From: Antricoccus suffuscus | GTDB taxonomy: Bacteria > Actinomycetota > Actinomycetes > Mycobacteriales > Antricoccaceae | Direction of reading: 5' to 3' | Assembly: GCF_003003235.1 (NCBI RefSeq) | Contig: NZ_PVUE01000008.1 | Span: 62,001-126,000, forward strand | DNA length: 64,000 bases | Shown here: positions 1 to 64,000 of the stretch, in pieces | How the letters are laid out: every line of letters begins with the position of its first letter | How positions within the stretch are numbered: position 1 is the first letter of the stretch | The notes under the pieces: generated by a model | What the model was told of the DNA's origin: nothing | Database searches by the model: none | Seen by the model: the letters and a program-made list of their open reading frames with translations, nothing else | Position numbers and translations under genes: made by a program

Positions 1-276
1 GCCGTCGTACTGCCCGGTATTTCTGGTGGGACGTTCTCCGCGACACTTGCGCCAACCGGTGGGCCGGCGACCCCGTTTGTTATTGAGGATGGCCTCGCGC
101 TGTCCAACCTCGGCGTACTCGATGATGGCGATCCGTCACACGCTCAGCCGCTGAACGCCGCCGCGGGCGGTGGTGCCGATCGTGCCGTGTCGCTGACGAT
201 CACGCGCGCGGGCGGTGCCGGGGGACTGGCGAAGGCACGCGACGTACTGCTCTGGGTCGAGTACGACGTTCCGTAA
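1..276 (+). CDS. C-terminal fragment of an unrecognised protein
   Basis: An open frame runs from the first base of the window to a TAA at 274-276, giving the last 91 residues of a protein whose start lies outside. The fragment is rich in Gly, Ala, Thr and Asp and ends in a short hydrophobic stretch followed by VEYDVP. I see no catalytic motif, membrane segment or cysteine pattern, and I do not recognise the family. Its even composition and lack of stops suggest real coding sequence, but the function is unknown. Confidence 0.5.
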   Translation, partial: AVVLPGISGGTFSATLAPTGGPATPFVIEDGLALSNLGVLDDGDPSHAQPLNAAAGGGADRAVSLTITRAGGAGGLAKARDVLLWVEYDVP

Positions 277-365
277 ACCTTCTCGATCGATGGCGATCAC
301 TGGCGGATACTGGATCTCGTGCGAAAACGCGACTGGCCCCGGGTCATGATCGACGGGTTCTGCCC

Positions 366-725
366 ATGGCGGTGATCGAGGACCTGCGGCCGCTGGGAGT
401 CGAGTTGGAGCGCTCGTACGAGGTGTATGTGCGCGGCAGGTTGAAGTTCCGCGTCAAGCAGATCGTCTACGTCGCGTTCTCCCTCGACGAGCGCGTGATG
501 GGTTTCGCGTTCCCGAAGGAGGAGCGCTCGGCGCTCGTCGCGAGCGAGCCGCGCAAGTTTCAGCTGCCGTCGGTGTCGGACATGCGCTTCAACTGGGTAC
601 ACGCCGACCTTGCGACCATCGACCGGGCCGAGGCCCGCGAGCTCGTCGTCGACGCTTGGCGCATGGTCGTCCCCAAGAAGCTCTCTCTCGCTTACGATCT
701 CGCGCATCCGACCGGGCCGGGCTGA
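366..725 (+). CDS. MmcQ/YjbR-like protein
   Basis: 119 residues resembling the small MmcQ/YjbR (DUF419) family, which adopts a CyaY-like fold and is often annotated as DNA-binding without firm biochemical proof. The family pattern is visible: a YEVYVRGRLKFRVK segment, then the characteristic FAFPKEERSALV block, and a C-terminal helix ending in AWRMVVPKKL. The frame stays open upstream of the ATG at 366 and there is no clear ribosome binding site, so a few N-terminal residues may be missing. It stands alone in an eroded region, with no operon partner. Confidence 0.75.
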   Translation: MAVIEDLRPLGVELERSYEVYVRGRLKFRVKQIVYVAFSLDERVMGFAFPKEERSALVASEPRKFQLPSVSDMRFNWVHADLATIDRAEARELVVDAWRMVVPKKLSLAYDLAHPTGPG

Positions 726-1653
726 AAGGTGCGCTCCGGGACGACTGGGCGAATCGTTTGTGATTCCACTGTGGCGCAATGCGCCGGTTGAGCGGGTTTG
801 CCAGTCGAAACCTCGTAACCAGAGAGTGTCAGCAACGGGAGGCTGGGTCCGCACCGACTCGTGTGCCGGACAGAATATCGCGGGTGCCGTGGTAGGCCCA
901 TTCCCGATTGTCGACGTCACGGCGTGGCAGGTGGCGGCACCGACGAAAAGGCGTGGCTGACGGCGGCCGGCGACGTGCGGTGGCTCTTTAAACCGGCGGT
1001 TGTCCGCGATGGGCGTCGGCAGGGGGAGACTGGGCAGAGAAGGTGTCGTCGGAACTCGCGGGGTTGATCGCCGTTCCGGTAGCGAGGACTCAGATGGCAG
1101 TTCGTTCGATGGCGCCAGGTTCAATCTCGCGTAACCTAGCGTCAGATCGGATACGAAATTCACCCCGAGACGGCGTCGATCAAGGATCTCGAGGGCGCCG
1201 TGCCGCAGCCTGCGCGACCAAATCAGTGTCGACGAGGTGAGTGAGACCGACCAAGGCTTCCTCAGTTTGGTTACCCTCGTCAACCTAGAGTCGAACGAGA
1301 CGCGATCGTGCGGGACTGGGATCGGGCGACCATGAACTCAGCGCCGAGACCTACATGCTGGAGTCGTTGACCAATCCGTATCCGAATCGGCGGTTCACGA
1401 AAACTGCCGAGGAGTGGTGGCATTACCTGGATCTGGGCTGGTGGACTCGCTCACGCTGTCGATGGTCGGGCGGCGGTTGAGCGCCCAATTCGCGTGGCCG
1501 GGGTATTCGGTGGAGGATTCCCAGTGGTGCTTGCGCACCATCATGCGGCACGATCCAGAGCAACGTCTGCCGCCTGCCGCCTGCCGCCTGCCGGCTTGCG
1601 GTCGTCGTGGCAGGACGTAATGACTTTCGGTCCGCACTGGGGTCTAATGAAGC
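726..1653. other. gene-poor stretch with possible decayed coding sequence
   Basis: About 930 bases without a convincing intact gene. Around 1290-1560 the plus strand shows coding-like peptides that jump between frames: VERDAIVRDWDRATM in one frame, then ETYMLESLTNPYPNRRF and EEWWHYLDLG in a second, then QFAWPGYSVEDSQWCLRT in a third. This is what a frameshifted gene remnant looks like, but I cannot name the parent family. A long open frame on the minus strand (297-1283) is Pro/Ser/Arg-rich and looks like a shadow. A CTGCCGC/CTGCCG triplication at about 1568-1592 is the only simple repeat I see. Confidence 0.4.
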
Positions 1654-2037
1654 ATGACGATGACGACGAAAGTGCTGAGCGTGTCGGTTCCGGTGGCCGA
1701 TCAGGACCTCGCGTTGAAGTTCTACACCGAGGTGCTGGGCTGCGAACTTCGCACCGACGTGGAGGTATGGCCGGGTGCGCGGATGATCGAGGTTGTGCCA
1801 CCGGGCTCGAATGTCTCCCTCGTGCTTCTGCCGCCGGACAGCCCGATTCCCGTCGCGATCCGGTTAGGCACCCCTGACGCTCAGCAGGCCCACAACAAGA
1901 TCCGAGAGGCCGGGGTGACCCTGCATAACGAGGAACTGGTCCGCATGGAAGGGATTCCGGCAATGTTCTCCTTCACCGACCCCGACGGCAACGGACTCGT
2001 CTACCTCGAAGACACCGACGAGAACGAACCTCGCTGA
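1654..2037 (+). CDS. VOC (glyoxalase/bleomycin-resistance fold) family protein
   Basis: 127 residues forming one vicinal-oxygen-chelate domain: an N-terminal VPVADQDLALKFYTEVLGCE segment, a central SLVLLPP strand and a C-terminal FSFTDPDGNGLVYLED, the usual end of the second beta-alpha-beta-beta-beta module. Members bind a divalent metal and act on small metabolites or bind drugs; the substrate here cannot be inferred. A second in-frame ATG lies two codons downstream. The gene appears monocistronic, and the following sequence is a hipA remnant. Confidence 0.85.
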   Translation: MTMTTKVLSVSVPVADQDLALKFYTEVLGCELRTDVEVWPGARMIEVVPPGSNVSLVLLPPDSPIPVAIRLGTPDAQQAHNKIREAGVTLHNEELVRMEGIPAMFSFTDPDGNGLVYLEDTDENEPR

Positions 2038-2196
2038 GCACCGAACCTCTCCGCCCAACAGCAAGGAGAAGGATCACGACCTGGGTAATCCCGGCCAGCG
2101 AAGAGTTCCAAATCGAATATGCACGGCTACCAGTAGACCCGACGACATGCAAGGGACCTAGGGTGCGCGCGACACAAATGGACAAGGAAATCTTGC

Positions 2197-2527
2197 GACG
2201 TGCCCCGAGCACAGATCATCCAATCAGTTGGGAGACATGTGCTGCTCATCGAACGATTCGACCGCCCGGCTCGCGGTCAACGGCGTCACGTCGTGTCGGG
2301 ACTGACGTTGCTGGGATTCGATGCACTCCTCGGGGCGCGCTACGGTTCGTACCCCGAGATGCTGGACGTGCTTCTCGAGTATGCCCGCGCGCCGCGCGAG
2401 ATCAGTCGTAGCGCTCTTCCAGCGCGTGGTCTTCAACGTCGCCATAGGCAACAACGATGATCACGCGCGCAACCACGCCGCGCTTTGGAAGCGTTCGATC
2501 CTCAACCGCTCCACCTTTTATGAATGA
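2197..2527 (+). pseudogene. frameshifted hipA-like kinase remnant
   Basis: Two adjacent frames together recreate the middle of a HipA-type serine/threonine kinase toxin. The first (about 2197-2400) reads AQIIQSVGRHVLLIERFDR, then SGLTLLGFDALLGARYGSYPE, matching the HipA substrate/ATP-site region. The frame then changes at about 2395-2412 and continues as ALFQRVVFNVAIGNNDDHARNHAALW, which contains the NxDDHxxN catalytic signature. The N-terminal domain and the C-terminal third are missing and no hipB antitoxin is nearby. I infer a dead toxin gene left by deletion and frameshift. Confidence 0.85.
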
Positions 2528-2539
2528 ACGCCGCCTGCG

Positions 2540-4399
2540 CTAGAAGGCGGCCTCTGGGATCTCCATAAGCGAGCCGTCGGTGGCATCGACGATCGCGCGT
2601 TCGGCGGCGATCTTCGGCAGTACCTGTGCCGCGAAGTAACGAGCGCTGGCGATCTTGCCTTCATAGAAGGCCTTGTCGACATCGCTCACGCCGCCGGCAT
2701 CAAGCGCGTCGATGGCTACTACAGCGTGCCGCTGCAGTAGCCATGCGATCACTAGATCGCCCGCAGCGAGTAGCAGGCGCGAGGTGTTTTCGCCGACCTT
2801 GTAGATGCTTGTCGGGTCTTCCTGGGTGTTCATGAGCGCGGCAGTCATCGTGCCGAGCATCGACTGCACATGGTCGAGGGCGGTCGCGAGCTGAGCGCGC
2901 TCCTCCTTGAGCCGGCCGTCACCTGGGTCGCTCGCGGCGAACTGCTCCACCTGAGCGGCGATCCACATCAACGACTGTCCTTGGTCGCGGACGATCTTGC
3001 GGAAGAAGAAGTCCTGGCCCTGGATCGCCGTCGTGCCTTCGTAGAGCGTGTCGATCTTCGAGTCGCGGACATATTGCTCGATCGGGTAGTCCTGCAGGAA
3101 GCCCGATCCGCCGAATGTCTGCAGCGACTCGGTGCCCAGCAGCGTGTAGGCGCGCTCCGAGCCGCAGCCCTTCACGATCGGCAGCAGCAGGTCGTTGATT
3201 CGCTCGTACTTCTTGGCCTTGTCGGCATCCTTTTCGTACGTCGCAATCTGTACTTTCTCCTGTATGGAGGCGGTGTAGAGCACGAGCGCGCGCAGGCCTT
3301 CGGCGTACGACTTCTGGAGCATCAGTGACCGGCGTACGTCGGGATGCTTGATGACCTCGACCCGCGGCGCGGTCTTATCTGTCTGGCGGGTCAGATCGGC
3401 GCCCTGCTTACGAGTTTTCGCGTAGTCCAGCGCGTTGAGGTAACCGGTGGACAGTGTCGCCATGGCCTTGGTGCCGACGAACATCCGCGCGTATTCGATG
3501 ATCTTGAACATCTGCGCGATTCCGTCGTGTACCTCGCCGACCAGCCAACCGACCGCCGGTACGCCGTTCTGGCCAAACGTCAGTTCACACGTGGTCGAGA
3601 CCTTGATGCCCATCTTCTTCTCGACGTTGGTGACGAAGGCGCCGTTGCGCTCGCCGAGCGCACCAGTCTTCGGATCGAAATGAAACTTCGGTACGACGAA
3701 CAGCGAAAGTCCTTTAGTGCCAGGACCTCCGGCGCCTTCGACCCCTTCGGGACGGGCGAGCACGTAATGAATGATGTTGTCGGTCAAGTCATGCTCGGCG
3801 GAAGTGATGAACCGTTTCACGCCCTCGATATGCCAGCTGCCGTCGGCGTTCTTGTATGCCTTGGTGGTCGCGGCGCCTACGTCGGATCCGGCATCGGGCT
3901 CGGTGAGCACCATGGTCGCGCCCCAGAGCTTGTCGATGAACAGTTCCGCCCACTTCTTCTGCTCATCGGTCGCCAGATGCCAGAAGACGTTGGCGAAGGC
4001 CGGTCCCGCGGCGTACATCCACGCCGCCGGATTGGCGCCGAGGATGAGCTCGGCGAAAGCCCACCACAACGAACGTGGCGCGGGAGTGCCACCGATTTCG
4101 GCGGCCATGTCGAGGTTGTAGCCGCCTGAGTCCATGAGCATCGCGAAGCTCTTCTTGAACGATTCGGGGATGGCGACGGAGTGATTTTCGGCGTCGTACG
4201 TCGGGGGATTGCGGTCGGCATCGGCAAACGAGTCGCCAAATGCTTCGGACGTCGCCATCTTGTGGACCTGGTGGAGGAAGTCGCGCGCGCTCGCCTCGTC
4301 GAGGTCGGAGAACGCGCCCTGTCCCAGGCGCTCGTTGGTCTTCAAGAACTCGTAAAGATTGAACTCGAGATCGCGCAGGTTGGCTTTGTAGTGCGACAT
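2540..4399 (-). CDS. fadE5: FadE5-like long acyl-CoA dehydrogenase
   Basis: 619 residues, the length of the extended acyl-CoA dehydrogenase subgroup that includes mycobacterial FadE5. It begins [19 protein letters not shown], typical of that subgroup's extra N-terminal domain, and contains the FAD/substrate segment [15 protein letters not shown] and the late [12 protein letters not shown] motif holding the catalytic-base region. It catalyses the FAD-linked alpha,beta-dehydrogenation of fatty acyl-CoA. The ATG at 4399 is chosen because GGAG precedes it at a proper distance; the frame is open further upstream, but that extension translates repeat array A. Two palindromic operators lie just upstream, suggesting control by a TetR-type regulator encoded elsewhere. 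Confidence 0.93.
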
Positions 4400-4417
4400 G
4401 GTGACTCCAGAGACGGT

Positions 4418-4457
4418 GTTACTCGCTAGTAACTTCACTATATTACTCGTGAGTAAC
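4418..4457 (-). promoter_or_regulatory. paired palindromic operators upstream of fadE5
   Basis: GTTACTCGCTAGTAAC (4418-4433) and ATTACTCGTGAGTAAC (4442-4457) are two copies of the inverted repeat RTTACTNNNNAGTAAC, 24 bp centre to centre and 19 bp ahead of the start codon at 4399. Twofold symmetry and duplication suggest binding of dimers of a TetR-like fatty-acid regulator. No candidate regulator gene is adjacent. Confidence 0.7.
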
Positions 4458-4491
4458 TTATGCTCGGCGGGCTCGAGGTCGCCAGCTACCC

Positions 4492-4575
4492 CGTGACGGA
4501 TGGGTGGGGACTTTGTGACGGATGGGCGGGGACTTTGCGACGGATGGGCGGGGATTTTGTGACGGATCGCGGGGC
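4492..4575 (+). repeat. tandem repeat array A, 22 bp period
   Basis: Three full units and one partial unit in direct tandem, starting at 4492, 4514, 4536 and 4558. Each begins with YGYGACGGAT and continues with a G-rich GGGYGGGGA segment and CTT or TTT. There are no spacers between units, so this is not a CRISPR array. It lies between the Gfo/Idh gene's stop codon (4579) and the fadE5 operators. The core TTTGTGACGGAT is shared with three other arrays in this window. Confidence 0.9.
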
Positions 4576-4578
4576 GGG

Positions 4579-5622
4579 TTAGGGGCGGCTTGTGTCGATG
4601 TGCCCGATTGACGTCACCGGCTCGATGTCGACCGGCTTTCCCGTCTCGAGTGACTCGATGCACGCCTGCGCGACGAGCAGCGAGGCGTAGCCGTCGTACG
4701 CCGAGGCCAGCTCGGAGAAGCCGGTTTGCGGTTCGCGCACCGAGGTGATCCACGCCTGCAACTCAAGGCGGTAGGCATTGGAGAACCGGTCACGCCAATC
4801 CCGACAAACATTTGTGTTTAATTGAGGGTCGCCGATGGCGGCCGGGGCAGTCGCGCTGCGCGACGAACCGTCCAGCGTTGCGGTACCGGAGTCGCAGACG
4901 ACCTCGCAGCGCACTTCGTAACCATATTTGGCATTCGAGTACATTTCGATGTCGGCGATGATGCCGCTCGCGGTCCGGCACACAATGAAGATTGGGTCGT
5001 CGAGTTCGGCAGGTTTACCCTCGCTCTGCTTGCCGGTGTACGCCGTGACCTGGGTGATCTCTTCGCCCGACAGCCATCTGATCGCATCGAACTCGTGCAC
5101 TGGCAGGTAGCGGATCTGGTCGGCCGTTGTCTCCCATTGGTTCTGGACGTTGCGGTGCACGTTGTGGATCAGCAGCGGCGGACCGTCGTTGCCCTCGGTG
5201 ATGAAGCGGCGCAGCGCGCGGTATCCAGGGTCAAAGCGGCGCATGAAGCCGACCGATATCAGCCTTCCGTGGGTGGCATTTTCGGCCGAGACGACCGCGA
5301 GGCAGTCTTCGATAGTCGTAGCCAGCGGCTTCTCGCACAGCATCGGCGTGCCAGCGGCGAGGGCTTTTTCGATCAGCATCCGGTGCCGATCTTCGGGCGC
5401 CGCGATGACGACCGCGTCGGCCTCCTCGATTGCCGCGTCGACATCCGTTGTCGCGACCGCGCCCTCAATAGGGTCGGCGACGTCCGCGGCGCGCGAGAGG
5501 TCGAGGTCGACAACGTGCGAGACAACCGCGTTCTTGGTGGCGAAACTCAACGTCGAAGTGTGTTCTGAACCCATCCGGCCGGCGCCGATCACGGCGATCC
5601 GGACATCCGGCAGCTTGCCCAC
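4579..5622 (-). CDS. Gfo/Idh/MocA family NAD(P)-dependent oxidoreductase (inositol dehydrogenase-like)
   Basis: 347 residues. The N-terminal Rossmann fold starts [14 protein letters not shown] and is followed by the EKPLA motif, whose lysine is the family's catalytic residue, and by [12 protein letters not shown], the pattern seen in inositol 2-dehydrogenase-like members. The C-terminal beta-sheet domain follows. It probably oxidises a sugar or cyclitol hydroxyl with NAD(P); the substrate is not determined. GTG at 5622 is chosen because a GGAGGG site sits eight bases upstream and it lies three bases after the preceding gene's stop, indicating translational coupling with the NMO gene. Array A follows its stop directly. 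Confidence 0.88.
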
Positions 5623-5624
5623 GC

Positions 5625-6680
5625 CTAGCCCTCCGCGCCGGTCGGCCAGAGGTCTGCAAGGACCTGCGCAGCCGGTCGACGTATGGCGCTGGCATGACCG
5701 GATCCGGCCCACAGCGCCATTCCCTGCGGATCACCGGCCTTGCCCGCGGCGCCGCGAATGGTCTTGGTCATGTGGTGCAGATTGGGGTACGCCGAGGGGG
5801 CGGCAGCGTCATGCTCCCGGACGAAGTCGTTGGTCAATGCCCGAGCCAACCGTCCGCTGAAGGCGCGCGTCACGGTTGCCTGGGTGAAGTCGCCGCTGGC
5901 GAGTGCGTCCTTGTGGGGTTCGGGGCTCGAGCTTTCGTCGGCCGCCACGAAGAGGGTGCCGACTCCGGCCGCGAAAGCGCCGGCGGCGACCAGGGCTTTG
6001 ACCGCATCGGGTCCGTCGACTCCACCGGCCGCGACGGTGGGTAGGCCGGTGGCCTCGATGACGGCCCGCGTCACGGTGGCCGCGTCGTCGGTGTTGGGTA
6101 CGTCGGAGATATTCCAGGTGCCGCGGTGCCCGCCGGCCTCCGCGCCTTGCGCGAACAAGAAGGTTGCGCCGAGCCGGACTGCTTCACGCGCTTCGTGTGC
6201 GGACGTGACGGTGAACCCGACCTCGCTGCCGGCCGCGCGCAACGCGGTGACGGTCTCGACGTCGACCGGGCCGAAGGTAAACGTCACGGCCGCGACGGGA
6301 TGGGCACTCAGGTAGGCGATCTTGGCCTCGAAGTCATCGCGGTCGTACGCCGCTACGCCGAGCTCGACCCCGTACTTCTGTGCCGTAGCGGCAAGTGAGT
6401 CCCGGTAGCGCGCGACGCGCGGGCCGAGCTCGTCCGTGCGGTCGAGCTGCGGAGTAAAGAGGTTCATCGCGAACGGCTCGGCCGTGAGGGCGCGCATTCG
6501 GTCGATTTCGGCGGCCATGCCCTCGCAGGACTTGTAGCCGGCGGCGAGGAAGCCGAGCCCGCCTGCGTTGGAGACCACGGCCGCGAGTTCCGGCGTACAT
6601 GCGCCCGCCATTGGTGCTTGCACGATAGGGATCGGGCGTTGGTAGATAGGTGATGTAGCGCCCGGTTGCCCTTGCTTCAC
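5625..6680 (-). CDS. nitronate monooxygenase family flavoprotein
   Basis: 351 residues of the NMO/2-nitropropane dioxygenase TIM-barrel family. Visible segments include PIVQAPMAGACTPELAAVVSNAG at the N-terminus, a central AQGAEAGGHRGTW with the FMN-binding glycine cluster and conserved histidine, and TVAAGGVDGPDAVKALVAAGA for phosphate binding. Members oxidise alkyl nitronates or related anions with FMN and O2. The start is a GTG at 6680 preceded by an AAGAGGT site. It is cotranscribed with the Gfo/Idh oxidoreductase 3 bp downstream. The true substrate is unknown, as many NMO-like proteins do not use nitronates. Confidence 0.87.
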   Translation of the reverse strand: MKQGQPGATSPIYQRPIPIVQAPMAGACTPELAAVVSNAGGLGFLAAGYKSCEGMAAEIDRMRALTAEPFAMNLFTPQLDRTDELGPRVARYRDSLAATAQKYGVELGVAAYDRDDFEAKIAYLSAHPVAAVTFTFGPVDVETVTALRAAGSEVGFTVTSAHEAREAVRLGATFLFAQGAEAGGHRGTWNISDVPNTDDAATVTRAVIEATGLPTVAAGGVDGPDAVKALVAAGAFAAGVGTLFVAADESSSPEPHKDALASGDFTQATVTRAFSGRLARALTNDFVREHDAAAPSAYPNLHHMTKTIRGAAGKAGDPQGMALWAGSGHASAIRRPAAQVLADLWPTGAEG

Positions 6681-6752
6681 TGTGTACCTCTTGGATATTC
6701 ATTCGGAAAGCTGACGCCCTCAACATACGCGGCTTGCGATGGGACGAATTGT

Positions 6753-6775
6753 TATAGTATAAATAGAACATGTTC
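6753..6775 (+). promoter_or_regulatory. -10 element and palindrome over the ytrA-type start codon
   Basis: TATAGT at 6753-6758 is a good -10 hexamer only 11 bp from the ATG at 6770, so the transcript should be leaderless or nearly so. The palindrome GAACATGTTC (6766-6775) contains the start codon and could be an autoregulatory operator. Both assignments rest on sequence alone. Confidence 0.5.
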
Positions 6776-7120
6776 GTTAGCGTTGATCCGCGAAGCACGG
6801 TCCCCCTGACCGGGCAGATCGCGGCGAGCATTCGCAAGTCGATCGCGGCGGGCACGCTGAATCCCGGCGATAGATTGCCGCCCGCTAGGCAGCTGGCGCA
6901 CGACCTTGGCGTCAACATGCACACGGTCCTAAAGGCATACCAACGGCTGCAGGAGGACGGCTTGCTCGAAGTACGTCGCGGCCGCGGCGTGAGTGTTGTC
7001 GGCACGGCGTCGGCGGCCACCGCTGCGCTGCACAACGCAATCGAGGACGTCATCCGGCTCGCGCATTCCGGTGGGCTGAGCCGGGACGAGCTGACAGACC
7101 TACTAAGGAGGTCATGGTGA
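6770..7120 (+). CDS. GntR-family regulator, YtrA subfamily
   Basis: 116 residues. A winged-helix domain fills residues 10-75 (VPLTGQIAASIRKSIAAGTL, then LPPARQLAHDLGVNMHTVLK and a wing ending VRRGRGV). Only about 35 residues follow, which is the short effector domain that defines the YtrA subfamily; these regulators commonly control neighbouring membrane or ABC transport genes. The stop codon overlaps the start of the DUF1648 membrane protein gene, so the two form an operon. A -10 box lies directly upstream, and a palindrome spans the start codon. Confidence 0.9.
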   Translation: MFVSVDPRSTVPLTGQIAASIRKSIAAGTLNPGDRLPPARQLAHDLGVNMHTVLKAYQRLQEDGLLEVRRGRGVSVVGTASAATAALHNAIEDVIRLAHSGGLSRDELTDLLRRSW

Positions 7121-8121
7121 GAACGGCAACTCCAAGGCAACCGCCTCGGACACCCAAAACCGCGCGAGAGTGGTGGGTGGCGTCGGTGCTGCTTGTCGCG
7201 ATCGCCGCGGCGACCGTCGTCGTTGTCGCGCTCAGCAAAAGTCACCTGCCCGATCCGATGGGATCGCACTTCAGCGGGTTTGCCAACTCACCACCCGACG
7301 GATTTAGTTCGCGGACGGCTAATTTGTTGGTGATGCCCGCCATTGTGGTCGCGCTGTGCGTCCTGGCCTGGGTGGTCTGGTTCGTGAGCACGTCGTTCGC
7401 GGTACGACGCTGGGTAGTCGCCGGTGGTAGCGGTATCGCGATGATCCTGTTCGCGGCGCTGCTGTCAGTCATCGTTGCCAACTACGGCCTCACAGACGCG
7501 CACGACGCGCGCACCGGCGCCCTCGATGTGCTGTGGCCAATCGTCGGCGCAGTGGTGATCGCTGCGCTGGCGCTGTACGTGTACGGCCCGGTGCCCGAAA
7601 GCGAGCGGAACCTGAGCCTGATCGACAGCGACCGGCCGCTGATCGAGGTGTCGCCGACCGAGCGTGTTTCCTGGAGCCACCGCGGTCACAGCGACCTCCT
7701 CATCGCGATCGGGCTCGTCGTCACGTTGGTCCCGCTAGTGCTGGTGTTCGTAGGGATGGGCCCGAGCCTGCTGATTGCCGTGGTCGCCGGCGTCATCGCT
7801 CTCCAGTTTGCGTTCTACAACGTCAGGATCACGAACGATAAGATCGTCGTACGGTCCGGCGCTATCCCGTTCGCGTCGATGTCGATGCACATGCGCGACG
7901 TCGACCACGCCGACTACGCGGACAAGATCTCGCCGCTTCGGTACGGCGGCTGGGGTCTGCGGATGCGTCCCAACGGTCGCAACCTGATCATGGGCAGCGG
8001 TCCTGCTCTCCTGGTGCGCATGACAAACGGCAACGAGCACGTCATCTCGATGCCCAGCCCGCGCGAGGCCGCCGGCGTCATTAACGGCGTACTGCGGCAC
8101 GCGACTAGGGGCGCTAGCTGA
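7117..8121 (+). CDS. DUF1648-domain integral membrane protein
   Basis: 334 residues with about six to seven hydrophobic segments. The first is followed by LPDPMGSHFSGFANSPPDGF, the DUF1648 signature, and the C-terminal third is a soluble PH-like beta region (NDKIVVRSGAIPF, RMRPNGRNLIMG). DUF1648 proteins are often encoded next to YtrA-type GntR regulators, as here; their function is not known, although related Bacillus proteins influence envelope processes. GTG at 7117 is preferred to ATG at 7114 because AGGAGG (7106-7111) is five bases from the GTG but only two from the ATG. Its end overlaps the convergent acyl-CoA synthetase gene by 8 bp. Confidence 0.85.
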   Translation: MRTATPRQPPRTPKTAREWWVASVLLVAIAAATVVVVALSKSHLPDPMGSHFSGFANSPPDGFSSRTANLLVMPAIVVALCVLAWVVWFVSTSFAVRRWVVAGGSGIAMILFAALLSVIVANYGLTDAHDARTGALDVLWPIVGAVVIAALALYVYGPVPESERNLSLIDSDRPLIEVSPTERVSWSHRGHSDLLIAIGLVVTLVPLVLVFVGMGPSLLIAVVAGVIALQFAFYNVRITNDKIVVRSGAIPFASMSMHMRDVDHADYADKISPLRYGGWGLRMRPNGRNLIMGSGPALLVRMTNGNEHVISMPSPREAAGVINGVLRHATRGAS

Positions 8122-9679
8122 ACTGTTCGCGCAGCACCCGCTTGAGGATCTTGCCGTTCGGGTTGCGCGGAAGCGCATCGACGAAAGTCACGCCGACCGG
8201 GCACTTGAAGTGCGCGATCTGTTCGCGAGACCAGCTGATGATGTCCTCTTCGCTGGGGTCGGTGCCGGCTCGCTTGACGACAATGGCGTACGGCGACTCG
8301 CCCCACTTCTCCGACGGGACGCCGATCACGGCGACCTCGGCGATCTGTGGGTGATCAGACAGCGCGTTCTCGACTTCGGCGGGGTAGACGTTCTCACCGC
8401 CGCTGACGATCATGTCCTTGATCCGGTCGGCGAGGTAGAGGTATCCCTCTTCGTCGAGCGAACCGCCGTCGCCGGTGCTCAGCCAGCCGTCCTCGGACAG
8501 CGCGCGGGTCGTCTCGTCGTCGCGGTTCCAGTAGCCAGCCGTGACCCGTGAACCGCGGACCTGAATCTCGCCGCGCTCGCCGACCGGTAATGGCTCGCGA
8601 GTGACCATGTCGACGATACGGATCTCGGTGTCGTTGAGCGCCCGACCGACCGACCCGATCTGCTTCTCGCGGCCAGGACTCGGCAGATGATCTTCCGGCC
8701 ACAGCACGGTCACTGCCGCGGTCGTCTCGGTCATGCCGTAACCCTGGAATAGTCCACAGCCGATCAATTCGGTGGCCGCCTTGATTACCGCCACTGGCAT
8801 GGGGGCGCCGCCGTACCCAAAGAACTTCAGGTTGGACCAATCGGCCGTTTGCGCGTCCGGATGTTGCGTGATCATCTGCAGGATCGTCGGTACGCCGACC
8901 GCGTGCGTCACCTTCTCCTCGGTGAGCAATCGGATGAGATCGCCCGGGCCATTGGGCATCTTGAGCAGCAGTACGCCGCCTTTGGAGTTGGCGCTGAGTG
9001 CGGAGGTGAGCCCGGTGATGTGGAAGAACGGCACGGGCGCCATCGAGATAGGCGTGCCCTCGAACTCGAGGTGGTCCTCGGGCGCGGACAAATTGCCGCT
9101 GAAGTTGATGCCATTGAGCTTGATGCCCTTGGGTAGGCCCGTGGTGCCTGAGGAGAACAAGATCACGCCGGTATCGGTTGGTTCGCTCTGGTGACCGGGA
9201 TCGGTCGTCGGCTGATCCTTGATGAACTCTTCGTACGACTCAGGATCGAGGTTGATACGGATGCTCGGGACCGCACCGGTCGCAGGTGCAGCCTCCCCCT
9301 CATCGGCGCCGACAAACAGCACCGTTGGATCGCAACTGCTCAGTACCCGAACGATCTCTGCAGGCGCCAGCAGGGTGTTCGCGGGAGCGGCGATGGCGCC
9401 CATTTTGGCTGCGCCGTACACAATCTCCAGAAAATAGTGGCTATTGCCGCTGACGAGTGCGACCCGATCGCCGGGCTGGACGCCTGCGGCGATCAAAGCA
9501 TTCGCGAACTGGCTGGAACGTTCATCGAGCCGTCGATAGGTGGTGTCGCCGGACTCCTCGCGCAGCGCGACGTCGTCGCCGAACGCCTCCGCGCTTTGCC
9601 GGATGATGTCGGCGACCTGGCGAATTGGTCTGCCCATGGCCCCATCGGCAAACGGGATCGACAGTGGTGCTGCAGTCAT
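8114..9679 (-). CDS. class I AMP-forming acyl-CoA synthetase
   Basis: 521 residues of the ANL superfamily. The P-loop-like motif SSGTTGLPKGI (A3), GYGMTETTAA (A5), GWLSTGDGGSLDEEGYLYLADRIKD (A7-A8 hinge) and the C-terminal catalytic lysine motif PRNPNGKILKR (A10) are all present in order. The enzyme should activate a carboxylic acid with ATP and load CoA; a fatty or aromatic acid is likely, but chain length cannot be read from sequence. The ATG at 9679 follows a GGAG site; a longer upstream frame has no support. It is divergent from the SMR efflux gene. Confidence 0.92.
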   Translation of the reverse strand: MTAAPLSIPFADGAMGRPIRQVADIIRQSAEAFGDDVALREESGDTTYRRLDERSSQFANALIAAGVQPGDRVALVSGNSHYFLEIVYGAAKMGAIAAPANTLLAPAEIVRVLSSCDPTVLFVGADEGEAAPATGAVPSIRINLDPESYEEFIKDQPTTDPGHQSEPTDTGVILFSSGTTGLPKGIKLNGINFSGNLSAPEDHLEFEGTPISMAPVPFFHITGLTSALSANSKGGVLLLKMPNGPGDLIRLLTEEKVTHAVGVPTILQMITQHPDAQTADWSNLKFFGYGGAPMPVAVIKAATELIGCGLFQGYGMTETTAAVTVLWPEDHLPSPGREKQIGSVGRALNDTEIRIVDMVTREPLPVGERGEIQVRGSRVTAGYWNRDDETTRALSEDGWLSTGDGGSLDEEGYLYLADRIKDMIVSGGENVYPAEVENALSDHPQIAEVAVIGVPSEKWGESPYAIVVKRAGTDPSEEDIISWSREQIAHFKCPVGVTFVDALPRNPNGKILKRVLREQFS

Positions 9680-9789
9680 GCGCGGTCTCCATCCATCTAT
9701 GCGGCGCGTCACACTTCTGGGGCCCATTCTGCATGACGAGTGCGCGGTGGGTCAGAACGGTCACCAAGCCGGTTCCGTGGATCGATAAT

Positions 9790-9805
9790 TGGTACGCTCG
9801 TACCA
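9790..9805 (+). promoter_or_regulatory. probable TetR operator upstream of the SMR gene
   Basis: TGGTACGCTCGTACCA is a near-perfect palindrome (7 bp arms, 2 bp centre) 34 bp ahead of the SMR start codon. The TetR gene lies immediately downstream of the SMR gene, so a binding site for that regulator, which would also control its own gene, is the simplest reading. Confidence 0.7.
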
Positions 9806-9839
9806 GTAATCAAATCGCAACCAATCAGGGAGTTTGGCG

Positions 9840-10163
9840 ATGGCGTGGGCCGTGTTGATCGTGTCCGGGTGTATGGAGGCGGGCTGGGCGCTCGCGCTCA
9901 AGGCCTCGCACGGGTTCAGCAGATTATGGCCGTCTGTCACGTTCGTCGTGCTGTCGATCGTGTCGCTTGCCGGTTTGATGTATGCGCTCAAGTCGCTCCC
10001 GGTAGGTCCGGCGTACGCCGTCTGGGTCGGTATCGGGGCATCGCTGACGGCGATTATCGGGATCGTCTGGCTGAAGGATCCGGTGAACGCGATGGTGATC
10101 GTCTCGATCGGGCTCATCATTGCCGGCGTGATCGGGCTGCAGGTGTTTGGAGCGGGGCACTAG
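9840..10163 (+). CDS. SMR-family efflux protein, SugE/Gdx-like
   Basis: 107 residues with four transmembrane helices. Glu13 in MAWAVLIVSGCMEAGWAL is the conserved proton/substrate-binding carboxylate of small multidrug resistance proteins. LKASHGFSRLWPS and SLPVGPAYAVWVGIGA fit the SugE (Gdx) branch, whose characterised members export guanidinium and some quaternary ammonium ions. The ATG at 9840 follows AGGGAG; an in-frame TTG lies two codons upstream. The stop is followed immediately by the TetR start, and a palindromic operator precedes the gene. I saw no guanidine riboswitch in the short leader. Confidence 0.9.
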   Translation: MAWAVLIVSGCMEAGWALALKASHGFSRLWPSVTFVVLSIVSLAGLMYALKSLPVGPAYAVWVGIGASLTAIIGIVWLKDPVNAMVIVSIGLIIAGVIGLQVFGAGH

Positions 10164-10724
10164 ATGACTACGCCGCAGCAGGATCGGGCGATCGCCAAAC
10201 GCGCGCTTCTTATTGAGGGCGGCGCCGAGCTGATCCAGACCGATGGGCCCAGCGGGTTCACCGCTCGGGCCGTCGCCGCTAAGGCTGGGGTCGCGTTGTC
10301 GGCGGTCACCTATTATTTCGCGTCGGTCGATGACCTTCTCGCCCTCAGTGCGGCCGAGGTGTGCCGGCAGTGGGCCGATGCCGCGCAGGAGGCGGTACGG
10401 CGTACCAATCGCCGCGGTTCATCCGCGGCCGCGGCGGCGATCACGGCCGCGCTCCTTCCGCCGGGCGATACCGACGACGTGCTTTGCCGCTACGAACAGC
10501 TTCTTGCTGCGGCCCGGGTGGCGCCGGTTGCCAATGCCCTGACCGGGCTGCGGCCGGCGCTCGTGAGCGCAATCGAGCAGATCCTCACCCGCTGTCAGGT
10601 GCGCACGAGGCTGTCGGCCGACCTGATCCTGTGTGTCGCCGACGGCGCCATCTTCGGTGCGCTGTCTGAGCGCCGCCCCGACCCGCGCGCCGTCGTACGC
10701 GATCGCCTCACCGAAGCGCTCTAG
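10164..10724 (+). CDS. TetR-family transcriptional regulator
   Basis: 186 residues. The N-terminal helix-turn-helix spans about residues 12-58 (GGAELIQTDGPSGFTARAVA, then AGVALSAVTYYFASVDDLL), the classic TetR pattern ending in YYxF. The remaining helical region should bind the ligand. It begins at the base after the SMR stop codon and is translationally coupled to it. Autoregulation with the efflux gene through the palindrome at 9790-9805 is likely. The end overlaps the convergent esterase gene by 4 bp. Confidence 0.9.
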   Translation: MTTPQQDRAIAKRALLIEGGAELIQTDGPSGFTARAVAAKAGVALSAVTYYFASVDDLLALSAAEVCRQWADAAQEAVRRTNRRGSSAAAAAITAALLPPGDTDDVLCRYEQLLAAARVAPVANALTGLRPALVSAIEQILTRCQVRTRLSADLILCVADGAIFGALSERRPDPRAVVRDRLTEAL

Positions 10725-11605
10725 GCGCTCCCGCGGAAACGCTCCGCGGCGAGGTCCAGCGAGCGCTGCGACTCCGGGGTGTCGACGCCGATGTATACGT
10801 GGAACGCGCCCTCTACAAGCTCAAGCTCCACCTCGGCACCCTGCTCTCGGGCACGGTCGACGAAGGTGAGTACGTCGGGCAGCAGCAGGTCGTTGGTGCC
10901 TTGCAGCACCGTAATTGGCGGTAGTCCGCTCAGGTCCGCAAACAGTGGACTCACCATCGGGTCGGTGATCTCGCGCGCACCGGACCAGTTTCGTGCGGCA
11001 CGGTGAAGCTGATCCACAATCATGAGGGCATCGATGTCCTCCATCTCCAGCGACTTTGGGTCACACGTGCGAAGGTCTACCCACGGCGCGTGGATCACCA
11101 GGTGGTCGGGCAGCCGCGTGCCGTTGTCGCGTGCCCGCAACGTCTGCACAAGAGCCATGTTTCCGCCGGCCGATTCTCCAGACACGATGTAGCGGTGGTC
11201 GCCGGCGGCTTCTGGGACCGTGAGAGCGAGTGCATCGATGAACGGCAGAGCGTCGTCGACCGTGGCATCCGGCGAGGGGGTGTAGTGCGGTATCCACAGG
11301 TCCGCGCCGGTGCGGTCGGCCAGGCCGACGACTATCGGCCAGTGCAGCTCCAGGAAAGGAAGCGTATAGGCGCCGCCGTGAAAGTACACCGCCTGAATCC
11401 CGGAGCCACCCTGGCGAGGATGCAGGATCTGCACGCCGAACCCGGCCACCTGGCGCTCCTCGATGTCGTAGCGTCTGCGCACCTCTTCAGGCGCGGGGGC
11501 CGGCGTTTTCGGCGCACCCGGCGCGAGGGCCGCCTCGAAGTCGTTGACGAGTTCCGGCTTCATCGCTAGGAACTCCCGGTACACCTGCTCAAGCTGCTCC
11601 GACAT
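10721..11605 (-). CDS. alpha/beta hydrolase, hormone-sensitive-lipase type
   Basis: 294 residues. The oxyanion-hole motif appears as FHGGAY, the nucleophile elbow as SGESAGGN, the acid in GTNDLLLPD and the histidine in EGAFHVY, the full catalytic set of HSL/BD-FAE-type carboxylesterases. Expected to hydrolyse short to medium esters in the cytoplasm. On the minus strand a TAGGAT hexamer lies 6 bp before the ATG, so a leaderless transcript is possible. It is divergent from the MarR gene and shares the TATATAA palindrome region, suggesting joint control with the MarR-MFS pair. Confidence 0.88.
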   Translation of the reverse strand: MSEQLEQVYREFLAMKPELVNDFEAALAPGAPKTPAPAPEEVRRRYDIEERQVAGFGVQILHPRQGGSGIQAVYFHGGAYTLPFLELHWPIVVGLADRTGADLWIPHYTPSPDATVDDALPFIDALALTVPEAAGDHRYIVSGESAGGNMALVQTLRARDNGTRLPDHLVIHAPWVDLRTCDPKSLEMEDIDALMIVDQLHRAARNWSGAREITDPMVSPLFADLSGLPPITVLQGTNDLLLPDVLTFVDRAREQGAEVELELVEGAFHVYIGVDTPESQRSLDLAAERFRGSA

Positions 11606-11640
11606 GCGCTCATCCTAACTCTGGAACCCCATTGCGAGGT

Positions 11641-11659
11641 TATATAAGTCAGTTATATA
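11641..11659. promoter_or_regulatory. MarR-type operator between divergent genes
   Basis: TATATAAGTCAGTTATATA has perfect 7 bp arms around a 5 bp centre. It lies 36 bp ahead of the esterase start on the minus strand and 10 bp ahead of the MarR start on the plus strand, and overlaps a TATAGT -10 element (11656-11661) for the MarR gene. A MarR dimer here could repress both directions. Confidence 0.7.
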
Positions 11660-11669
11660 GTTCCTTAAC

Positions 11670-12101
11670 GTGGCTAAGCAATTAAACGCGATGGCGCTCG
11701 CCGACGGTCTCGATCGACTGATCCTCTGGGGTAGGCGTTATGCGCCGGTGATGGTCAGCTCGACGACGGTGACCACACTCGACACCTTGCGCACCGACGG
11801 GCCGCTGCGGATCTCCGCACTCGCTGTCCGCGAAAGCGTCTCTCAGCCGGGCATGACGACCCTCGTCAACCGTCTCGAAGCAGCCGGACACGCCGAGCGG
11901 TATCCCGATCCGCATGACGGTCGGGCATCCCTTGTGCGTATTACCGACGCCGGGCGCAAACTCCTTGCCGATCGGCACACGACCCGCACCCGCTCATTGC
12001 TCGGCCCGATCGAGCGATTGGACAGCGCCGACCGCGCGGCTCTGATGGCAGCGCTGCCAGCCCTCGAAAGACTCATCAACATGCCAATGACAACAGAATA
12101 G
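11670..12101 (+). CDS. MarR-family transcriptional regulator
   Basis: 143 residues. The winged helix is clear: LDTLRTDGPLRISALAVRES, then VSQPGMTTLVNRLEAAGHAER and the wing PDPHDGRASLVRITDAGRKLL with the conserved DxR motif. MarR proteins respond to small phenolic or lipophilic ligands and often control adjacent efflux genes, here the MFS gene 13 bp downstream. The GTG start at 11670 lies 8 bp after a TATAGT box, consistent with a leaderless message; an ATG at 11691 is the alternative. The operator palindrome overlaps this promoter. Confidence 0.9.
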   Translation: MAKQLNAMALADGLDRLILWGRRYAPVMVSSTTVTTLDTLRTDGPLRISALAVRESVSQPGMTTLVNRLEAAGHAERYPDPHDGRASLVRITDAGRKLLADRHTTRTRSLLGPIERLDSADRAALMAALPALERLINMPMTTE

Positions 12102-12114
12102 GGAGCTTCCTCGT

Positions 12115-13383
12115 ATGAGTGTGTCTACGCCTCAACAGAGCCCATTCAAGCAACCCAAGGCTGTTTGGGCCGTCGCGTTTGCGTGCGTGATCTCGTTTAT
12201 GGGCATTGGCCTGGTGGACCCGATCCTCGCCTCCCTAAGCAGCGAGCTCCACGCGTCTCCAAGCCAGGTCGAGCTGCTGTTCACCAGCTACCTCGTCGTC
12301 ACTGCGGTCGCGATGCTCATCACCGGATGGGTCTCGAGCCGGATCGGCGCTAAGCGCACCCTGATCGCCGGGCTGGTCCTGATCGTCGTGTTCGCCGCCC
12401 TCGCGGGAATGTCTGACACCATCGGCGGAATCGTCGGCTTCCGCGCCGGCTGGGGTCTAGGTAATGCTCTGTTCATCGCCACCTCGCTGTCGGTGATCGT
12501 GAGCTCGGCCAGCGGCGGTTTCGCCGGTGCCATCGTCCTCTATGAGGCCGCACTGGGTATCGGTATCGCACTGGGTCCGCTGTTAGGCGGCACGCTGGGC
12601 GACATCAGCTGGCGCGGCCCGTTCTTCGGCGTCGCGGTCCTCATGGCGATTGCACTCATCGCGACGGTGTTCCTCGTACCCAAGAGCGAGAAACCACAGC
12701 GCCGCGAAAGCGTGCTCGAACCGATCAAAGCCCTGCGCCACCGCAGTCTAGCGACCACCAGCATCGTCGGACTGCTCTACAACTGGGGGTTCTTCACCCT
12801 GTTGGGGTATTCGCCGTTCCTGATGCACGCCAGCAGCCCACAGATGCTCGGTTTGGTCTTCTGTGGATGGGGCATACTCGTCGCGATCTTCGCCGTCTTT
12901 GGCGCGCCGTGGCTCAAGGCTCGTTTCGGTACGGCGGGGACCCTCTACGGAAACTTCGTCCTGATGGCAATAGACCTCGCCATCATCGGGATATGGCCAA
13001 ATAACCCGACGGTGGTCGTCGTGGCGGTTATCGTGGCCGGGGCGTTCATCGGTGTCAACAACACCCTCGTCACGACCGCGGTCATGAGCATTGCGCCGGT
13101 CGAGCGGCCCGTGGCCTCCGCGACGTACGGCTTCGTCCGGTTCATCGGTGGCGGTCTGGCGCCGTTCGCTGCCGGACTGCTCGTCGAGTCGTTCAACGCG
13201 CACGTGCCGTTCATCATCGGTGCGGTGGCGGTGCTGGTCGCGGCCGTCGTGCTCAGCACGGTCCATCGCGCACTTGCCGCAGCGGATCGCGGTGAGGTCG
13301 CGCAGCCCGAACTGGACGACCTCGACCGGGTAGAACGCGAAGACGAACTCGCCGTGGGGGCGGCGTACGGCAACGAAAACTAG
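12115..13383 (+). CDS. MFS drug-efflux transporter (12 TM)
   Basis: 422 residues with about 12 hydrophobic segments. The loop 2-3 motif is present as GWVSSRIGAKRTLIAG and a motif-C-like glycine-rich segment as GIGIALGPLLGGTLGD, marking a proton-driven drug:H+ antiporter. GAFIGVNNTLVTTAVMSIAP is typical of the second half. The C-terminal tail is acidic and cytoplasmic. The gene follows the MarR regulator by 13 bp with a GGGAG site, so the pair is an operon. The substrate is unknown. Confidence 0.9.
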   Translation: MSVSTPQQSPFKQPKAVWAVAFACVISFMGIGLVDPILASLSSELHASPSQVELLFTSYLVVTAVAMLITGWVSSRIGAKRTLIAGLVLIVVFAALAGMSDTIGGIVGFRAGWGLGNALFIATSLSVIVSSASGGFAGAIVLYEAALGIGIALGPLLGGTLGDISWRGPFFGVAVLMAIALIATVFLVPKSEKPQRRESVLEPIKALRHRSLATTSIVGLLYNWGFFTLLGYSPFLMHASSPQMLGLVFCGWGILVAIFAVFGAPWLKARFGTAGTLYGNFVLMAIDLAIIGIWPNNPTVVVVAVIVAGAFIGVNNTLVTTAVMSIAPVERPVASATYGFVRFIGGGLAPFAAGLLVESFNAHVPFIIGAVAVLVAAVVLSTVHRALAAADRGEVAQPELDDLDRVEREDELAVGAAYGNEN

Positions 13384-13489
13384 CCGGTACGACGCCCCGC
13401 CGGGTATCGTGTGATGCACATCATGCGAGTCCGTTCGGCGTACCAAGTCGTTGCCCACTGGCACGAAGGACGCCAGAGAGGGCACCGGA

Positions 13490-15280
13490 GTGGGAAGTCG
13501 GCCAGCTCAACAAGCACGTACGGCGGCGGCGCGAGAATCGCTGATCCGTAAAGGACTCTTTGCCGAAGTGGCGAAGGAGCCCGGCGTGCCGGAGACGATC
13601 GTGCGCAGTTGGCGTCGATCGTTGGCGAGCGCCGTACCGCACGACGGCGAAGTAAGAGTGCGTTACGTCAACAATATCGATCCCGAATCGCTGCTGATCC
13701 GGGCCGCGACGCCGGTGCTTGACCGTCTCGAACACGACCTGGCCGACGTCAACGTCGCTATGGTGCTGTCCGATCAGAGCGGCCAGATCATCCTGCGGCG
13801 TACCCGCGACCGGACGCAGACCAGGAAATTCGACCGCGCCTCTGCGGCGCAGGGTTTCGACTACTCCGAGCTTTCGATCGGCACGAACGGGCTCGGCACG
13901 GTGCTTGAGGAGAAGAAGCCCGTATTCGTCCGGGGCGCCGAACACTATTCCGAGTTGCTTGCGGATCTGTCCTGCGCCGGCGTACCGATCAAGAGTCCGA
14001 TCTCCGGTCGGGTGCTTGGCGCGTTCTCGTTCGCGTGTTCCATCGGCGCGACCAGCCCGCTCATGAGCGCACTGACGCTCGACGCCGGTCGGCAGATCGA
14101 GTCTCGGCTGCTCAGCCTCGCCTCGGAAAGTGAGCAGCACCTGATGCGGATCTACACCGCGCGCGAACGCCGCCACCGCGGGCCGCTCGTCGTCCTCAGT
14201 AGGCGCACCATCCTGGCCAACTCCCTTGGATTGGCCTACATCAACACTGAGACCCACGCGCAGCTCTGGGAAATGTTGTCCGGGCACGACTGGGTCGGCA
14301 CACTCCCTCTCACCTTGCAGACTGCCGTTGGCGAGGTCGGCTGTGTCGCTGAAAGAGTCGACGGTGTCGGGCAGTCGGCGTACTACTCGCTTGAGATCAT
14401 GCCGCAGGCCGCGCTCCCCCGATTCCAAGTCTCCCGAGGGGACTCGTCAGGGGGCGAGGCGCGGCACCACCGGTTGCCACACGTCGAGGAGCAACTTCGT
14501 CAGGTAGCGCAGATGGGTGAGAATCTAGCGCTGTGCGGTCCCACCGGGGCCGGGAAGCTTCACATTGCACGGGACTTCGTCGAACAGCACTTGGGAGCGA
14601 CCGCTCCGATGACTCTCGACGTGACTGCGTTTGCCCTTGGCGATGGTGCGTCTTGGTTCAAGGACGCCAGCGGTCGCCTCGCGGGCGGCGGAACGCTCGT
14701 CCTACGGCACTTGCAGGACCTTCCTTCGACGGACGTCACCAAGGTCCGGCATCTCGCCGAGACGGCGTCATCCGGCGATGGACGACTGGTCGTGACCGCC
14801 GACCCAGACTCCGCACCGGCTCACGTCGGCGCATTGATCGGTCAGATTGCTACCGTCGTTGAGATCCCGGCCCTGGCCGCGATGCGCGAGGATATCGTCC
14901 CGTTCGTGCGCGCGATGGTTGCGGGATTCCCCGAGCCGCTCAACGCGATGACGCTGTCGTCGCAGGCCATGCAAGCGTTGATGAGGTGGACGTGGCCGGG
15001 CAACCTCGCGGAGCTACACCGGACGCTTCTCGCGCTCGCTCAGCGCAAGCGCGGTGGTTTGGTACAGCTAACGGACCTGCCCGTGCAGCTCGTCGAGTCG
15101 GTGCAGGCCCGCCAGCGTACGCCTATCGAAAACGCCGAGCGCGAAGCCATTGTCGCCGCTCTCGCCAGTGCCAACGGTAACCGGTCGGAGGCCGCAAGGT
15201 CGCTCGGCATCGGCCGCACGACGTTGTATCGAAAGATTCGGGTTCATCACATCGATGAATCCGAGGCGTTGGCCGACTGA
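13490..15280 (+). CDS. AcoR-like regulator (GAF, degenerate AAA+, Fis HTH)
   Basis: 596 residues. The N-terminal part has a GAF-like sensor (FDYSELSIGTNGLGTVLEEK, then IKSPISGRVLGAFSFACS). The middle has a Walker A segment, GPTGAGKLHIARDF, but the GAFTGA loop needed to contact sigma-54 is absent. The C-terminus has a Fis-type helix-turn-helix (GNRSEAARSLGIGRTTLYRKI). This is the AcoR/MimR-like type found in actinobacteria, which lack sigma-54. It probably activates the downstream esterase-monooxygenase genes in response to a ketone or alcohol. GTG at 13490 is chosen because a GAGAGGG site precedes it; a TTG at 13451 would extend it by 13 residues. Confidence 0.87.
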   Translation: MGSRPAQQARTAAARESLIRKGLFAEVAKEPGVPETIVRSWRRSLASAVPHDGEVRVRYVNNIDPESLLIRAATPVLDRLEHDLADVNVAMVLSDQSGQIILRRTRDRTQTRKFDRASAAQGFDYSELSIGTNGLGTVLEEKKPVFVRGAEHYSELLADLSCAGVPIKSPISGRVLGAFSFACSIGATSPLMSALTLDAGRQIESRLLSLASESEQHLMRIYTARERRHRGPLVVLSRRTILANSLGLAYINTETHAQLWEMLSGHDWVGTLPLTLQTAVGEVGCVAERVDGVGQSAYYSLEIMPQAALPRFQVSRGDSSGGEARHHRLPHVEEQLRQVAQMGENLALCGPTGAGKLHIARDFVEQHLGATAPMTLDVTAFALGDGASWFKDASGRLAGGGTLVLRHLQDLPSTDVTKVRHLAETASSGDGRLVVTADPDSAPAHVGALIGQIATVVEIPALAAMREDIVPFVRAMVAGFPEPLNAMTLSSQAMQALMRWTWPGNLAELHRTLLALAQRKRGGLVQLTDLPVQLVESVQARQRTPIENAEREAIVAALASANGNRSEAARSLGIGRTTLYRKIRVHHIDESEALAD

Positions 15281-15302
15281 CGCTTCAGCAACTTCCAAAA
15301 AA

Positions 15303-15331
15303 GCGGGGTGTTCCACAATGGAACACCCCGC
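15303..15331 (+). terminator. strong 13-bp hairpin between regulator and BVMO operon
   Basis: A perfect 13 bp stem with a 3-base CAA loop lies 22 bp after the regulator's stop codon. No U-run follows (the next bases are GTTCTCTATT); an A-run precedes it. It may terminate the regulator transcript. The inner sequence TGTTCCACAATGGAACA is, however, also a good dimer operator only 65 bp ahead of the esterase-BVMO operon, so it may be the activator's binding site instead, or serve both roles. Confidence 0.6.
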
Positions 15332-15395
15332 GTTCTCTATTCACCGTTAGAAATGTCAGTAAGACAGATTCCGACATGAGTAGAGGAGCAACGCA

Positions 15396-16295
15396 ATGTC
15401 GCCAAGCCGCGAATCAGACAGCCTGCGGGCGCTGTACCAGGGATGGACCGACCGGATGGTCGCCGATCCGGCGATGGATCTTCCGACGATGCGGGACATG
15501 TTCGACCAATGGCACTCGACCGCCAGCGAACCTGAGGACGTGCGCTACAAGACTGAGACCGTCGCCGGCGTACCGGTGATCTGGGCGCTGCCCGATGGTG
15601 CGGACGAGGCGAAGCTGATGATTTACACCCATGGAGGCGGTTTTGCGGTGGGGTCAGCAGACTCCCACCGCAAGATGGCCGGCCACACCGCTAAGGCGTG
15701 TGGGGCAAACGCGATCGTCGTTGACTATCGCCGCGCGCCCGAAGACCCGTTCCCAGCACAGCTGGAGGATTCGCTGGCGGTCTACAAGGAGTTGCTCGAT
15801 CGCGGCTACAAAGCCGAGAACATGAGCACTATTGGAGACTCCGCCGGCGGAAACCTGGCCGTCGCCAGCGTGCTCAAGTTCCGCGAGGAGGGTCTTCCGT
15901 TGCCGGGCTGCGTCATCGCCTACTCGCCATGGCTCGACATGGAGCACAAGGGCAAAACCCTTGACACAAACGCCGACACGGATGCGCTTGTCTCCCGCGC
16001 AATCCTTGAAGGTATGGCGGGGATGTTTCTTCCCGAAGGGGCATCGCCGAGCGATCCGTTAGCGAACCCGTTGTACGCCGACCTCACCGGATTTCCTCGC
16101 CTGTATATCAACGTCGGGGGAGTCGAAACGCTCCGCGACAACGGGGAGCGACTACACGCGCTAGCGACGGCGGCCGGCGTCGACTCCACGCTGTCGATTG
16201 TCGACGGCATGCAGCACGTGTTCCCGTCCATGTCCGGTACGGCGCCGGAGGTCGATGAGGAGATCCAGCGGGTCGCCACTTGGTACAAGAAATAG
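15396..16295 (+). CDS. HSL-type alpha/beta hydrolase (ester-cleaving partner of the BVMO)
   Basis: 299 residues. YTHGGGFAVGS gives the oxyanion hole, IGDSAGGNLAVA the serine nucleophile, VGGVETLRDNGERL the acid region and DGMQHVFPS the histidine. It is followed 40 bp later by a Baeyer-Villiger monooxygenase gene. In known ketone pathways the monooxygenase makes an ester (for example acetone to methyl acetate) that a dedicated esterase then cleaves, so this is the likely role. The ATG at 15396 follows AGAGGAG. The actual ester is not known. Confidence 0.9.
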   Translation: MSPSRESDSLRALYQGWTDRMVADPAMDLPTMRDMFDQWHSTASEPEDVRYKTETVAGVPVIWALPDGADEAKLMIYTHGGGFAVGSADSHRKMAGHTAKACGANAIVVDYRRAPEDPFPAQLEDSLAVYKELLDRGYKAENMSTIGDSAGGNLAVASVLKFREEGLPLPGCVIAYSPWLDMEHKGKTLDTNADTDALVSRAILEGMAGMFLPEGASPSDPLANPLYADLTGFPRLYINVGGVETLRDNGERLHALATAAGVDSTLSIVDGMQHVFPSMSGTAPEVDEEIQRVATWYKK

Positions 16296-16335
16296 CAGCC
16301 AACATATCTATTTATGTAAGGAAAGTTCTGTAATC

Positions 16336-17985
16336 ATGACTCAGACACAAACCCGAGGTAACTCCTCGGATACGAAGACGACCGACTACGACGCGATCGT
16401 CATCGGCACCGGATTTGGCGGCATTTACTCGCTGTACAAGCTTCGCAACGAGCTCGGGCTGTCGGTGCGGGCGTTCGACAAGGCTGGCGGCGTGGGCGGC
16501 ACGTGGTACTGGAATCGGTACCCAGGAGCGCTCTCAGACACCGAGAGCTATGTCTATCGCTACTCCTTTGACAAGGAACTGCTGCAGGAATGGGAGTGGG
16601 ACACCCGCTACCTTCAGCAGCCCCAGATCCTCGCGTATCTCGGGCACGTCGTTGAACGCTACGACCTCGCCCGCGACATCCAGTTCAATACCGGCATCAC
16701 CGGCATCCTGTACGACGATGCCAGCGGTCGTTGGACACTCAAGACCGACACCGGCGAGACGTTCACCGCGCGTTTCGTCGTTACCGCCCTCGGCCTGTTA
16801 TCGCGCACTAACATTCCCGACATCAAAGGAATCGAGACGTTCGCCGGCGACATGGTCCACACCGGTGCGTGGCCCGACCAGCACGACTTCTCCGGGAAAC
16901 GCGTGGGAGTCATCGGCACCGGGTCAACAGGGATACAGGTCATCACCGCCATTCGCGACGAGGTCGACCATCTCACCGTCTTCCAACGTTCTCCGCAGTA
17001 TTGCGTACCGGTCGGCAATGGTCCGGTGACGCCGGAGTACGTCGACTCGGTGAAGTCCGATTACGACCAAATCTGGGAACACGTCCGCAACTCCGTGGTC
17101 GCGTTCGGGTTCGAGGAGAGCGACGTACCGGCGATGAGCGTGTCGGAGGAAGAGCGCCAGCGCGTGTTCGAGAAGAACTGGAACGAGGGCGGCGGCTTCC
17201 GTTTCATGTTCGCTACCTTTAGCGATATCGCTACTGATGAGGAGGCCAACAAGGCCGCGCAGGACTTCATCAAGGGCAAAATCGCCGAGGCGGTCAACGA
17301 CCCGGAAACGGCGCGCAAGCTGATGCCTACCGACTATTACGCGAAGCGTCCACTGTGCGGGACGGACTACTACGACACCTACAACCGAGAGCATGTTGAG
17401 CTCGTGGCGTTGAAAGAGAACCCCATCGACGAGATCACCCCGAAGGGGATTCGCACCGCGGACGGCGTTGAGCACGAAATCGATGTGCTGATTCTCGCGA
17501 CCGGATTTGACGCCGTCGACGGCAACTACACCAAGCTGGACATCCGTGGCCGAGGCGGCGTCACGCTGAATGACCACTGGAATGCAGGACCCACGAGCTT
17601 TCTCGGTACGACAATCTCGCAGTTCCCTAACCTATTCATGATTCTGGGCCCAAACGGACCGTTCACCAATCTGCCGCCAAGCATCGAGACCCAGGTCGAG
17701 TGGATCTCCGACTTGGTCAAGCATGTGAAGGATCGGGAGGGTGTCACCGTGGAACCGACCAAAGACGCCGAAGACGGCTGGACCAAGACCTGCCAGGAGA
17801 TCGCCGATATGACGCTCTTCCCGAAGGCTGACTCCTGGATCTTCGGTGCCAACATCCCGGGCAAGAAAAACACGGTGATGTTCTACATGGCCGGACTTGC
17901 CGCCTATCGGGAACAGCTCGCCGAGGTAACCGATAACGGCTACCGCGGGTTCGACATCAAGACTCCCGCTGGAGCCGATAAGTAG
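16336..17985 (+). CDS. Baeyer-Villiger monooxygenase (class B flavin monooxygenase)
   Basis: 549 residues. The FAD Rossmann motif is at residues 24-29 (GTGFGG), followed by GGVGGTWYWNRYPGALSDTES, a strong type I BVMO pattern. The family fingerprint FxGxxxHxxxWP appears as FAGDMVHTGAWPD, and the NADPH-binding Rossmann as GVIGTGSTGIQ. The enzyme inserts oxygen next to a ketone carbonyl using FAD, NADPH and O2, giving an ester or lactone. The sequence type fits the cyclohexanone/acetone monooxygenase group. The ATG at 16336 is preceded by GGAAAG. Array B follows its stop codon. Confidence 0.94.
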   Translation: MTQTQTRGNSSDTKTTDYDAIVIGTGFGGIYSLYKLRNELGLSVRAFDKAGGVGGTWYWNRYPGALSDTESYVYRYSFDKELLQEWEWDTRYLQQPQILAYLGHVVERYDLARDIQFNTGITGILYDDASGRWTLKTDTGETFTARFVVTALGLLSRTNIPDIKGIETFAGDMVHTGAWPDQHDFSGKRVGVIGTGSTGIQVITAIRDEVDHLTVFQRSPQYCVPVGNGPVTPEYVDSVKSDYDQIWEHVRNSVVAFGFEESDVPAMSVSEEERQRVFEKNWNEGGGFRFMFATFSDIATDEEANKAAQDFIKGKIAEAVNDPETARKLMPTDYYAKRPLCGTDYYDTYNREHVELVALKENPIDEITPKGIRTADGVEHEIDVLILATGFDAVDGNYTKLDIRGRGGVTLNDHWNAGPTSFLGTTISQFPNLFMILGPNGPFTNLPPSIETQVEWISDLVKHVKDREGVTVEPTKDAEDGWTKTCQEIADMTLFPKADSWIFGANIPGKKNTVMFYMAGLAAYREQLAEVTDNGYRGFDIKTPAGADK

Positions 17986-18014
17986 TTGGGCCACTCGCTA
18001 CCCGTCCCACCCCG

Positions 18015-18134
18015 CCGTCCGTCACGTATGTCCGGCGATCCGTCACGAATGTCCGGCGATCCGTCACGAATGTCCGACCGTCCGTCACGAATGTCCGACC
18101 GTCCGTCACGAATGTCCGGCCGTCCGTCACGCGG
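18015..18134 (+). repeat. tandem repeat array B, 21 bp period
   Basis: Five full units and one partial unit starting at 18015, 18036, 18057, 18078, 18099 and 18120. Each carries TCCGTCACGAATGTCCG (TATG in the first) after CCG or CGA. The reverse complement shows the core ATTCGTGACGGA, matching arrays A, C and D. The stop codon of the convergent PPOX gene (18127-18129) lies inside the last unit. Spacers are absent. Confidence 0.9.
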
Positions 18135-18552
18135 TACCGGCCGTCGTGACGTGCCCCATCATCGAGTCGACCTGCATGACGAGCGCGATACGACGCGGAT
18201 TTTCGCGTGGCTGACGATATCGAACGGCGTATCGGCGTACCGCTTCGGCGATCTCGGCCGGGTCGCGGGACAGGCGAATCGTCCCCTCGAGTGTCAGCCA
18301 GCTCGGACCGTTCAACTGACAGATCGATGCGCGCGCGGATCCGCCGGCCATCTCGGCGTTCTCGATGTTGCGCACCTTGACTGACGTGACCGAGGTCGTC
18401 ACTCGAGCGGTCTTCGTCGACGGATCGTAGGTGAAGCCGACCGGTACGAGATGCGTCGTACCGTTGGCGCGGGTGGTCGCGAGAGTTGCTAGATGGCGCG
18501 CCCCCAGCTCGTCGAGCACAGATTCAGGGAGGCGCTCGAGGTCGAATTTCAT
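18127..18552 (-). CDS. PPOX-class (F420/FMN-type) split-barrel protein
   Basis: 141 residues with the actinobacterial PPOX pattern: LGARHLATLATTRANGTTHLVPVGFTYDPSTKTARVTTSV, then KVRNIENAEMAG and WLTLEGTIRLSRDPAEIAEAVRRYAVRY. This split beta-barrel family binds F420 or flavin and reduces diverse substrates; related annotations include F420-dependent biliverdin reductase and other small reductases. The ATG at 18552 is chosen because the conserved part starts there; ribosome-site support is weak. Divergent from cobQ with a 52 bp gap. Its stop codon falls in repeat array B. Confidence 0.85.
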   Translation of the reverse strand: MKFDLERLPESVLDELGARHLATLATTRANGTTHLVPVGFTYDPSTKTARVTTSVTSVKVRNIENAEMAGGSARASICQLNGPSWLTLEGTIRLSRDPAEIAEAVRRYAVRYRQPRENPRRIALVMQVDSMMGHVTTAGTA

Positions 18553-18604
18553 GAGCTCAGCATGCCAGAGCGGCGTCGTGACGGCGGCGAATAGGGTGGA
18601 GACC

Positions 18605-20071
18605 ATGTCTCATGCCCCTGGTCGCGGCCTGCTGGTCGCCGGTACGTCGTCGGACGCCGGAAAGTCCCTCGTCACGACGGGTATCTGTCGATTCCTCGCC
18701 CGCCAGGGACTCGCGGTCGCGCCTTTCAAAGCGCAGAATATGTCTAACAACTCGATGGTCTGCGCCGATGGAGCGGAAATCGGCCGCGCCCAATATCTCC
18801 AGGCCCAGGCCGCCCGCGCCGTACCAACCTCCGCAATGAACCCCGTGCTCCTCAAGCCCGGCTCGGACCGTCGGTCGTTCGTCGTGGTGCGTGGTAAGGC
18901 CGACGGCGTACTGGAAGCAGGGGAGTTCGCGAGTGGGCGCGGGCACCTGGCCGCGGCCGCGTTCACGGCGTACCGCGAACTCCAGGAGCAGTACGACGTA
19001 ATCGTGTGTGAGGGTGCCGGTTCGCCGGCCGAAATCAACTTACGGTCCGGTGATTACGTCAACATGGGGCTCGCGCGCGAGTTCGACCTGCCGGTGGTTG
19101 TTGTGGGGGACATCGACCGAGGCGGGGTGTTCGCATCTCTGTATGGAACCGTCGAACTGCTCGAGCCAGCAGACCGCGCACTAGTGAAAGCGTTCATCAT
19201 CAACAAGTTCCGCGGTGACGAATCGTTGCTGCGTCCCGGTCTTGAGCGGTTGTCCGAGCTCACCGGGCGGCCGTTCCTCGGGGTGATCCCGTGGATGCGC
19301 GACATGTGGCTGGACAGCGAAGACACGCTCGAGGTGGGCCGGTGGACCGACGCCGACGGCGGGACCCTACGCGTCGCGGTCGTCCGCTTGCCGCGCATTT
19401 CCAACGCGACCGACGTCGACGCTCTCGCCGCCGAGCCGGGAGTGGCTGTCGCCGTGACCATCGATCCGGCAGCGATCCGGTCGGCGGATCTCGTCGTACT
19501 CCCCGGTTCGCGTGCAACTGTGAGCGATCTGCATTGGCTGCAGGACAGCGGAATCGCCGATGCACTTCGCCAACGGGCCAATCAGGAGCTACCTATTCTT
19601 GGCATCTGCGGTGGTTACCAGATGCTCGCGCGGACACTCGACGACTCGGTCGAGTCCGGTGCCGGCGTGGTCGAGGGGCTGGGTCTGCTGCCGACCGCGG
19701 TGCGCTTCGAAGACGAGAAGACGCTTGGCCGTCCGCAAGGCAGCTGGCGCAGTCACGTCGTTGAGGCATACGAGATTCACCACGGCATTACGAGGACGAT
19801 CGGTGATGGCGGCTCCGCGATCGCTTTTCTAGACGGTATCCAGCTCGGTACGACGTGGGGTACGACGTGGCACGGCACCCTAGAGAACGACGCCTTCCGG
19901 CGCGCCTGGCTGGTCGAGGTAGCCGCGATGGCCGGATCAGAGTGGGAGCCAGCGAGGGACGCACCAGGGTTTGGTGAACGGCGCGAGCGGATGATCGATG
20001 CGCTGGCCGATGCGATTGAGGAAAACCTCGATACGGAGGCGTTGTTGGACATGGTCGGCGTACGACGATGA
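18605..20071 (+). CDS. cobQ: cobyric acid synthase CobQ
   Basis: 488 residues. The N-terminal ATP-binding region reads LLVAGTSSDAGKSLVTTGIC, followed by FKAQNMSNNSMV, a CobQ hallmark. The C-terminal class I glutamine amidotransferase domain has the cysteine in LGICGGYQML and a histidine in YEIHHG. It amidates the b, d, e and g carboxylates of adenosylcobyrinic acid a,c-diamide with glutamine and ATP. The ATG at 18605 follows GGTGGAG. The stop overlaps the cbiD start by 4 bp (ATGA), so the two are translationally coupled. Confidence 0.95.
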   Translation: MSHAPGRGLLVAGTSSDAGKSLVTTGICRFLARQGLAVAPFKAQNMSNNSMVCADGAEIGRAQYLQAQAARAVPTSAMNPVLLKPGSDRRSFVVVRGKADGVLEAGEFASGRGHLAAAAFTAYRELQEQYDVIVCEGAGSPAEINLRSGDYVNMGLAREFDLPVVVVGDIDRGGVFASLYGTVELLEPADRALVKAFIINKFRGDESLLRPGLERLSELTGRPFLGVIPWMRDMWLDSEDTLEVGRWTDADGGTLRVAVVRLPRISNATDVDALAAEPGVAVAVTIDPAAIRSADLVVLPGSRATVSDLHWLQDSGIADALRQRANQELPILGICGGYQMLARTLDDSVESGAGVVEGLGLLPTAVRFEDEKTLGRPQGSWRSHVVEAYEIHHGITRTIGDGGSAIAFLDGIQLGTTWGTTWHGTLENDAFRRAWLVEVAAMAGSEWEPARDAPGFGERRERMIDALADAIEENLDTEALLDMVGVRR

Positions 20072-21150
20072 CGCAGCGCGAGCAGCAGCCCGACGGCAAG
20101 ATGCGTTACGGCTGGACAACCGGGGCATGCGCGACCGCCGCGACAACGGCGGCGTACACGGCCCTTTTGTCGGGGGAGTTTCCAGATCCGGTCATGATCA
20201 CGCTGCCGCGCGGCCAGACGCCGTCATTTGCGCTGACGAAACATGAGCGGGTTGACGAGCAGACGGCCCGCGCGACGATTACGAAGGATGCCGGTGACGA
20301 TCCTGACGTCACGCATGGCGCGCTGGTTACCTCGACGGTGACGCTCATTGGCGGCGACGCAGTCGTTTTTGCGGCCGGTGAGGGTGTCGGCATCGTGACA
20401 AAACCAGGTCTGCCTGTCGCGGTGGGGGAGCCGGCGATCAACCCGGTCCCGCGGAAGATGATGTGTGACCATGTAGCCGAGATTGCCCGCCGTCTAGGAC
20501 ATCCGGGCGGCGTACGCGTCGAGGTCAGCATCGAACACGGTGCGGATCTCGCGCAGCACACCTGGAATCCGAGGCTCGGGATCGTCGGCGGCCTGTCCGT
20601 CCTTGGTACGACGGGGATCGTGGTGCCCTATTCGTGCTCGGCGTGGATCGACTCGATTCGTCGTGGCGTGGATGTCGCGCGCGCTACCGGAGTCACCCAC
20701 GTCGGGGCGGCGACCGGTACGACGTCCGAAGCGACCGTGCGGGCGCTCTACGGGTTGGATGAGGGCGCAATGCTCGACATGGGCGACTTCGCCGGTGCGG
20801 TCCTGAAGTACGTCAAGGGTCATCCCGTGCCACGTCTCACGGTTGCCGGCGGCTTCGCGAAGATGTCGAAACTCGCCGCTGGTCATTTGGACCTGCACTC
20901 TGGACGATCGTCAATCAACCTCGACTTCGTCGCCACCTTCGTCGAGGACGAGGCGCTCGCTGTGCAGATCGCGGCGGCCAACTCCGCACTGCATGCGTGG
21001 GAGATCGCCCGAGATCACGGTGTGCCGCTGGCCGATCGGGTGGCCGCCGCCGCGCTCGAAAAATGCCGGAGTGTCCTGGGCAACGTGCAGGTCGAGGTCG
21101 ACATTGTGGTGATCAACCGGGCCGGCGACATCATTGGTCGTGCGAAGTAA
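20068..21150 (+). CDS. cbiD: cobalt-precorrin-5B C1-methyltransferase-type protein CbiD
   Basis: 360 residues, full family length. It opens MRYGWTTGACATAATTAAY, the CbiD signature, and continues with VTKPGLPVAVGEPAINPVPR and a GTTGIVVPYSCSAWIDSIRR segment. CbiD methylates C1 with S-adenosylmethionine in the anaerobic pathway. Here it is coupled to cobQ in a genome that also has CobG and CobN, which belong to the aerobic route, and no CobF lies in the window. I infer that CbiD takes over C1 methylation (and possibly the deacylation step) in a hybrid pathway. Confidence 0.94.
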   Translation: MTQREQQPDGKMRYGWTTGACATAATTAAYTALLSGEFPDPVMITLPRGQTPSFALTKHERVDEQTARATITKDAGDDPDVTHGALVTSTVTLIGGDAVVFAAGEGVGIVTKPGLPVAVGEPAINPVPRKMMCDHVAEIARRLGHPGGVRVEVSIEHGADLAQHTWNPRLGIVGGLSVLGTTGIVVPYSCSAWIDSIRRGVDVARATGVTHVGAATGTTSEATVRALYGLDEGAMLDMGDFAGAVLKYVKGHPVPRLTVAGGFAKMSKLAAGHLDLHSGRSSINLDFVATFVEDEALAVQIAAANSALHAWEIARDHGVPLADRVAAAALEKCRSVLGNVQVEVDIVVINRAGDIIGRAK

Positions 21151-21189
21151 AGACCCCGTGAGTAGGTCCGCGCACGTGTATCTCGCCAC

Positions 21190-21215
21190 TAATTAATGCT
21201 TAGCACTGCTAATTA
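21190..21215 (+). promoter_or_regulatory. nested palindromes upstream of the DHA2-type MFS gene
   Basis: TTAGCACTGCTAA (21200-21212) is a perfect inverted repeat with 6 bp arms and one central base, flanked by TAATTA at 21190-21195 and 21210-21215. A TAGTCT hexamer follows at about 21219. The layout looks like an operator over a promoter for the efflux gene at 21281. No regulator gene is adjacent. Confidence 0.55.
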
Positions 21216-21280
21216 CCGTAGTCTGTTGCTGTGAGCAACTATCTACCAAACTACGAGCATTGCGAGTCTGATCAATCCGT

Positions 21281-22903
21281 ATGACGCTTCTTGACACATC
21301 GACGACGACGCCATCCGTGCAACGGATGGCGTCACCGCGTCGGGTCACCGCAATCCTCGCGATGACCGGCATGGCCGTTTCGATCATGCAGACCCTGGTC
21401 ATCCCGATTTTGCCGAGTCTGCCGAAGATCCTGCACACCCATCCGGCGAACTCCACCTGGGTGCTAACAGTGACGCTATTAGTAGGCGCCGTCTTCACGC
21501 CGATTTCGGGGCGTTTGGGCGACATGTTCGGTAAGCGACGGATTCTGCTCATATCGGTCAGCACAATGGTGATCGGGTCCGTGTTCTGCGCGTTGAGCAA
21601 CTCGCTCGCACCGATGCTCATTGGTCGGGGTTTGCAGGGGATGTCCCTCGGCTCGATCGCGCTCGGGATCAGTCTGATGCGCGACACGTTGCCGCGCGAA
21701 CGTCTCGCGTCGGCCGTCGCGCTGATGAGCGCGACCCTAGGCATTGGCGGGGCGGTCGGTTTGCCGCTATCGGCAATGGTCGCCGAGAAACTGAGCTGGC
21801 ACTATCTTTTCTGGGGTTCTACGGTCATCGGCGTCATCGCAATGATCGGTATCGCCCGCTCGATACCGGAATCGACGATCAAGACCGGCGGGCGGTTCGA
21901 CTTCGTCGGCGCGGCGGGGCTCTCGATCGTGCTCGTGTCGTTGCTGTTTGGCCTATCGAAGTCCACCGACTGGGGTTGGGGCGATCCGAAACAACTGGCG
22001 CTGTTCGCTGTGGCGGCGATCGTATTCGTCGCCTGGAGTCGCTACGAGCTGCGCTCGAAAGCCCCCCTCATCAACATCCGGACCTCGATCCGGCGAGTGG
22101 TGCTCTTCACCAACTTGACGTCGATCCTCATTGGTTTCGCGATGTACACCCTCAACCTGGTGATGACTCAGCTGCTTCAAGCGCCGGACGGGACCGGACT
22201 CGGTTTCGGTCAGTCGATGATCGTCGCGGGCCTGTGCTCCGCTCCGATGGGCATCGCGATGATGCTCGTCTCTCCGCTGGCGGCTCGTATCATCGTCCGA
22301 TTCGGTCCACGTTTCGCTCTGCGGCTCGGATCGCTCGTTATCGCCTGCGGATTCATCTATGCGGCGTTCTTCCTTGAACACGTGTGGGAAGCGTTGATTG
22401 TTGCCGCAGCCACCGGTGTCGGCATCGCCATCGCGTATGCCGCGATGCCCACAATCATCATGCGATCGGTGCCGACGACGGAGACCGCGGCGGCCAACAG
22501 CGTCAACACGCTGTCCCGCTCGCTCGGGACCTCGCTGGCGGCGGCGGTGCACGGTGCGATTATCGCGGTAGCCTTCGCCAGCTCGGCGGCGCACCCCGAG
22601 ATCATGCACCACCATTCATTCACGGCATTCGACCTGTGTTTCCTGCTCGGCGCGATCTCCTGCGTGCTGGCAATCGTCGTCGCATCGTTCATTCCCAAAG
22701 ACCGTAAGGACACGCAGCCGTTGGTTCTCGATCTCGACGTACTCGCCGACCTCGAAGGCGTTGCAGGTATCGAGATGGATCGAGACCTCCTGGACACGCA
22801 TCACGATCGGCGTGCCTCGGTCCTGATCAGGGAAGCTCGCCCTCGCAGCGTCGTACGCCGGCGCCCGGCAGCGCGTCCGCGCAGTCATGCTCGGCGTCGC
22901 TGA
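21281..22903 (+). CDS. MFS drug-efflux transporter, DHA2/EmrB-QacA type (14 TM)
   Basis: 540 residues with about 14 hydrophobic segments. TM1 region reads VTAILAMTGMAVSIMQTLVI; motif A is present as GRLGDMFGKRRILLIS, and motif C as SATLGIGGAVGLPLSAMVA. This is the DHA2 drug:H+ antiporter family. About 60 residues after the last helix are charged and Arg-rich (RRRPAARPRSHARRR), an unusually basic cytoplasmic tail. The ATG at 21281 has no good ribosome site; ATG at 21326 is an alternative. A perfect hairpin lies within the first codons. Confidence 0.88.
   Translation: MTLLDTSTTTPSVQRMASPRRVTAILAMTGMAVSIMQTLVIPILPSLPKILHTHPANSTWVLTVTLLVGAVFTPISGRLGDMFGKRRILLISVSTMVIGSVFCALSNSLAPMLIGRGLQGMSLGSIALGISLMRDTLPRERLASAVALMSATLGIGGAVGLPLSAMVAEKLSWHYLFWGSTVIGVIAMIGIARSIPESTIKTGGRFDFVGAAGLSIVLVSLLFGLSKSTDWGWGDPKQLALFAVAAIVFVAWSRYELRSKAPLINIRTSIRRVVLFTNLTSILIGFAMYTLNLVMTQLLQAPDGTGLGFGQSMIVAGLCSAPMGIAMMLVSPLAARIIVRFGPRFALRLGSLVIACGFIYAAFFLEHVWEALIVAAATGVGIAIAYAAMPTIIMRSVPTTETAAANSVNTLSRSLGTSLAAAVHGAIIAVAFASSAAHPEIMHHHSFTAFDLCFLLGAISCVLAIVVASFIPKDRKDTQPLVLDLDVLADLEGVAGIEMDRDLLDTHHDRRASVLIREARPRSVVRRRPAARPRSHARRR
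21307..21333 (+). repeat. perfect 12-bp hairpin in the first codons of the MFS gene
   Basis: GACGCCATCCGT and its exact complement ACGGATGGCGTC are separated by GCA. It falls at codons 9-18 of the MFS gene and includes the alternative ATG at 21326. Such a stem near the ribosome entry region could limit translation, or serve as an operator if the real start is 21326. Confidence 0.6.
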
Positions 22904-23005
22904 CGCAAGTCAGCCCCAAGCACATAGCCAACCACTTTGCCGGCAACTCGCCTGCGTGGATCGGCCTCGATCAGGCATAGGGCATCGTGCAGTTAGTCTG
23001 ACCCG

Positions 23006-23848
23006 ATGCACACCTTGTTGCCTGCGCTGCTCGCGATTGGAGCGGCCATGCTCATGGCGTTGGGGACGGTCCTGCGGCAACGAGCCTCCCGCGCCGACGG
23101 CCGCATCACCGGGCGTTGGTGGATTGGCGCGTTGGTCGCATTTGGCGGCTTCGCGCTGCAGGCGGTCGCGCTGGGCCTGGGTGCGGTGTTGTTGGTGCAG
23201 CCGCTGATCGTGCTCTCTGTCCTGTTTGCCCTGCCCATCGACCACTTGCTGAATGGCGTCGCCGTGACGGCTCGCCAATGGCTCTGGGGAGTCCTGCTGG
23301 CAGCCGGAGTCGGTGCGTTCGTGGTCTTCGCGAGGCCCGTACCGGCGCGGATTGGGCCGCAGTGGTGGATCCTGGTCTTGGTGGTGTCCTTGTTATTGGG
23401 CGGGCTGGCCGCTGTCCTGGTGTACGCGGAGCGGTCCCCGCGAGCGCCGCGCGCGCTGATATACGGGACGGTCGCGGGTGCTCTCTTCGGGATCGTTGCG
23501 GTGCTGATTCACTCCATCGGTCAGGATTGGCAGCATCCGACCCGGGTGCTCGTCCACCCACCGCTGTACATGGTCGCGGTCGCAGGCCTGGCGGCGGTGT
23601 ATTGCCAGCAGCGAGCGTTCGCCGCCGGTCGGGTGCAGGCATCATTTCCGGCCATGACGGTTGCCGAGCCGATCGTGGCCATGGTGCTAGGAATGGCGGT
23701 GCTCGGCGAGAAGCTCAATCGACACACCTGGGCGACCGCGGTAAGCCTGCTAGGGCTGGCACTCATGGTGACTGGTGTGCTGCGGTTGTCGCGGCTGTCC
23801 GCGGCGAAAACCAGGCAGTCTGAGGCACGCGCGGCCGAGACAGGCTGA
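23006..23848 (+). CDS. DMT-superfamily (EamA-like) multi-TM protein
   Basis: 280 residues with about nine to ten hydrophobic segments. It starts LLPALLAIGAAMLMALGTVLRQRAS and contains VLLVQPLIVLSVLFALPI and a late AEPIVAMVLGMAVLGEKLNRHTW, the pattern of DMT-type transporters with two EamA-like repeats. Substrate unknown. The ATG at 23006 has no ribosome binding site, and the preceding TTAGTCTGACCCG could be a promoter end, so a leaderless message is possible. The tail after the last helix is charged. Confidence 0.83.
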   Translation: MHTLLPALLAIGAAMLMALGTVLRQRASRADGRITGRWWIGALVAFGGFALQAVALGLGAVLLVQPLIVLSVLFALPIDHLLNGVAVTARQWLWGVLLAAGVGAFVVFARPVPARIGPQWWILVLVVSLLLGGLAAVLVYAERSPRAPRALIYGTVAGALFGIVAVLIHSIGQDWQHPTRVLVHPPLYMVAVAGLAAVYCQQRAFAAGRVQASFPAMTVAEPIVAMVLGMAVLGEKLNRHTWATAVSLLGLALMVTGVLRLSRLSAAKTRQSEARAAETG

Positions 23849-23897
23849 GCGACAGGCGTTCCCGGTACGACGAGGCTCCCGATAATCCGGAAATGTC

Positions 23898-24824
23898 CTA
23901 TCGATCGGGGTTCTTTGCCTCCCACGGGGTGCTGCGGTAGAGCGGTTCCCAGCCTGTGTCGCGAGCCATTTCCGCACGATCAGCGCGTCCGCCACCGCGC
24001 ACACCGAGAAGCCGGTGAGCCCACAGCAGGTAGGCCACGACCGCGAGATTGAGCGCCAGAGTGAGGGCCTTCAGGGGGCTCACGCTGATCGTCAGCTCGT
24101 GAATCTCGATGGGCAGCAGTACGACAACTTCGATAAGGGTGAGGTATTTAGCCCATCGCCGCGATCGCCACAGCCCCACGGCCTCGACGCCGTTGATCAG
24201 CGCGTACAGCGCGATGCCCGCGCCGTACAGGTAGAGCGTCTTGGTGGGTACGGCGAATAGCTGGTTGAGGTCGTGCAGGAGGCCATGGCGTGCCGAGCTG
24301 CTCAGCGGGCCGCCGAACGCGCCCTGAAGGCCGTTGAGGATTCGGAGATAACCACCGTGCAGATTCACCCGGTCCTGCGCGAACAGAAAGATGGACACCG
24401 CGACGGCCGCGAGCACTAAGAAATGAATGACGCGATCGGCTGCGATCAAGCGGAGCACGAACCTGTCGCGCAGTGGCCGGCCGCGCAATGGCGGCATCAG
24501 GGTGTCGTCGACTGCGTGCTTGCCCGAGCGGGGTGCGGGTACGTCGGCCTCGCGTAGCGGGACCCAGGCATCGCATCGCAAGCACCGCAACCACGTGAAG
24601 GCACCGCCCGGCTCGGCACGCGTCAGGAGGTCGACGTGACCGGTGGCCGCGGCGTCGACCGGTCCGAGCAGCTCGTGACTGTGGAGAGCGCAACCGAGCA
24701 GCTCATAATGCACACGGGGCCGCCGCGACGACTCTGCGCCTGGCGGCTGCGTCACCTGCGTCTCGACGTCATCGAAGACCATCGGCTGAGTTGTCTCAAA
24801 GCGTGTCTGAAGGTTGGTCGACAA
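23898..24824 (-). CDS. DUF2127 membrane protein with N-terminal cysteine/histidine domain
   Basis: 308 residues. The C-terminal two thirds match DUF2127: four hydrophobic segments with LWRSRRWAKYLTLIEVV, then LPIEIHELT. The N-terminal 110 residues are soluble and contain GCALHSHELL and, later, WLRCLRCDAWVP, a Cys/His arrangement that could bind zinc. Function unknown. The longest frame starts at a TTG (24824); ATG at 24782 would remove 14 residues, and neither has a strong ribosome site. Confidence 0.75.
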   Translation of the reverse strand: MSTNLQTRFETTQPMVFDDVETQVTQPPGAESSRRPRVHYELLGCALHSHELLGPVDAAATGHVDLLTRAEPGGAFTWLRCLRCDAWVPLREADVPAPRSGKHAVDDTLMPPLRGRPLRDRFVLRLIAADRVIHFLVLAAVAVSIFLFAQDRVNLHGGYLRILNGLQGAFGGPLSSSARHGLLHDLNQLFAVPTKTLYLYGAGIALYALINGVEAVGLWRSRRWAKYLTLIEVVVLLPIEIHELTISVSPLKALTLALNLAVVAYLLWAHRLLGVRGGGRADRAEMARDTGWEPLYRSTPWEAKNPDR

Positions 24825-25004
24825 CGCTGACTTTCATGAACTGAAGATAGCGCTGACAGTCACACTGCAGCCTGGCCGAGGCCTTGCTCGCCGCATGCGG
24901 CGCAGGAGCGTCGGCGAGACCATGCCCGTGGCGGTCTCGACCGGTGGCAGCGATGCGTGATCCTTGCCCCGCTCTCGACCGGTTTGCCGTTTGATTGCTA
25001 GTGT

Positions 25005-25115
25005 CGTCGTATCGCGTATTGGTGTGAGGAAGCTGGTGTGATTCCAGCACGGTAGCGCCACTGTGAGCCTTGTCGCACCTGCGGCGGGCAAGTCAGACAC
25101 TTTGCCATCACGCGG
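25005..25115 (+). ncRNA. cobalamin riboswitch upstream of cbtB
   Basis: The leader contains GAGGAAGCTGGTGTGATTCC, then AGCACGGTAGCGCCACTGTGA with the B12 box GCCACTG at 25057-25063, and AAGTCAGAC at 25090-25098, in the order and spacing of adenosylcobalamin-type riboswitches. The cbtB start lies about 45 bp downstream. Binding of cobalamin should reduce expression of the cobalt uptake genes. Exact ends are estimates. Confidence 0.92.
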
Positions 25116-25160
25116 CCACATTTCAACGAGGGACGCATCATCCCCGAAGGAGGCATTCTC

Positions 25161-25376
25161 ATGGCCAACATTTCGGCTCCGATCGTCGGCGCCACCCCAA
25201 TCGTCATCCCGATATCCCACGCGGTGCGCTGGATCATCGGCACCTTGATCGCGGCGTTCGCGGTTTACTACTTCGTCGGAGTCGACCAGGGTGCGACGTC
25301 AGTTTTCGGCGCCGACACTCACATCCACGAGTTCGTCCACGACGCGCGCCACTTCCTCGGCTTTCCTTGCCACTGA
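25161..25376 (+). CDS. cbtB: CbtB-domain cobalt transporter subunit
   Basis: 71 residues with one transmembrane helix (ISHAVRWIIGTLIAAFAVYYFVG split across the start of the helix) and a C-terminal His-rich segment TH-IHEFVHDARHFLGFPCH. CbtB proteins are small single-helix partners of CbtA; the histidines are the probable cobalt-binding part. The ATG follows GGAGG at a good distance, and the gene lies directly under a cobalamin riboswitch and 25 bp before cbtA. Confidence 0.93.
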   Translation: MANISAPIVGATPIVIPISHAVRWIIGTLIAAFAVYYFVGVDQGATSVFGADTHIHEFVHDARHFLGFPCH

Positions 25377-25401
25377 TTTTGCCGGTTAAGGACAACTTTA
25401 T

Positions 25402-26253
25402 ATGGATAAGTTCATTCTTCGTGGCGTGCTCAGTGGCGCGCTCGGCGGGCTAATTGCTTTTGTTTTCGCCCGTATCTTTGCCGAACCGCAGATCCAGGCA
25501 GCGATCGACTACGAAGAAGGTCGCGGCGCCGCCCAAGAAAAGCTCGACAAGGCGGCCGGCATAGCCGTCAGTGGCCATGAGCACGAGATCTTCAGCCGTA
25601 CAATTCAGGCTAGTCTCGGCATCGGCGTCGGCATGATTCTGCTGGGCGCCGCACTCGGCGCAATTTTCGCTGTCGTGTTCGCCGTATGCCTCGGCCGGGT
25701 CGGCAAGCTGAAGGCCCGCTCGCTGGCACTTCTCCTTGCTGGTGGCGGGTTGGTCGGCTTCTACCTGGTGCCGTTCGTCAAGTACCCCGCCAATCCGCCG
25801 GCGGTCGGCAACGCAGACACGATAGGCGCGCGGACCGGGCTCTATCTGGCCATGGTCGTGTGCTCACTGCTGTTCCTGGTGCTGGCGGTGTTCCTTGGGC
25901 GCAAACTCCAGGCGCGCCTTGGCGCCTGGAGCGCCAGCCTGGTCTCCGGTGCTGCCTTTATCGTCGCTGTCGGCATCGTGATGCTGATCCTGCCTTCACT
26001 TGGCGAGCTGCCTGCCAACGTGGCCGCGTTCGGACATCACGCAACGGAGACTCCGCTGCCGCTGACCGATCCGGATGGCGCGATCGTCTACCCGGGATTC
26101 CCAGCAGATGTACTGGCAGACTTCCGGCTCTATTCGGTCGGCGCGCAAGTGATCATCTGGGGCACGATCGGCCTGGTATTTGCGCCGCTCGCCGACCGGT
26201 TGCTGACTCGACTCGGTACAACCGCCGCGACCAAGGCGACGGCCAACGCCTGA
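25402..26253 (+). CDS. cbtA: CbtA-type cobalt transporter
   Basis: 283 residues with about six hydrophobic segments. It begins FILRGVLSGALGGLIAFVFA and has a His/Glu-containing loop (AVSGHEHEIFSRTIQASLG), then VPFVKYPANPPAVGNADTI, all characteristic of CbtA, the predicted integral membrane component of a B12-regulated cobalt uptake system. It sits in the riboswitch-controlled operon cbtB-cbtA, with an FhuF-like gene 25 bp downstream. Confidence 0.93.
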   Translation: MDKFILRGVLSGALGGLIAFVFARIFAEPQIQAAIDYEEGRGAAQEKLDKAAGIAVSGHEHEIFSRTIQASLGIGVGMILLGAALGAIFAVVFAVCLGRVGKLKARSLALLLAGGGLVGFYLVPFVKYPANPPAVGNADTIGARTGLYLAMVVCSLLFLVLAVFLGRKLQARLGAWSASLVSGAAFIVAVGIVMLILPSLGELPANVAAFGHHATETPLPLTDPDGAIVYPGFPADVLADFRLYSVGAQVIIWGTIGLVFAPLADRLLTRLGTTAATKATANA

Positions 26254-26278
26254 GCGGGAGACACTTGGTGTCGCTACA

Positions 26279-26989
26279 GTGACGGACGGCCTGCAAACTC
26301 TTGAAGCCTGCGGGCCGTTCTTCGCCGTCGAGAGGCATAAGCCGGGCGCCTCCCCGGTAGCGCCGTGGCGACCCATTCGCGACCTTGTCGACGGTGACGA
26401 CGCACTTGGTGACCGTATTGCCGCCGTACGAAGCGTGCTCGCCACCTCCGCGCGGATTTCGGCAGAATCTGTCGAGCTTCGCGTCGCCGGGTCGGTGATG
26501 CAGCTCGGCGTGGTCGCCCGCCTGCTCTCACCCGTTCTCGGCTTTGCCGCGGCAGTGGGGCGCCAGCTTGTTTTCGACGTGGACAGCTGGTGGTGGCAGC
26601 CCGAACCTGGTGGCGCTTTCCCGCTGTCCTTGCCGAGCACGGCGTTCGTCGCGGGCCCCACGGACGCAGGCGGTGGGGTTCGGGCGCTCGATGAAGTGAT
26701 CGCGGCGATCGTCGCCGAGACAAGAGCCGCCTGCGGTGTCTCCCAGGCTCTGTTATGGGGCAACGTCGCCTCCGCTATCAACGGGGCAGCGAGGATGGTT
26801 GCTTCCACGCGTCCAGATCTGTCCGATGCTGTTTACGCGCAGGCAGCGTCTGTCGCGCAACGCTTACGGCTCCACAGGTCGTCGACCGGGCCGTTCGGTC
26901 CTGAGTTCCGGCGACGCAGCTGCTGTCTGATCTACCGAACGGCTTCGTCTACGCCGCAGGCGATCTGCGGTGACTGTGTTTTTACCTAG
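26279..26989 (+). CDS. FhuF-like [2Fe-2S] reductase
   Basis: 236 residues. The C-terminus holds four cysteines: Cys215-Cys216 in RRRSCCLIYR and Cys230/Cys233 in ICGDCVF, the CC-x13-CxxC arrangement that coordinates a [2Fe-2S] cluster in FhuF ferric-siderophore reductases. The N-terminal part is the poorly conserved FhuF-like helical domain. It begins with a GTG 25 bp after cbtA and ends directly against the convergent cobN stop. Location in a B12-riboswitch operon suggests a role in metal or corrinoid reduction rather than siderophore use; this is inference. Confidence 0.85.
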   Translation: MTDGLQTLEACGPFFAVERHKPGASPVAPWRPIRDLVDGDDALGDRIAAVRSVLATSARISAESVELRVAGSVMQLGVVARLLSPVLGFAAAVGRQLVFDVDSWWWQPEPGGAFPLSLPSTAFVAGPTDAGGGVRALDEVIAAIVAETRAACGVSQALLWGNVASAINGAARMVASTRPDLSDAVYAQAASVAQRLRLHRSSTGPFGPEFRRRSCCLIYRTASSTPQAICGDCVFT

Positions 26990-29900
26990 CTACTCGTCAT
27001 CCTCCAGGTCGCCTTCGACGTCGAGGTATAGCTGAGCGAGTTGAGACATGAGCTCTGGATCTGGTTGCTCCCAGAGCCCCCGGTCACTCGCCTCGGTGAG
27101 GCGCTCAATGATGCCGCGTAACGCCCACGGATTCGCGTGCCGCAGAAAGTCTTGATTGACCTTGTCCAGCGCGTATGTCTGCGCCAGTTGCTCGTACATC
27201 CAGTCCGTGACGACGCCAGCCGTCGCGTCGTACCCGAAGAGATAGTCGACGGTCGCGGCCAGCTCGAAGGCGCCCTTGTAGCCGTGCCGGCGCATCGCGG
27301 AGATCCAGCGCGGGTTGACGACCCTCGCCCGGAAGACGCGTGCCGTCTCCTCGGTCAGAGACCGCGTGCGGACAGCATCGGACACCGTCGAGTCGCCGAC
27401 GTACGCCGCCGGCGCGGTGCCGGTCAGCGCACGCACGGTCGCGACCATGCCGCCGTGGTACTGGAAGTAGTCATCGCTGTCAGCGATGTCATGCTCGCGG
27501 GTGTCGGTGTTCTTAGCCGCGACCGCGATCCGCCGGTAGTTGGCTTCCATATCGTCACGTGCGGGGACGCCGTCCATGTCGCGGCCATACGCGAATCCGC
27601 CCCAGACCGAGTAGACCTCGGCGAGATCCTTGTCGTCACGCCAGTTGCCGGACTCGATCAGCGGCAGGATGCCCGCGCCGTACGACCCGGGCTTGGACCC
27701 GAAGATGCGCGTGGTCGCCCGACGCTGGTCGCCGTGCTGGCTCAAGTCGGCCGCCGTATGAGCCTTGACGAAGTTCAGCTCATCAGGCTCGTCGAGGTCA
27801 GCGACCAGCCGGACCGCATCGTCGAGCATCGTGATCACATGCGGGAACGCGTCACGGAAGAAGCCCGAGATCCGCACCGTGACATCGATCCGGGGCCGAT
27901 CGAGCTCCTCGAGCGGTACGACGCGCAGACCGGTGACCCGACGTGATGCCTCGTCCCACTCAGGAATGACGCCCATGAGAGCGAGCACCTCGGCGATGTC
28001 GTCGCCCGACGTACGCATCGCTGACGTGCCCCAGACGGAGAGCCCGACGTTTCGGGGATAGTCGCCGTTGTCGGTCTTGTAGCGCTCAACAAGCGATTCG
28101 GCCATGGCGGCCCCGGTGTCGTAGGCAAGGCGAGACGGGATCGCCTTGGGATCGACGGAGTAGAAGTTGCGCCCGGTGGGCAGCACGTTGACCAGGCCGC
28201 GCAGCGGCGACCCCGAGGGGCCGGCCGGAATGTATCCGCCGTCAAGGGCGTGGAGTATCGCCGGGATCTCGCCGCGGGTTGCATCGAGCCGCGGGATGAC
28301 CTCGGTGGCAGCGAAGTGCAACGACGTACTCACGTCGGGATTGGCCTCCCCGAGTACGTCGAGGACGATCTCGTCGACCCGCTCGTGCGCCCAGCCCGCG
28401 GCATCAAGGGCGGTCACGAGCGCCTTGGCCTTCTCCTCGGCGGCGTCGACATCGGCGAGCTCACTGTCGTTTTCCTTCAGCCCCAGGGCAACTCGCAGTC
28501 CGGGGACGGCTTGGACTGTCCCACCCCACACCTGGTTGGCGCGAAGAATCGCCAGCACGAGGTTGATCCGGCCCTCAGCGGCCGGCGCTTCGCCGAGGAT
28601 GTGCAGCCCGTCGCGGATCTGTACGTCCTTGATCTCGCAGAGCCAACCGTCGACGTGCATGACGAACTGGTCGAACTCCTCGTCGTCCGGGCGCTCGGAA
28701 AGCCCGAGATCGTGGTCCATCTTCGCGGACTGGATGAGCGTCCAGATCTCCGCTCGCATTGCCGGCGCCTTGGCGGGGTCCATCGCCGAGACGTTGCCGT
28801 ACTCGTCGAGAAGCTGCTCCAGGCGGGCGATGTCGCCGTACGACTCGGCGCGCGCCATGGGCGGGATGAGGTGGTCGACGATCGTCGCGTGGGCGCGTCG
28901 CTTTGCCTGAGTGCCTTCGCCGGGATCATTGATGAGGAACGGATAGATCAGCGGCATATTGCCGATTGCAGCGTCGGCAGCACATTCCGCCGACATGCCG
29001 ACGTTCTTGCCGGGTAGCCATTCCATGTTGCCGTGTTTGCCCATGTGTACGACGGCGTGGGCGCCGAACGACTTCTCCAGCCAGCGGTATACAGCCAGGT
29101 AATGGTGCGACGGAGGCAGATCCGGATCATGGTAGATCGCGATCGGGTTCTCGCCGAACCCGCGTGGCGGCTGGACGATCACCAGGACGTTGCCCGCTTG
29201 CAGGGTGGCAACGACGATCTCGCCGTCGGGATCGCGCGAGGTATCGACGAACAACTCCCCGGGGGCTTCGCCCCATTTCTCGACCACGCTGTCGACCAGC
29301 TGCTTCGGCAGCTCAGCGAGCCAAGCACGATAGTCGGCGGCCCTGATCCGCACTGGCTGCCCGGACAGCTGCTCGTTGGTGAGCCATTCTTCGTCTTGCC
29401 CGCCGGCTTCGATGAGCGCGTGGATGAGCGCATTTCCGGCAGTCGTATCGGGCGACTCGTCCTCAATAGGCTCAAGGGGAGCGAGCCCGGGGAGCGCGTC
29501 TTTGGTGCCGACCGGGCCGACGTCGTAGCCCGCCTCATGCATCGCGCGCAGGAGCCGGACGACGGAGACTGGCGTGTCGAGCCCGACCGCGTTACCGATA
29601 CGGGAGTGTTTGGTCGGATAGGCAGACAGCACGACCGCGATCTTGCGATCGGCGGGCGGGATGTGCCGCAACCTTGCATGCGCGACCGCGATCCCGGCGA
29701 CTCGAGCGCACCGCTCAGCATCCGGAACGTAGTGCGGCAGTCCGTCCGCGTCGGTCTCCTTGAACGAGAAGGGCACGGTGATCAGGCGGCCGTCAAACTC
29801 GGGTACGGCGATTTGGGTTGCGACGTCGAGCGGTGACAGTCCCTCGTCGGAGGTAGCCCAGGTCTCGCGGTCCCAGGTGAGGCACAGCCCTTGCAGCATA

Positions 29901-30649
29901 GGGATATCGAGCGCCGCCAAGGCCCGCACATCCCAGGCCTCGTCATCCTGACCGGCGCCCGCCGTACCGGGCTTTGTACCGCCCGCGGCGAGGACCGTAG
30001 TGACGAGCGCATCGAGAGTTCCCAGATGAGTCAGGAGATCGTGCGGTGCATCACGCAGGGATGCGCAGAAGATCGGGATACCAACCCCGCCAGCGTCATC
30101 GATAGCGTCGGCAAGCCCATGGACGTAGTCGGTGTTGGCGGCGGTGTACTGCGCTCGGTAGAAGAGAATTCCAACGCGTGGCCGGACCGCCCCGTCCGTG
30201 GCCGGGCCGGCCGGTGCCGGGCGATCGAGCTCGCCCCAGTTGGGCATCCGCAGGGCCGGCTCGAATCCTTCACCCGTGAGCAGGATCGTGTCGCAGAGAA
30301 ACGCGTGCAGCTGCCGGAGGTTGTCGGCACCGCCCTCCGCGAGGTAGACGTGTGCGTCGGCTGCGACTCCCATCGGCACGGACGAGATCTCCATCAAGGA
30401 CGCGTTGGGTGTCTGTTCGCCACCGAGTACGACGAGCGGCTTGCCGGTCTGGCGCATCCTGTCGAACTCCTCGCGCAATGACTCGGGCGAGCCGAGGATG
30501 CGCGCAACGATCAGGTCGGCACCGTCACAGAGCGAGCCCATCTCGTCCAGCGTGATCTTGGTTGGATTGGCATAGACGTAGTCGGCCTGGCTGGCCCGGG
30601 CCGAGAGTAGGTCGGTGTCTGAGGTCGATACCAGCGCGATGCGGGGCAT
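26990..30649 (-). CDS. cobN: cobaltochelatase large subunit CobN
   Basis: 1219 residues, the full size of CobN. Recognisable stretches include VHMGKHGNMEWLPGKNVGMS, the strong CobN/ChlH/BchH-family segment, NLVLAILRANQVWGGTVQ and GRNFYSVDPKAIPSRLAYDTG. CobN binds hydrogenobyrinic acid a,c-diamide and inserts Co2+ together with AAA+ and VWA partner subunits; the ChlI-ChlD-type protein at 45625 is the probable partner here. The ATG at 30649 has AAGGAG upstream. A cobalamin riboswitch lies in its leader. It is divergent from cobG and convergent with the FhuF-like gene. Confidence 0.96.
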   Translation of the reverse strand: MPRIALVSTSDTDLLSARASQADYVYANPTKITLDEMGSLCDGADLIVARILGSPESLREEFDRMRQTGKPLVVLGGEQTPNASLMEISSVPMGVAADAHVYLAEGGADNLRQLHAFLCDTILLTGEGFEPALRMPNWGELDRPAPAGPATDGAVRPRVGILFYRAQYTAANTDYVHGLADAIDDAGGVGIPIFCASLRDAPHDLLTHLGTLDALVTTVLAAGGTKPGTAGAGQDDEAWDVRALAALDIPMLQGLCLTWDRETWATSDEGLSPLDVATQIAVPEFDGRLITVPFSFKETDADGLPHYVPDAERCARVAGIAVAHARLRHIPPADRKIAVVLSAYPTKHSRIGNAVGLDTPVSVVRLLRAMHEAGYDVGPVGTKDALPGLAPLEPIEDESPDTTAGNALIHALIEAGGQDEEWLTNEQLSGQPVRIRAADYRAWLAELPKQLVDSVVEKWGEAPGELFVDTSRDPDGEIVVATLQAGNVLVIVQPPRGFGENPIAIYHDPDLPPSHHYLAVYRWLEKSFGAHAVVHMGKHGNMEWLPGKNVGMSAECAADAAIGNMPLIYPFLINDPGEGTQAKRRAHATIVDHLIPPMARAESYGDIARLEQLLDEYGNVSAMDPAKAPAMRAEIWTLIQSAKMDHDLGLSERPDDEEFDQFVMHVDGWLCEIKDVQIRDGLHILGEAPAAEGRINLVLAILRANQVWGGTVQAVPGLRVALGLKENDSELADVDAAEEKAKALVTALDAAGWAHERVDEIVLDVLGEANPDVSTSLHFAATEVIPRLDATRGEIPAILHALDGGYIPAGPSGSPLRGLVNVLPTGRNFYSVDPKAIPSRLAYDTGAAMAESLVERYKTDNGDYPRNVGLSVWGTSAMRTSGDDIAEVLALMGVIPEWDEASRRVTGLRVVPLEELDRPRIDVTVRISGFFRDAFPHVITMLDDAVRLVADLDEPDELNFVKAHTAADLSQHGDQRRATTRIFGSKPGSYGAGILPLIESGNWRDDKDLAEVYSVWGGFAYGRDMDGVPARDDMEANYRRIAVAAKNTDTREHDIADSDDYFQYHGGMVATVRALTGTAPAAYVGDSTVSDAVRTRSLTEETARVFRARVVNPRWISAMRRHGYKGAFELAATVDYLFGYDATAGVVTDWMYEQLAQTYALDKVNQDFLRHANPWALRGIIERLTEASDRGLWEQPDPELMSQLAQLYLDVEGDLEDDE

Positions 30650-30694
30650 GAGACGAGCTCCTTATCGAGGTCCGCGCCTCGAGTCGTAGATGCC

Positions 30695-30800
30695 ATCGCG
30701 GTTAGTTCCTGACTTGCGCGGCAGCTGGTGCGTGCCGCGTTCACAGTGGCGGGACCGTCCCGGAGTTGCACCGGGTTCCTATTCCATCGATGGGTTGCCG
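30695..30800 (-). ncRNA. cobalamin riboswitch upstream of cobN
   Basis: Read on the minus strand: GGAACCCGGTGCAACTCC, then GGGACGGTCCCGCCACTGTGA with the B12 box (complement of 30744-30750), then AAGTCAGGAAC. Order and spacing match the cobalamin riboswitch core. The cobN start is about 45 bp downstream. The element lies between the divergent cobN and cobG starts. Exact ends are estimates. Confidence 0.92.
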
Positions 30801-30839
30801 GCTCAGCCTATCGGGCGACAATCCCACTACGATGGGCCG

Positions 30840-31985
30840 GTGACATTAGCTGACCACGCCGAGCCAGACCGCTGCCCCGGGCTGTTGCGTCCGTTCGTCG
30901 CGGCGGACGGCGCGCTCATCAGGCTGCGGGTGCCGGGCGGGCAGACAACGATCGCGGGATTGGTTGCGCTGTCACGACTTTCGACGGCGTACGGCGATGG
31001 CCACATTGCGATCACGTCGCGGGCGAACCTGCAGGTCCGCGGCTTGACCCTGACGGATGGAGAGGTCGACGAGCGACTTGCCCAGGGCGTTATCGACGCG
31101 GGCTACCTGCCGTACCCCACGCACGAGCGTGTCCGCAACATCGTCGCCTCGCCACTGACCGGTCTCCTTGGCGGGTTCGCCGATATCCGTCCTCTTGTGG
31201 CGCAGGTTGATCGGTTGCTCGCCTCCGAGCCGATCCTCGCCGACCTTCCTGGTCGTTTTCTTTTCGCTTTGGACGACGGACGTGGCGACATGGAGGCATT
31301 TACCTCGGATTTGTCCTACCGGTTGGTCGATGGGACTCGAGGAATTCTGCGTGCCGGCCGCCAAGGGCTGGGCGAGCACCTGGCATTGACCGAGGCCGCG
31401 CCGGTCATTGTCGAGCGAGCGAAGCGATTCATGCAGGCGCGTCATTCGCAGTGGCGCGTCTTTGACCTGCCAGATGGGGGAGCCCAGATCGTCCAATCGC
31501 GGGTTGTGGCGTCTGCTGTTCGGCCTACGCCACGCGCGCTGGGCACACTCAAGCAGGACGATAGCCGGATCGCGCTCTATGTTCACGCGCCACTCGGCCT
31601 GCTCACCGCTGACCACCTTGGCGCCCTCGGGCAGGTTGCGGGTGACGGATCGCTCGTCATCACGCCCGCGCGGGACATCGTCGTACCGGGGATCGACCGT
31701 GATGCGGCGGGCGATTCCCTGGCCCGGCTCAGTGCGGCGGGTCTTGTCGCCGACGCACAGTCGCCGTGGAGCCGGGTCTTTGCCTGCGCCGGAGCACCCG
31801 GCTGCGTAAGGGCCGCGTTCGACACGCGTAGAGTCGCCGAGCGGATCGTCGAGGCAGGTGGTCTAGCCCCAGACGAGATTGTGCACATCAGCGCCTGCGA
31901 TCGCCGTTGCGGCCAGCCCGCCGTACCGCATCGTGTAGTTAGCTCACCCGATGGCTTCGACGCCGTCCCAACGAATGGATCTTGA
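30840..31985 (+). CDS. cobG: precorrin-3B synthase CobG
   Basis: 381 residues of the nitrite/sulfite reductase-like family. Two ferredoxin-like parts carry ITSRANLQVRGL and, at the C-terminus, FACAGAPGCVRAAFDTRRVA and HISACDRRCGQP, giving cysteines for a [4Fe-4S] cluster. CobG hydroxylates precorrin-3A at C20 with O2 and forms the lactone needed for ring contraction, so it marks the oxygen-dependent pathway. The GTG start at 30840 begins the conserved region. It is divergent from cobN and heads the cobG-cobH-cobIJ operon. Confidence 0.92.
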   Translation: MTLADHAEPDRCPGLLRPFVAADGALIRLRVPGGQTTIAGLVALSRLSTAYGDGHIAITSRANLQVRGLTLTDGEVDERLAQGVIDAGYLPYPTHERVRNIVASPLTGLLGGFADIRPLVAQVDRLLASEPILADLPGRFLFALDDGRGDMEAFTSDLSYRLVDGTRGILRAGRQGLGEHLALTEAAPVIVERAKRFMQARHSQWRVFDLPDGGAQIVQSRVVASAVRPTPRALGTLKQDDSRIALYVHAPLGLLTADHLGALGQVAGDGSLVITPARDIVVPGIDRDAAGDSLARLSAAGLVADAQSPWSRVFACAGAPGCVRAAFDTRRVAERIVEAGGLAPDEIVHISACDRRCGQPAVPHRVVSSPDGFDAVPTNGS

Positions 31986-31986
31986 C

Positions 31987-32637
31987 GTGACCACGCCGCC
32001 GCCGAGCGTCTACGACTACGAGCGCGACGGATCGCAGATATATGAGCGATCTTTCGCGATGATCAGAGCCGAAGCGGACCTGACGCAGATTCCGCACGAC
32101 GCGCGGGCCGTCGTCGTGCGGATGATTCACGCGTGCGGCCAGGTCGACCTACCGGCAGACGTCGTCGTACACGATCAGCTGGTCGCGGCGGCCCGTGCGG
32201 CTCTCGAGTCCGGAGCGCCGATCTTTACCGACGCAATGATGATTGCGTCCGGGATCACGCGCAAACGGCTGCCCGCAGACAACAACGTGGTGTGCCTGTT
32301 GCGCGACCCGCGAGTTGCAGAGCTCGCGAGCACATGGGGCACAACGCGTTCGGCCGCGGCGGTCTCGTTGTGGGGAGACCGGCTCGAAGGCGCCGTGGTG
32401 GCGATCGGTAATGCGCCGACGGCGTTGTTCCACCTGCTTGAGTTGATCGCCGCAGGAGGACCTCGCCCGGCCGCGATTGTCGGCGTACCAGTCGGTTTCG
32501 TCGGGTCGGCCGAGTCCAAGCTGGCGCTGACGGCCTTTACGCCTGCGATTCCGCACCTCGTCGTACACGGTCGTCGTGGCGGTTCGGCGCTCGCCGTGTC
32601 GGCGATCAATGCGCTGGCGCAGGAACGCGAGATCTGA
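31987..32637 (+). CDS. cobH: precorrin-8X methylmutase CobH
   Basis: 216 residues. It starts with YDYERDGSQIYERSFAMIRA and contains RMIHACGQ with His48, equivalent to the catalytic histidine of CobH, then ITRKRLPADNNVVCLL and AIGNAPTALFHLLE, both highly conserved. The enzyme moves the methyl group from C11 to C12 to give hydrogenobyrinate. The GTG at 31987, one base after the cobG stop, gives the usual family length; ATG at 31975 or 31951 would overlap cobG. The stop overlaps cobIJ by one base. Confidence 0.93.
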   Translation: MTTPPPSVYDYERDGSQIYERSFAMIRAEADLTQIPHDARAVVVRMIHACGQVDLPADVVVHDQLVAAARAALESGAPIFTDAMMIASGITRKRLPADNNVVCLLRDPRVAELASTWGTTRSAAAVSLWGDRLEGAVVAIGNAPTALFHLLELIAAGGPRPAAIVGVPVGFVGSAESKLALTAFTPAIPHLVVHGRRGGSALAVSAINALAQEREI

Positions 32638-34154
32638 TGACAAGCCCAGGACGGCTCTACGGGATTGGCGTCGGGCCAGGCGATCCGGAGCTCGTCACCC
32701 TCAAAGCGGCCCGCCTCATTGGCGCGGCGGACGTGATCGCCTACCACTCGGGCCCAATGCGCAAGTCGATCGCGCGAGATATCGTCTCGTCACTGGTCCC
32801 CGACGGTGCATTGGAAGAACTGCTGGCATATCCGGTGACAACCGGCTCAAGCCCTCATCCTGGCGGTTACTACGGCGCTATCAATGACTTTTACGACGAG
32901 TCCGCCGATCGGCTCGCGGTGCATCTTGAAGCCGGGCGGACGGTCGTCGTACTCGCCGAAGGGGACCCGCTCTTCTACGGATCCTTTATGTATCTGCACG
33001 ACCGGCTGTCACCACGCTTTGAGTGCGAGGTGATTCCGGGCGTAACCTCTGTGTCGGCATCGACCGCGGCCGCCGCCGTACCGCTCGTTCGACACGAGGA
33101 CGTGCTGACCGTGTTGCCTGGCACGCTGCCGAAACCCGAGCTCGCCCGGCGGCTGGCGGACACCGAGGGTGCGGTGATCATGAAGCTGGGCCGGACGTTT
33201 CCCGCTGTCGTGGAGGCGTTGCGCGAGTCGGGTCGACTCGGCGATGCGGTGTATGTCGAGCGGGCGAGCAAGTCGCAGCAGCGAGTGCTGCCGGTGACCG
33301 AGGTTGATTCAGCGTCGGTCCCGTACTTCTCGATGATCGTCGTACCTGGTATCGACAAACGCGCCGACTCCGCCGGACGCGCTGCGGCGCCGGAAGTCTC
33401 GGTGCCCGCGGCGAGCGCCGGACCGGCGGAGGTCGTCATCGTCGGGCTCGGTCCTGGTCCGGACAGATGGCTGACACCGGAGGCCTCGGACCTGCTCGCC
33501 GAGGTGTCGCACGTCGTGGGTTATGCGCCGTACGTCAACCGGGTGCCGCAGCGTCCTGGCCTCACCAGGCATGCCTCTGGCAACACCGTCGAGCTTGACC
33601 GGGCCCGTCACGCGCTTGACCTCGCGGCCGCGGGGGAGAAGGTGGCTGTCGTATCGGGTGGGGATGCAGGGGTCTTTGGGATGGCGGCCGCTATTTTCGA
33701 GGCGGCTGCTGACGAGAGGTACGCCGGCGTACCGATTCGGGTTGTTCCCGGATTGACTGCAGCGCAGGCCGTCGCGGCGCGTGCGGGTGCGCCGCTCGGT
33801 GCGGACTTCGCAGTCATGTCCCTGTCTGATCGACTCAAGCCGTGGCCTGTGATCGAGCGTCGGCTCTTGGCGATCGCCGAGTCTGACCTCGTTCTCGCGA
33901 TCTACAATCCACGGTCGAAGTCGCGGACCGAACAGGTTGCGATGGCGAAGGCCGCGCTGCTGTCACGAAGGTCCGCCGACGTACCGGTGGTCATCGGCCG
34001 GGATGTCGGCCGATCCGAGGAGTCGCTGACGGTCACCACCTTGGGCGAACTCGACCCGGAGCAGATCGATATGAAGTGCCTGCTCATCGTCGGCGCGAGT
34101 TCAACTCAAGTCACCCCCGCCGGCCAAGTCTGGACTCCCCGCTCAGTGACCTAG
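32637..34154 (+). CDS. cobIJ: CobI-CobJ fusion: precorrin-2 C20- and precorrin-3B C17-methyltransferase
   Basis: 505 residues with two tetrapyrrole methylase domains. The first (about 1-240) begins LYGIGVGPGDPELVTLKAAR and contains VVVLAEGDPLFYGSFMYLHD, typical of CobI. After an Ala/Pro-rich linker near residue 250, the second begins VVIVGLGPGPDRWLTPEAS and has VVSGGDAGVFGMAA and YNPRSKSRTEQ, typical of CobJ. They methylate C20 of precorrin-2 and C17 of precorrin-3B with ring contraction. The fusion is common in actinobacteria. It overlaps cobH and is followed immediately by repeat array C. Confidence 0.95.
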   Translation: MTSPGRLYGIGVGPGDPELVTLKAARLIGAADVIAYHSGPMRKSIARDIVSSLVPDGALEELLAYPVTTGSSPHPGGYYGAINDFYDESADRLAVHLEAGRTVVVLAEGDPLFYGSFMYLHDRLSPRFECEVIPGVTSVSASTAAAAVPLVRHEDVLTVLPGTLPKPELARRLADTEGAVIMKLGRTFPAVVEALRESGRLGDAVYVERASKSQQRVLPVTEVDSASVPYFSMIVVPGIDKRADSAGRAAAPEVSVPAASAGPAEVVIVGLGPGPDRWLTPEASDLLAEVSHVVGYAPYVNRVPQRPGLTRHASGNTVELDRARHALDLAAAGEKVAVVSGGDAGVFGMAAAIFEAAADERYAGVPIRVVPGLTAAQAVAARAGAPLGADFAVMSLSDRLKPWPVIERRLLAIAESDLVLAIYNPRSKSRTEQVAMAKAALLSRRSADVPVVIGRDVGRSEESLTVTTLGELDPEQIDMKCLLIVGASSTQVTPAGQVWTPRSVT

Positions 34155-34157
34155 CCC

Positions 34158-34245
34158 CGATCCGTCACAAAATCCGCCGCGATCCGTCACAAAATTTGCC
34201 ACGGTCCGTCACAAAATCCGCCGCGATCCGTCACAAAATTCGGCA
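34158..34245 (+). repeat. tandem repeat array C, 22 bp period
   Basis: Four units starting at 34158, 34180, 34202 and 34224, each CGRTCCGTCACAAAAT plus six variable bases. The sequence after 34245 (CTATCCACAACGGG) looks like a further decayed unit. It begins four bases after the cobIJ stop codon. Reverse-complemented, the core is ATTTTGTGACGGA, as in arrays A and D. It faces array D across the gene at 34324. Confidence 0.92.
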
Positions 34246-34323
34246 CTATCCACAACGGGTGTGTCATCCACATTTGCCATTGAGTGATGTGCGGACAGGC
34301 GGCGTCGGCGCTGCAATTGAAAC

Positions 34324-35241
34324 ATGGGACTTATCAATGACGGAATACCTTTCCGTGGCGACCAATACCGGGATCTGGGGTTTAGCCGGAGTCAGCTGTT
34401 CGATGCCGTACGGGCGAATGATCTACGTCGGCTGTTTCATGGTGTTTACGTCGACGGCGAGGTCTCGGACAGCCGCGAGTTACGGTTGCGCGCAATAAAA
34501 CTAGTTACGCCGCCTTACGCCGTGGTTAGTGATTGCTCCGCGTCGTGGGTCTATGGTGTCGATACCTTCAGGCCAAGTGATCGGTTCCTGATGGTCCCAT
34601 CGTTAGTGATACCCCATGGAGCTTCGCGAGTTCGGCAGCGATTTTCACACTGCCGCGAGGCCTACATCGATCAGAACGATGTCACGGAACTGGATTCACT
34701 GCTCATCACCACGCCTGTACGGACGTCGGCTGACCTTCTGCGCGGACTGTGGCGTCCATACGCGCTCGCTGCCGCCGATGGGCTGACGAGGGCAAACCTT
34801 GTTTCTGCCGAAGAGGTTCGCGGCTACCTCAGGAGGCTTCGCCGCTTTCCGGGAATCATCCAAGCACGTCAGCTTGCCGAGCTGATCGACCCACGGGCTG
34901 AGTCACCGGGAGAGTCCTGGATGCGGTTGCGCGTTATCGACGCGGGATTTCCGCGGCCCGATTTGCAGATCTGTATCAATGACCGGAATGGTGTGGAGAT
35001 CGCGCGCATAGATATGGGTTACAAGAGCTTGCGTATTGCGAGCGAGTACGACGGCAAGGAGTTCCATACGAGCACCGCCGACCGCGAACACGATGAACAA
35101 CGTCGCGACTATCTGCACGAGCTCGAGGGCTGGCGATTTGTGGTCGGGGATAAACGAAAGATCTTAGGCCCGGACGCGGGTTTTGAGCTATGTCTCGGCA
35201 AGTGGCTAGATATAGAGCCACGGCTACCACGGATGTGGTGA
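34324..35241 (+). CDS. AbiEi/DUF559-like protein with Vsr-type nuclease fold
   Basis: 305 residues. The N-terminal region (FSRSQLFDAVRANDLRRLFHGVYVD) resembles the winged-helix of AbiEi-type antitoxins. The C-terminal 110 residues (ESWMRLRVIDAGFPRPDLQ, then EIARIDMGYKSLRIASEYDG) resemble DUF559/very-short-patch-repair-type endonuclease domains with the D...ExDG pattern. Such proteins are common single genes in actinobacterial genomes; their function is not established, and no AbiEii toxin gene is adjacent. The gene lies between oppositely oriented arrays C and D and appears less GC-rich than its neighbours. No clear ribosome binding site. Confidence 0.78.
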   Translation: MGLINDGIPFRGDQYRDLGFSRSQLFDAVRANDLRRLFHGVYVDGEVSDSRELRLRAIKLVTPPYAVVSDCSASWVYGVDTFRPSDRFLMVPSLVIPHGASRVRQRFSHCREAYIDQNDVTELDSLLITTPVRTSADLLRGLWRPYALAAADGLTRANLVSAEEVRGYLRRLRRFPGIIQARQLAELIDPRAESPGESWMRLRVIDAGFPRPDLQICINDRNGVEIARIDMGYKSLRIASEYDGKEFHTSTADREHDEQRRDYLHELEGWRFVVGDKRKILGPDAGFELCLGKWLDIEPRLPRMW

Positions 35242-35274
35242 CGCACTCGTTGAGTATGCCGCCGAACGGGATTT

Positions 35275-35374
35275 TGCGACGGACGGAGCCGAACTTTGTG
35301 ACGGACGGAGTCGAACTTTGTGACGGATGGACAGGGATTTTGTGACGGACGGAGCCGAACTTTGTGACGGATCG
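35275..35374 (+). repeat. tandem repeat array D, 22 bp period
   Basis: Four full units and one partial unit starting at 35275, 35297, 35319, 35341 and 35363. Units begin TGYGACGGAYGGA and end in CGAACTT or GGGATTT, so two unit variants are mixed. The array ends 15 bp before the enoyl-CoA hydratase start at 35390. Its orientation is opposite to that of array C. Confidence 0.92.
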
Positions 35375-35389
35375 TGCGAGGATGGCCGA

Positions 35390-36307
35390 ATGAGCGAGTA
35401 TTCCTGGGTCAAGTACGAAACCATCGACGATGGCGCGATCGCGATCATCAGCCTCAACCGCCCGCGGCAGCGAAATGCGCAGAGCCGCGGATTGCTGGTC
35501 GAAGTGGACGATGCGTTTATGGCGGCCGAGCGTGACGATGCGGTCAAGGTCGTCATACTCCGTGGTGAGGGCGGGTCGTTTTCGTCGGGCCATGATCTTG
35601 GCTCCAAGGACTCGCTCGCCGAGCGTGAGCCCGGCCCGAATCAGCATCCAAGTTTCTCGACCAACGGCGCGACCAAGGACGCGGTCGAGCGCACGTGGCG
35701 CCAGGAGTGGCACTACTACCTGACCAATACTCGCCGTTGGCGGGACCTTCGCAAGATTACGATCGCGTCGGTCAACGGGCCGGTCATTGCCGGAGGACTC
35801 ATGCTCACGTGGTGTTGTGACTTGATTGTGGCGGCCGAGGATGCGTTTTTCTGCGATCCGGTCGGGTCGCGGCTGAGTATGTGCGGTCTCGAATACTTCG
35901 CGCACCCTTGGGAGTTCGGTCCACGCAAGGCGAAAGAGCTGCTGCTGACCGGTGACGGGATCGAAGCGGAAGAGGCCTATCGGCTTGGCATGGTGAACAA
36001 GGTATTCAAGACCGAAGAACTCGCCGACAAAACCATCGAGTTTGCCCGCCGAATCGCCAAGCGCCCGTCCGCGACGGCCTTGATGATCAAGGAAAGTGTC
36101 AACCAGACGGTCGACAACCAAGGCTTCTACAACTCGCTGCAGGCGGCGTTCAACCTGCACCAGATGAACCACGCGCACTGGCAGGTCCACACCGGCGGCG
36201 ACGGGATCGTACCGGTGCCGGGCAAAGGTGCCGAGGAATGGAACGAGTCCGGGCCGATGTTGCCCGCCGTCAAAGACGACGTATATCCGCCGGCTCCAAC
36301 CAACTAA
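35390..36307 (+). CDS. enoyl-CoA hydratase/isomerase family protein
   Basis: 305 residues, longer than the usual 255-270. The crotonase core is clear: ISLNRPRQRNAQS, the oxyanion-hole loop GEGGSFSSGHDLGS, and KITIASVNGPVIAGGLML. The insertion between the two (about residues 80-125, HPSFSTNGATKDAVERTWRQ) and the long C-terminus ending KDDVYPPAPTN explain the extra length. The catalytic glutamates cannot be placed with confidence. It acts on an acyl-CoA. The ATG follows a GAGGA site; array D lies directly upstream. It may belong with the neighbouring acyl-CoA dehydrogenases. Confidence 0.88.
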   Translation: MSEYSWVKYETIDDGAIAIISLNRPRQRNAQSRGLLVEVDDAFMAAERDDAVKVVILRGEGGSFSSGHDLGSKDSLAEREPGPNQHPSFSTNGATKDAVERTWRQEWHYYLTNTRRWRDLRKITIASVNGPVIAGGLMLTWCCDLIVAAEDAFFCDPVGSRLSMCGLEYFAHPWEFGPRKAKELLLTGDGIEAEEAYRLGMVNKVFKTEELADKTIEFARRIAKRPSATALMIKESVNQTVDNQGFYNSLQAAFNLHQMNHAHWQVHTGGDGIVPVPGKGAEEWNESGPMLPAVKDDVYPPAPTN

Positions 36308-36512
36308 AACGCCGCACGCGGGCGTGAGTTGAACGTTAAGGGCGTTACCGACGTGCGTATTGCGAACGCGTAATCAGCATCGGGGTCGCCCCGGTTAAAA
36401 GTCAGTCACAGTATGTCCAGCCGTCTTGACGCGGACCACACGTCTTCTGAAGTATGCGGTGCGACCGTTCGTGTACACGACGGCATACTGGCATATCGAA
36501 AGAGGTTTATGA

Positions 36513-37772
36513 ATGCGCAACCATAGGTTCGCTGTCACGGCGATCGCAGGGTTTCTCGCCCTCGCGGTCACGTCCGGATGCTCGACCAAGGGCGGAGGGG
36601 CTGGGGAAGCGAAGACCGGTGACGACGGGGTCAAAACGGACTTTGGCGTCACGAAAGACACGATCACGCTGGGCGACCTGACCGACAACTCCGGTCCGTT
36701 CAAGGTCTCGGGCATCAGCTTGGCCCACGGCTACCAAGTTTGGATGGACGACGTCAACAAGGCTGGCGGAATTTGCGGTCGGCAGGTCAAGGTCGATCTG
36801 CAGGACATGGGCTATTCCACCGAGAAGGCTGTGTCGCTGTACGCCGGGATGAAGGACGACATTCTTGGACTGGTCAGCATCGTCGGGTCGCCGATGATCG
36901 CCGCGCTGAAGAAGGAAATGACTAGCGACAAGATCATCTTCATGCCCGACTCGTGGGCGTCGTCCAACCTCGATACGCCGATGGCCATGATGATCGGCCC
37001 GTCGTACGACCTTGAGATGATCAACGGCCTGGCATATCTGCAGGAGCAAGGCGTTATCGCAGACGGTGACAAGATCGGGCACGTGTACGTCGATAGCGAA
37101 TATGGCCAAAACGGGCTCGAGGGCAGCAAGAACTACGCCGAACAGCACAAGATGACCATCGTCGAGGGCAAGTTGACCTCGAATGATGTCGATATGTCGT
37201 CGATCGTTACCAAGATGAAGAGCGAAGGCGTCAAGCTTCTCCTCGTCACTACGACGCCCAAGCAGACCGCCGCGGTCGCCGCCCAGGCGCTTAACCAAGG
37301 GCTCGACGTTCCCATGCTTGGCAATAACCCGTCGTTCGACGCGACATTGCTCGACACTCCTGCTGCGCCGGCGTTGTTGAAGAACTTCATGTTGATGAAC
37401 TACGCCGTACCCTTCTCGGATCCGGCAATGTCGAAGGTCGCTGCGGCATACACGGCGGCCACGACTGATCCGCCGAACAAGACCGCGGCGTACGGCTACG
37501 TCGCCGGGGTGATCTGGGGCGAGATCCTGCAGAAGGCGTGCGACGACAAGGACCTGACGCGTGACGGTGTGGTCAAGGTAGCCAAGAGTCTGTCCGACGT
37601 AGACACGAAGGGCGTCACCGCGCCGCTGGACTTCTCGCTCGAAGGCGCACCCTCCTCGCGCGCTTCGTTCATCCTGAAGCCCGATGCAGCGCAGCCGGGT
37701 GGGCTGAGCACGTTGGCAGCGAAGTACGAGTCGAAGGAAGCTAAGGCGTACAAGACGCCGTACCAGAAGTAG
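36513..37772 (+). CDS. ABC transporter substrate-binding lipoprotein (branched-chain amino acid type), copy 1
   Basis: 419 residues. A signal peptide with lipobox VTSGC places the lipidated cysteine at residue 23. The rest is a type I periplasmic binding fold: ITLGDLTDNSGPFKVSGISL, GGICGRQVKVDLQDMGYS and VTKMKSEGVKLLLVTTTPKQ, the LivJ/Peripla_BP_6 pattern. It should bind a small ligand at the outer face of the membrane. A closely similar gene follows at 37959, and no permease or ATPase genes are nearby. An AGAGG site precedes the ATG. A strong terminator follows. Confidence 0.92.
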   Translation: MRNHRFAVTAIAGFLALAVTSGCSTKGGGAGEAKTGDDGVKTDFGVTKDTITLGDLTDNSGPFKVSGISLAHGYQVWMDDVNKAGGICGRQVKVDLQDMGYSTEKAVSLYAGMKDDILGLVSIVGSPMIAALKKEMTSDKIIFMPDSWASSNLDTPMAMMIGPSYDLEMINGLAYLQEQGVIADGDKIGHVYVDSEYGQNGLEGSKNYAEQHKMTIVEGKLTSNDVDMSSIVTKMKSEGVKLLLVTTTPKQTAAVAAQALNQGLDVPMLGNNPSFDATLLDTPAAPALLKNFMLMNYAVPFSDPAMSKVAAAYTAATTDPPNKTAAYGYVAGVIWGEILQKACDDKDLTRDGVVKVAKSLSDVDTKGVTAPLDFSLEGAPSSRASFILKPDAAQPGGLSTLAAKYESKEAKAYKTPYQK

Positions 37773-37797
37773 CTCTGTACGACACACGCACCAAACA

Positions 37798-37828
37798 CTG
37801 CCGCGGCACCGTCAAGGTGCCGCGGCAG
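37798..37828 (+). terminator. rho-independent terminator after SBP copy 1
   Basis: A 13 bp GC-rich perfect stem (CTGCCGCGGCACC and its complement) around the loop GTCAA, followed by CGTGCTTTGTGTTCG. It separates the two tandem lipoprotein genes, so copy 2 probably has its own promoter in 37829-37958. Confidence 0.85.
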
Positions 37829-37958
37829 CGTGCTTTGTGTTCGTTGTCACGCGTGAGGTTCATGTTAAAGAAAGCACAATTCTATTGACTACAGAATCTT
37901 CCCGTCGCAATATTTGCCGTGGTCTCGCTGGGGGATCGCTATATAGCAACGGAGAATT

Positions 37959-39212
37959 ATGCGGAAGAGATTCGCGGTGACGGCGACGGTGGGCGTGCTC
38001 GCCCTTGCCATCACTACTGGCTGTTCGACTAAGGGCGGTTCGGGAGGCGCGGCTACCACTGGGTCCGACGGCATCAAGACCGACTACGGCGTGAGCGACA
38101 CCGAGATCACGCTCGGTGAGTTGACCGACCACTCGGGTGCGTTCAAGATCGGCGGGCTCAGCGTGAGCCAGGGCGCCCAAGTCTGGGTCGATGAGATCAA
38201 CGCCGCAGGCGGGATCTGCGATCGCAAGATCAAGATCGACAGTCAGGACATGGGATACCACACGGATAAGGCGATTTCGCTGTATGCCGCCCAGAAAGAT
38301 CGCATTCTCGGCATGATGCAGTTGCTCGGCTCACCGATGATCGCCGCGCTGAAGGGCCAGCTCAACTCCGACAAGATCCTATTCATCCCGGCGTCGTGGG
38401 CATCGACGAACCTCGACGTCGAGACGCTGCTGATGATCGGTGCGTCGTACGACGTGGAGACGATAAACGGCATGGCCTTCCTGCAGAAACAGGGCCTCAT
38501 CGCCGACGGCGACAAGGTCGGCCACATCTATATCGATGGCGAGTATGGCGCGAACGCTCTTGCTGGCAGCAAGTTCTACGCCGGGAAGCACAATATGACG
38601 GTGGTGGAGCAGAAGCTGACCGCCACTGACAATGACATGTCAGCCACAATCACGAAGATGAAGAGTGAGGGTGTTAAGGGGCTGATGCTGTCCACCAGCA
38701 CCGCTCAACTCGGATCGATCGTGACGCAGGCGAAGAACCAGGGTCTCGACGTACCAATGGTCGGCAATAACCCGTCTTTCGATGCTCCTTTGATGGATAC
38801 GCCAGCGGCCGCTGCCATGGACAACTACTACCTATCCAACTACAGCGTCCCGTTCGCGGACCCTGCCATGGCCGACGTCGCCGCCAAGTTCAAAGCGCAA
38901 TTTACCGATATTCCTAACAAGACAGTTGGGCTCGGGTATCTATCGGGACTGCTGTGGCAGGGAATCCTTGAAGAGGCTTGCGACGCAAAGGATCTCACGC
39001 GCGACGGGGTAATCGCCGCGTCGAAGAAGGTCACGAAGCTTGAAACGCAAGGAATCACGGCGCCGTTGGACTTCTCCAAGGTCGGCGAGCCATCGACACG
39101 CGCGACGTTGATCTTGAAGCCTGACGCGTCGGTCGACGGGAAATTGGTCACCGTACAAAAGGCTGAGGCCTCGAAGGAAGCAACCGAATACAAGCTCCCG
39201 TTCCAGAAATAA
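37959..39212 (+). CDS. ABC transporter substrate-binding lipoprotein (branched-chain amino acid type), copy 2
   Basis: 417 residues, clearly paralogous to the gene at 36513 along its full length. The lipobox ITTGC gives a lipidated Cys22, followed by the same Ser/Gly-rich linker and ITLGELTDHSGAFKIGGLSV, GGICDRKIKIDSQDMGYH and MVGNNPSFDAPLMDTPAA. Conserved framework with altered loops suggests a related but different ligand. It is separated from copy 1 by a terminator and followed by another. The downstream neighbour is an acyl-CoA dehydrogenase, so the ligand may be a carboxylic acid, but that is a guess. Confidence 0.92.
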   Translation: MRKRFAVTATVGVLALAITTGCSTKGGSGGAATTGSDGIKTDYGVSDTEITLGELTDHSGAFKIGGLSVSQGAQVWVDEINAAGGICDRKIKIDSQDMGYHTDKAISLYAAQKDRILGMMQLLGSPMIAALKGQLNSDKILFIPASWASTNLDVETLLMIGASYDVETINGMAFLQKQGLIADGDKVGHIYIDGEYGANALAGSKFYAGKHNMTVVEQKLTATDNDMSATITKMKSEGVKGLMLSTSTAQLGSIVTQAKNQGLDVPMVGNNPSFDAPLMDTPAAAAMDNYYLSNYSVPFADPAMADVAAKFKAQFTDIPNKTVGLGYLSGLLWQGILEEACDAKDLTRDGVIAASKKVTKLETQGITAPLDFSKVGEPSTRATLILKPDASVDGKLVTVQKAEASKEATEYKLPFQK

Positions 39213-39220
39213 CTACTTGC

Positions 39221-39271
39221 GACCTGGCCGGTTGGGCGACCACTAGTGTGGGTCGGCCGACCGGCCAGGTC
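39221..39271 (+). terminator. long hairpin terminator after SBP copy 2
   Basis: GACCTGGCCGGT (39221-39232) pairs with ACCGGCCAGGTC (39260-39271), with further inner complementarity, followed by TCATATCTCG. It is 9 bp after the lipoprotein stop and ends that transcript before the acyl-CoA dehydrogenase promoter. Confidence 0.8.
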
Positions 39272-39302
39272 TCATATCTCGATGAAGTTGCGGCGCTAGG
39301 GG

Positions 39303-39331
39303 TTGACTCCCAATTAATGCAAGTGCATTAT
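39303..39331 (+). promoter_or_regulatory. promoter and overlapping operator of the acyl-CoA dehydrogenase-tetR operon
   Basis: TTGACT (39303-39308) and CATTAT (39326-39331) are separated by 17 bp, a good -35/-10 pair. The palindrome TAATGCAAGTGCATTA (39315-39330) overlaps the -10. The start codon lies 6 bp after the -10, so the message should be leaderless. A TetR protein, probably the one encoded at 40641, bound here would block transcription. Confidence 0.75.
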
Positions 39332-39337
39332 CAGGTC

Positions 39338-40612
39338 ATGTCTTGGGATTTTGAAACCGATGCCGAATACCAGAAACTACTCGACTGGGCGGATGAGTTT
39401 GTCCGCACGAAGGTCGAACCGATGGACTATGTCTACAAGAACCCGTACGACAAGTCCGACAAAGAAGCAGTCGCTGCCCTCAAGCCACTGCAGAAGGAAG
39501 TAAAGGACAAAGGTCTCTGGGCCTGCCATCTTGGGCCAGACCTCGGTGGTCCGGGCTACGGCCAGGTCAAACTCGCACTTCTCAACGAGATCCTCGGCCG
39601 CTCCAGCTGGGCGCCGATCGTTTTCGGTTGCCAAGCGCCTGACTCCGGAAACGCGGAAATCCTTGCTCACTACGCCACTGAGGAGCAGAAGAAGCGCTAT
39701 CTGCAGCCGCTGCTCGATGGCGACATCCACTCTTGCTACTCGATGACTGAGCCGCAGGCGGGAGCCGATCCGGCGCTGTTCGAGACCAAGGCCGTGCGCG
39801 ACGGTGATGGCTGGGTCTTGAGCGGGGAGAAGTGGTTCTCATCCAACGCGCCGTACTCCGAGTTCTTCATTGTGATGGCCGTGACCGACACCGAGAAGAG
39901 CACCTACCACGGTCAGTCGATGTTCATCGTGCCTAAGGAGACTCCCGGCGTGGAGATCATCCGCAGCACGGGGGCGGGGCCCGACACGAGCCACCAGAGT
40001 CACTCTTACATCCGCTACAACGACGTGCGCCTTCCATTCGATGCGCTGCTCGGTGAGGAAGGTGGCGCCTTCGCTATCGCGCAGACCCGGCTCGGTGGCG
40101 GCCGCATTCACCACGCGATGCGGACGATCGCGCAGTGCCGTAAGGCATTCGATCTGATGTGTGAGCGCGCACTGTCGCGGCGTACGCGTAACGGCAAGCT
40201 CGCAGACCTGCAGATGACGCAGCAGAAGATCGCCGACAGCTGGATCGAGTTCGAGCAGTTCCGACTGCTCGTGCTGCGTACGGCGTGGAAGATCGACAAA
40301 TACCAGGACTATATGAAAGTCCGTAAGGACATCGCGGGCGTCAAGGTAGCGATGGCGAAGGTCTATCACGACATCGTGCAGCGTTCGATGCAGTTGCACG
40401 GCGCTTTGGGGATCTCTGGCGAGATGCCGTTCTCGTCGATGATGATTGGTGCGCAGGTCATGGGCATCGCAGACGGGCCGACCGAGGTGCACCAGGTCAC
40501 CGTCGCCAAACAGGTGCTGCGTGACTACGAGGCCGGCGACGAGCGCTGGCCGTCGGCGCACATCCCGACTCGCACGGCTGAGGCACGTAAGTTACTCGGT
40601 GTCGATAAGTAG
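39338..40612 (+). CDS. acyl-CoA dehydrogenase (ACAD10/11-like, FadE2 type)
   Basis: 424 residues. The N-terminal helical domain has LGPDLGGPGYGQVKLALLNE; the middle has SMTEPQAGADPALFETKAV and GEKWFSSNAPYSEFFIVM; the C-terminal domain has QLHGALGISGEMPFSSMM. These match the ACAD10/11-like branch of FAD acyl-CoA dehydrogenases. ATG at 39338 is preferred to upstream in-frame starts because the promoter ends 6 bp before it and the conserved region begins MSWDFETDAEY. A TetR gene follows 28 bp downstream and an operator overlaps the promoter, implying acyl-CoA-responsive control. Confidence 0.92.
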   Translation: MSWDFETDAEYQKLLDWADEFVRTKVEPMDYVYKNPYDKSDKEAVAALKPLQKEVKDKGLWACHLGPDLGGPGYGQVKLALLNEILGRSSWAPIVFGCQAPDSGNAEILAHYATEEQKKRYLQPLLDGDIHSCYSMTEPQAGADPALFETKAVRDGDGWVLSGEKWFSSNAPYSEFFIVMAVTDTEKSTYHGQSMFIVPKETPGVEIIRSTGAGPDTSHQSHSYIRYNDVRLPFDALLGEEGGAFAIAQTRLGGGRIHHAMRTIAQCRKAFDLMCERALSRRTRNGKLADLQMTQQKIADSWIEFEQFRLLVLRTAWKIDKYQDYMKVRKDIAGVKVAMAKVYHDIVQRSMQLHGALGISGEMPFSSMMIGAQVMGIADGPTEVHQVTVAKQVLRDYEAGDERWPSAHIPTRTAEARKLLGVDK

Positions 40613-40640
40613 TACGCCGAACGGGTAACTGGACAAGTCA

Positions 40641-41318
40641 ATGCTCCACACCGACGCGCGGGCACGCCTGGTGTCCTCGGCCGAGCAACTCTTCGCCGAA
40701 CGAGGCATCGACGGTGCGTCACTGCGTGAAATCACCCGCAACGCCGGGCAGAAGAACGCGACTGCGTTGCAGTACCACTTCGGCGACAGGGATGGGATCT
40801 TGCGCGCGATTATCGCGAAGCACGATCCGGAAATCGAGGAGCGGCGACATGCTCTTCTCGACGAAATCGAGGCGCACGAGCCGCGGACACTCGCTGAGCT
40901 GTCCGCGGCTTACGTGCGCCCGCTGATTCCGAAGCTCAAACCTGGCGACGGCGGTCCGGCGTTCCTAATCGTCGTCGCCGAGCTGATGTACGGCGCAACT
41001 AGAACGATTGACGAGGACGATCCGCTTCATCTGATCCTCACTGGCTCGACCGACAGCATGCGCCGGTGGGGCAGACTCGTGCGGCCGTTGCTCCCTGAGG
41101 GCACGATCGGCGAGCCGTTTCACCGCAGGTTTACCGCGATGAGGTTTGCCCATCTCGAGTTTGGGCGGCGTGCCCGGTCGGGGCCTAAACGCAGCGACCG
41201 GCTCTTTACCGCCCAGCTGATCGACCTCGTCGCGGCGATCCTTCAAGCACCGCTTGGCGACGAGACGCGGCGGTTGGTCGACGGCCGCCGGCGTACGTCG
41301 ACAACGAGGATCGACTAA
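40641..41318 (+). CDS. TetR-family regulator of the adjacent acyl-CoA dehydrogenase
   Basis: 225 residues. The helix-turn-helix occupies about residues 10-52 (RLVSSAEQLFAERGIDGASL, then NATALQYHFGDRDGIL). The long C-terminal ligand domain contains LIVVAELMYGATRTI and ends in an Arg-rich tail. It is downstream of and probably cotranscribed with the acyl-CoA dehydrogenase at 39338, whose promoter overlaps a palindrome, so autoregulated control of the pair is likely, probably relieved by an acyl-CoA. Confidence 0.9.
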   Translation: MLHTDARARLVSSAEQLFAERGIDGASLREITRNAGQKNATALQYHFGDRDGILRAIIAKHDPEIEERRHALLDEIEAHEPRTLAELSAAYVRPLIPKLKPGDGGPAFLIVVAELMYGATRTIDEDDPLHLILTGSTDSMRRWGRLVRPLLPEGTIGEPFHRRFTAMRFAHLEFGRRARSGPKRSDRLFTAQLIDLVAAILQAPLGDETRRLVDGRRRTSTTRID

Positions 41319-41363
41319 CTGAGACTCATCGAACTCGGCTACGCATTGCATCGAGCGACGTAA

Positions 41364-41375
41364 ATTCTATAGAAT
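41364..41375 (+). promoter_or_regulatory. palindromic operator upstream of acyl-CoA dehydrogenase 41415
   Basis: ATTCTATAGAAT is a perfect 12 bp palindrome 39 bp ahead of the start codon. A related half-site, ATAGAATATT on the minus strand (about 43290-43300), lies just upstream of the FadR-type GntR gene at 43262. The similarity suggests that this GntR protein binds both places. Confidence 0.55.
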
Positions 41376-41414
41376 CCACGGTAGTCCGCTGTCGTAGTTG
41401 TAAGGAGTAGCCGC

Positions 41415-42572
41415 ATGCTTGCGCTCAATGAGGAAGAACAAGCGATCGTCGAAGCCGTGCGCGACTTCGTCGACGAACAGGTCAAGCCCAACGTCCAGCG
41501 GATCGAGCACGCAAACGAGTATCCGACCGAGTTCATCGAGCAGATGAAGAGGATGGGCATCTTCGGGCTGGCGATCCCCGAGCCGTACGGCGATGTCAAG
41601 GTGTCGACGCCTTGCTACGCGCGCGTCACCGAAGAGCTGGCCCGCGGCTGGATGAGCCTGGCCGGCGCGATGGGCGGACATACCGTCGTGTCAAAACTGC
41701 TGTTGACATACGGCACCGAGGAACAGAAGCAGAAGTACCTACCACGCATGGCCACCGGCGAGTTGCGCGCAACGATGGCGCTTACCGAGCCCGGTGGTGG
41801 TTCGGACCTCCAGGCAATGCGCACGGTCGCGAAGAAGGACGGCGACAGTTACGTCATCAACGGCTCGAAAACCTGGATCACCAACGCCCGCAAGTCCGGT
41901 GTTGTCGCGTTGCTCTGTAAGACCGACCCCACCGCGACCCCGGCCCACAAGGGCATCAGCATCCTGCTGGTGGAGAAGGTGCCCGGCTTTGAGGTCTCCA
42001 AAGACCTGCCCAAGCTTGGTTACAAAGGCGTCGAGAGCTGCGAGCTGACGTTCGACGACTGCCGGGTGCCGGCCGACGCCTTACTCGGCGGCGAAGAGGG
42101 CAAGGGCTTTGCCCAAATGATGCGCGGCCTGGAAATCGGCCGTATCCAGGTCGCGGCGCGCGCGACCGGTGTCGCGCGGGCGGCGTTCGACGACGCCCTG
42201 CAGTATGCGCAGGACCGCGAGAGCATGGGCAAGCCGATCTGGAAGCACCAGGCGGTCGGCAATCACCTCGCGACCATGGGCACCAAGCTCACCGCCGCTC
42301 GGCAACTGCTGTGGCACGCGGCCGAGTCGTACGACGGGGGCGGACGCTCGGACATGGTGGCCGGGATGGCCAAGCTCTTCTGCTCCGAAGTCGGCATGGA
42401 GGTCGCGCTGGATGCCCTTCGGGTACACGGCGGCTACGGCTACTCGACGGAGTTTGACGTCGAACGATACTTTCGGGACGCCCCACTGATGATCGTCGGT
42501 GAAGGAACCAACGAGATTCAGCAAAACGTCATTGTTCGCCAGCTGGTTGAGCGCGGCGGGTTAGACGAGTAA
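41415..42572 (+). CDS. acyl-CoA dehydrogenase
   Basis: 385 residues, the standard length. TMALTEPGGGSDLQAMRT, INGSKTWITNARKSG and GYKGVESCELTFDDCRVPAD cover the FAD and substrate regions, and the C-terminal RVHGGYGYSTEFDVERYFRD followed by VGEGTNEIQ completes the fold. It introduces a trans-2 double bond into an acyl-CoA, passing electrons to ETF. AAGGAG precedes the ATG. A perfect palindrome lies in the promoter region, and the convergent GntR gene abuts the stop codon, suggesting that regulator controls it. Confidence 0.93.
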   Translation: MLALNEEEQAIVEAVRDFVDEQVKPNVQRIEHANEYPTEFIEQMKRMGIFGLAIPEPYGDVKVSTPCYARVTEELARGWMSLAGAMGGHTVVSKLLLTYGTEEQKQKYLPRMATGELRATMALTEPGGGSDLQAMRTVAKKDGDSYVINGSKTWITNARKSGVVALLCKTDPTATPAHKGISILLVEKVPGFEVSKDLPKLGYKGVESCELTFDDCRVPADALLGGEEGKGFAQMMRGLEIGRIQVAARATGVARAAFDDALQYAQDRESMGKPIWKHQAVGNHLATMGTKLTAARQLLWHAAESYDGGGRSDMVAGMAKLFCSEVGMEVALDALRVHGGYGYSTEFDVERYFRDAPLMIVGEGTNEIQQNVIVRQLVERGGLDE

Positions 42573-43262
42573 CTAGTCCAGGCCGATATGACGCTTGAGG
42601 TGCGCGACCAGTAGATCGCCGACGTGATTGATGTGCTTGCTCATCGCCTCGCGGGCGGCGTCGGCATCACGTGACCGAAATGCCTTAAAGATCGCCGCGT
42701 GGTCGTGCGCAGAAGCGTTGGCCCAGCCAGTGATCTCGCCGTACGACGAGAGCGGGACGTACTGCACCGTCGTACGCAGCAAGTTGGCCAGTCGAGCGGA
42801 ATCCGCTGCGTTATTGACCATGCGGTGCACCTCGTGGTTGAGCCGATCGACCTCGGCGAAGCGGCCCTTCTTGTGTTCGGCCTTGAGCTTGGCTTGGATC
42901 TCGTCGAGACGGTCCAGGTCATCGTCAGTGAGCAGCGTCGTAGCTCGCGCGGCTAGCTCTCCCGCGGCGAAGGCCTGCACGAGGAAGAGGTCTCGGATAT
43001 CGCGGGCGCTGAGGTGTACGACGCGAAACCCGCGCCGCGGCTCCCACTTGACCGACCCCTCGCTCGCCAGAACCATGAGGGCCTCACGGACTGGAGTCGG
43101 GCTGACACCGAGATCTGCCGCAAGCTGTTCGGTGCGGATATAGTCCGGCGACCGGTAGTCGCCGACCATGATGGCCTCTCGCACGCGCATAGCGACTTTC
43201 TCGCTGAGCTGGGCGTGTTTGGCGCCGCCGTTGAGGGGAGCGAGCTTCTTGCCGTTGGCCAT
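42573..43262 (-). CDS. GntR-family regulator, FadR subfamily
   Basis: 229 residues. The winged helix (KVAMRVREAIMVGDYRSPDY, then LAADLGVSPTPVREALMVLASEG) is followed by an all-helical FCD domain with VDRLNHEVHRMVNNAADS and SAHDHAAIFKAFRSRDADAA, including the aspartate/histidine metal-site pattern. FadR-type GntR proteins respond to organic acids or acyl-CoAs. The ATG at 43262 has GGAG upstream. It is convergent with, and abuts, the acyl-CoA dehydrogenase at 41415, its probable target. cobM lies 34 bp upstream on the same strand. Confidence 0.9.
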   Translation of the reverse strand: MANGKKLAPLNGGAKHAQLSEKVAMRVREAIMVGDYRSPDYIRTEQLAADLGVSPTPVREALMVLASEGSVKWEPRRGFRVVHLSARDIRDLFLVQAFAAGELAARATTLLTDDDLDRLDEIQAKLKAEHKKGRFAEVDRLNHEVHRMVNNAADSARLANLLRTTVQYVPLSSYGEITGWANASAHDHAAIFKAFRSRDADAAREAMSKHINHVGDLLVAHLKRHIGLD

Positions 43263-43296
43263 CAGGGTCTCCGTTGTTATGGGGATCCTCAATATT

Positions 43297-44049
43297 CTAT
43301 GGGGCCGGCCGGCCGCGGTCACGCTTCGAGTAGAGATGAGATTCGGCAAAGCTGACCGATTCGAGCGCGTGACCCACGAAGATCAGCGCCGCTTGGCGGA
43401 TTCCGGCCGCTTCGACGTGGTCGGCGATCGTCTCAAGTGTGCCGCGGAGTATCTGCTGGTCCGGCTGCTCGGCGTTCGCAACGACTATCGCGGGGCACCC
43501 TGCGCCGTACGGTCCAGCCAGCTCGGCCGCGAGGCGCCTGATATGCCGGATCGCCAGGTGCAGAGCCAAAGTAGCTCGCGATTGCGCCAGGTAGGCAAGC
43601 GATTCCGTCTCCGGCATCTTCGTTGAGTCGGCCTGCGCGCGGGTGAGGATGACGGTCTGCGCGACTTCCGGGACGGTGAGCTCGCGGCCGAGTAGCGCCG
43701 CCGCAGCGGCATACGCTGGTACGCCGGGAGTCACGTCCCACGGCACTCCCGCGGCATCCAGCCGCCGGGTTTGCTCGGCCAAGGCAGAGTAGAGCGATGG
43801 GTCGCCACTGCACAGTCGGGCAACGTCATGGCCGGCCGCGTGTCCCTGTACGGCGTGCGCGGTGATCTGGTCGAGGTTGAGGTGCTGAGTGTCGATCAGT
43901 GTCGCGCCAGGAGGGCAGTGCTCAAGTACGTCGTCGGTGACATAAGTGCCGGCATACAGGCATACCTGCGAAGCGCCGAGGAGCGCGGTGGCACGTAGCG
44001 TTAGTAGATCCGCGGCTCCGGGGCCGGCGCCGATGAAGTGGACTGTCAT
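43297..44049 (-). CDS. cobM: precorrin-4 C11-methyltransferase CobM
   Basis: 250 residues of the tetrapyrrole methylase family. It begins VHFIGAGPGAADLLTLRA and contains YAGTYVTDDVLEHCPPGA, ARLCSGDPSLYSALAEQ and TPGVPAYAAAAALLGREL, all diagnostic of CobM/CbiF. It methylates C11 of precorrin-4 with S-adenosylmethionine, giving precorrin-5. The ATG at 44049 overlaps the cobL stop by 4 bp (ATGA), so the two are coupled; a longer upstream frame lies inside cobL. No ribosome site is needed given the coupling. Confidence 0.95.
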   Translation of the reverse strand: MTVHFIGAGPGAADLLTLRATALLGASQVCLYAGTYVTDDVLEHCPPGATLIDTQHLNLDQITAHAVQGHAAGHDVARLCSGDPSLYSALAEQTRRLDAAGVPWDVTPGVPAYAAAAALLGRELTVPEVAQTVILTRAQADSTKMPETESLAYLAQSRATLALHLAIRHIRRLAAELAGPYGAGCPAIVVANAEQPDQQILRGTLETIADHVEAAGIRQAALIFVGHALESVSFAESHLYSKRDRGRPAP

Positions 44050-45347
44050 GAGTTTCGGGCCGGTCTCGTCGCGCTCCATTGGGTCACCGCGCGGGACGGG
44101 GCCCATCCGCTGAACGAGCCGATGGGTTGCAGGTATTCAACCGATACACGCACGAGTTCTCCACCGTACTTCGCCTGGGCCGCATGTAAAAGCGCCTCGG
44201 TCTGCACGGTGACGGCGTGTACGACGAGGCGCCCTCTTGCGCCGAGTGCCGACCAGCAGGCATCCAGTAGACCCTCGGCGGTCGCGCCGCCCCCGATGAA
44301 GATCGCCTGTGGCGTAGGCAAACCGACAAACGCGTCCGGCGCGTCGCCGGTGACGACATGGAGGTCCGGTACGCCGAGTCGGTCGGCGTTTCGGCGGATC
44401 GCGGCCGCACGGTCCGGGGACTTCTCGATCGCAATGGCCTGTGCACGCGCGTCGGCGCGCATCCATTCGATGGCAATCGATCCGGCGCCGGCACCGACGT
44501 CCCACAGTAGGTGGCCCGGCGACGGGGCGAGGTGTGCCAGTGCCGACGCACGGATTTCCCGCTTGGTGAGCTGCCCGTCATGCTCGTAAGCTGTGTCGGG
44601 TAGGCCCGCGATCGTTGGCAGCACGGCGATGTCGGGGTCGGCCTGGCACTCGCAGCACACGACGTTGAGCCGCGGAAACTCGGGTACGTCGCTGCCGGAC
44701 CACTGCCGCGCCGTACCTGACAGCGCCGATTCGGTGGGTCCGCCGAGGTTGCCTAGCACCGTCAGGGTCGTCGGCCCGTAGCCGGCGTCGGTCAGCAGGC
44801 GCGCGATCTCACGCGGGGTGGCCTCGTCGCTGGACAGTACGACGAGGCGCCGGCCGGGTGCCAGTGCGCGCAATACCAGCGATGTGCGTCGACCGACGAC
44901 CGTGATCACGTCGGAGGACTCCGCTGACCAGCCCAGCCGGGCTCGCGCCAGCGCGTCGGAGGAAACGGTGGGGATGATGCGGATATTGCCCGAACCGAAG
45001 ACCGAGATCAGCGTCGTGCCGATTCCGGAGCGCAGCGGGTCGCCGGAGGCCAATACGACGCGACGCTTGTGCTTGTGCTGGTCGAGCGTCTCGCGCAGCG
45101 CCGGGAGCAATGGCCGCGGCCACGCGACCAGCTCCTGACCATCGGTGGCGGTGATTGCCGCCAACTGCCGCGGGCTGCCGAAGATGACCTGGCCGTCGTG
45201 GATGATTTCGCGGACGTGCTCGCTGAGGCCCTCGATGCCGTCGGCGCCGATGCCGACGACCTGGATGAGGCCACCACGTTGCGTGCGGCCGGGATCGAAG
45301 GTCGATCGGGGCGTATCTGGCGTTGGTTCACGATCCGGCGTACTCAC
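44046..45347 (-). CDS. cobL: precorrin-6Y C5,15-methyltransferase (decarboxylating) CobL
   Basis: 433 residues: an N-terminal CbiE-like methylase (IQVVGIGADGIEGLSEHV, LASGDPLRSGIGTTL) and a C-terminal CbiT-like Rossmann methyltransferase (LTKREIRASALAHLAPSPGH, LWDVGAGAGSIAIEWMRADA). Together they methylate C5 and C15 and decarboxylate the C12 acetate side chain. The start is a GTG at 45347. It is divergent from the chlID operon, whose riboswitch leader starts about 50 bp away, and is coupled to cobM. Confidence 0.95.
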   Translation of the reverse strand: MSTPDREPTPDTPRSTFDPGRTQRGGLIQVVGIGADGIEGLSEHVREIIHDGQVIFGSPRQLAAITATDGQELVAWPRPLLPALRETLDQHKHKRRVVLASGDPLRSGIGTTLISVFGSGNIRIIPTVSSDALARARLGWSAESSDVITVVGRRTSLVLRALAPGRRLVVLSSDEATPREIARLLTDAGYGPTTLTVLGNLGGPTESALSGTARQWSGSDVPEFPRLNVVCCECQADPDIAVLPTIAGLPDTAYEHDGQLTKREIRASALAHLAPSPGHLLWDVGAGAGSIAIEWMRADARAQAIAIEKSPDRAAAIRRNADRLGVPDLHVVTGDAPDAFVGLPTPQAIFIGGGATAEGLLDACWSALGARGRLVVHAVTVQTEALLHAAQAKYGGELVRVSVEYLQPIGSFSGWAPSRAVTQWSATRPARNS

Positions 45348-45399
45348 ATCGCCAGACTAGCCGTAACCGCGCGAACCGGGTTGTGGGATGATCAGGGAG

Positions 45400-45560
45400 T
45401 TGACTAACGAGGAATACAGTGCGGCGCGCACGCTGGCCCGATGCCGGCTTCATACGCGCTAATTCTGCAGCGGTCCCGCCACTGTGACCGTCCGTCTCGC
45501 CGATTAATCCAGTCGGGGAGGGGATGGAAGCCAGAGCGTCGCCAGTCAGCCGGGCGCCAT
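45400..45560 (+). ncRNA. cobalamin riboswitch upstream of the chlID-cobO operon
   Basis: The leader holds GAGGAATACAGTGCGG, a long extra arm (about 45425-45460), then AATTCTGCAGCGGTCCCGCC and ACTGTGACC with the B12 box at 45478-45484, then GGAAGCCAGAGCG at about 45526-45538. These are the cobalamin riboswitch elements in order, with an expanded internal helix. The start codon of the chelatase gene is 65 bp downstream. Ends are estimates. Confidence 0.9.
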
Positions 45561-45624
45561 CCGGTGCCAAATTTTCCGTTGCATGATGCGGGCGTGGATA
45601 CCCGCAGGCTGGAGTAGTGCACAC

Positions 45625-47751
45625 GTGCGAACGTTTCCGTTTTCGGCCGTCGTCGGGTCCGACGACATGGCTCTCGCGCTCATCCTCACCGCCGTCTCGC
45701 CCGAGGTTGGCGGCGTTTTGGTGCGGGGTGAGAAGGGTACGGCAAAATCGACCATGGTCCGCGCCCTCGCCTCGGTTCTGCCCGAACAGACCGTCGTCAT
45801 GGGGTGCCGATTCGGTTGCGACCCCGATGACCCGGACCCCAGTTGCCCAGATGGCCCGCACGCCGGGGCCCGCGCGCACACCCGGTCTGCCCGGCTCGTG
45901 GAGCTACCGGTCGGTGCCACCGAGGATCGGGTGATCGGCTCGCTGGACCTGCAGCGTGCGCTCGGCGAAGGAGTCACGGCGTACGAGCCGGGACTGTTGG
46001 CGGCGGCACACCGCGGCCTGCTGTACGTCGACGAGGTCAACCTGTTGCACGACCATCTTGTGGACCTGTTGTTGGATGCGGCGGCCATGGGCCGTTCGAC
46101 CGTCGAACGTGAAGGGGTCTCGGTGTCGCACGGTGCGAAGTTTGTGCTCGTCGGGACGATGAACCCTGAAGAAGGCGAGCTGCGGCCGCAACTGCTTGAC
46201 CGGTTTGGCCTGACCGTAGAGATCAAGGCGCCGCGCGATCCGAAGCTGCGCACCGAGGTAGTACGGCGCCGGCTTGCCTTCGACGGCAACCCCAACTCGT
46301 TTGCCGCAAAATACGATGATCAGGAGGAGACGCTGCGTAAGCGCATCAGCGATGCGCAGCTGCGGTTGCCCACGGTCGAACTCGGCAACGAGGCGCTGGA
46401 AAAGATTGCCGAAGTGTGCGCGGCCTTCGACGTCGACGGGATGCGCGCGGACATCGTGACTGCACGTGCGGCGGTCGCGCACGCTGCGTGGAACGGCCGC
46501 ACGAGCGTCGACAAGGCGGACATCCGGGCCGCGGCCAGGCTCGCTCTGCCACACCGCCGCCGCCGCAATCCCTTTGACGCTCCGGGTCTGGACGAGGATC
46601 TGCTTGACCAGATCCTTGAAGACCAGCCCGAACCTGAGCCGCCAAATGATCCGGACGACCGTGGTTCCGACGACAGCTCTCCCGACGACCAGAGCCTCGA
46701 TGGTTCGCAGTCTCAGTCGCAGTCGCAACAGGATTCCGGCCAGCCAGACTCTGCTCCTCGCAACCAGTCGGCCCCGCAGCCGCGGGACCACGGACCGGCC
46801 GATACTCCGGCAGATGCGTCCGACGAGTCGCCGTCCGACGGACCCGCGCCAGGCCTGCACGTGGCCGGCGTACAGGAGCCTTACCGCACCAAGTTCTTCG
46901 CCGCGTCTGGAATTGGCGGCGGCGAAGCCGGTAGGCGGTCGCGGGCGATCACCTCGATCGGCCGGACGGTTGGCGCCGCACCGGGCGGCGAGACCAGCGG
47001 CGGTGTCCACCTTCCGGCGACGATCCGCGCCGCGGCGCCGCATCAGGTAGCGCGCGGGCGTACTGCGCGGTCGGGTTCGACGTCGCGCCGCGAGTACGAC
47101 GGCCCCGAGGCGCTGCGCATCCAGGCCTCCGACGTACGCCGGTCCATCACAGAAGGTCGCGAGTCGAATCTGGTGTTGTTCTGCGTAGACGCATCCGGAT
47201 CGATGGCCGCCCGCAAACGCATGGAGAGCGTGAAAACCGCCGTGCTGTCACTTCTACTTGATGCCTATCAGCGCCGCGACAAGGTCGGCCTGGTGACGTT
47301 CCGTGGTCGTGAGGCGGTGCTAGCACTACCGCCGACGTCGTCGGTGGATACCGCCGCGCGCCGGCTCGAAGAGTTGCCGACCGGTGGTCGCACACCACTG
47401 GCCGAGGGGCTGATGATGGCCGAACGCACGCTGCGCCTGGAGCGTTTGCGTGACCCGAAGCGACGCGCGCTGCTGATTGTGGTCACCGACGGGCGCGCTA
47501 CCGCTGGCGCCGATGCGCTCGCCTACTCACGCCGAGCAGCGGAATACCTCGCTGCCACTGGTGTCGACGCGATCGTGGTGGACTGCGAGACCGGCCGGTT
47601 CCGGATGGGTCTAGCCGGCTCGCTGGCGCAGTCACTGGACGCGCAGTACGTCGCCCTCGACGAGGTGGGCGCGTCACAGCTCGTCTCGGTCGCCGGCGGA
47701 AAGTCCTTGCACTCCGAGGACACGGGCCAGACTCCGGGACGGGCCGCCTGA
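45625..47751 (+). CDS. ChlI-ChlD-type AAA+/VWA chelatase subunit (probable CobN partner)
   Basis: 708 residues. The N-terminal AAA+ part starts FPFSAVVGSDDMALALIL with Walker A in VRGEKGTAKST and Walker B in GLLYVDEVNLL, and TMNPEEGELRPQLLDRFGL. A disordered linker (about 355-430) rich in Asp, Pro, Ser and Gln includes an SQSQSQSQQ run. The C-terminal VWA domain has the MIDAS motif VDASGSMAARK. In actinobacteria this gene precedes cobO and cobB, and it probably replaces CobS/CobT in the cobaltochelatase with CobN. GTG at 45625 fits the family start and a GGAG site; ATG at 45583 is an alternative. Confidence 0.9.
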   Translation: MRTFPFSAVVGSDDMALALILTAVSPEVGGVLVRGEKGTAKSTMVRALASVLPEQTVVMGCRFGCDPDDPDPSCPDGPHAGARAHTRSARLVELPVGATEDRVIGSLDLQRALGEGVTAYEPGLLAAAHRGLLYVDEVNLLHDHLVDLLLDAAAMGRSTVEREGVSVSHGAKFVLVGTMNPEEGELRPQLLDRFGLTVEIKAPRDPKLRTEVVRRRLAFDGNPNSFAAKYDDQEETLRKRISDAQLRLPTVELGNEALEKIAEVCAAFDVDGMRADIVTARAAVAHAAWNGRTSVDKADIRAAARLALPHRRRRNPFDAPGLDEDLLDQILEDQPEPEPPNDPDDRGSDDSSPDDQSLDGSQSQSQSQQDSGQPDSAPRNQSAPQPRDHGPADTPADASDESPSDGPAPGLHVAGVQEPYRTKFFAASGIGGGEAGRRSRAITSIGRTVGAAPGGETSGGVHLPATIRAAAPHQVARGRTARSGSTSRREYDGPEALRIQASDVRRSITEGRESNLVLFCVDASGSMAARKRMESVKTAVLSLLLDAYQRRDKVGLVTFRGREAVLALPPTSSVDTAARRLEELPTGGRTPLAEGLMMAERTLRLERLRDPKRRALLIVVTDGRATAGADALAYSRRAAEYLAATGVDAIVVDCETGRFRMGLAGSLAQSLDAQYVALDEVGASQLVSVAGGKSLHSEDTGQTPGRAA

Positions 47752-48365
47752 TGCCAAAGGGAGAGATCGCCGTCACGCCGAACGATGGACTGAGCACCCG
47801 GCAGCGGCGCAACAGACCGCTGATCATGGTGCACACTGGCGATGGCAAGGGTAAGTCGACGGCTGCATTCGGGATGGCGCTGCGCGCCTGGAACCAGGGC
47901 TGGTCGGTTGGCGTATTTCAGTTCGTGAAGTCTGCCAAGTGGCGGATCGGTGAGCAGACCGCGCTGGAGACTCTCGCTGAGCTACACGCGAAAGACGGCG
48001 TCGGCGGGCCGATCGAGTGGCACAAGATGGGATCGGGCTGGTCCTGGTCTCGCCGGCAAGGCAGTGCCGAGGACCACGCCGCCGAGGCCGCCGAGGGCTG
48101 GCAGGAGATCAAGCGCCGGCTCGCGGCCGACACGCATCGTCTCTACGTGCTCGACGAGTTCACATATCCCATCAACTGGGGCTGGGTAGATATCGATGAC
48201 GTCGTACAGACGCTTCGTGATCGCCCCGGCAACCAGCACGTGGTGATCACCGGGCGTCGGGCGGACCCCAAACTGCTCGAGGTCGCCAATCTCGTGACCG
48301 AGATGACGAAGGTGAAACACCCGATGGATGAGGGACAGAAGGGCCAGCGCGGCATCGAATGGTGA
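47751..48365 (+). CDS. cobO: cob(I)yrinic acid a,c-diamide adenosyltransferase CobO
   Basis: 204 residues. The P-loop is VHTGDGKGKSTAAFGMAL, followed by VGVFQFVKSAKWRIGE and YVLDEFTYPINWGWVDI, the CobA/CobO (BtuR) signatures. It transfers the adenosyl group from ATP to Co(I) of the corrin. The ATG overlaps the chelatase stop by one base, and the stop overlaps the cobB-cobC start by 7 bp, so the genes are tightly coupled. It requires prior reduction of Co(II), for which no dedicated CobR gene lies in this operon. Confidence 0.95.
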   Translation: MPKGEIAVTPNDGLSTRQRRNRPLIMVHTGDGKGKSTAAFGMALRAWNQGWSVGVFQFVKSAKWRIGEQTALETLAELHAKDGVGGPIEWHKMGSGWSWSRRQGSAEDHAAEAAEGWQEIKRRLAADTHRLYVLDEFTYPINWGWVDIDDVVQTLRDRPGNQHVVITGRRADPKLLEVANLVTEMTKVKHPMDEGQKGQRGIEW

Positions 48366-50884
48366 GCACATTGCCGCGGGTCGTGATCGCCGCGCCCGCA
48401 TCCGGGCACGGCAAGACGACCGTCGCTACCGGACTGATGGCGGCGCTACGCCGCAACGGCCGCACCGTCGCGCCCTTCAAGATCGGGCCGGACTATATCG
48501 ATCCCGGTTATCACGCGCTCGCAACCGGCGTACCCGGGCGCAACCTCGATCCGCACCTGACCAGCCCCGAGCAGCTCGTACCACTGCTGCTGCACGGGGC
48601 GGCGACGCCGCGACGGGCCGATATCGCCGTCATAGAAGGTGTTATGGGCCTCTACGATGGTTCGATCGGCGGGGACGGATTCGCATCCACGGCGCACGTT
48701 GCCGACCTTATCGGGGCCCCCGTCATACTCGTGGTCGACATTTCGGCTGCGTCCCGATCTGTCGCCGCGACCGTGCACGGGATGGCGACCTTCGACCCAA
48801 GAGTGCATATCGCCGGCGTCATCCTCAACAAGTCCGGTTCGGCCCGACACTCTGGTGAAGTCATTGAGGCGATGGCGCAGACCGGCATCCCAGTGCTCGG
48901 TGTGCTTAATCGCGACGACGGGATTTCCGCGCCATCCCGGCACCTCGGTCTCGTGCCGGCCGCCGAGCGTGACGAGGCCGCAGCCTCCATCGACCGACTT
49001 GCCGCACAGATCGCCGCGAACCTCGACGTCGACGAGATTGCCCGGATCGCTGCTAATGCAGCAGACCTCGCCGGGAAACCCTGGTCTCCCGCGTCAGTGG
49101 TATCGCCACCGTCGGACCTTCGTCCGATTGTCGCCGTGGCTGGCGGTCGTGCGTTTACCTTTCGGTACGCCGAAGCCGAAGAGTTGCTCGTGGCCGCGGG
49201 CTGCGAACCAGTGATCTTCGATCCGACGCGCGATACGTCGTTGCCGGAGGGGACCGCGGGGATCTACCTCGGCGGCGGATTTCCGGAGATTCATGCCGCG
49301 GCGCTGAGCGCCAACTTGCCACTGCGGCAGGCCATCGCCGCGGCGGTTGCGGCCGGTACTCCGACGGTGGCCGAGTGCGCGGGCCTGCTCTACCTGTGCC
49401 GCGAGGTCGACGGTTCGCCGATGAGCGGCGCGCTCGACGCGGCCGGGTCGATGACTCCGCGGCTTACCCTTTCCTATCGCACCGCCATTGCCGCTCAGGA
49501 CACATTGGTCGCGCGCGCTGGCGAGCGAGTCTCCGGGCACGAGTTCCACCGCACACAGGTCGATCCGCCGATGGCCGACGGCCGTAGCGCGTGGCTGTTG
49601 GACGGCGCGCCGGCCGGATTCAGCACGGACCCGGCAGGTACCGGTACACCGACATTGCATGCGTCGTACTTACATACCCACTGGGCCGGACATCCGCGGA
49701 TGGCGCAGCGATTCGCCGATGCGATGCACAGGTTTGCCGCGACGTCGCCGGCTACTACGTCGCAGGAGTCCGTGCCGTCGACGGCCGTGTCACCGGCGCC
49801 CGCGGTCGTCGAACCGGATGCGGTTGACCTGCACCACCACGGCGATCAGGAAATCGGAGAGGGGCTGGTCGACTTTGCGGTCAACGTGCGATTGGATGCG
49901 CCGCCGGACTGGCTCGCGCAGGTAGTCAACAGCGCTACGGCGTCACTGGCGGCCTACCCGCGCGCGAGCGCGGCGAGCGAAGCGCTCGCCCAACGACACT
50001 GCCGGCATCTGTCCGAGGTGCTGCCTACTTCTGGTGGGGCAGAGGCATTCACGCTTCTGGCGCGCGCCCTGCCACGGCACCAGGCGGTCGTCGTACACCC
50101 GCAGTTCACCGAGCCTGAGACAGCGCTACGGGCGGCCGGCCACGAAGTGACCCGTGTCCTGCTTTCCGCTAACGACGGGTTCGCCCTTCGACCGGGCCTC
50201 ATCCCCGATGATGCGTCTTCGGTCTTCATCGGCAATCCAACCAATCCGACCGGCACCTTGCACCGCGCGGACCTACTGCGCGCGATAGCCCGGCCGGGCC
50301 GGACCGTGGTCGTCGACGAGGCATTCATGGATGCCGTACCAGGTGAGCAGCAATCGCTAGTGCAGCGGTCGATGCCCGGCCTGGTCGTGATCCGGTCACT
50401 GACGAAGACCTGGGGGATCGCGGGACTGCGCGCCGGTTACGCCGTCGGCGATGCCGCGGTCATCTCCTTGATGGCGGCGCAGCAGCCGACCTGGTCGGTC
50501 TCTACTCCCGCCCTCGAGGCCATCGTGGCGTGCAGCGAACCGCGCGCAGTGGACGCCGCTGAGTCGGCGGCCGCCCTGAACGTCCGCAACAGGCAGATCC
50601 TCGTCGACGGACTCACCGAGCTCGGCATTGCCGTCGCCGGCAACCCGCAAACGCCTTTCGTGCTCGCCGACGCCTCAGCTGTGAAGCCAGTCCGCGCCGC
50701 GGAGGGTTGGCTGCGCCGCGAGCTGCGCGATGCGGGTTTTGCGGTACGTCGGTGCGATACCTTCCCCGGGCTGCACGCAGACTGGGTGCGAATCGCCGTC
50801 CGGGCCCCGGCGCTCAGCCGCCGACTACTTCACGCCGTCGCGGCGCAGACTGGCCGCGCCCACTACCTGCAGGGAGCCAGCTAG
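48359..50884 (+). CDS. cobB: CobB-CobC fusion: cobyrinic acid a,c-diamide synthase / threonine-phosphate decarboxylase
   Basis: 841 residues. The first about 460 form CobB: IAAPASGHGKTTVATGLM P-loop, FKIGPDYIDPGYH, IEGVMGLYDG, and a glutaminase-like domain with VAECAGLLYL and GHEFHRTQVD. After an Ala/Pro/Ser/Thr linker, the rest is a PLP-dependent CobC-type decarboxylase with FIGNPTNPTGTLHRADLL, the PLP lysine in SLTKTWGIAGLRAGY and ADWVRIAVR. CobB amidates the a and c carboxylates; CobC makes (R)-1-amino-2-propanol phosphate. One polypeptide joins an early ring step with nucleotide-loop linker supply. Confidence 0.93.
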   Translation: MVSTLPRVVIAAPASGHGKTTVATGLMAALRRNGRTVAPFKIGPDYIDPGYHALATGVPGRNLDPHLTSPEQLVPLLLHGAATPRRADIAVIEGVMGLYDGSIGGDGFASTAHVADLIGAPVILVVDISAASRSVAATVHGMATFDPRVHIAGVILNKSGSARHSGEVIEAMAQTGIPVLGVLNRDDGISAPSRHLGLVPAAERDEAAASIDRLAAQIAANLDVDEIARIAANAADLAGKPWSPASVVSPPSDLRPIVAVAGGRAFTFRYAEAEELLVAAGCEPVIFDPTRDTSLPEGTAGIYLGGGFPEIHAAALSANLPLRQAIAAAVAAGTPTVAECAGLLYLCREVDGSPMSGALDAAGSMTPRLTLSYRTAIAAQDTLVARAGERVSGHEFHRTQVDPPMADGRSAWLLDGAPAGFSTDPAGTGTPTLHASYLHTHWAGHPRMAQRFADAMHRFAATSPATTSQESVPSTAVSPAPAVVEPDAVDLHHHGDQEIGEGLVDFAVNVRLDAPPDWLAQVVNSATASLAAYPRASAASEALAQRHCRHLSEVLPTSGGAEAFTLLARALPRHQAVVVHPQFTEPETALRAAGHEVTRVLLSANDGFALRPGLIPDDASSVFIGNPTNPTGTLHRADLLRAIARPGRTVVVDEAFMDAVPGEQQSLVQRSMPGLVVIRSLTKTWGIAGLRAGYAVGDAAVISLMAAQQPTWSVSTPALEAIVACSEPRAVDAAESAAALNVRNRQILVDGLTELGIAVAGNPQTPFVLADASAVKPVRAAEGWLRRELRDAGFAVRRCDTFPGLHADWVRIAVRAPALSRRLLHAVAAQTGRAHYLQGAS

Positions 50885-51964
50885 ATGCAGCCGTTCAGAG
50901 TCGCGCTGCCCGTCGCTGACAAACGAGTCGTGGTCGTCGGCGGGGGTCCTGTGGCGATGCCTTATGTAGCAGGACTTCGCGATGCCGGTGCCCGGATTGA
51001 CGTGATCGGCGCCGAAGTGACTGACACACTCGAGGATTTGGCGCAGCGCGGTCACATTCGCCTGCTCCGGCGGCAGTTCGAGGCCGCCGACCTCGCGGAT
51101 GCCTGGCTGGTTGTCGCGGCCACCAACGATGCAGGAACCGATGCGCAGGTGCGGCGGCTCGCCGACGAAGAACGAATCTGGTGCCTGGAAGCGAAGTCGA
51201 CGTCCGCCGAATCGGTGGGCGAAGGAGGACGCGGTCGCGTCGTACTGGTCGGTGGTGGGCCCGGCGACCCCGGGCTGCTCACGGTCGCGGGCATGGAGGC
51301 CCTACGGCGGGCAGACGTTGTGGTCGTTGACCGGCTTGCGCCGGTCGCCGCTCTGGCAGAGGCGCCGCCGCAGGCGGAGATCATTGACGTCGCGAAGATT
51401 CCTCGCGGCCAGTACACGCCGCAAGATGTCATCAACAAGACGCTGATATCCCAAGCGCAGCAGGGCAAGTACGTCGTACGCCTCAAGGGTGGCGACAACT
51501 TCGTTTTCGGTCGCGGCGGCGAAGAATGGCAGGCGTGCGCAGAGGCAGGGGTCGCCGTCGACGTGATACCCGGAGTGACATCCTCGATCGCCGTACCCGC
51601 AATGGCCGGCGTCCCGGTCACGCACCGCTCATTGACCCAAGGATTCAGTGTCGTATCCGGACACGTGCCCCCCGACCATCCGTCGTGCATGCTCGACTGG
51701 TCATCCCTTGCGCAGACAAACACGACCCTCGTCATATTGATGGGACTGGCTAATCTTGCAGCCATTGCGGACAAGTTGGTGAGTTCCGGGCTCCCTGCCA
51801 CCACCCCGGCGGCCACGATCGCGGACGGCGGGCTGCCTACCCAGCTGGTGGTACGTGCCGAGCTGTCCAGCCTCGCGACGGCGGTGGACGCCGCCGGACT
51901 TCGGGCGCCAGTCGTCACCGTGATTGGCGCCGTCGCCGGGTTCGACCCCGAAGTACGCCGGTGA
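50885..51964 (+). CDS. cobA: uroporphyrinogen-III C-methyltransferase with siroheme-synthase-like N-domain
   Basis: 359 residues. The N-terminal about 115 form a Rossmann domain (KRVVVVGGGPVAMPYVAGLR, VVAATNDAGTDAQ) like the dehydrogenase part of CysG, but the helical dimerisation region is largely missing. The C-terminal methylase has VVLVGGGPGDPGLLTVAGM, YVVRLKGGDNFVFGRGGEE and VTHRSLTQGFSVVSGH, diagnostic of CobA/SUMT. It makes precorrin-2 from uroporphyrinogen III. ATG directly follows the cobBC stop. The reduced N-domain may no longer chelate iron. Confidence 0.93.
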   Translation: MQPFRVALPVADKRVVVVGGGPVAMPYVAGLRDAGARIDVIGAEVTDTLEDLAQRGHIRLLRRQFEAADLADAWLVVAATNDAGTDAQVRRLADEERIWCLEAKSTSAESVGEGGRGRVVLVGGGPGDPGLLTVAGMEALRRADVVVVDRLAPVAALAEAPPQAEIIDVAKIPRGQYTPQDVINKTLISQAQQGKYVVRLKGGDNFVFGRGGEEWQACAEAGVAVDVIPGVTSSIAVPAMAGVPVTHRSLTQGFSVVSGHVPPDHPSCMLDWSSLAQTNTTLVILMGLANLAAIADKLVSSGLPATTPAATIADGGLPTQLVVRAELSSLATAVDAAGLRAPVVTVIGAVAGFDPEVRR

Positions 51965-52533
51965 GCGACTTCGTGTTCGTCCGCCACGGGCAGTCGACGT
52001 GGAATGTCGAGGGACGAGTGCAAGGTCAGCAGCACGAACCGCCTCTGACGGAGCTCGGCCGACGTCAGTCCCGGGCCGCGGCAGAGAAAGTGCGCGACCT
52101 CGGGGCGGCGCTGCTGGTGTCGTCCGACCAGGTGCGAGCCGCGCAGACTGCCGAGATTATTGCGACCGCGGTCCGGCTCCCGGTGCACTATGACGCGCAG
52201 TTGCGCGAGCACGACCACGGTAACCTAACCGGCTTGACCAGCGAGGAAGCCATGCGCAGGTGGGGAAGTGATCCGGACACGCCGTACGATCCCGATGCCG
52301 TCCAAGGCGTAAGTGGTGAGTCGGCGCGGCAGGTCGGTGGACGCATGATGGCGGTGCTCGCTAGCACGCAGGACTCGTTCCCGCCCGGCCCGGTGATCGT
52401 CGTCGGGCACGGGAGCGCGATCCAGCTAGCTATTGCACTACTGCTCGAGGAAGACCTAGCGCACATGCAATGGCGGCAGTTGGAGAACGGTGCTGTGGCG
52501 CGCGTGCGGGATGGACACTATGAACTGCTGTAA
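51961..52533 (+). CDS. histidine phosphatase family protein (alpha-ribazole phosphatase candidate)
   Basis: 190 residues. The catalytic RHGQSTWN motif is at the N-terminus, LVSSDQVRAAQTAEII and LREHDHGNLTGLTSEEA follow, and the second histidine is in VVVGHGSAIQLA. This is the phosphoglycerate-mutase-like phosphatase fold. Between cobA and cobT it is the natural candidate for dephosphorylating alpha-ribazole-5'-phosphate or adenosylcobalamin-5'-phosphate. The GTG start overlaps the cobA stop (GTGA). Exact substrate unproven. Confidence 0.88.
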   Translation: MSDFVFVRHGQSTWNVEGRVQGQQHEPPLTELGRRQSRAAAEKVRDLGAALLVSSDQVRAAQTAEIIATAVRLPVHYDAQLREHDHGNLTGLTSEEAMRRWGSDPDTPYDPDAVQGVSGESARQVGGRMMAVLASTQDSFPPGPVIVVGHGSAIQLAIALLLEEDLAHMQWRQLENGAVARVRDGHYELL

Positions 52534-52563
52534 TTACTGCACGACCTCAAAGGAAGTCAGCTG

Positions 52564-53616
52564 ATGTCAGAACAACTGCGCGGACCGGTAGCGCCACCAT
52601 CGCAGGAGGCCGCCGCCGCGGCGGCGCGGGAACGTCTCGACGGCCTTGCCAAGCCGCTGGGAGCTCTAGGACAGATCGAAGACCTCGCCGCCTGGTTATG
52701 CGCCGTACAAGGTGAATGTCCGCCACGACCGGTTGACCGGGTGCGCGCGGTGATCTTTGCCGGTGACCATGGCGTCACCAAGTCTGGTGTCTCGGCCTAC
52801 CCCGCAGAAGTCACAGCGGCCATGGTTCGCGCCTTCCTCGCCCAGGTCGCGGGCGTCAGTGTCCTGGCCCGTCAGCACGACGTCGCGGTCCGGGTGCTGG
52901 ACATTGCTGTGGACGACGAGCTCGTCGGCGTACCTGCGGAAGTAACGCGCTATAAGGTGCGCCGTTCGTCGGGGGCCATTCATATCGAGGACGCGTTGAG
53001 CGTCGACGAGGTCACGATGGCGCTCGATTACGGAGCGCAGATCGCTGCCGAGGAGCTAGCCGCCGGTGCGGACCTGTTGATCGGCGGAGACATGGGCATC
53101 GGCAACACCACTCCCGCAGCCTGCCTCATCGCCGCTTCGCTGGGGCTGAGCGCGGCGGAAGTCACTGGCAGGGGGACCGGGATCGACGATGCTGGGCTGA
53201 TGCATAAGCGCCACATCATCGAACAAGCGCTGTCCCGCGTTGGCGACCGCGCGAGCGATCCGGTCGAGCGACTGCAGGCATTGGGAAGTGCCGACATGGC
53301 CGCTGCAGTGGGCTTCTTGATCGCAGCGGCGCGCGCCGGCGTACCTGTGCTGCTGGACGGGGTGATTTCGGTAGCGGAGGCGATCATTGCCGACGCCATC
53401 GCTCCAGGCGCAGCCATGTGGTTCGCCGCGGGACATCGTTCGCCAGAGCCCGCGCAGGCCCTGGCTTTGGAGAAGTTCGGACTGACACCCATTCTCGACC
53501 TGGGACTGCGGCTCGGCGAAGGGAGCGGAGCTGTCGCGGCGGTTCCGATTGTCCGTTCGGCCGCACTCGTGCTCCGCGACATGGCTCTGTTATCTGACCT
53601 GGTCCCGTCTGACTAA
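52564..53616 (+). CDS. cobT: nicotinate-nucleotide:dimethylbenzimidazole phosphoribosyltransferase CobT
   Basis: 350 residues. LDGLAKPLGALGQIEDLAAW, AVIFAGDHGVTKSGVSAYP and DLLIGGDMGIGNTTPAACL are family hallmarks, and the catalytic glutamate is Glu319 in LRLGEGSGA. It transfers phosphoribose to the lower-ligand base, giving alpha-ribazole-5'-phosphate. GGAAG precedes the ATG. It lies in the chlID-cobO-cobBC-cobA-phosphatase-cobT-cobS operon under a cobalamin riboswitch. Confidence 0.95.
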   Translation: MSEQLRGPVAPPSQEAAAAAARERLDGLAKPLGALGQIEDLAAWLCAVQGECPPRPVDRVRAVIFAGDHGVTKSGVSAYPAEVTAAMVRAFLAQVAGVSVLARQHDVAVRVLDIAVDDELVGVPAEVTRYKVRRSSGAIHIEDALSVDEVTMALDYGAQIAAEELAAGADLLIGGDMGIGNTTPAACLIAASLGLSAAEVTGRGTGIDDAGLMHKRHIIEQALSRVGDRASDPVERLQALGSADMAAAVGFLIAAARAGVPVLLDGVISVAEAIIADAIAPGAAMWFAAGHRSPEPAQALALEKFGLTPILDLGLRLGEGSGAVAAVPIVRSAALVLRDMALLSDLVPSD

Positions 53617-53618
53617 CA

Positions 53619-54392
53619 ATGGCCGGCTACTTTCTTGACGGCATACGGATGTCGGTCGGCACGCTAAGCGCCATCCCGGTCGCCGCTCCACGCGACATCA
53701 ACCGTCGTACCGCTCGGGTGGCGATGACCGTTGCGCCACTCGCCGTCATACCGCTCGCTGCCGTAGCGGGGCTTCTTGGTTATGTCGCGATGTTGGTCGG
53801 CCTGCCACCGCTGGTCGCCGCCGTACTCGTTATCGGTGCGGTGGCGTGGGGTAGCCGGGGAATGCACCTTGACGGACTCGCCGATTCCGCGGACGGGCTG
53901 AGCGCGTCCTGGGACCGAACCCGCGCGCTGGAGGTCATGCGTCGCGGAGACTCGGGGCCGATGGGCGTGGCCACGCTGGTGATTATGCTTGCACTCCAGA
54001 TCGCATGTATGGCTGTAGTTCTGAGCCATCCGTGGGGCGGTCTGGTGGCCGGCGTGCTGATCTGCGTCTCGCGTGGAGCACTTCTGATCGCTTGCGCCTC
54101 CGGCGTACCTGCCGCGCGGGGCGACGGACTCGGCGCGACGGTGGCCGGAGTGGTGCCTCGACCGATAGCGGTCGGTGTCTGGATCCTGGGCGCTGTCGTC
54201 GTGTCCGCCGTCTTTCTGCTGGCTGGCCGGCGCTGGTGGCAGGGCGGCCTGGCCGCGTTGGTGGGCGTGATTGCCTGCTGTGTCTGGGTCTTTCACTGCG
54301 TACGACGATTCGGGGGCATCACCGGCGACGTACTCGGTGCGTCCATCGAGATCACCCTCGCCGTGATGGTGGTCGTGGCGGCTGCCGGATGA
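53619..54392 (+). CDS. cobS: adenosylcobinamide-GDP ribazoletransferase CobS (CobV)
   Basis: 257 residues with about six transmembrane segments. The cytoplasmic metal-binding motif is MHLDGLADSADGLSASWDR, followed by MRRGDSGPMGVATLVI, both diagnostic. It joins AdoCbi-GDP and alpha-ribazole (phosphate) at the membrane to complete the nucleotide loop. It starts two bases after the cobT stop and ends the riboswitch-controlled operon; the convergent cobU gene ends 17 bp downstream. Confidence 0.93.
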   Translation: MAGYFLDGIRMSVGTLSAIPVAAPRDINRRTARVAMTVAPLAVIPLAAVAGLLGYVAMLVGLPPLVAAVLVIGAVAWGSRGMHLDGLADSADGLSASWDRTRALEVMRRGDSGPMGVATLVIMLALQIACMAVVLSHPWGGLVAGVLICVSRGALLIACASGVPAARGDGLGATVAGVVPRPIAVGVWILGAVVVSAVFLLAGRRWWQGGLAALVGVIACCVWVFHCVRRFGGITGDVLGASIEITLAVMVVVAAAG

Positions 54393-54409
54393 GACTCCGC
54401 CCGATGCGC

Positions 54410-55003
54410 CTAGGGCAACGTCAGCGCGCGCCCGGCGATGACCAGCACCACGTCGTCACAGGCCTCCGCAATCCGCTGGTTGGTGAGACCGAGCAGGTCG
54501 CGAAATACCCTGCCGGAACGGTGTTCTGGGACGACCCCGAGGCCGACTTCGTTAGTGACGGCTACCAGACGAGCGGGGCTGGCGTGCCACGCAATCGCCA
54601 GATTGTCGAGTTCAGTATCGAACCGATGCTGCCAGTCGGCGAGCGGCTCGTCCCACGTCCCGAGGTCGTCGACCAGTCTCGTGAGCCAGGTACCCAGGCA
54701 GTCCACGATGATCGCCCCTGGAGTGTCTCTGATGGCGCCTGCGACGTCGGGAGTTTCCACCGTCTCCCAGTGCGTGGGGCGCTGCGCGAGGTGCCGCTCG
54801 ATGCGCGCCGCCCACTCCGGGTCGACCCGTGGGTCTGGGACTGGTCCCGGCGCGACATAGCGAACAACCGGTTCGTCGGCGAGGAGCTTTTCGGCGTACC
54901 GGGACTTCCCGGACCGTACGCCGCCGGTGACGAGGGTGCTCGGCGGTCGCAGACCTGCCGGCCGGCGCGGGCCGATCGTCGGCATCGACACGTCGTACTC
55001 CAT
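54410..55003 (-). CDS. cobU: adenosylcobinamide kinase / GTP:adenosylcobinamide-phosphate guanylyltransferase CobU
   Basis: 197 residues. The P-loop is LVTGGVRSGKSRYAEKLL, VETPDVAGAIRDTPGAIIVDCLGTWLTRLV contains the nucleotide-site aspartate, and VTNEVGLGVVPEHRSGRVFRDLLG is the CobU signature. It phosphorylates adenosylcobinamide and then transfers GMP. Two starts are possible: ATG at 55003 and ATG at 54985, the latter with a distant GGAG. The gene is divergent from cobD with only 17 bp between starts, so the promoters overlap. Confidence 0.93.
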   Translation of the reverse strand: MEYDVSMPTIGPRRPAGLRPPSTLVTGGVRSGKSRYAEKLLADEPVVRYVAPGPVPDPRVDPEWAARIERHLAQRPTHWETVETPDVAGAIRDTPGAIIVDCLGTWLTRLVDDLGTWDEPLADWQHRFDTELDNLAIAWHASPARLVAVTNEVGLGVVPEHRSGRVFRDLLGLTNQRIAEACDDVVLVIAGRALTLP

Positions 55004-55020
55004 CGGGTTGGGGGTGTCCG

Positions 55021-55959
55021 ATGAGCGTATCTCGTGGTTCGATAGCCGCCGGCCTTGCCTTGGGATGGTGCGCTGATCGCCTCTTCGCGGACCCACGCCG
55101 CGGTCATCCGGTCGCCGGATTTGGCTCGGTGGCCGGCGCGTTGGAGCGCCTGGCATACGCCGACCGGGCCTCCCGGGGTGCGGCTTATGCCGGGACGCTG
55201 ATCGCGGGCACGATCGCGTTAGGCGCAGGCATGCAGCGGATGACCCGCGGAAGCCGGATCGCTCGCATCGCGGCCACTGGACTGAGCACGTGGGCCGTCG
55301 TCGGCGGCCGCTCGCTCGGACGAGAGGCGACGCAGATCGCGGCGTACCTGGAGCGCGGTGACCTGGAAGGGGCGCGTCGCCAAGTCCGCAACCTCGTCGG
55401 GCGCGACCCGAGTGGACTCGACGCCGCTCAGATTGCCAGAGCGGCCTTGGAGTCCGTCGCCGAAAACACCTCAGACGCCGTTGTCGCGCCGCTCTTGTGG
55501 GGCGGGATCGCTGGCATACCAGGATTGCTTGGCTATCGGGCGATCAACACTCTCGACGCGATGGTGGGCCACAAGTCGGATCGTTATCGCAAGTTTGGCT
55601 GGGCGGCGGCACGTATCGACGACATTGCCAACTTTCTGCCGGCGCGCGCGGCGGCGGCGTACACCGCGTTGGCGGGGCCGGCGTTTGGCGCCAGCGTAAG
55701 ACAGGTTTTGACCGTCGTACGCCGCGACGCGAGACGGCATCCCAGCCCTAATGCGGGGCCGGTCGAGGCCGCGTTTGCCGGGGCTCTGGGCGTCACGCTC
55801 GGCGGCGTCAACGAGTACGCCGGACAGCGTGAGGACCGGGGCACGCTTGGCGATGGCCCGGCTCCGACGCCGGAAGACATCGTGCGAGCGGTCAAACTCA
55901 GCGAGATCGTGTCTGTCGCGGCGCTGGTCACCGCCGTCGTCATCGGCGTACGGCGATAG
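55021..55959 (+). CDS. cobD: adenosylcobinamide-phosphate synthase CobD (CbiB)
   Basis: 312 residues, integral membrane. ALGWCADRLFADPRRGHPVAGFG at the N-terminus, VGRDPSGLDAAQIARAALES, VAENTSDAVVAPLLWG and NTLDAMVGHKSDRYRKFGWAAARIDD are diagnostic of CbiB/CobD. It attaches aminopropanol (phosphate) to adenosylcobyric acid; its linker donor would come from the CobC half of the CobB-CobC fusion. The gene overlaps the convergent cobK by 20 bp. Confidence 0.95.
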   Translation: MSVSRGSIAAGLALGWCADRLFADPRRGHPVAGFGSVAGALERLAYADRASRGAAYAGTLIAGTIALGAGMQRMTRGSRIARIAATGLSTWAVVGGRSLGREATQIAAYLERGDLEGARRQVRNLVGRDPSGLDAAQIARAALESVAENTSDAVVAPLLWGGIAGIPGLLGYRAINTLDAMVGHKSDRYRKFGWAAARIDDIANFLPARAAAAYTALAGPAFGASVRQVLTVVRRDARRHPSPNAGPVEAAFAGALGVTLGGVNEYAGQREDRGTLGDGPAPTPEDIVRAVKLSEIVSVAALVTAVVIGVRR

Positions 55960-56722
55960 CTCTGCGCACCCACGCGGCGGCGTCGACCGTGGAGGCGACC
56001 TGAGGGACCGATTCGTCGTACTCCGGGCGGCGTACGACAATCACGTGCACGCCGAGTTCGCCTGCGGCGTCTAGCTTTGCGGCCGTGAGCGCACCGCCGG
56101 AATCCTTTGTGACAAGCGTATCGATACGGTGCTCGCGGAGGAGCAGACGTTCGCCGTCGAGGTTGTAGGGGCCACGCGAGGTGAGGACTTGCCACGTGTC
56201 AGGGAGTGCTGACTGCGGCGGATCGACCACGCGGAGCAAGACGAACTCAGCATTCAGCTCACGGAAATCGTCGATACTCTGCCGACCAGTGGTCAGGAAC
56301 ACCCGCCGCGATTCCCCGAGCGCCGCCCGTGCCGCCTCATCGTGGTTGTTGACCCACGTCCACGAGCCCGCAGCTGCGCGAGACCCCCATCCGGGCCGGG
56401 CCAGCCGCAGTATCGGCACCTGACCGCGGTCGCATGCGGCGACCGCGGACGTTGAGATGCGCGCTGCGAATGGATGTGTCGCGTCGACGACGAGGCAGAT
56501 ATCGCTGGTGCGTAGGTAATCCAGCAGACCTTCGGGACCACCGAAGCCGCCAATTCGCACGGCGCCGTCCGGCAGCGCAGGGTTCTTGACGCGTCCGGCT
56601 AGTGAGCTGATGACGTCGTACCCGTCGCGCACCAGTACCCCGGCCAGCGCGCGCGCTTCCGACGTACCTCCAAGGATCAACACGCGGCCCAGCGTGTGTG
56701 AGGTGGTCTGAGATGATGGCAT
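55940..56722 (-). CDS. cobK: precorrin-6A reductase CobK
   Basis: 260 residues. VLILGGTSEARALAGVLVRDG at the N-terminus, LVVDATHPFAARISTSAVAA and VFLTTGRQSIDDFRE, then LVTKDSGGALTAAKLDAAGEL cover the conserved CobK/CbiJ sites. It reduces precorrin-6A to precorrin-6B with NADPH. ATG at 56722 is preferred; a TTG at 56731 would add three residues. It overlaps the 3' end of cobD and is divergent from the enoyl-CoA hydratase at 56786. Confidence 0.94.
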   Translation of the reverse strand: MPSSQTTSHTLGRVLILGGTSEARALAGVLVRDGYDVISSLAGRVKNPALPDGAVRIGGFGGPEGLLDYLRTSDICLVVDATHPFAARISTSAVAACDRGQVPILRLARPGWGSRAAAGSWTWVNNHDEAARAALGESRRVFLTTGRQSIDDFRELNAEFVLLRVVDPPQSALPDTWQVLTSRGPYNLDGERLLLREHRIDTLVTKDSGGALTAAKLDAAGELGVHVIVVRRPEYDESVPQVASTVDAAAWVRRAIAVRR

Positions 56723-56785
56723 GACGATCAAAGAGCCTTTGGTGTAGTCGCGGAAGGCGAGTCTTTCACAACAGAAGGAAGAATA

Positions 56786-57541
56786 ATGGCGGGAATCAAA
56801 TTGACCGATGCCGGTGACGGTATCCGCGTCTTAAGCATCGACAATCCGAAGAAAAAGAACGCGCTGAACAACGCGTTGTGTGCGGAGATGGCGCTCAAGG
56901 TCGACGAGCTGCAGCGCGACAAGAGTGCGCAGGTATTGGTCGTCACCGGCGAGGGTGGCGCGTTTTGTGCCGGTGCTGATCTGCCAGATGTCTTCGGCAC
57001 GATGGGCGATGACGTCAATGACATCCGCGACCATCTCGGAGACGTCGTCTATCACAGCTTCCTTGCCTTGCGCGCGTTGAAGATTCCGGTGATCTCGGCG
57101 GTCAGCGGCCCGGCCATCGGCGCCGGGCTCAATCTCGCGCTTGTCGCCGACATCGTGATCGCGCACCCGGAGGCGGACTTCGCTGCCACCTTCTCGCGCA
57201 TTGGATTGCACCAGGGCGGCGGATGTACGCCGATGCTGGTCGAAACCCTTGGCAAACAGCGCGCTTTGAAGCTGTTGCTTGAGGGCGGCCGCCTGACCGG
57301 TCAGCAGGCTTACGAATGGGGCATGGTCGCGGAGCTCAGCGACGACCCGCTCGCGGCCGCGATGAAACTTGCCAAGACGACGGTCGGCATCGACCCGCGA
57401 CTGGTGCGCAACATCAAGACCGCCGTACAGCTGGCCGACACCAGCGGATTCGACGCCGCGCTGCAGTTCGAGACCTGGGCGCAGGCCTACACCGCGACTC
57501 AGCCCGGGATCCAGACGATGATCGAGAAGCTGCGCAGGTAG
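56786..57541 (+). CDS. enoyl-CoA hydratase/isomerase family protein
   Basis: 251 residues. Crotonase motifs are LSIDNPKKKNALNNALC, the oxyanion-hole loop GEGGAFCAGADLPDV and IPVISAVSGPAIGAGLNLAL, and FSRIGLHQGGGCTPMLVETL. The segment where typical hydratases have the second catalytic glutamate reads GGGCTPML, so it may be an isomerase or other branch member. It acts on an acyl-CoA. AGAAGGAAG precedes the ATG. It is convergent and abutting with the hydratase at 57542. Confidence 0.9.
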   Translation: MAGIKLTDAGDGIRVLSIDNPKKKNALNNALCAEMALKVDELQRDKSAQVLVVTGEGGAFCAGADLPDVFGTMGDDVNDIRDHLGDVVYHSFLALRALKIPVISAVSGPAIGAGLNLALVADIVIAHPEADFAATFSRIGLHQGGGCTPMLVETLGKQRALKLLLEGGRLTGQQAYEWGMVAELSDDPLAAAMKLAKTTVGIDPRLVRNIKTAVQLADTSGFDAALQFETWAQAYTATQPGIQTMIEKLRR

Positions 57542-58270
57542 CTACTTGCCGCGAAAGAGCGGCGCGCGCTTCTCGCTGCGCGCCGCTCTGGCCTCGGCGA
57601 CGTCTTCGCTGAAGAAGCAGGCCTTGAACTGGGCGTAGAGCTCCGTTTCGCGATCCTGCTCGTCATCCATGTCATTGAGGACGCGTTTGGAGTAGGCCAC
57701 TGACAATGGCGCGAGCTTGGCGACCTGGGCGGCCCACTCAAGCGCGTCCTCAAGGCTGCCGATGCGTTGCACCAGACCGTACGACGCGGCCTCCGTGACC
57801 GACAGGCTTCCGGCTGCGATCAGCAGCAGACGAGCCGGGCCACCGCCGATCAACGACGCAAGGCTGCGTACCGTCCAGGGGTCGACGGCCAGGCCGTTCT
57901 TTGCGGTGGGTACGCCGAAGACCGCGCTTTCCGACGCGATGCACAGGTCGCATGCGATCGCGAGCTGCGTGCCAGCACCGATCGCCGGACCGTTTATGGC
58001 GGCGATCACCGGTATCGGGGCGTTGCGGATTGTCTCGAGCATTCCGTAGAGCGCCTGCAAGAACTCGTCGTCGTACGCCGCATCCAAGTCGGCTCCCGAA
58101 CAGAAGCTGGTGCCCTGTCCGGTGATAACGATGACGCGAGCACCGTCGTCGATCTGCGATGTCACCGCTTCGCGCAGCGCGTCGCACAACGCGACGTTAA
58201 GGGCGTTACGCCGCTCGGGTCGGGCAAGTTCGATGACACCAACCGCGTCGTTTAACTGCTGGTTAAGCAC
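57542..58270 (-). CDS. enoyl-CoA hydratase/isomerase family protein
   Basis: 242 residues. VIELARPERRNALNVALCDA, GQGTSFCSGADLDA and IPVIAAINGPAIGAGTQLAI form the crotonase core, and GVPTAKNGLAVDPWTVRSLASL follows. The C-terminal ARAARSEKRAPLFRGK is a usual enoyl-CoA hydratase end. GTG at 58270 is chosen over ATG at 58285 because a perfect AGGAGG lies five bases before the GTG and inside the longer form. Stop codons of this gene and of the 56786 gene abut. Confidence 0.9.
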   Translation of the reverse strand: MLNQQLNDAVGVIELARPERRNALNVALCDALREAVTSQIDDGARVIVITGQGTSFCSGADLDAAYDDEFLQALYGMLETIRNAPIPVIAAINGPAIGAGTQLAIACDLCIASESAVFGVPTAKNGLAVDPWTVRSLASLIGGGPARLLLIAAGSLSVTEAASYGLVQRIGSLEDALEWAAQVAKLAPLSVAYSKRVLNDMDDEQDRETELYAQFKACFFSEDVAEARAARSEKRAPLFRGK

Positions 58271-58298
58271 AAAAGCCTCCTGCATTCGGGGTCAGCGA

Positions 58299-59144
58299 TT
58301 AGGGCTTCTTGAGCCAGTTCCCGCCGCCGGGCAGTTCCGGCAGTAGCGCCTTGACGAGCGGACGTGCCAATTCGCGCAGCCGGGCGCACCCCTCCTCGCC
58401 GAGAGGCTCCCAACAACCAGCAGTCAGTTCGTCGGTGCAGTCCTCGACCCACTGGCGCGCCGCCAATCCGTCCTTAGTGAGTTCGCCGGCGCCGTTGAGC
58501 CAGCCGCGGTTCTGCACCGACGCGACGCCGGCGGCCCATGCTTCGTCTGACCATGCTCGAGTGGTCTGCAACGTGCCCGGAGGCAGGGCACCGGTCGCCT
58601 GGTGGATGACCAGGGCCTCGATTCCAGAGAGACCCTGCGTGGTCATTGCGGCGATGTGACCGTCACCGCGAAACTCGCGCAGCAGCGTCAGCGCCCACCA
58701 TAGAACCAGGTGCGGTTGGGTCGGCCAGTCCTGCGCGGCGTGTCCGGCGTAGAGCGGATGACCTTCTAGATAGCAGCCGCTCGTAGCGGTCTTCGCAAGT
58801 TCGGCGGCCTCCGCGATCTCGGATCCTTCGACAGCGTCGCCGAGCACCCTGCGTAATGCAGAATCGGCGGCGCCGATTCTGGCCGCAAGGAGCTGTTCGG
58901 GACTCGCCAGACTCCACGCCTTCGGAAGGGCGGCGTACACGAGCTCGGGATTGAAGTTGAAGAATGTGCTGATCACAGTTTCGGGGCCGACCGGTCCCAT
59001 GGCGGCGGAGCGAGAGGCAAAGTAGCCCATCCTGCCGTGGATTCCGAGGTCGGCGTACGCCGCAGACGCTTCGGGAACAAAGTAGATCATTCCGTGATAC
59101 GCCTCGAGGCTGCGGTGCATGGCTCGGATCTGCGCGTTGTCCAT
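58299..59144 (-). CDS. SCO6745-like conserved actinobacterial protein
   Basis: 281 residues. It begins MDNAQIRAMHRSLEAYHGMI, continues with FVPEASAAYADLGIHGRMGYFASRSAAMG and ends with TDELTAGCWEPLGEEGCARL, the pattern of the SCO6745 family, soluble all-helical proteins in actinobacteria of unknown function whose C-terminal half resembles MarR-like dimerisation helices. The ATG at 59144 starts the conserved region; the open frame upstream looks spurious. It lies between fatty-acid genes and is divergent from the acyl-CoA carboxylase gene. Confidence 0.8.
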   Translation of the reverse strand: MDNAQIRAMHRSLEAYHGMIYFVPEASAAYADLGIHGRMGYFASRSAAMGPVGPETVISTFFNFNPELVYAALPKAWSLASPEQLLAARIGAADSALRRVLGDAVEGSEIAEAAELAKTATSGCYLEGHPLYAGHAAQDWPTQPHLVLWWALTLLREFRGDGHIAAMTTQGLSGIEALVIHQATGALPPGTLQTTRAWSDEAWAAGVASVQNRGWLNGAGELTKDGLAARQWVEDCTDELTAGCWEPLGEEGCARLRELARPLVKALLPELPGGGNWLKKP

Positions 59145-59288
59145 CAACAACTCTTCTCTGGAGGCAATAGGACCTGAACCGACCGTACGGCACCGTGGCC
59201 GATGAGTGTGGGCCGCGCCATAACCTGCTCGGCCTAGCGCCGATATATTCGAGCAATCCTCAGCACCGAACCCCGGAGCGTAAATCGT

Positions 59289-62200
59289 ATGAACGAAGCA
59301 CCGCAAGCCATTCTGATCGCGAACCGCGGAGAGATCGCATTGCGCGTCGCTCGCACCGCGCAACTTATGGGTCTGCGTACCGTGGCCGTGCACTCAAGCG
59401 ACGACGCGGACGCGCTCCACGTTGGCCGTCTCGACGAGGCGGTCGAGCTACCGGGTAACGGCGCGGCGGCGTACCTCGACACGGAGCAGATCATTGCGGC
59501 GGCGAAGCGGGCCGGCGCGACCCTGCTGCACCCCGGCTATGGATTTCTCTCGGAGAACCCTGAGCTGGCTCGGGCCTGCGCGGGGGCCGGGATCACGTTC
59601 ATCGGCCCGGATCCAGAGGTGCTGGACCGACTGGGTGATAAGGGCCAGGCGCGGGCGTTAGCCGCGGAACTGGACATTCCAACCGTGCCCGGGACATCTG
59701 CCGGGTCGACGTTCGACGAAGTCGCCTCTTTCGTTGATGACCACGGCCTCACCGATGACGGTCCGTATGCCGGAGCGATCATCAAGGCGGCGTACGGCGG
59801 CGGCGGGCGCGGTATGCGGGTCGTACGGGACCGGGACTCGCTCGAGCGGGCATATGAGGCGTGCCAAAGTGAGGCGAAGTCGGCCTTTGGCCGCGACGAG
59901 GTGTACGTCGAGGCGTTGGTGCGGTCGCCGCGACACGTTGAGGTGCAGGCGATTGGTGACGGAACCGGTGCAGTGACGCACCTGTATGACCGAGACTGCT
60001 CGATGCAGCGTCGGCACCAAAAGCTCGTCGAAGTCGCACCAGCGAGCGCGGTCCCAACTCAGATCCGGCAAGCGATGGCGCAGGCCGCCGTACGGATGCT
60101 GTCGTCGCTGTCTTACCGCGGGCTAGCGACTGTCGAGTTCTTGGTCGCCGGCGACGCATGGTTCTTCATGGAGGTCAATCCGCGCATCCAGGTCGAGCAC
60201 ACAGTGACCGAAGAGGTGCTAGGCCGCGACTTGGTGCGCGACCAGATCAACGTCTGCACCGGTCACGCGCTAGACGCGCTCGGCCTGCGGCAGGAAGACA
60301 TACCGGAACCGGCTGGGCATGCCATACAAATACGCATCAACGCAGAGAAGATGGGCAAGAACGGCCAGCCGCTTCCACAGGCCGGCACAATCGGCGAGCT
60401 GAGTTTCCCGTCCGGCCGCGGCGTACGCGTCGACTCGGCGGCGTACGCCGGTTACGCGATCAACCCGCGTTTCGACTCAATGCTGGCGAAGATCATCGTG
60501 CACGACCGCGCGAGCGACCTGGACGGTGTACTACGGTTCGCTGACGCTGTGCTTGCGGACACCGTGATTGGCGGGGTGTCGACGAACATCGGTTATCAGC
60601 GAGCCATCTTGGCCTCGGATGGGATGCGGGCCGCGGCCAGCACTCAGTACGTCGACCTGCACGCGAAGGAGCTCGCGGAGCACGCGAAGGAACTGGAACC
60701 GCAGCAGGCCGCAATGGCCGCGCCGCAACCGAGTGCCGAAACCGCTTCTGTGGCTGACATCCCAGAGGGCGCACGGGCGCTTGAGGCGCCAATGAGCGGT
60801 GTGATCACGGCAGTCGAGGTCGCGCCCGAGGATCAAGTCTTCGCCGGTCAGACTGTGGTGCTGATCGAGTCCATGAAGATGCAACACGTCGTCGCGGCGC
60901 CGTCCGGCGGCCGGATCATCGCTATCACCGTGCAGGAAGGCACCGTGGTGGATGCCGGCGCGCCCGTCGGTTACCTCGATGCTTCCGAGGCCGATGATGA
61001 CGATCAGGTCGTAGTCAGCGAACTTGACCTGGATCGGATCCGCGCGGACCTGGCAAATGTGCAGGCCCGTAAGAAGCTGCTACTCGATGAATCCCGGCCG
61101 AAGGCGGTTGAGAAGCGCCGGCGTACCGGTAACCAGACCGCCCGGGAGAACGTCGACGGCCTGTGCGACAGCGGGAGTTTTGTTGAGTACGGCGGGTTCG
61201 CGGTCGCCGCGCAGCGCGGTCGTCGGTCGCTCGATGACCTGATACACAACACTCAGGCCGACGGCATGATCACCGGTGTGGGGCACATTAACGGAGATCA
61301 GTTCGGCGCCGACCGCTCCCAGTGCGCCGTGCTGGCCTACGACTACACCGTGCTCGCCGGCACCCAGGGTTACTTCAACCACCACAAGACCGACCGCATG
61401 TTGCATGTGGCCAAGGAGAGTGAGCTGCCAGTCATCCTGTTCGCCGAGGGCGGCGGTGGGCGTCCCGGCGACCTCGATCCGCCGAAGGCCGGCGGTCTGG
61501 TCACCCACACCTGGACCGCATTAGGCATCCTGAGCGGGAAGGTGCCGACGATCGGCATCGTTTCCGGTCCGTGCTTCGCCGGAAACGCCGCCTTGCTGGG
61601 CTGCTGTGACGTCATCATCGCGACCGAAGACTCTAACGTCGGCATGGCGGGCCCGGCGATGATTGAAGGTGGCGGTCTCGGTGTCTTCAAACCGACCGAC
61701 ATCGGCCCGATCGGCGTACAGCGTGCCAATGGTGTCGTCGACCTCGCCGTCAAGGACGAAGCCGAAGCCATTTCGGTTGCGAAAAAATACCTGTCGTACT
61801 TCCAAGGTGACGTGGCCGAATGGCAGGCGCACGATCAGCGCGAACTGCGGCACGTCGTACCGGAGAACCGCAAGCGTGCGTACGACGTACGCCGCGCCGT
61901 CGAACTGGTCTGTGATGTCGACAGCGTGCTGGAGTTGCGGGCGGACTTCGGCCAGACAATCATTACCGCGCTGGCAAGGATCGAGGGCCGCGCCGTCGGC
62001 GTGATGGCCAGTAATACCGCTGTCCTCGGTGGCGCGATCGACTCGGACGGATCAGACAAGGCAGCGCGGTTTGTGCAACTGTGCGATGCATTCGGGTTCC
62101 CGATCGTCTCGTTGTGCGACACGCCCGGGTTTATGGTCGGTCCGGAGTCTGAGGAGGCCGCGGCAGTCCGGCATTTCAGCCGGATGTTCCTCGCGGGCGC

Positions 62201-62594
62201 GAACGTGAGCGTGCCGATCGCCGCGGTCGTGTTGCGCAAGGCCTACGGGCTCGGTGCCATGGCGATGGTCGGCGGGTCGCTGCACGCGCCGCGCCTGACT
62301 GTTGCCTGGCCGACCGGCGAGTTCGGCGGCATGGGGCTTGAGGGCTACGTACGGCTCGGCTTTCGTAAGGAGCTTGAGGCCATCGAAGACCCGGAGCAAC
62401 GCAACGCTCGGTACGAAGAACTCGTTGGGCAGATGTACGAACGCGGTGGTGCGATCAACGTCGCGATGCACCTTGAAGTGGATGACGTGATCGATCCGAT
62501 CGACACGCGGCGGACAATCCTGTCGGCGATTCCCCCGGTTCCCAAAACCAAATGGTCCAACGCGAAACGGTCCCGGTTCGTCGACGCCTGGTAG
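59289..62594 (+). CDS. single-chain long-chain acyl-CoA carboxylase (BC-BCCP-CT)
   Basis: 1101 residues. A biotin carboxylase domain (about 1-450: ILIANRGEIALRVARTAQL, HPGYGFLSENPELARAC, ATVEFLVAGDAWFFMEVNPRIQVEHTVTE split in the sequence) is followed by a biotinyl domain with the biotin lysine Lys530 in ESMKM, and a carboxyltransferase (about 570-1101) with SLCDTPGFMVGPESEEAA and a glycine-rich AEGGGGRPGD. All three activities in one polypeptide resemble the homo-oligomeric long-chain acyl-CoA carboxylase described from Mycobacterium avium subsp. paratuberculosis. It carboxylates an acyl-CoA; the chain length needs assay. Start ATG has GGAG at a somewhat long spacing. Confidence 0.93.
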   Translation: MNEAPQAILIANRGEIALRVARTAQLMGLRTVAVHSSDDADALHVGRLDEAVELPGNGAAAYLDTEQIIAAAKRAGATLLHPGYGFLSENPELARACAGAGITFIGPDPEVLDRLGDKGQARALAAELDIPTVPGTSAGSTFDEVASFVDDHGLTDDGPYAGAIIKAAYGGGGRGMRVVRDRDSLERAYEACQSEAKSAFGRDEVYVEALVRSPRHVEVQAIGDGTGAVTHLYDRDCSMQRRHQKLVEVAPASAVPTQIRQAMAQAAVRMLSSLSYRGLATVEFLVAGDAWFFMEVNPRIQVEHTVTEEVLGRDLVRDQINVCTGHALDALGLRQEDIPEPAGHAIQIRINAEKMGKNGQPLPQAGTIGELSFPSGRGVRVDSAAYAGYAINPRFDSMLAKIIVHDRASDLDGVLRFADAVLADTVIGGVSTNIGYQRAILASDGMRAAASTQYVDLHAKELAEHAKELEPQQAAMAAPQPSAETASVADIPEGARALEAPMSGVITAVEVAPEDQVFAGQTVVLIESMKMQHVVAAPSGGRIIAITVQEGTVVDAGAPVGYLDASEADDDDQVVVSELDLDRIRADLANVQARKKLLLDESRPKAVEKRRRTGNQTARENVDGLCDSGSFVEYGGFAVAAQRGRRSLDDLIHNTQADGMITGVGHINGDQFGADRSQCAVLAYDYTVLAGTQGYFNHHKTDRMLHVAKESELPVILFAEGGGGRPGDLDPPKAGGLVTHTWTALGILSGKVPTIGIVSGPCFAGNAALLGCCDVIIATEDSNVGMAGPAMIEGGGLGVFKPTDIGPIGVQRANGVVDLAVKDEAEAISVAKKYLSYFQGDVAEWQAHDQRELRHVVPENRKRAYDVRRAVELVCDVDSVLELRADFGQTIITALARIEGRAVGVMASNTAVLGGAIDSDGSDKAARFVQLCDAFGFPIVSLCDTPGFMVGPESEEAAAVRHFSRMFLAGANVSVPIAAVVLRKAYGLGAMAMVGGSLHAPRLTVAWPTGEFGGMGLEGYVRLGFRKELEAIEDPEQRNARYEELVGQMYERGGAINVAMHLEVDDVIDPIDTRRTILSAIPPVPKTKWSNAKRSRFVDAW

Positions 62595-62786
62595 ACGATT
62601 GGCCGGCAGCGAGTTTGTCCCCGGCCATTCGTGAGCGGTATTGCAGCGGCCCGATGTGTCAATCCGCCGGGGAGAGACTCCGCCCGGATCATGACGTAAT
62701 GACAACGGCTGTGAGGCGTGCCATAGTGCTGGAGGGGGCCGATCAAGCGCGTCCCCGTCCGGTACGTCGTCACTCATGGAGGCAAC

Positions 62787-63716
62787 ATGCCCGTGCATCC
62801 CGAAGTCCAGCAACTACTCGACGGATTGGCCGCGCAGGGAGCACCGCCGTTTGAGGAGATGACAGTTCCGCAAGCGCGGGAGGCGACGACCGCCTTCGAA
62901 GGACTCCAGGGCGAACCCGAAGACGTGTCGAAGGTCGAAAACCGCTCTGTCCCAGGTCCCGCCGGCGATATCCCGGTACGCATCTACACGCCGTCTGGCG
63001 ATGGCCCGTTTCCGATCGTCGTCTTCTTCCACGGCGGCGGTTGGGTCATCGGCAACCTCGAGACCGTTGACCGACCTTGCCGCGCGCTTGCGAACGCCGC
63101 CGGTGCGGTCGTGGTGTCGGTGGACTACCGGCTCGCCCCTGAGCACCGCTATCCGGCCGCGTTCGACGACTCTTACGCTGCGACCGCCTGGGTGGCCGAA
63201 CACGCTGCCGAACTCGGTGGTGACGCCGCTCGGCTCTGCGTCGCTGGCGACAGTGCAGGTGGCAACCTCGCGGCCGCTGTGTCGTTGGCCGCGCGCGACC
63301 GCAAGGGCCCCGCGATCGCTGCCCAGCTGCTGGCCTACCCGGTGATCGACTTTGACTTCAGCACTCCGTCGTACGACGACAACAAGGAGGGCTACCTGCT
63401 CACCCGTGGCGCGATGCAGTGGTTCTGGGCGCACTATCTCGGCGCGATGGAGCTCGGGCCGGATCCATTTATCTGTCCGGCACGCGCAACCGACCTCAGC
63501 GGCCTGCCACCGGCGTACGTCGCCACGTGCGAATTCGATCCGCTGCGCGACGAGGGGGAGGCCTACGCCAAGCGCCTCACCGAGGCGGGCGTGCCGGTCG
63601 TCGCCAAGCGGTTCGACGGCATGGTGCACGGATTTCTGTGGACCCTTGGCGCGACTCCGGTTGGCGCTTCGATCATGACCGATTTGGTCGACGCGGTGAA
63701 ACGAACGGCGGGGTAG
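62787..63716 (+). CDS. alpha/beta hydrolase, HSL/Lip family esterase
   Basis: 309 residues. FFHGGGWVIGNLETVDRPCR gives the oxyanion hole, VVSVDYRLAPEHRYPAAFDD is the family's RLAPEHxxPA motif, GDSAGGNLAAAV carries the serine, CEFDPLRDEGEAYAKRL the aspartate and DGMVHGFL the histidine. A cytoplasmic carboxylesterase of the LipH/LipW type. GGAGG precedes the ATG. The 190 bp before it hold no further gene. Confidence 0.92.
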   Translation: MPVHPEVQQLLDGLAAQGAPPFEEMTVPQAREATTAFEGLQGEPEDVSKVENRSVPGPAGDIPVRIYTPSGDGPFPIVVFFHGGGWVIGNLETVDRPCRALANAAGAVVVSVDYRLAPEHRYPAAFDDSYAATAWVAEHAAELGGDAARLCVAGDSAGGNLAAAVSLAARDRKGPAIAAQLLAYPVIDFDFSTPSYDDNKEGYLLTRGAMQWFWAHYLGAMELGPDPFICPARATDLSGLPPAYVATCEFDPLRDEGEAYAKRLTEAGVPVVAKRFDGMVHGFLWTLGATPVGASIMTDLVDAVKRTAG

Positions 63717-63773
63717 CGCCGCCTAGTCGTGCGCGTCGCGCGTCCGTGGGCCAGGTATGTAGGCTCGGCGAGT

Positions 63774-64000
63774 ATGACCGTTGTGCGCTCGCTGGTGCTG
63801 TTCGTCCTTGCCGCATTCGCGGAGATCGGCGGTGCGTGGCTGATCTGGCAGGGGGTGCGAGAACACCGTGGCTGGGCGTGGATCGGCGCAGGGGTCGTCG
63901 CTCTCGGGCTCTACGGTTTCGTCGCCACGCTGCAGCCCGACGCTAACTTCGGACGAATTCTTGCGGCGTACGGCGGTGTCTTCGTCGCAGGTTCACTGGC
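63774..64000 (+). CDS. YnfA/UPF0060 family membrane protein, truncated by window end
   Basis: At least 75 residues, cut by the window edge. [20 protein letters not shown] is the typical first transmembrane segment, followed by WQGVREHRG-like polar residues, a second helix ([20 protein letters not shown]) and [18 protein letters not shown]. These match YnfA, small four-helix membrane proteins related to SMR-type transporters. The ATG at 63774 has no strong ribosome site. Confidence 0.88.

Follow-up and report, generated by a model that had tools for sequence, protein, structure and literature searches.

A CbiD-family protein as the putative stand-in for CobF in an oxygen-dependent cobalamin gene set of Antricoccus suffuscus

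In the aerobic route to cobalamin the methylation of C1 and the loss of the extruded C20 piece form a single step of CobF, whilst in the anaerobic route CbiG takes off the C20 piece and CbiD then methylates (both as described in PMC7242693). A proposal that CbiD may substitute for CobF was made in 2013 for Methylobacterium pCMU01 and Streptomyces, in a paper that describes its role in the aerobic route as still to be investigated, points to a paper on Streptomyces that suggests the same and reports that M. extorquens CM4 also has a chromosomal cobF (PMC3621897). In the aerobic-route rule of a 2015 survey ‘CobF or CbiD’ count as alternatives (PMC4403557, Table 2), and a table in PMC11596459 has CobG and CbiD marked, and CobF unmarked, for Pseudomonas denitrificans. 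In the parts of the open-licence literature available to us we came upon no experiment that gave CbiD a metal-free substrate. Pseudomonas aeruginosa has cbiD inside its aerobic cob operon.

The window analysed here, a stretch of 64,000 nucleotides from Antricoccus suffuscus (NZ_PVUE01000008.1, positions 62,001 to 126,000), holds a late-cobalt, oxygen-dependent cobalamin gene set apart from one gene, a cbiD. The relevant features, in window coordinates, are as follows.

18431..20071, plus strand: cobQ, cobyric acid synthase (TIGR00313, 442 bits)
20068..21150, plus strand: cbiD, a complete single open frame of 360 aa, encoding a putative C1-methyltransferase standing in for CobF
24979..25122, plus strand: cobalamin riboswitch upstream of cbtA (RF00174, 34.4 bits)
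25402..26253, plus strand: cbtA, probable cobalt transporter (Pfam CbtA, 258.6 bits)
26990..30649, minus strand: cobN, late cobalt chelatase large subunit (TIGR02257, 1105 bits, cut-off 822)
30683..30835, minus strand: cobalamin riboswitch just upstream of cobN (RF00174, 52 bits)
30690..31985 (open reading frame), plus strand: cobG, oxygen-dependent precorrin-3B synthase (TIGR02435, 221.5 bits, cut-off 234.8)
31951..32637, plus strand: cobH (NF006136, 331.2 bits)
32637..34154, plus strand: cobIJ fusion (NF004647 and TIGR01466, above cut-off)
43297..44106, minus strand: cobM (TIGR01465, 255.9 bits, just under the cut-off of 259.65)
44046..45347, minus strand: cobL, with CbiE and CbiT domains (TIGR02467 and TIGR02469, above cut-off)
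45583..47751, plus strand: ChlI/ChlD-like fusion (ChlID), probable partner of CobN (Mg_chelatase and VWA domains)
47751..48365, plus strand: cobO (Pfam, 205.7 bits)
48359..50884, plus strand: cobB-cobC fusion without a CbiG_C/CobE module (profile matches)
50885..51964, plus strand: CobA/CysG-like uroporphyrinogen methyltransferase with an NAD-binding domain (profile match)
55940..56731, minus strand: cobK (Pfam CbiJ, 240.3 bits)

CobT, CobS, CobU and CobD are also encoded in the window. The aerobic set listed in the first-pass annotation (CobG, CobN, CobIJ, CobM, CobL, CobH and CobK) was thus recovered in full by profile, with CobG and CobM just below their cut-offs, and the markers of the oxygen-dependent route are CobG and the late chelatase CobN with its AAA/VWA partner. 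The CobG match, slightly under cut-off, covers profile positions 3–381 of 388 in a gene that adjoins cobH, and the translation keeps the cysteine pattern CAGAPGC plus CDRRC, which we take to be the siroheme/Fe4S4 site. Since the profile match begins at residue 60, the true cobG start probably lies at about 30840 or later.

The CbiD of the window is the same family as the anaerobic enzyme, cobalt-precorrin-5B C1-methyltransferase, over its full length (TIGR00312, PF01888), but it stands with CobG and CobN, and CbiG, sought by its CbiG_C part, was not found. It scored 391.9 bits against TIGR00312 (cut-off 200), covering all 346 of 346 profile positions (1–346), 471.1 bits against NF000849 (cut-off 348) and 292.6 bits against Pfam CbiD. 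These scores, together with a G+C content of 69/50/76% at the three codon positions, rule out a chance or antisense reading frame. Its ATG shares four bases with the cobQ stop (ATGA), so that the complete, cobQ-coupled CbiD seen in the first pass is borne out. In 102 relatives of its broad group 118 columns reach a conservation of 95% or more, and the window protein keeps 113 of them, the five departures being M12, A98, V288, S306 and N350. Identity is 50–66% to those 102 CbiDs and 35–42% to the 20 of an anaerobic-type branch. Twenty columns set the two groups apart, the anaerobic-type branch having an opposing letter in 17 and being mostly gapped in three; the window protein has its own group's residue at 19, N350 being the sole departure. 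Residues 8–193 aligned with the solved relative 1SR8 (E 4e-14), and we know of no ligand-bound CbiD structure.

CobF was searched for in the whole 4.68 Mb assembly (43 contigs, 97.77% complete) using TIGR02434 and was not found, extending to the genome what the first-pass annotation had noted for the window. Only two matches had E ≤ 0.01, both under the cut-off of 195.8 bits: one (53.3 bits) is the CobI domain of CobIJ and the other (19 bits) the CobA/CysG-like protein, which rules out a CobF hidden among them as a divergent tetrapyrrole methylase. The CobF profile cross-matches other tetrapyrrole methylases and not CbiD. CbiG_C, the part common to CbiG and CobE, likewise gave zero matches in the genome at E ≤ 0.01.

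CobF and the window CbiD, although of different protein families, share a place in the pathway and, amongst close relatives, a place on the chromosome. All four of the other genomes of the same family that were searched carry CobF and lack CbiD, and in three (G170, G171 and G172) cobF lies directly 3′ of cobQ with the same four-base overlap, the gene at this junction in G172 scoring 252.4 bits to CobF; in the fourth, G169, cobQ was not found in the 20 kb around cobF. The simplest reading of this gene order is that cbiD took the place of cobF at the cobQ junction of the window genome. A like exchange is visible between cobK and cobM, a second slot, filled by CbiD in clusters of the Streptomyces type and by CobF in G097 and G206. 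Amongst 81 relatives, the window genome included, CbiD was above cut-off in 28 and CobF in 34, and none had both. In ten of the 28 CbiD genomes the CbiD is of the anaerobic-type branch, seven of these ten showing a CbiG match within the short locus. Without these ten there are 18 with CbiD and 34 with CobF in 71 genomes, an overlap of 0 versus 8.6 expected; the probability of zero overlap is 6e-7 assuming independent genomes, a figure that is too strong as the genomes are related. CobG was seen directly for seven of the 18 (the window, L186, L187, L190, L191, L194 and L199), whilst the reading for the other 11 was confined to short stretches, in which the neighbours are of aerobic type. The swap recurs within genera: in g115 (CbiD in G221 and G228, CobF in G242), g110 (CbiD in G202 and G209, CobF in G182 and G194) and g132 (CbiD in G241, CobF in G227 and G234).

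A wider view came from 119 genomes sampled evenly across the phylum, in which CbiD was present in 27 and CobF above cut-off in nine, with G039 just under at 186.7 bits. Counting CobG by E-value alone was rejected, as 64 of the 119 genomes match and most of these matches resemble longer NirA-like reductases; the NirA-like matches were set aside, by judgement, on their length and a start further into the CobG profile. The 11 genomes kept have a match that starts at the CobG N-terminus, those of G104, G060 and G111 being partial or in pieces. CobF occurs in eight of the 11, and the three CobG genomes without it, the window genome (G000), G023 and G108, all have CbiD (Fisher p 0.024). One genome, G104, has both proteins, making it one of the eight with CobG and CobF and one of the 27 with CbiD in the sample, and within 17 kb of its CobF (L120) no other cobalamin reference gene reached 25 bits.

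The combination of CobG and CbiD, which the first-pass annotation implied to be rare, proved common in named genomes, and the ‘CobF or CbiD’ rule was already in print. At 80 named CbiD loci, using a match of at least 30 bits to window or reference sequences within the fetched stretch as the marker, CobG was present in 41 stretches, 33 of them with CobN too, and CobF in none of the 80. Full CbiG was present in 16, all without CobG, and neither CobG nor full CbiG in 23, several of which are short contigs. CobG-bearing loci include those of Streptomyces, Streptosporangium, Saccharomonospora, Actinomadura, Blastococcus, Pleomorphomonas and Acidisoma; plasmid pAB510d of Azospirillum sp. B510 has annotated cobN and cobG along with the CbiD gene, and a plasmid of Caballeronia sp. 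M1242 has a CobG, CobN and CbiD cluster by sequence comparison. The clusters of Streptomyces, Streptosporangium, Azospirillum and Caballeronia resemble the set in the window. Fifty of the 80 genomes were searched for CobF and CbiG_C. CobF was found in 12 of them, 11 of which belong to the 41 whose CbiD locus includes CobG, so that a strict exclusion of CobF by CbiD everywhere is ruled out; the two can coexist and exclusion is not universal. At the CobF loci of ten of these 12 dual carriers (L124–L133) no other cobalamin gene reached 25 bits within about 3.7 kb. CbiG_C was found in 44 of the 50, and in 35 of the 41 with CobG (one as a 30-bit fragment), unlike the window genome.

A quick tree of 123 CbiD sequences placed the window CbiD inside a set of 63 actinobacterial CbiDs (97% SH-aLRT), on a branch of length 1.05, long enough for the tree program to warn that the placement of such rows is unsure. 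CobG is nearby in 45 of the 63, and the remaining 18 have no CobG label either way. Taken as a whole, CobG context does not form one clade, the CobG label changing 18 times on the tree. An ‘aerobic CbiD’ clade in its own right was only partly recovered, as CbiG-adjacent, mostly alphaproteobacterial CbiDs fall in the same broad group: in 16 of the 80 named loci such CbiDs lie beside a full CbiG with CobG absent from the stretch, and one of these (L033) has a CbiX-like frame. These members and the 18 label changes mean that the subfamily as such has no fixed link to metal-free rings.

The cbiD of A. suffuscus is intact, CobF was not found, the cobF slot behind cobQ is occupied and the two genes exclude each other amongst the relatives searched. 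From this we infer, with a probability of roughly 0.85, that a non-orthologous enzyme, CbiD, here does the work of CobF and methylates a metal-free ring at C1 in an oxygen-dependent pathway. CobG, CobJ and CobM would make the metal-free ring, CbiD would move a methyl group from SAM to its C1 to give precorrin-6A for CobK, and CobN would insert cobalt afterwards. The first-pass annotation had already seen that CbiD would have to act on a metal-free intermediate, and this is still the best reading, strengthened by the in situ swap and by the exclusion in relatives. The least certain step is the loss of the C1 acetyl group, which might be brought about by CbiD during methylation, as in CobF, might be spontaneous, or might fall to an unrecognised hydrolase.

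Other accounts of a CbiD in this setting fare poorly. Cobalt could be inserted early by a CbiX-like protein, leaving CbiD to act on its usual cobalt-containing substrate in a partly anaerobic pathway, and the genome does encode one CbiX-like frame with two CbiX domains (G000:C1:430378-430965; 56.2 and 42.2 bits, cut-off 22). This frame, however, is the only one in the genome, none accompanying the cobalamin genes, and it lies in a nirB-cysG-hemD operon on a different contig from the cob cluster, a placement that fits, as expected, a chelatase of siroheme synthesis. Membership of a siroheme-type operon speaks against the frame as an early cobalt chelatase, CbiG_C was not found, and CobG, CobN and ChlID are present. 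As judged by CbiX and CbiG_C, the early-chelatase and CbiG set that the first pass had named as a possible counter-finding did not appear; we regard early insertion as highly improbable. That a CobF or another C1-methyltransferase was missed, through an assembly gap or an unrecognised family, with CbiD redundant, is very unlikely, even though the 43 contigs of the assembly come to a completeness of 97.77%, some of the 12 dual carriers are actinobacteria and PMC8192938 lists Rv2067c as predicted to replace CobF in M. tuberculosis: the slot behind cobQ, where three of four family genomes keep cobF, is intact here and holds cbiD, and none of the 81 relatives carries both genes. The long branch of the window CbiD might suggest a passenger in a defunct pathway, but a protein that keeps 113 of 118 strongly conserved columns, amongst other pathway genes that are open frames with family matches and beside two cobalamin riboswitches, makes this hardly probable at all.

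Within the replacement of CobF by CbiD, two views can be taken of the acetyl group. CbiD may only methylate, a separate CobE- or CbiG-like deacylase being normally needed and having been missed here; this is compatible with the main reading, and the distribution of CbiG_C favours such a two-enzyme scheme of a CobE-like deacylase plus CbiD. CbiG_C was found in 32 of 38 CbiD genomes without CobF versus one of seven with CobG and CobF and no CbiD, a contrast (Fisher p 0.0007) that is post hoc and dominated by Streptomyces. The 38 are G000, G023, G108 and 35 named genomes, 30 of the latter with CobG in the fetched stretch; left out were three named alphaproteobacteria without CobG in the stretch (CbiG_C in all) and the 12 named dual carriers (CbiG_C in ten). 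The aerobic rule of PMC4403557 also contains ‘CbiGF’, which we read as CbiG and CbiF. Against a general need for this deacylase, CbiG_C and CobF were both absent from the window genome, G108, Streptosporangium minutum, Saccharomonospora piscinae and a Conexibacter sp., and we hold the separate-enzyme view only tentatively, at less than even odds. A 1.8-Mb MAG, G159, also lacks both and may be incomplete. In Blastococcus (L040), G023 and G104 cobB and cobC have a CbiG_C module between them, which is missing from the fusion in the window. With the CbiG_C profile 45 of the fetched loci scored above 20 bits, nine of them its own seeds, and it found none in the cluster stretches, as opposed to whole genomes, of the four CobF-bearing family members. 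To judge from these clusters, CbiD seems here to have entered a CobF-type, CobE-less background. Either the acetyl group is taken off by CbiD or it is lost without a recognisable dedicated enzyme. It is possible, if again short of an even chance, that in lineages like this one, where CobF, CbiG_C and CobE were not found, CbiD carries out unaided both the deacetylation and the methylation at C1 of metal-free precorrin-5.

The swap is real, recurrent and already suspected, and the present case is a well-supported further instance of a known substitution; it differs from that of M. extorquens CM4 in that the window genome yielded no cobF and cbiD occupies the cobF slot. An annotation rule under which the aerobic route needs CobF, like variant P2 as given in PMC6593275, would score this organism as incapable of making B12. 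The less expected point is that a known enzyme for acetyl removal appears to be absent from the genome, with neither CobF nor a CbiG_C/CobE domain found, and the missing recognisable deacetylase deserves an assay. One family with related clusters, holding CbiD in one member and CobF in three at the same junction, offers a natural experiment, and the family clusters, being without CobE in the stretches read, bear on the need of CbiD for cobalt and on the agent that removes the acetyl group. Should CbiD prove to act alone, the whole of the CobF reaction, in both its parts, would have passed to an unrelated protein family encoded at the very site of cobF.

Two genomes of the phylum sample hold gene sets that are reciprocal hybrids relative to the CbiD-for-CobF set of the window. 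Profile searches of G039 (loci L121 and L101) and G117 (loci L122 and L123) returned CobF, CbiG and CobN from both genomes, and from neither a CbiD nor a true CobG, that is, a match starting at the CobG N-terminus as distinct from the longer NirA-like reductases. The CobF of G039 scored 186.7 bits, slightly below the cut-off, and both the CobN frame and the CbiG-CobJ frame of this genome were checked. A further frame was recorded in the Rhizobium locus L033:

19255-20781, minus strand: CbiX/CfbA-like frame (80.5 bits, cut-off 120)

This frame adjoins cobH inside a cluster with CbiG and CbiD, and the tree places the L033 CbiD in a broad grouping with CbiDs from CobG-context loci.

Within the window, a cobalamin riboswitch (30683-30835, minus strand) precedes cobN, and in the longest ORF for cobG the initial codons overlap with it. 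Since the CobG profile match begins only at residue 60 of this ORF, the true cobG start probably lies further downstream. Two other window proteins were recorded:

26279-26989: FhuF-like protein, 2Fe-2S motif at the C terminus (20.7 bits, cut-off 20.5); adjoins cbtA
34324-35241: 305-aa protein, weak endonuclease-like match (20.3 bits, cut-off 38.2); flanked by cobIJ and an enoyl-CoA hydratase gene

Proteins similar to the former adjoin cbtA or cobF in three loci from relatives' genomes (L188, L189 and L197), and the FhuF-like protein might serve in cobalt reduction for the cobalamin pathway. Weak relatives of the latter (47-67 bits) lie close to cobK or cobJ in L190, L191 and L194.

Another relative's locus, L196 (G216:C43), combines CbiD and CbiG-CobJ with ChlID and a genuine CobN (1168 bits), and the stretch read contains no CobG; this gene content hints that in some actinobacteria CbiG and CbiD may act on metal-free rings.

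Follow-up and report, generated by a model that had tools for sequence, protein, structure and literature searches.

A FhuF-like protein of Antricoccus suffuscus, encoded with cobalt transporter genes behind a cobalamin (B12) riboswitch, probably has a previously unrecognized role, that of reducing cobalt, likely inside B12 precursors. Judging from sequence, predicted fold and gene context, we propose that a FhuF-fold [2Fe-2S] reductase was recruited into B12 metabolism, with corrinoid cobalt as its likely substrate, and we give this reading a probability of about 0.48. If true, the FhuF family would widen from iron to cobalt. In aerobic B12 producers, it is poorly settled where the electrons for corrinoid adenosylation come from, and CobR, which is known from Brucella (PMC7242693), may be non-specific. 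For streptomycetes, mycobacteria, and other groups, the riboswitch-controlled FhuF clade supplies a candidate that is small, named, and open to testing. In the open-access literature, to which our search was confined (subscription papers lay outside it), a link of FhuF to the B12 regulon or to cobalt was absent. A Frankia inventory found there counts both FhuF and CbtA and draws no link between them, and FhuF goes unmentioned in the main text of the 2013 riboswitch regulon paper and of the papers on mycobacterial B12 from 2021 and 2025.

The window, meaning the whole stretch of 64,000 nucleotides that was analyzed (G000:C8:62001-126000), comes from a genome totaling 4.68 Mb. The features of the operon and of its partners in the window are listed in Table 1. 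The leading riboswitch ends 38 bases ahead of cbtB, which has AAGGAGG as its ribosome site, and in most relatives cbtB is likewise preceded by a cobalamin riboswitch. The initial annotation had described a fhuF-like gene that follows cbtB and cbtA after 25 bp behind a B12 riboswitch, carries a CC-x13-CxxC motif, and abuts cobN. The coordinates and the RF00174 match agree with this description, the C-terminus reads RRRSCCLIYRTASSTPQAICGDCVFT, and the convergent pair of fhuF and cobN has contiguous stops, one ending at 26989 and the other starting at 26990, with zero gap. Co-transcription of the three genes is suggested by their spacing and strand, and, with the arrangement conserved in relatives, the fhuF of the window belongs to the B12 (cobalamin riboswitch) regulon. 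Riboswitch-controlled CbtAB cobalt transporter operons are a known arrangement, with cbtB and cbtA behind a cobalamin riboswitch; here, a redox protein is added as the third gene. CobO is the enzyme that would consume the reduced corrinoid. A CbiD-type methyltransferase gene (window 20068-21150) adjoins cobQ in a cluster that includes the aerobic CobG and cobaltochelatase; the CbiD type usually belongs to the anaerobic pathway.

Table 1. Features of the cbtB-cbtA-fhuF operon and related B12 genes in the window
Feature	Position	Strand	Evidence
Cobalamin (B12) riboswitch aptamer, leads cbtB-cbtA-fhuF	24979..25122	+	Rfam RF00174, 34.4 bits, cutoff 31.5
cbtB, proposed cobalt transporter subunit, 71 aa	25161..25376	+	Pfam CbtB PF09489, 33 bits, cutoff 27
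cbtA, proposed cobalt transporter subunit, 283 aa	25402..26253	+	Pfam CbtA PF09490, 258.6 bits
fhuF-like gene, putative [2Fe-2S]-type reductase, 236 aa, GTG start	26279..26989	+	FhuF_C 20.7 bits, FhuF fold
Codons of vicinal C215-C216, putative cluster ligands	26921..26926	+	Invariant in 33 relatives
Codons of C230-G-D-C233, putative cluster ligands	26966..26977	+	C230, D232, C233 invariant in 33 relatives
cobN, cobaltochelatase subunit, convergent with fhuF	26990..30649	-	TIGR02257, 1105 bits
Cobalamin riboswitch ahead of cobN	30683..30835	-	RF00174, 52 bits
cobO, corrinoid adenosyltransferase	47751..48365	+	PF02572, 205.5 bits over window 47814-48362 (G000:C8:109814-110362)

The FhuF_C profile (PF11575) was barely above its cutoff (20.7 vs. 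20.5 bits), the Pfam FhuF domain PF06276 gave a partial match of 15.1 bits against a cutoff of 25.2, and the siderophore-reductase equivalog TIGR03951 was not reached (17.1 vs. 63.85 bits). A phmmer search of the protein against the PDB returned no match, so that its kinship with FhuF is visible only by fold comparison. No PF01613 flavin reductase match was found within the protein at E values up to 1. The AlphaFold model, computed from an alignment of 33 relatives, had a pLDDT of 89.6 and a pTM of 0.89. For both structural aligners, the top match was E. coli FhuF (7qp5; Z 15.7, rmsd 3.7, 219 residues, 14% identity), and the cysteine motif sits at the same place in the FhuF fold as in the E. 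coli protein. According to the model, then, the window protein has the FhuF fold. NIS siderophore synthetases (IucA, and the palm domain of AcsD) share a related palm-like fold at Z 9-13.5; unlike the FhuF-like protein, they are ATP enzymes without the cysteine motif. Unrelated structural matches all had Z under 7, far below 7qp5. PI3K and ATM kinases, which were among the matches with Z under 7, were rejected as structural kin and read as a common helical arrangement.

Ten columns were invariant among the 33 relatives: R68, N162, S165, R212, C215, C216, L217, C230, D232, and C233. The tree of relatives splits into two deep clades (100/100), one with C-x-D-C-[VAL] ends and one with C-x-x-C-P ends, and the window protein falls in the former. 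It shares with E. coli FhuF (PDB 7qp5; PMC8068687) the fold and a C-terminal CC-xn-CxxC. It differs in the spacing, which is CC-x13 here and CC-x10 in E. coli (PMC8068687), in its end, C-G-D-C-V/L instead of C-x-x-C-P, and in its control, a B12 riboswitch with cobalt genes here and siderophore control there. The CC-x13 spacing occurs in part of the cbt-linked group, and this departure from E. coli FhuF counts against the corrinoid reading. The fold and the CC/C-x-D-C motif agree with the earlier description of a FhuF-like [2Fe-2S]-type protein, the cluster itself being putative; we infer the [2Fe-2S] cluster, the electron flow, and the substrate.

We followed the linkage of fhuF and cbtA through an order sample of 200 genomes, probably Mycobacteriales (PPE-bearing mycobacteria included), with genes in relatives called by a simple codon-bias caller. 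A FhuF relative was present in 51/200 genomes and CbtA in 94/200. In 20 of the 94 CbtA genomes, spread over seven families, fhuF adjoins cbtA in one of three arrangements: cbtB-cbtA-fhuF with all three genes co-oriented, fhuF convergent with cbtBA, or fhuF preceding cbtBA. The existence of several arrangements means that rearrangements either left the association intact or were followed by its return. CbtA was more frequent in genomes with a FhuF relative (40/51 vs. 54/149, Fisher p 2e-7, phylogeny ignored), as was CobN (47/51 vs. 106/149, p 0.002, phylogeny ignored). A second set comprised 80 named GTDB loci, found by patterns inside fhuF only. Here cbtA was adjacent in 55/80 loci, nearly all of them actinobacterial, in a set that is skewed to close relatives of the cbt-linked seeds and gives no population estimate. 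In 44 of these 55 loci, cbtA precedes fhuF in the same orientation and a riboswitch was detected ahead of the pair, and the linked genera include Streptomyces, Kitasatospora, Kribbella, Gordonia, Amycolatopsis, Actinoplanes, and Catenulispora. The cbtBA-fhuF linkage that the initial annotation had proposed to look for across actinobacteria was thus recovered in both sets. In Gordonia polyisoprenivorans (L195 4704-7981), fhuF is flanked on both sides by a cbtBA pair, each pair having a riboswitch to itself.

The 46 order-sample loci that were examined divided into 16 cbt-linked loci, 10 riboswitch ABC operons, 3 solo riboswitch genes, and 17 others. About a third of the relatives (17/46 order-sample loci and 20/80 named loci) stand outside any detected B12 context, and this argues against the corrinoid reading. 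Rfam alone carries the main riboswitch cases; the RNA model R1 was built partly from the counted loci, and its matches there are not independent of Rfam. The loci sampled are essentially Actinomycetota, with one exception, a Melainabacteria MAG (L184) that may be misbinned, in which FhuF stands alongside a B12-independent ribonucleotide reductase. Relatives conserve each of the four features (motif, fold, riboswitch, and synteny), and the observation in the window is therefore more than chance.

B12 riboswitches accompany FhuF relatives in further contexts. In ten riboswitch-led ABC importer operons of the order sample, nearly all mycobacterial (L056, L057, L060, L065, L070, L073, L075, L077, L078, L080), the FhuF relative is the last or a late gene. 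The mycobacterial type runs from the riboswitch through a Peripla_BP_2 protein, a FecCD permease, and an ATPase to the FhuF relative, and BtuC models are among the best-scoring matches of the permeases. These operons strengthen the cobalt/B12 case beyond what the window alone shows. A btuFCD operon has been predicted in M. smegmatis (MSMEG_4560-4558; PMC8088520). In two mycobacteria (L059, L071) and three streptomycetes (L162, L163, L167), a solo fhuF lies 85-310 nt behind a riboswitch. Because fhuF also stands alone in this way, its B12 link is independent of the transporter. In Kitasatospora mediocidica (L162 5780-5944), the riboswitch and the solo fhuF are separated by a CbtA-like remnant of 55 aa, which suggests that cbtBA was lost and fhuF retained.

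The other FhuF clade shows the same coupling. CxxCP-type FhuFs end riboswitch-led BtuFCD-like operons in four loci of another family (L228-L231). A second FhuF in the window's genome, of the C-x-x-C-P type, ends a riboswitch-led NikABCDE-like operon (L083 8483-14440, G000:C16), and two genomes of another family (L232, L233) have the same layout, again with a CxxCP-type FhuF at its end. The L083 operon is probably a second B12-controlled cobalt or metallophore import system. As CxxCP-type FhuFs end riboswitch-led operons too, recruitment to the B12 regulon took place in both clades. Neither riboswitch nor cbtA was seen at the CxxCP-type loci L234-L247, which were chosen partly for having no riboswitch nearby among the matches listed and serve as illustration, not as an unbiased control. 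Operon, riboswitch, fold, cysteines, and the repeated coupling with cobalt and B12 import can all be read from the sequences. By gene context, FhuF-like proteins recur as members of the B12 regulon.

This diversity of contexts bears on what is reduced. In the main rival reading, which we consider possible but rather unlikely, the protein is a Co(III)-chelate reductase that applies FhuF-like chemistry to cobalt-siderophores or metallophores and supplies CobN, the cobaltochelatase, with the Co(II) thus freed. Hydroxamate complexes of Co(III) are stable, the Nik-like (NikABCDE/CntA-like) operons of the window's genome and of L232 and L233 suit a chelate substrate better than a corrinoid, and in three mycobacteria (L057, L060, L078) the ABC-fhuF operon is divergent from cobN, head to head with it. 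FhuF itself frees metal from hydroxamates by reduction (PMC8068687). On the other side, CbtAB is presumed to be a permease for ions and is not known to carry chelates, the solo riboswitch-fhuF genes fit a chelate less well, BtuC is among the proteins that the ABC permeases resemble, and genes for metallophore synthesis were not seen next to the examined loci. Only a corrinoid would suit all three settings as a substrate: the Co2+ permease, the B12 importer, and the gene that stands alone.

It is more doubtful still that the protein is an ordinary ferric-siderophore reductase in a shared operon, with iron as its substrate and B12 control incidental. The fold is that of FhuF, and FecCD and Peripla_BP_2 importers carry siderophores too. 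Against iron stand the missed TIGR03951, the B12 riboswitches immediately ahead of solo fhuF genes and in operons of several independent types, and the surroundings in the window, where fhuF has no siderophore genes beside it and is neighbored by genes for cobalt and cobalamin under a B12 riboswitch. Many actinobacterial entries annotated as "siderophore-iron reductase" probably carry the wrong name.

A few loci place fhuF near cofactor-bearing enzymes of the B12 economy, for which it could be an electron donor, either in MetH reactivation or, like the ferredoxin YfaE, for the NrdB ribonucleotide reductase. The Melainabacteria-labeled contig, which may be misbinned, has the order cobalamin riboswitch-nrdA-nrdB-fhuF (L184 1653-6316); metH lies two genes from fhuF in L053 (3411-8376) and L054, and a fused B12-dependent acyl-CoA mutase two genes from fhuF in L069 (7646-12361). 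Each of these contexts is known from one or two loci, B12 repression would turn the donor off just when the B12 enzymes are active, and the cobalt importers would be left unexplained, which makes this reading very improbable.

We then return to cobalt in corrinoids, for which the CobR step matters. CobR, the Brucella corrin reductase (PDB 4ira/3cb0; PMC7242693), does the job proposed here, bringing reduced corrinoid to CobO, but it is a flavoprotein of the flavin reductase fold, while the window protein has the FhuF fold and a cysteine motif. The initial annotation had seen no CobR-like flavin reductase gene in the window, and indeed the window's contig carries no PF01613 protein. The genome has three, all on other contigs, and for each the best PDB match is a flavin reductase other than CobR. 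CobR (3cb0/4ira) ranked 18th for the first (58.6 bits vs. 172.4 for the best match) and last for the second (20.4 bits), and was absent among the matches listed for the third. A clear cobR in the genome, together with homologs linked mainly to siderophore genes, had been named beforehand as the outcome that would speak against a cobalt role; CobR was never the best match, and the relatives are linked to cobalt and B12. The generic flavin reductases of the genome could still serve the CobR step, and non-specific flavin reduction may be a source of reduced corrinoid (PMC8123684). Most CobO genomes are without a FhuF of this kind, so the protein is no universal CobR substitute. From this distribution, it is dispensable to the B12 pathway and would be an auxiliary or lineage-specific solution.

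Under the corrinoid reading, scarcity of adenosylcobalamin would let the riboswitch permit joint expression of cbtB, cbtA, and fhuF. CbtAB would import cobalt, and FhuF would take electrons one at a time from a donor in the cell and pass them to cobalt. The likeliest acceptor would be the Co(III) of corrinoids (oxidized cobyrinate diamide, salvaged cobalamin, or cobinamide), and its reduction to Co(II) would keep the corrinoid pool usable for CobO. Inside a CobO complex, the electron may go further and yield Co(I). Cobalamin riboswitches typically shut genes off when B12 is plentiful, and the fhuF products should therefore serve acquisition or assembly, and less the upkeep of B12 enzymes. The potential of E. 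coli FhuF is -0.36 V at pH 7.4 (PMC8068687). By analogy, such a potential would easily be ample for Co(III) to Co(II). It would be weak for reducing Co(II) to Co(I) when the corrinoid is free, and Co(I) is reachable at this potential only with a four-coordinate corrinoid, as in adenosyltransferases.

Two further points weigh against corrinoids. A Co2+ importer delivers no Co(III), and the coupling with cbt genes shows cobalt metabolism, not the substrate. In addition, 74/94 CbtA genomes have no adjacent FhuF of this kind, and most CobO genomes have none at all. The initial suggestion of a candidate for corrinoid or cobalt reduction gained from the B12/cobalt regulon seen in several operon types and many actinobacterial families; its narrower part, Co(II) to Co(I) for CobO, is less well supported, the potential being weak for a free corrinoid and most CobO genomes lacking this FhuF. 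In its strongest form, the proposal would make FhuF-like [2Fe-2S] proteins the corrinoid reductase dedicated to aerobic B12 synthesis and salvage in actinobacteria, a second answer to the CobR step that does without flavin and, in complex with CobO, can take Co(II) to Co(I); this we regard as unlikely.

The window's genome encodes a third, very divergent FhuF_C-like protein (L084 7345-8055, G000:C2). Its gene lies between prmC-like and Sua5-like genes on the opposite strand, with no B12 context. In five mycobacterial loci (L059, L061, L067, L071, L076), fhuF is found between recA and a DUF3046 gene; in L059 and L071, this is the solo fhuF beside recA, with the riboswitch 85-90 nt upstream. M. 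tuberculosis has at the recA/DUF3046 place a short cysteine-rich fragment, Rv2737A, which we take to be perhaps a decayed fhuF.
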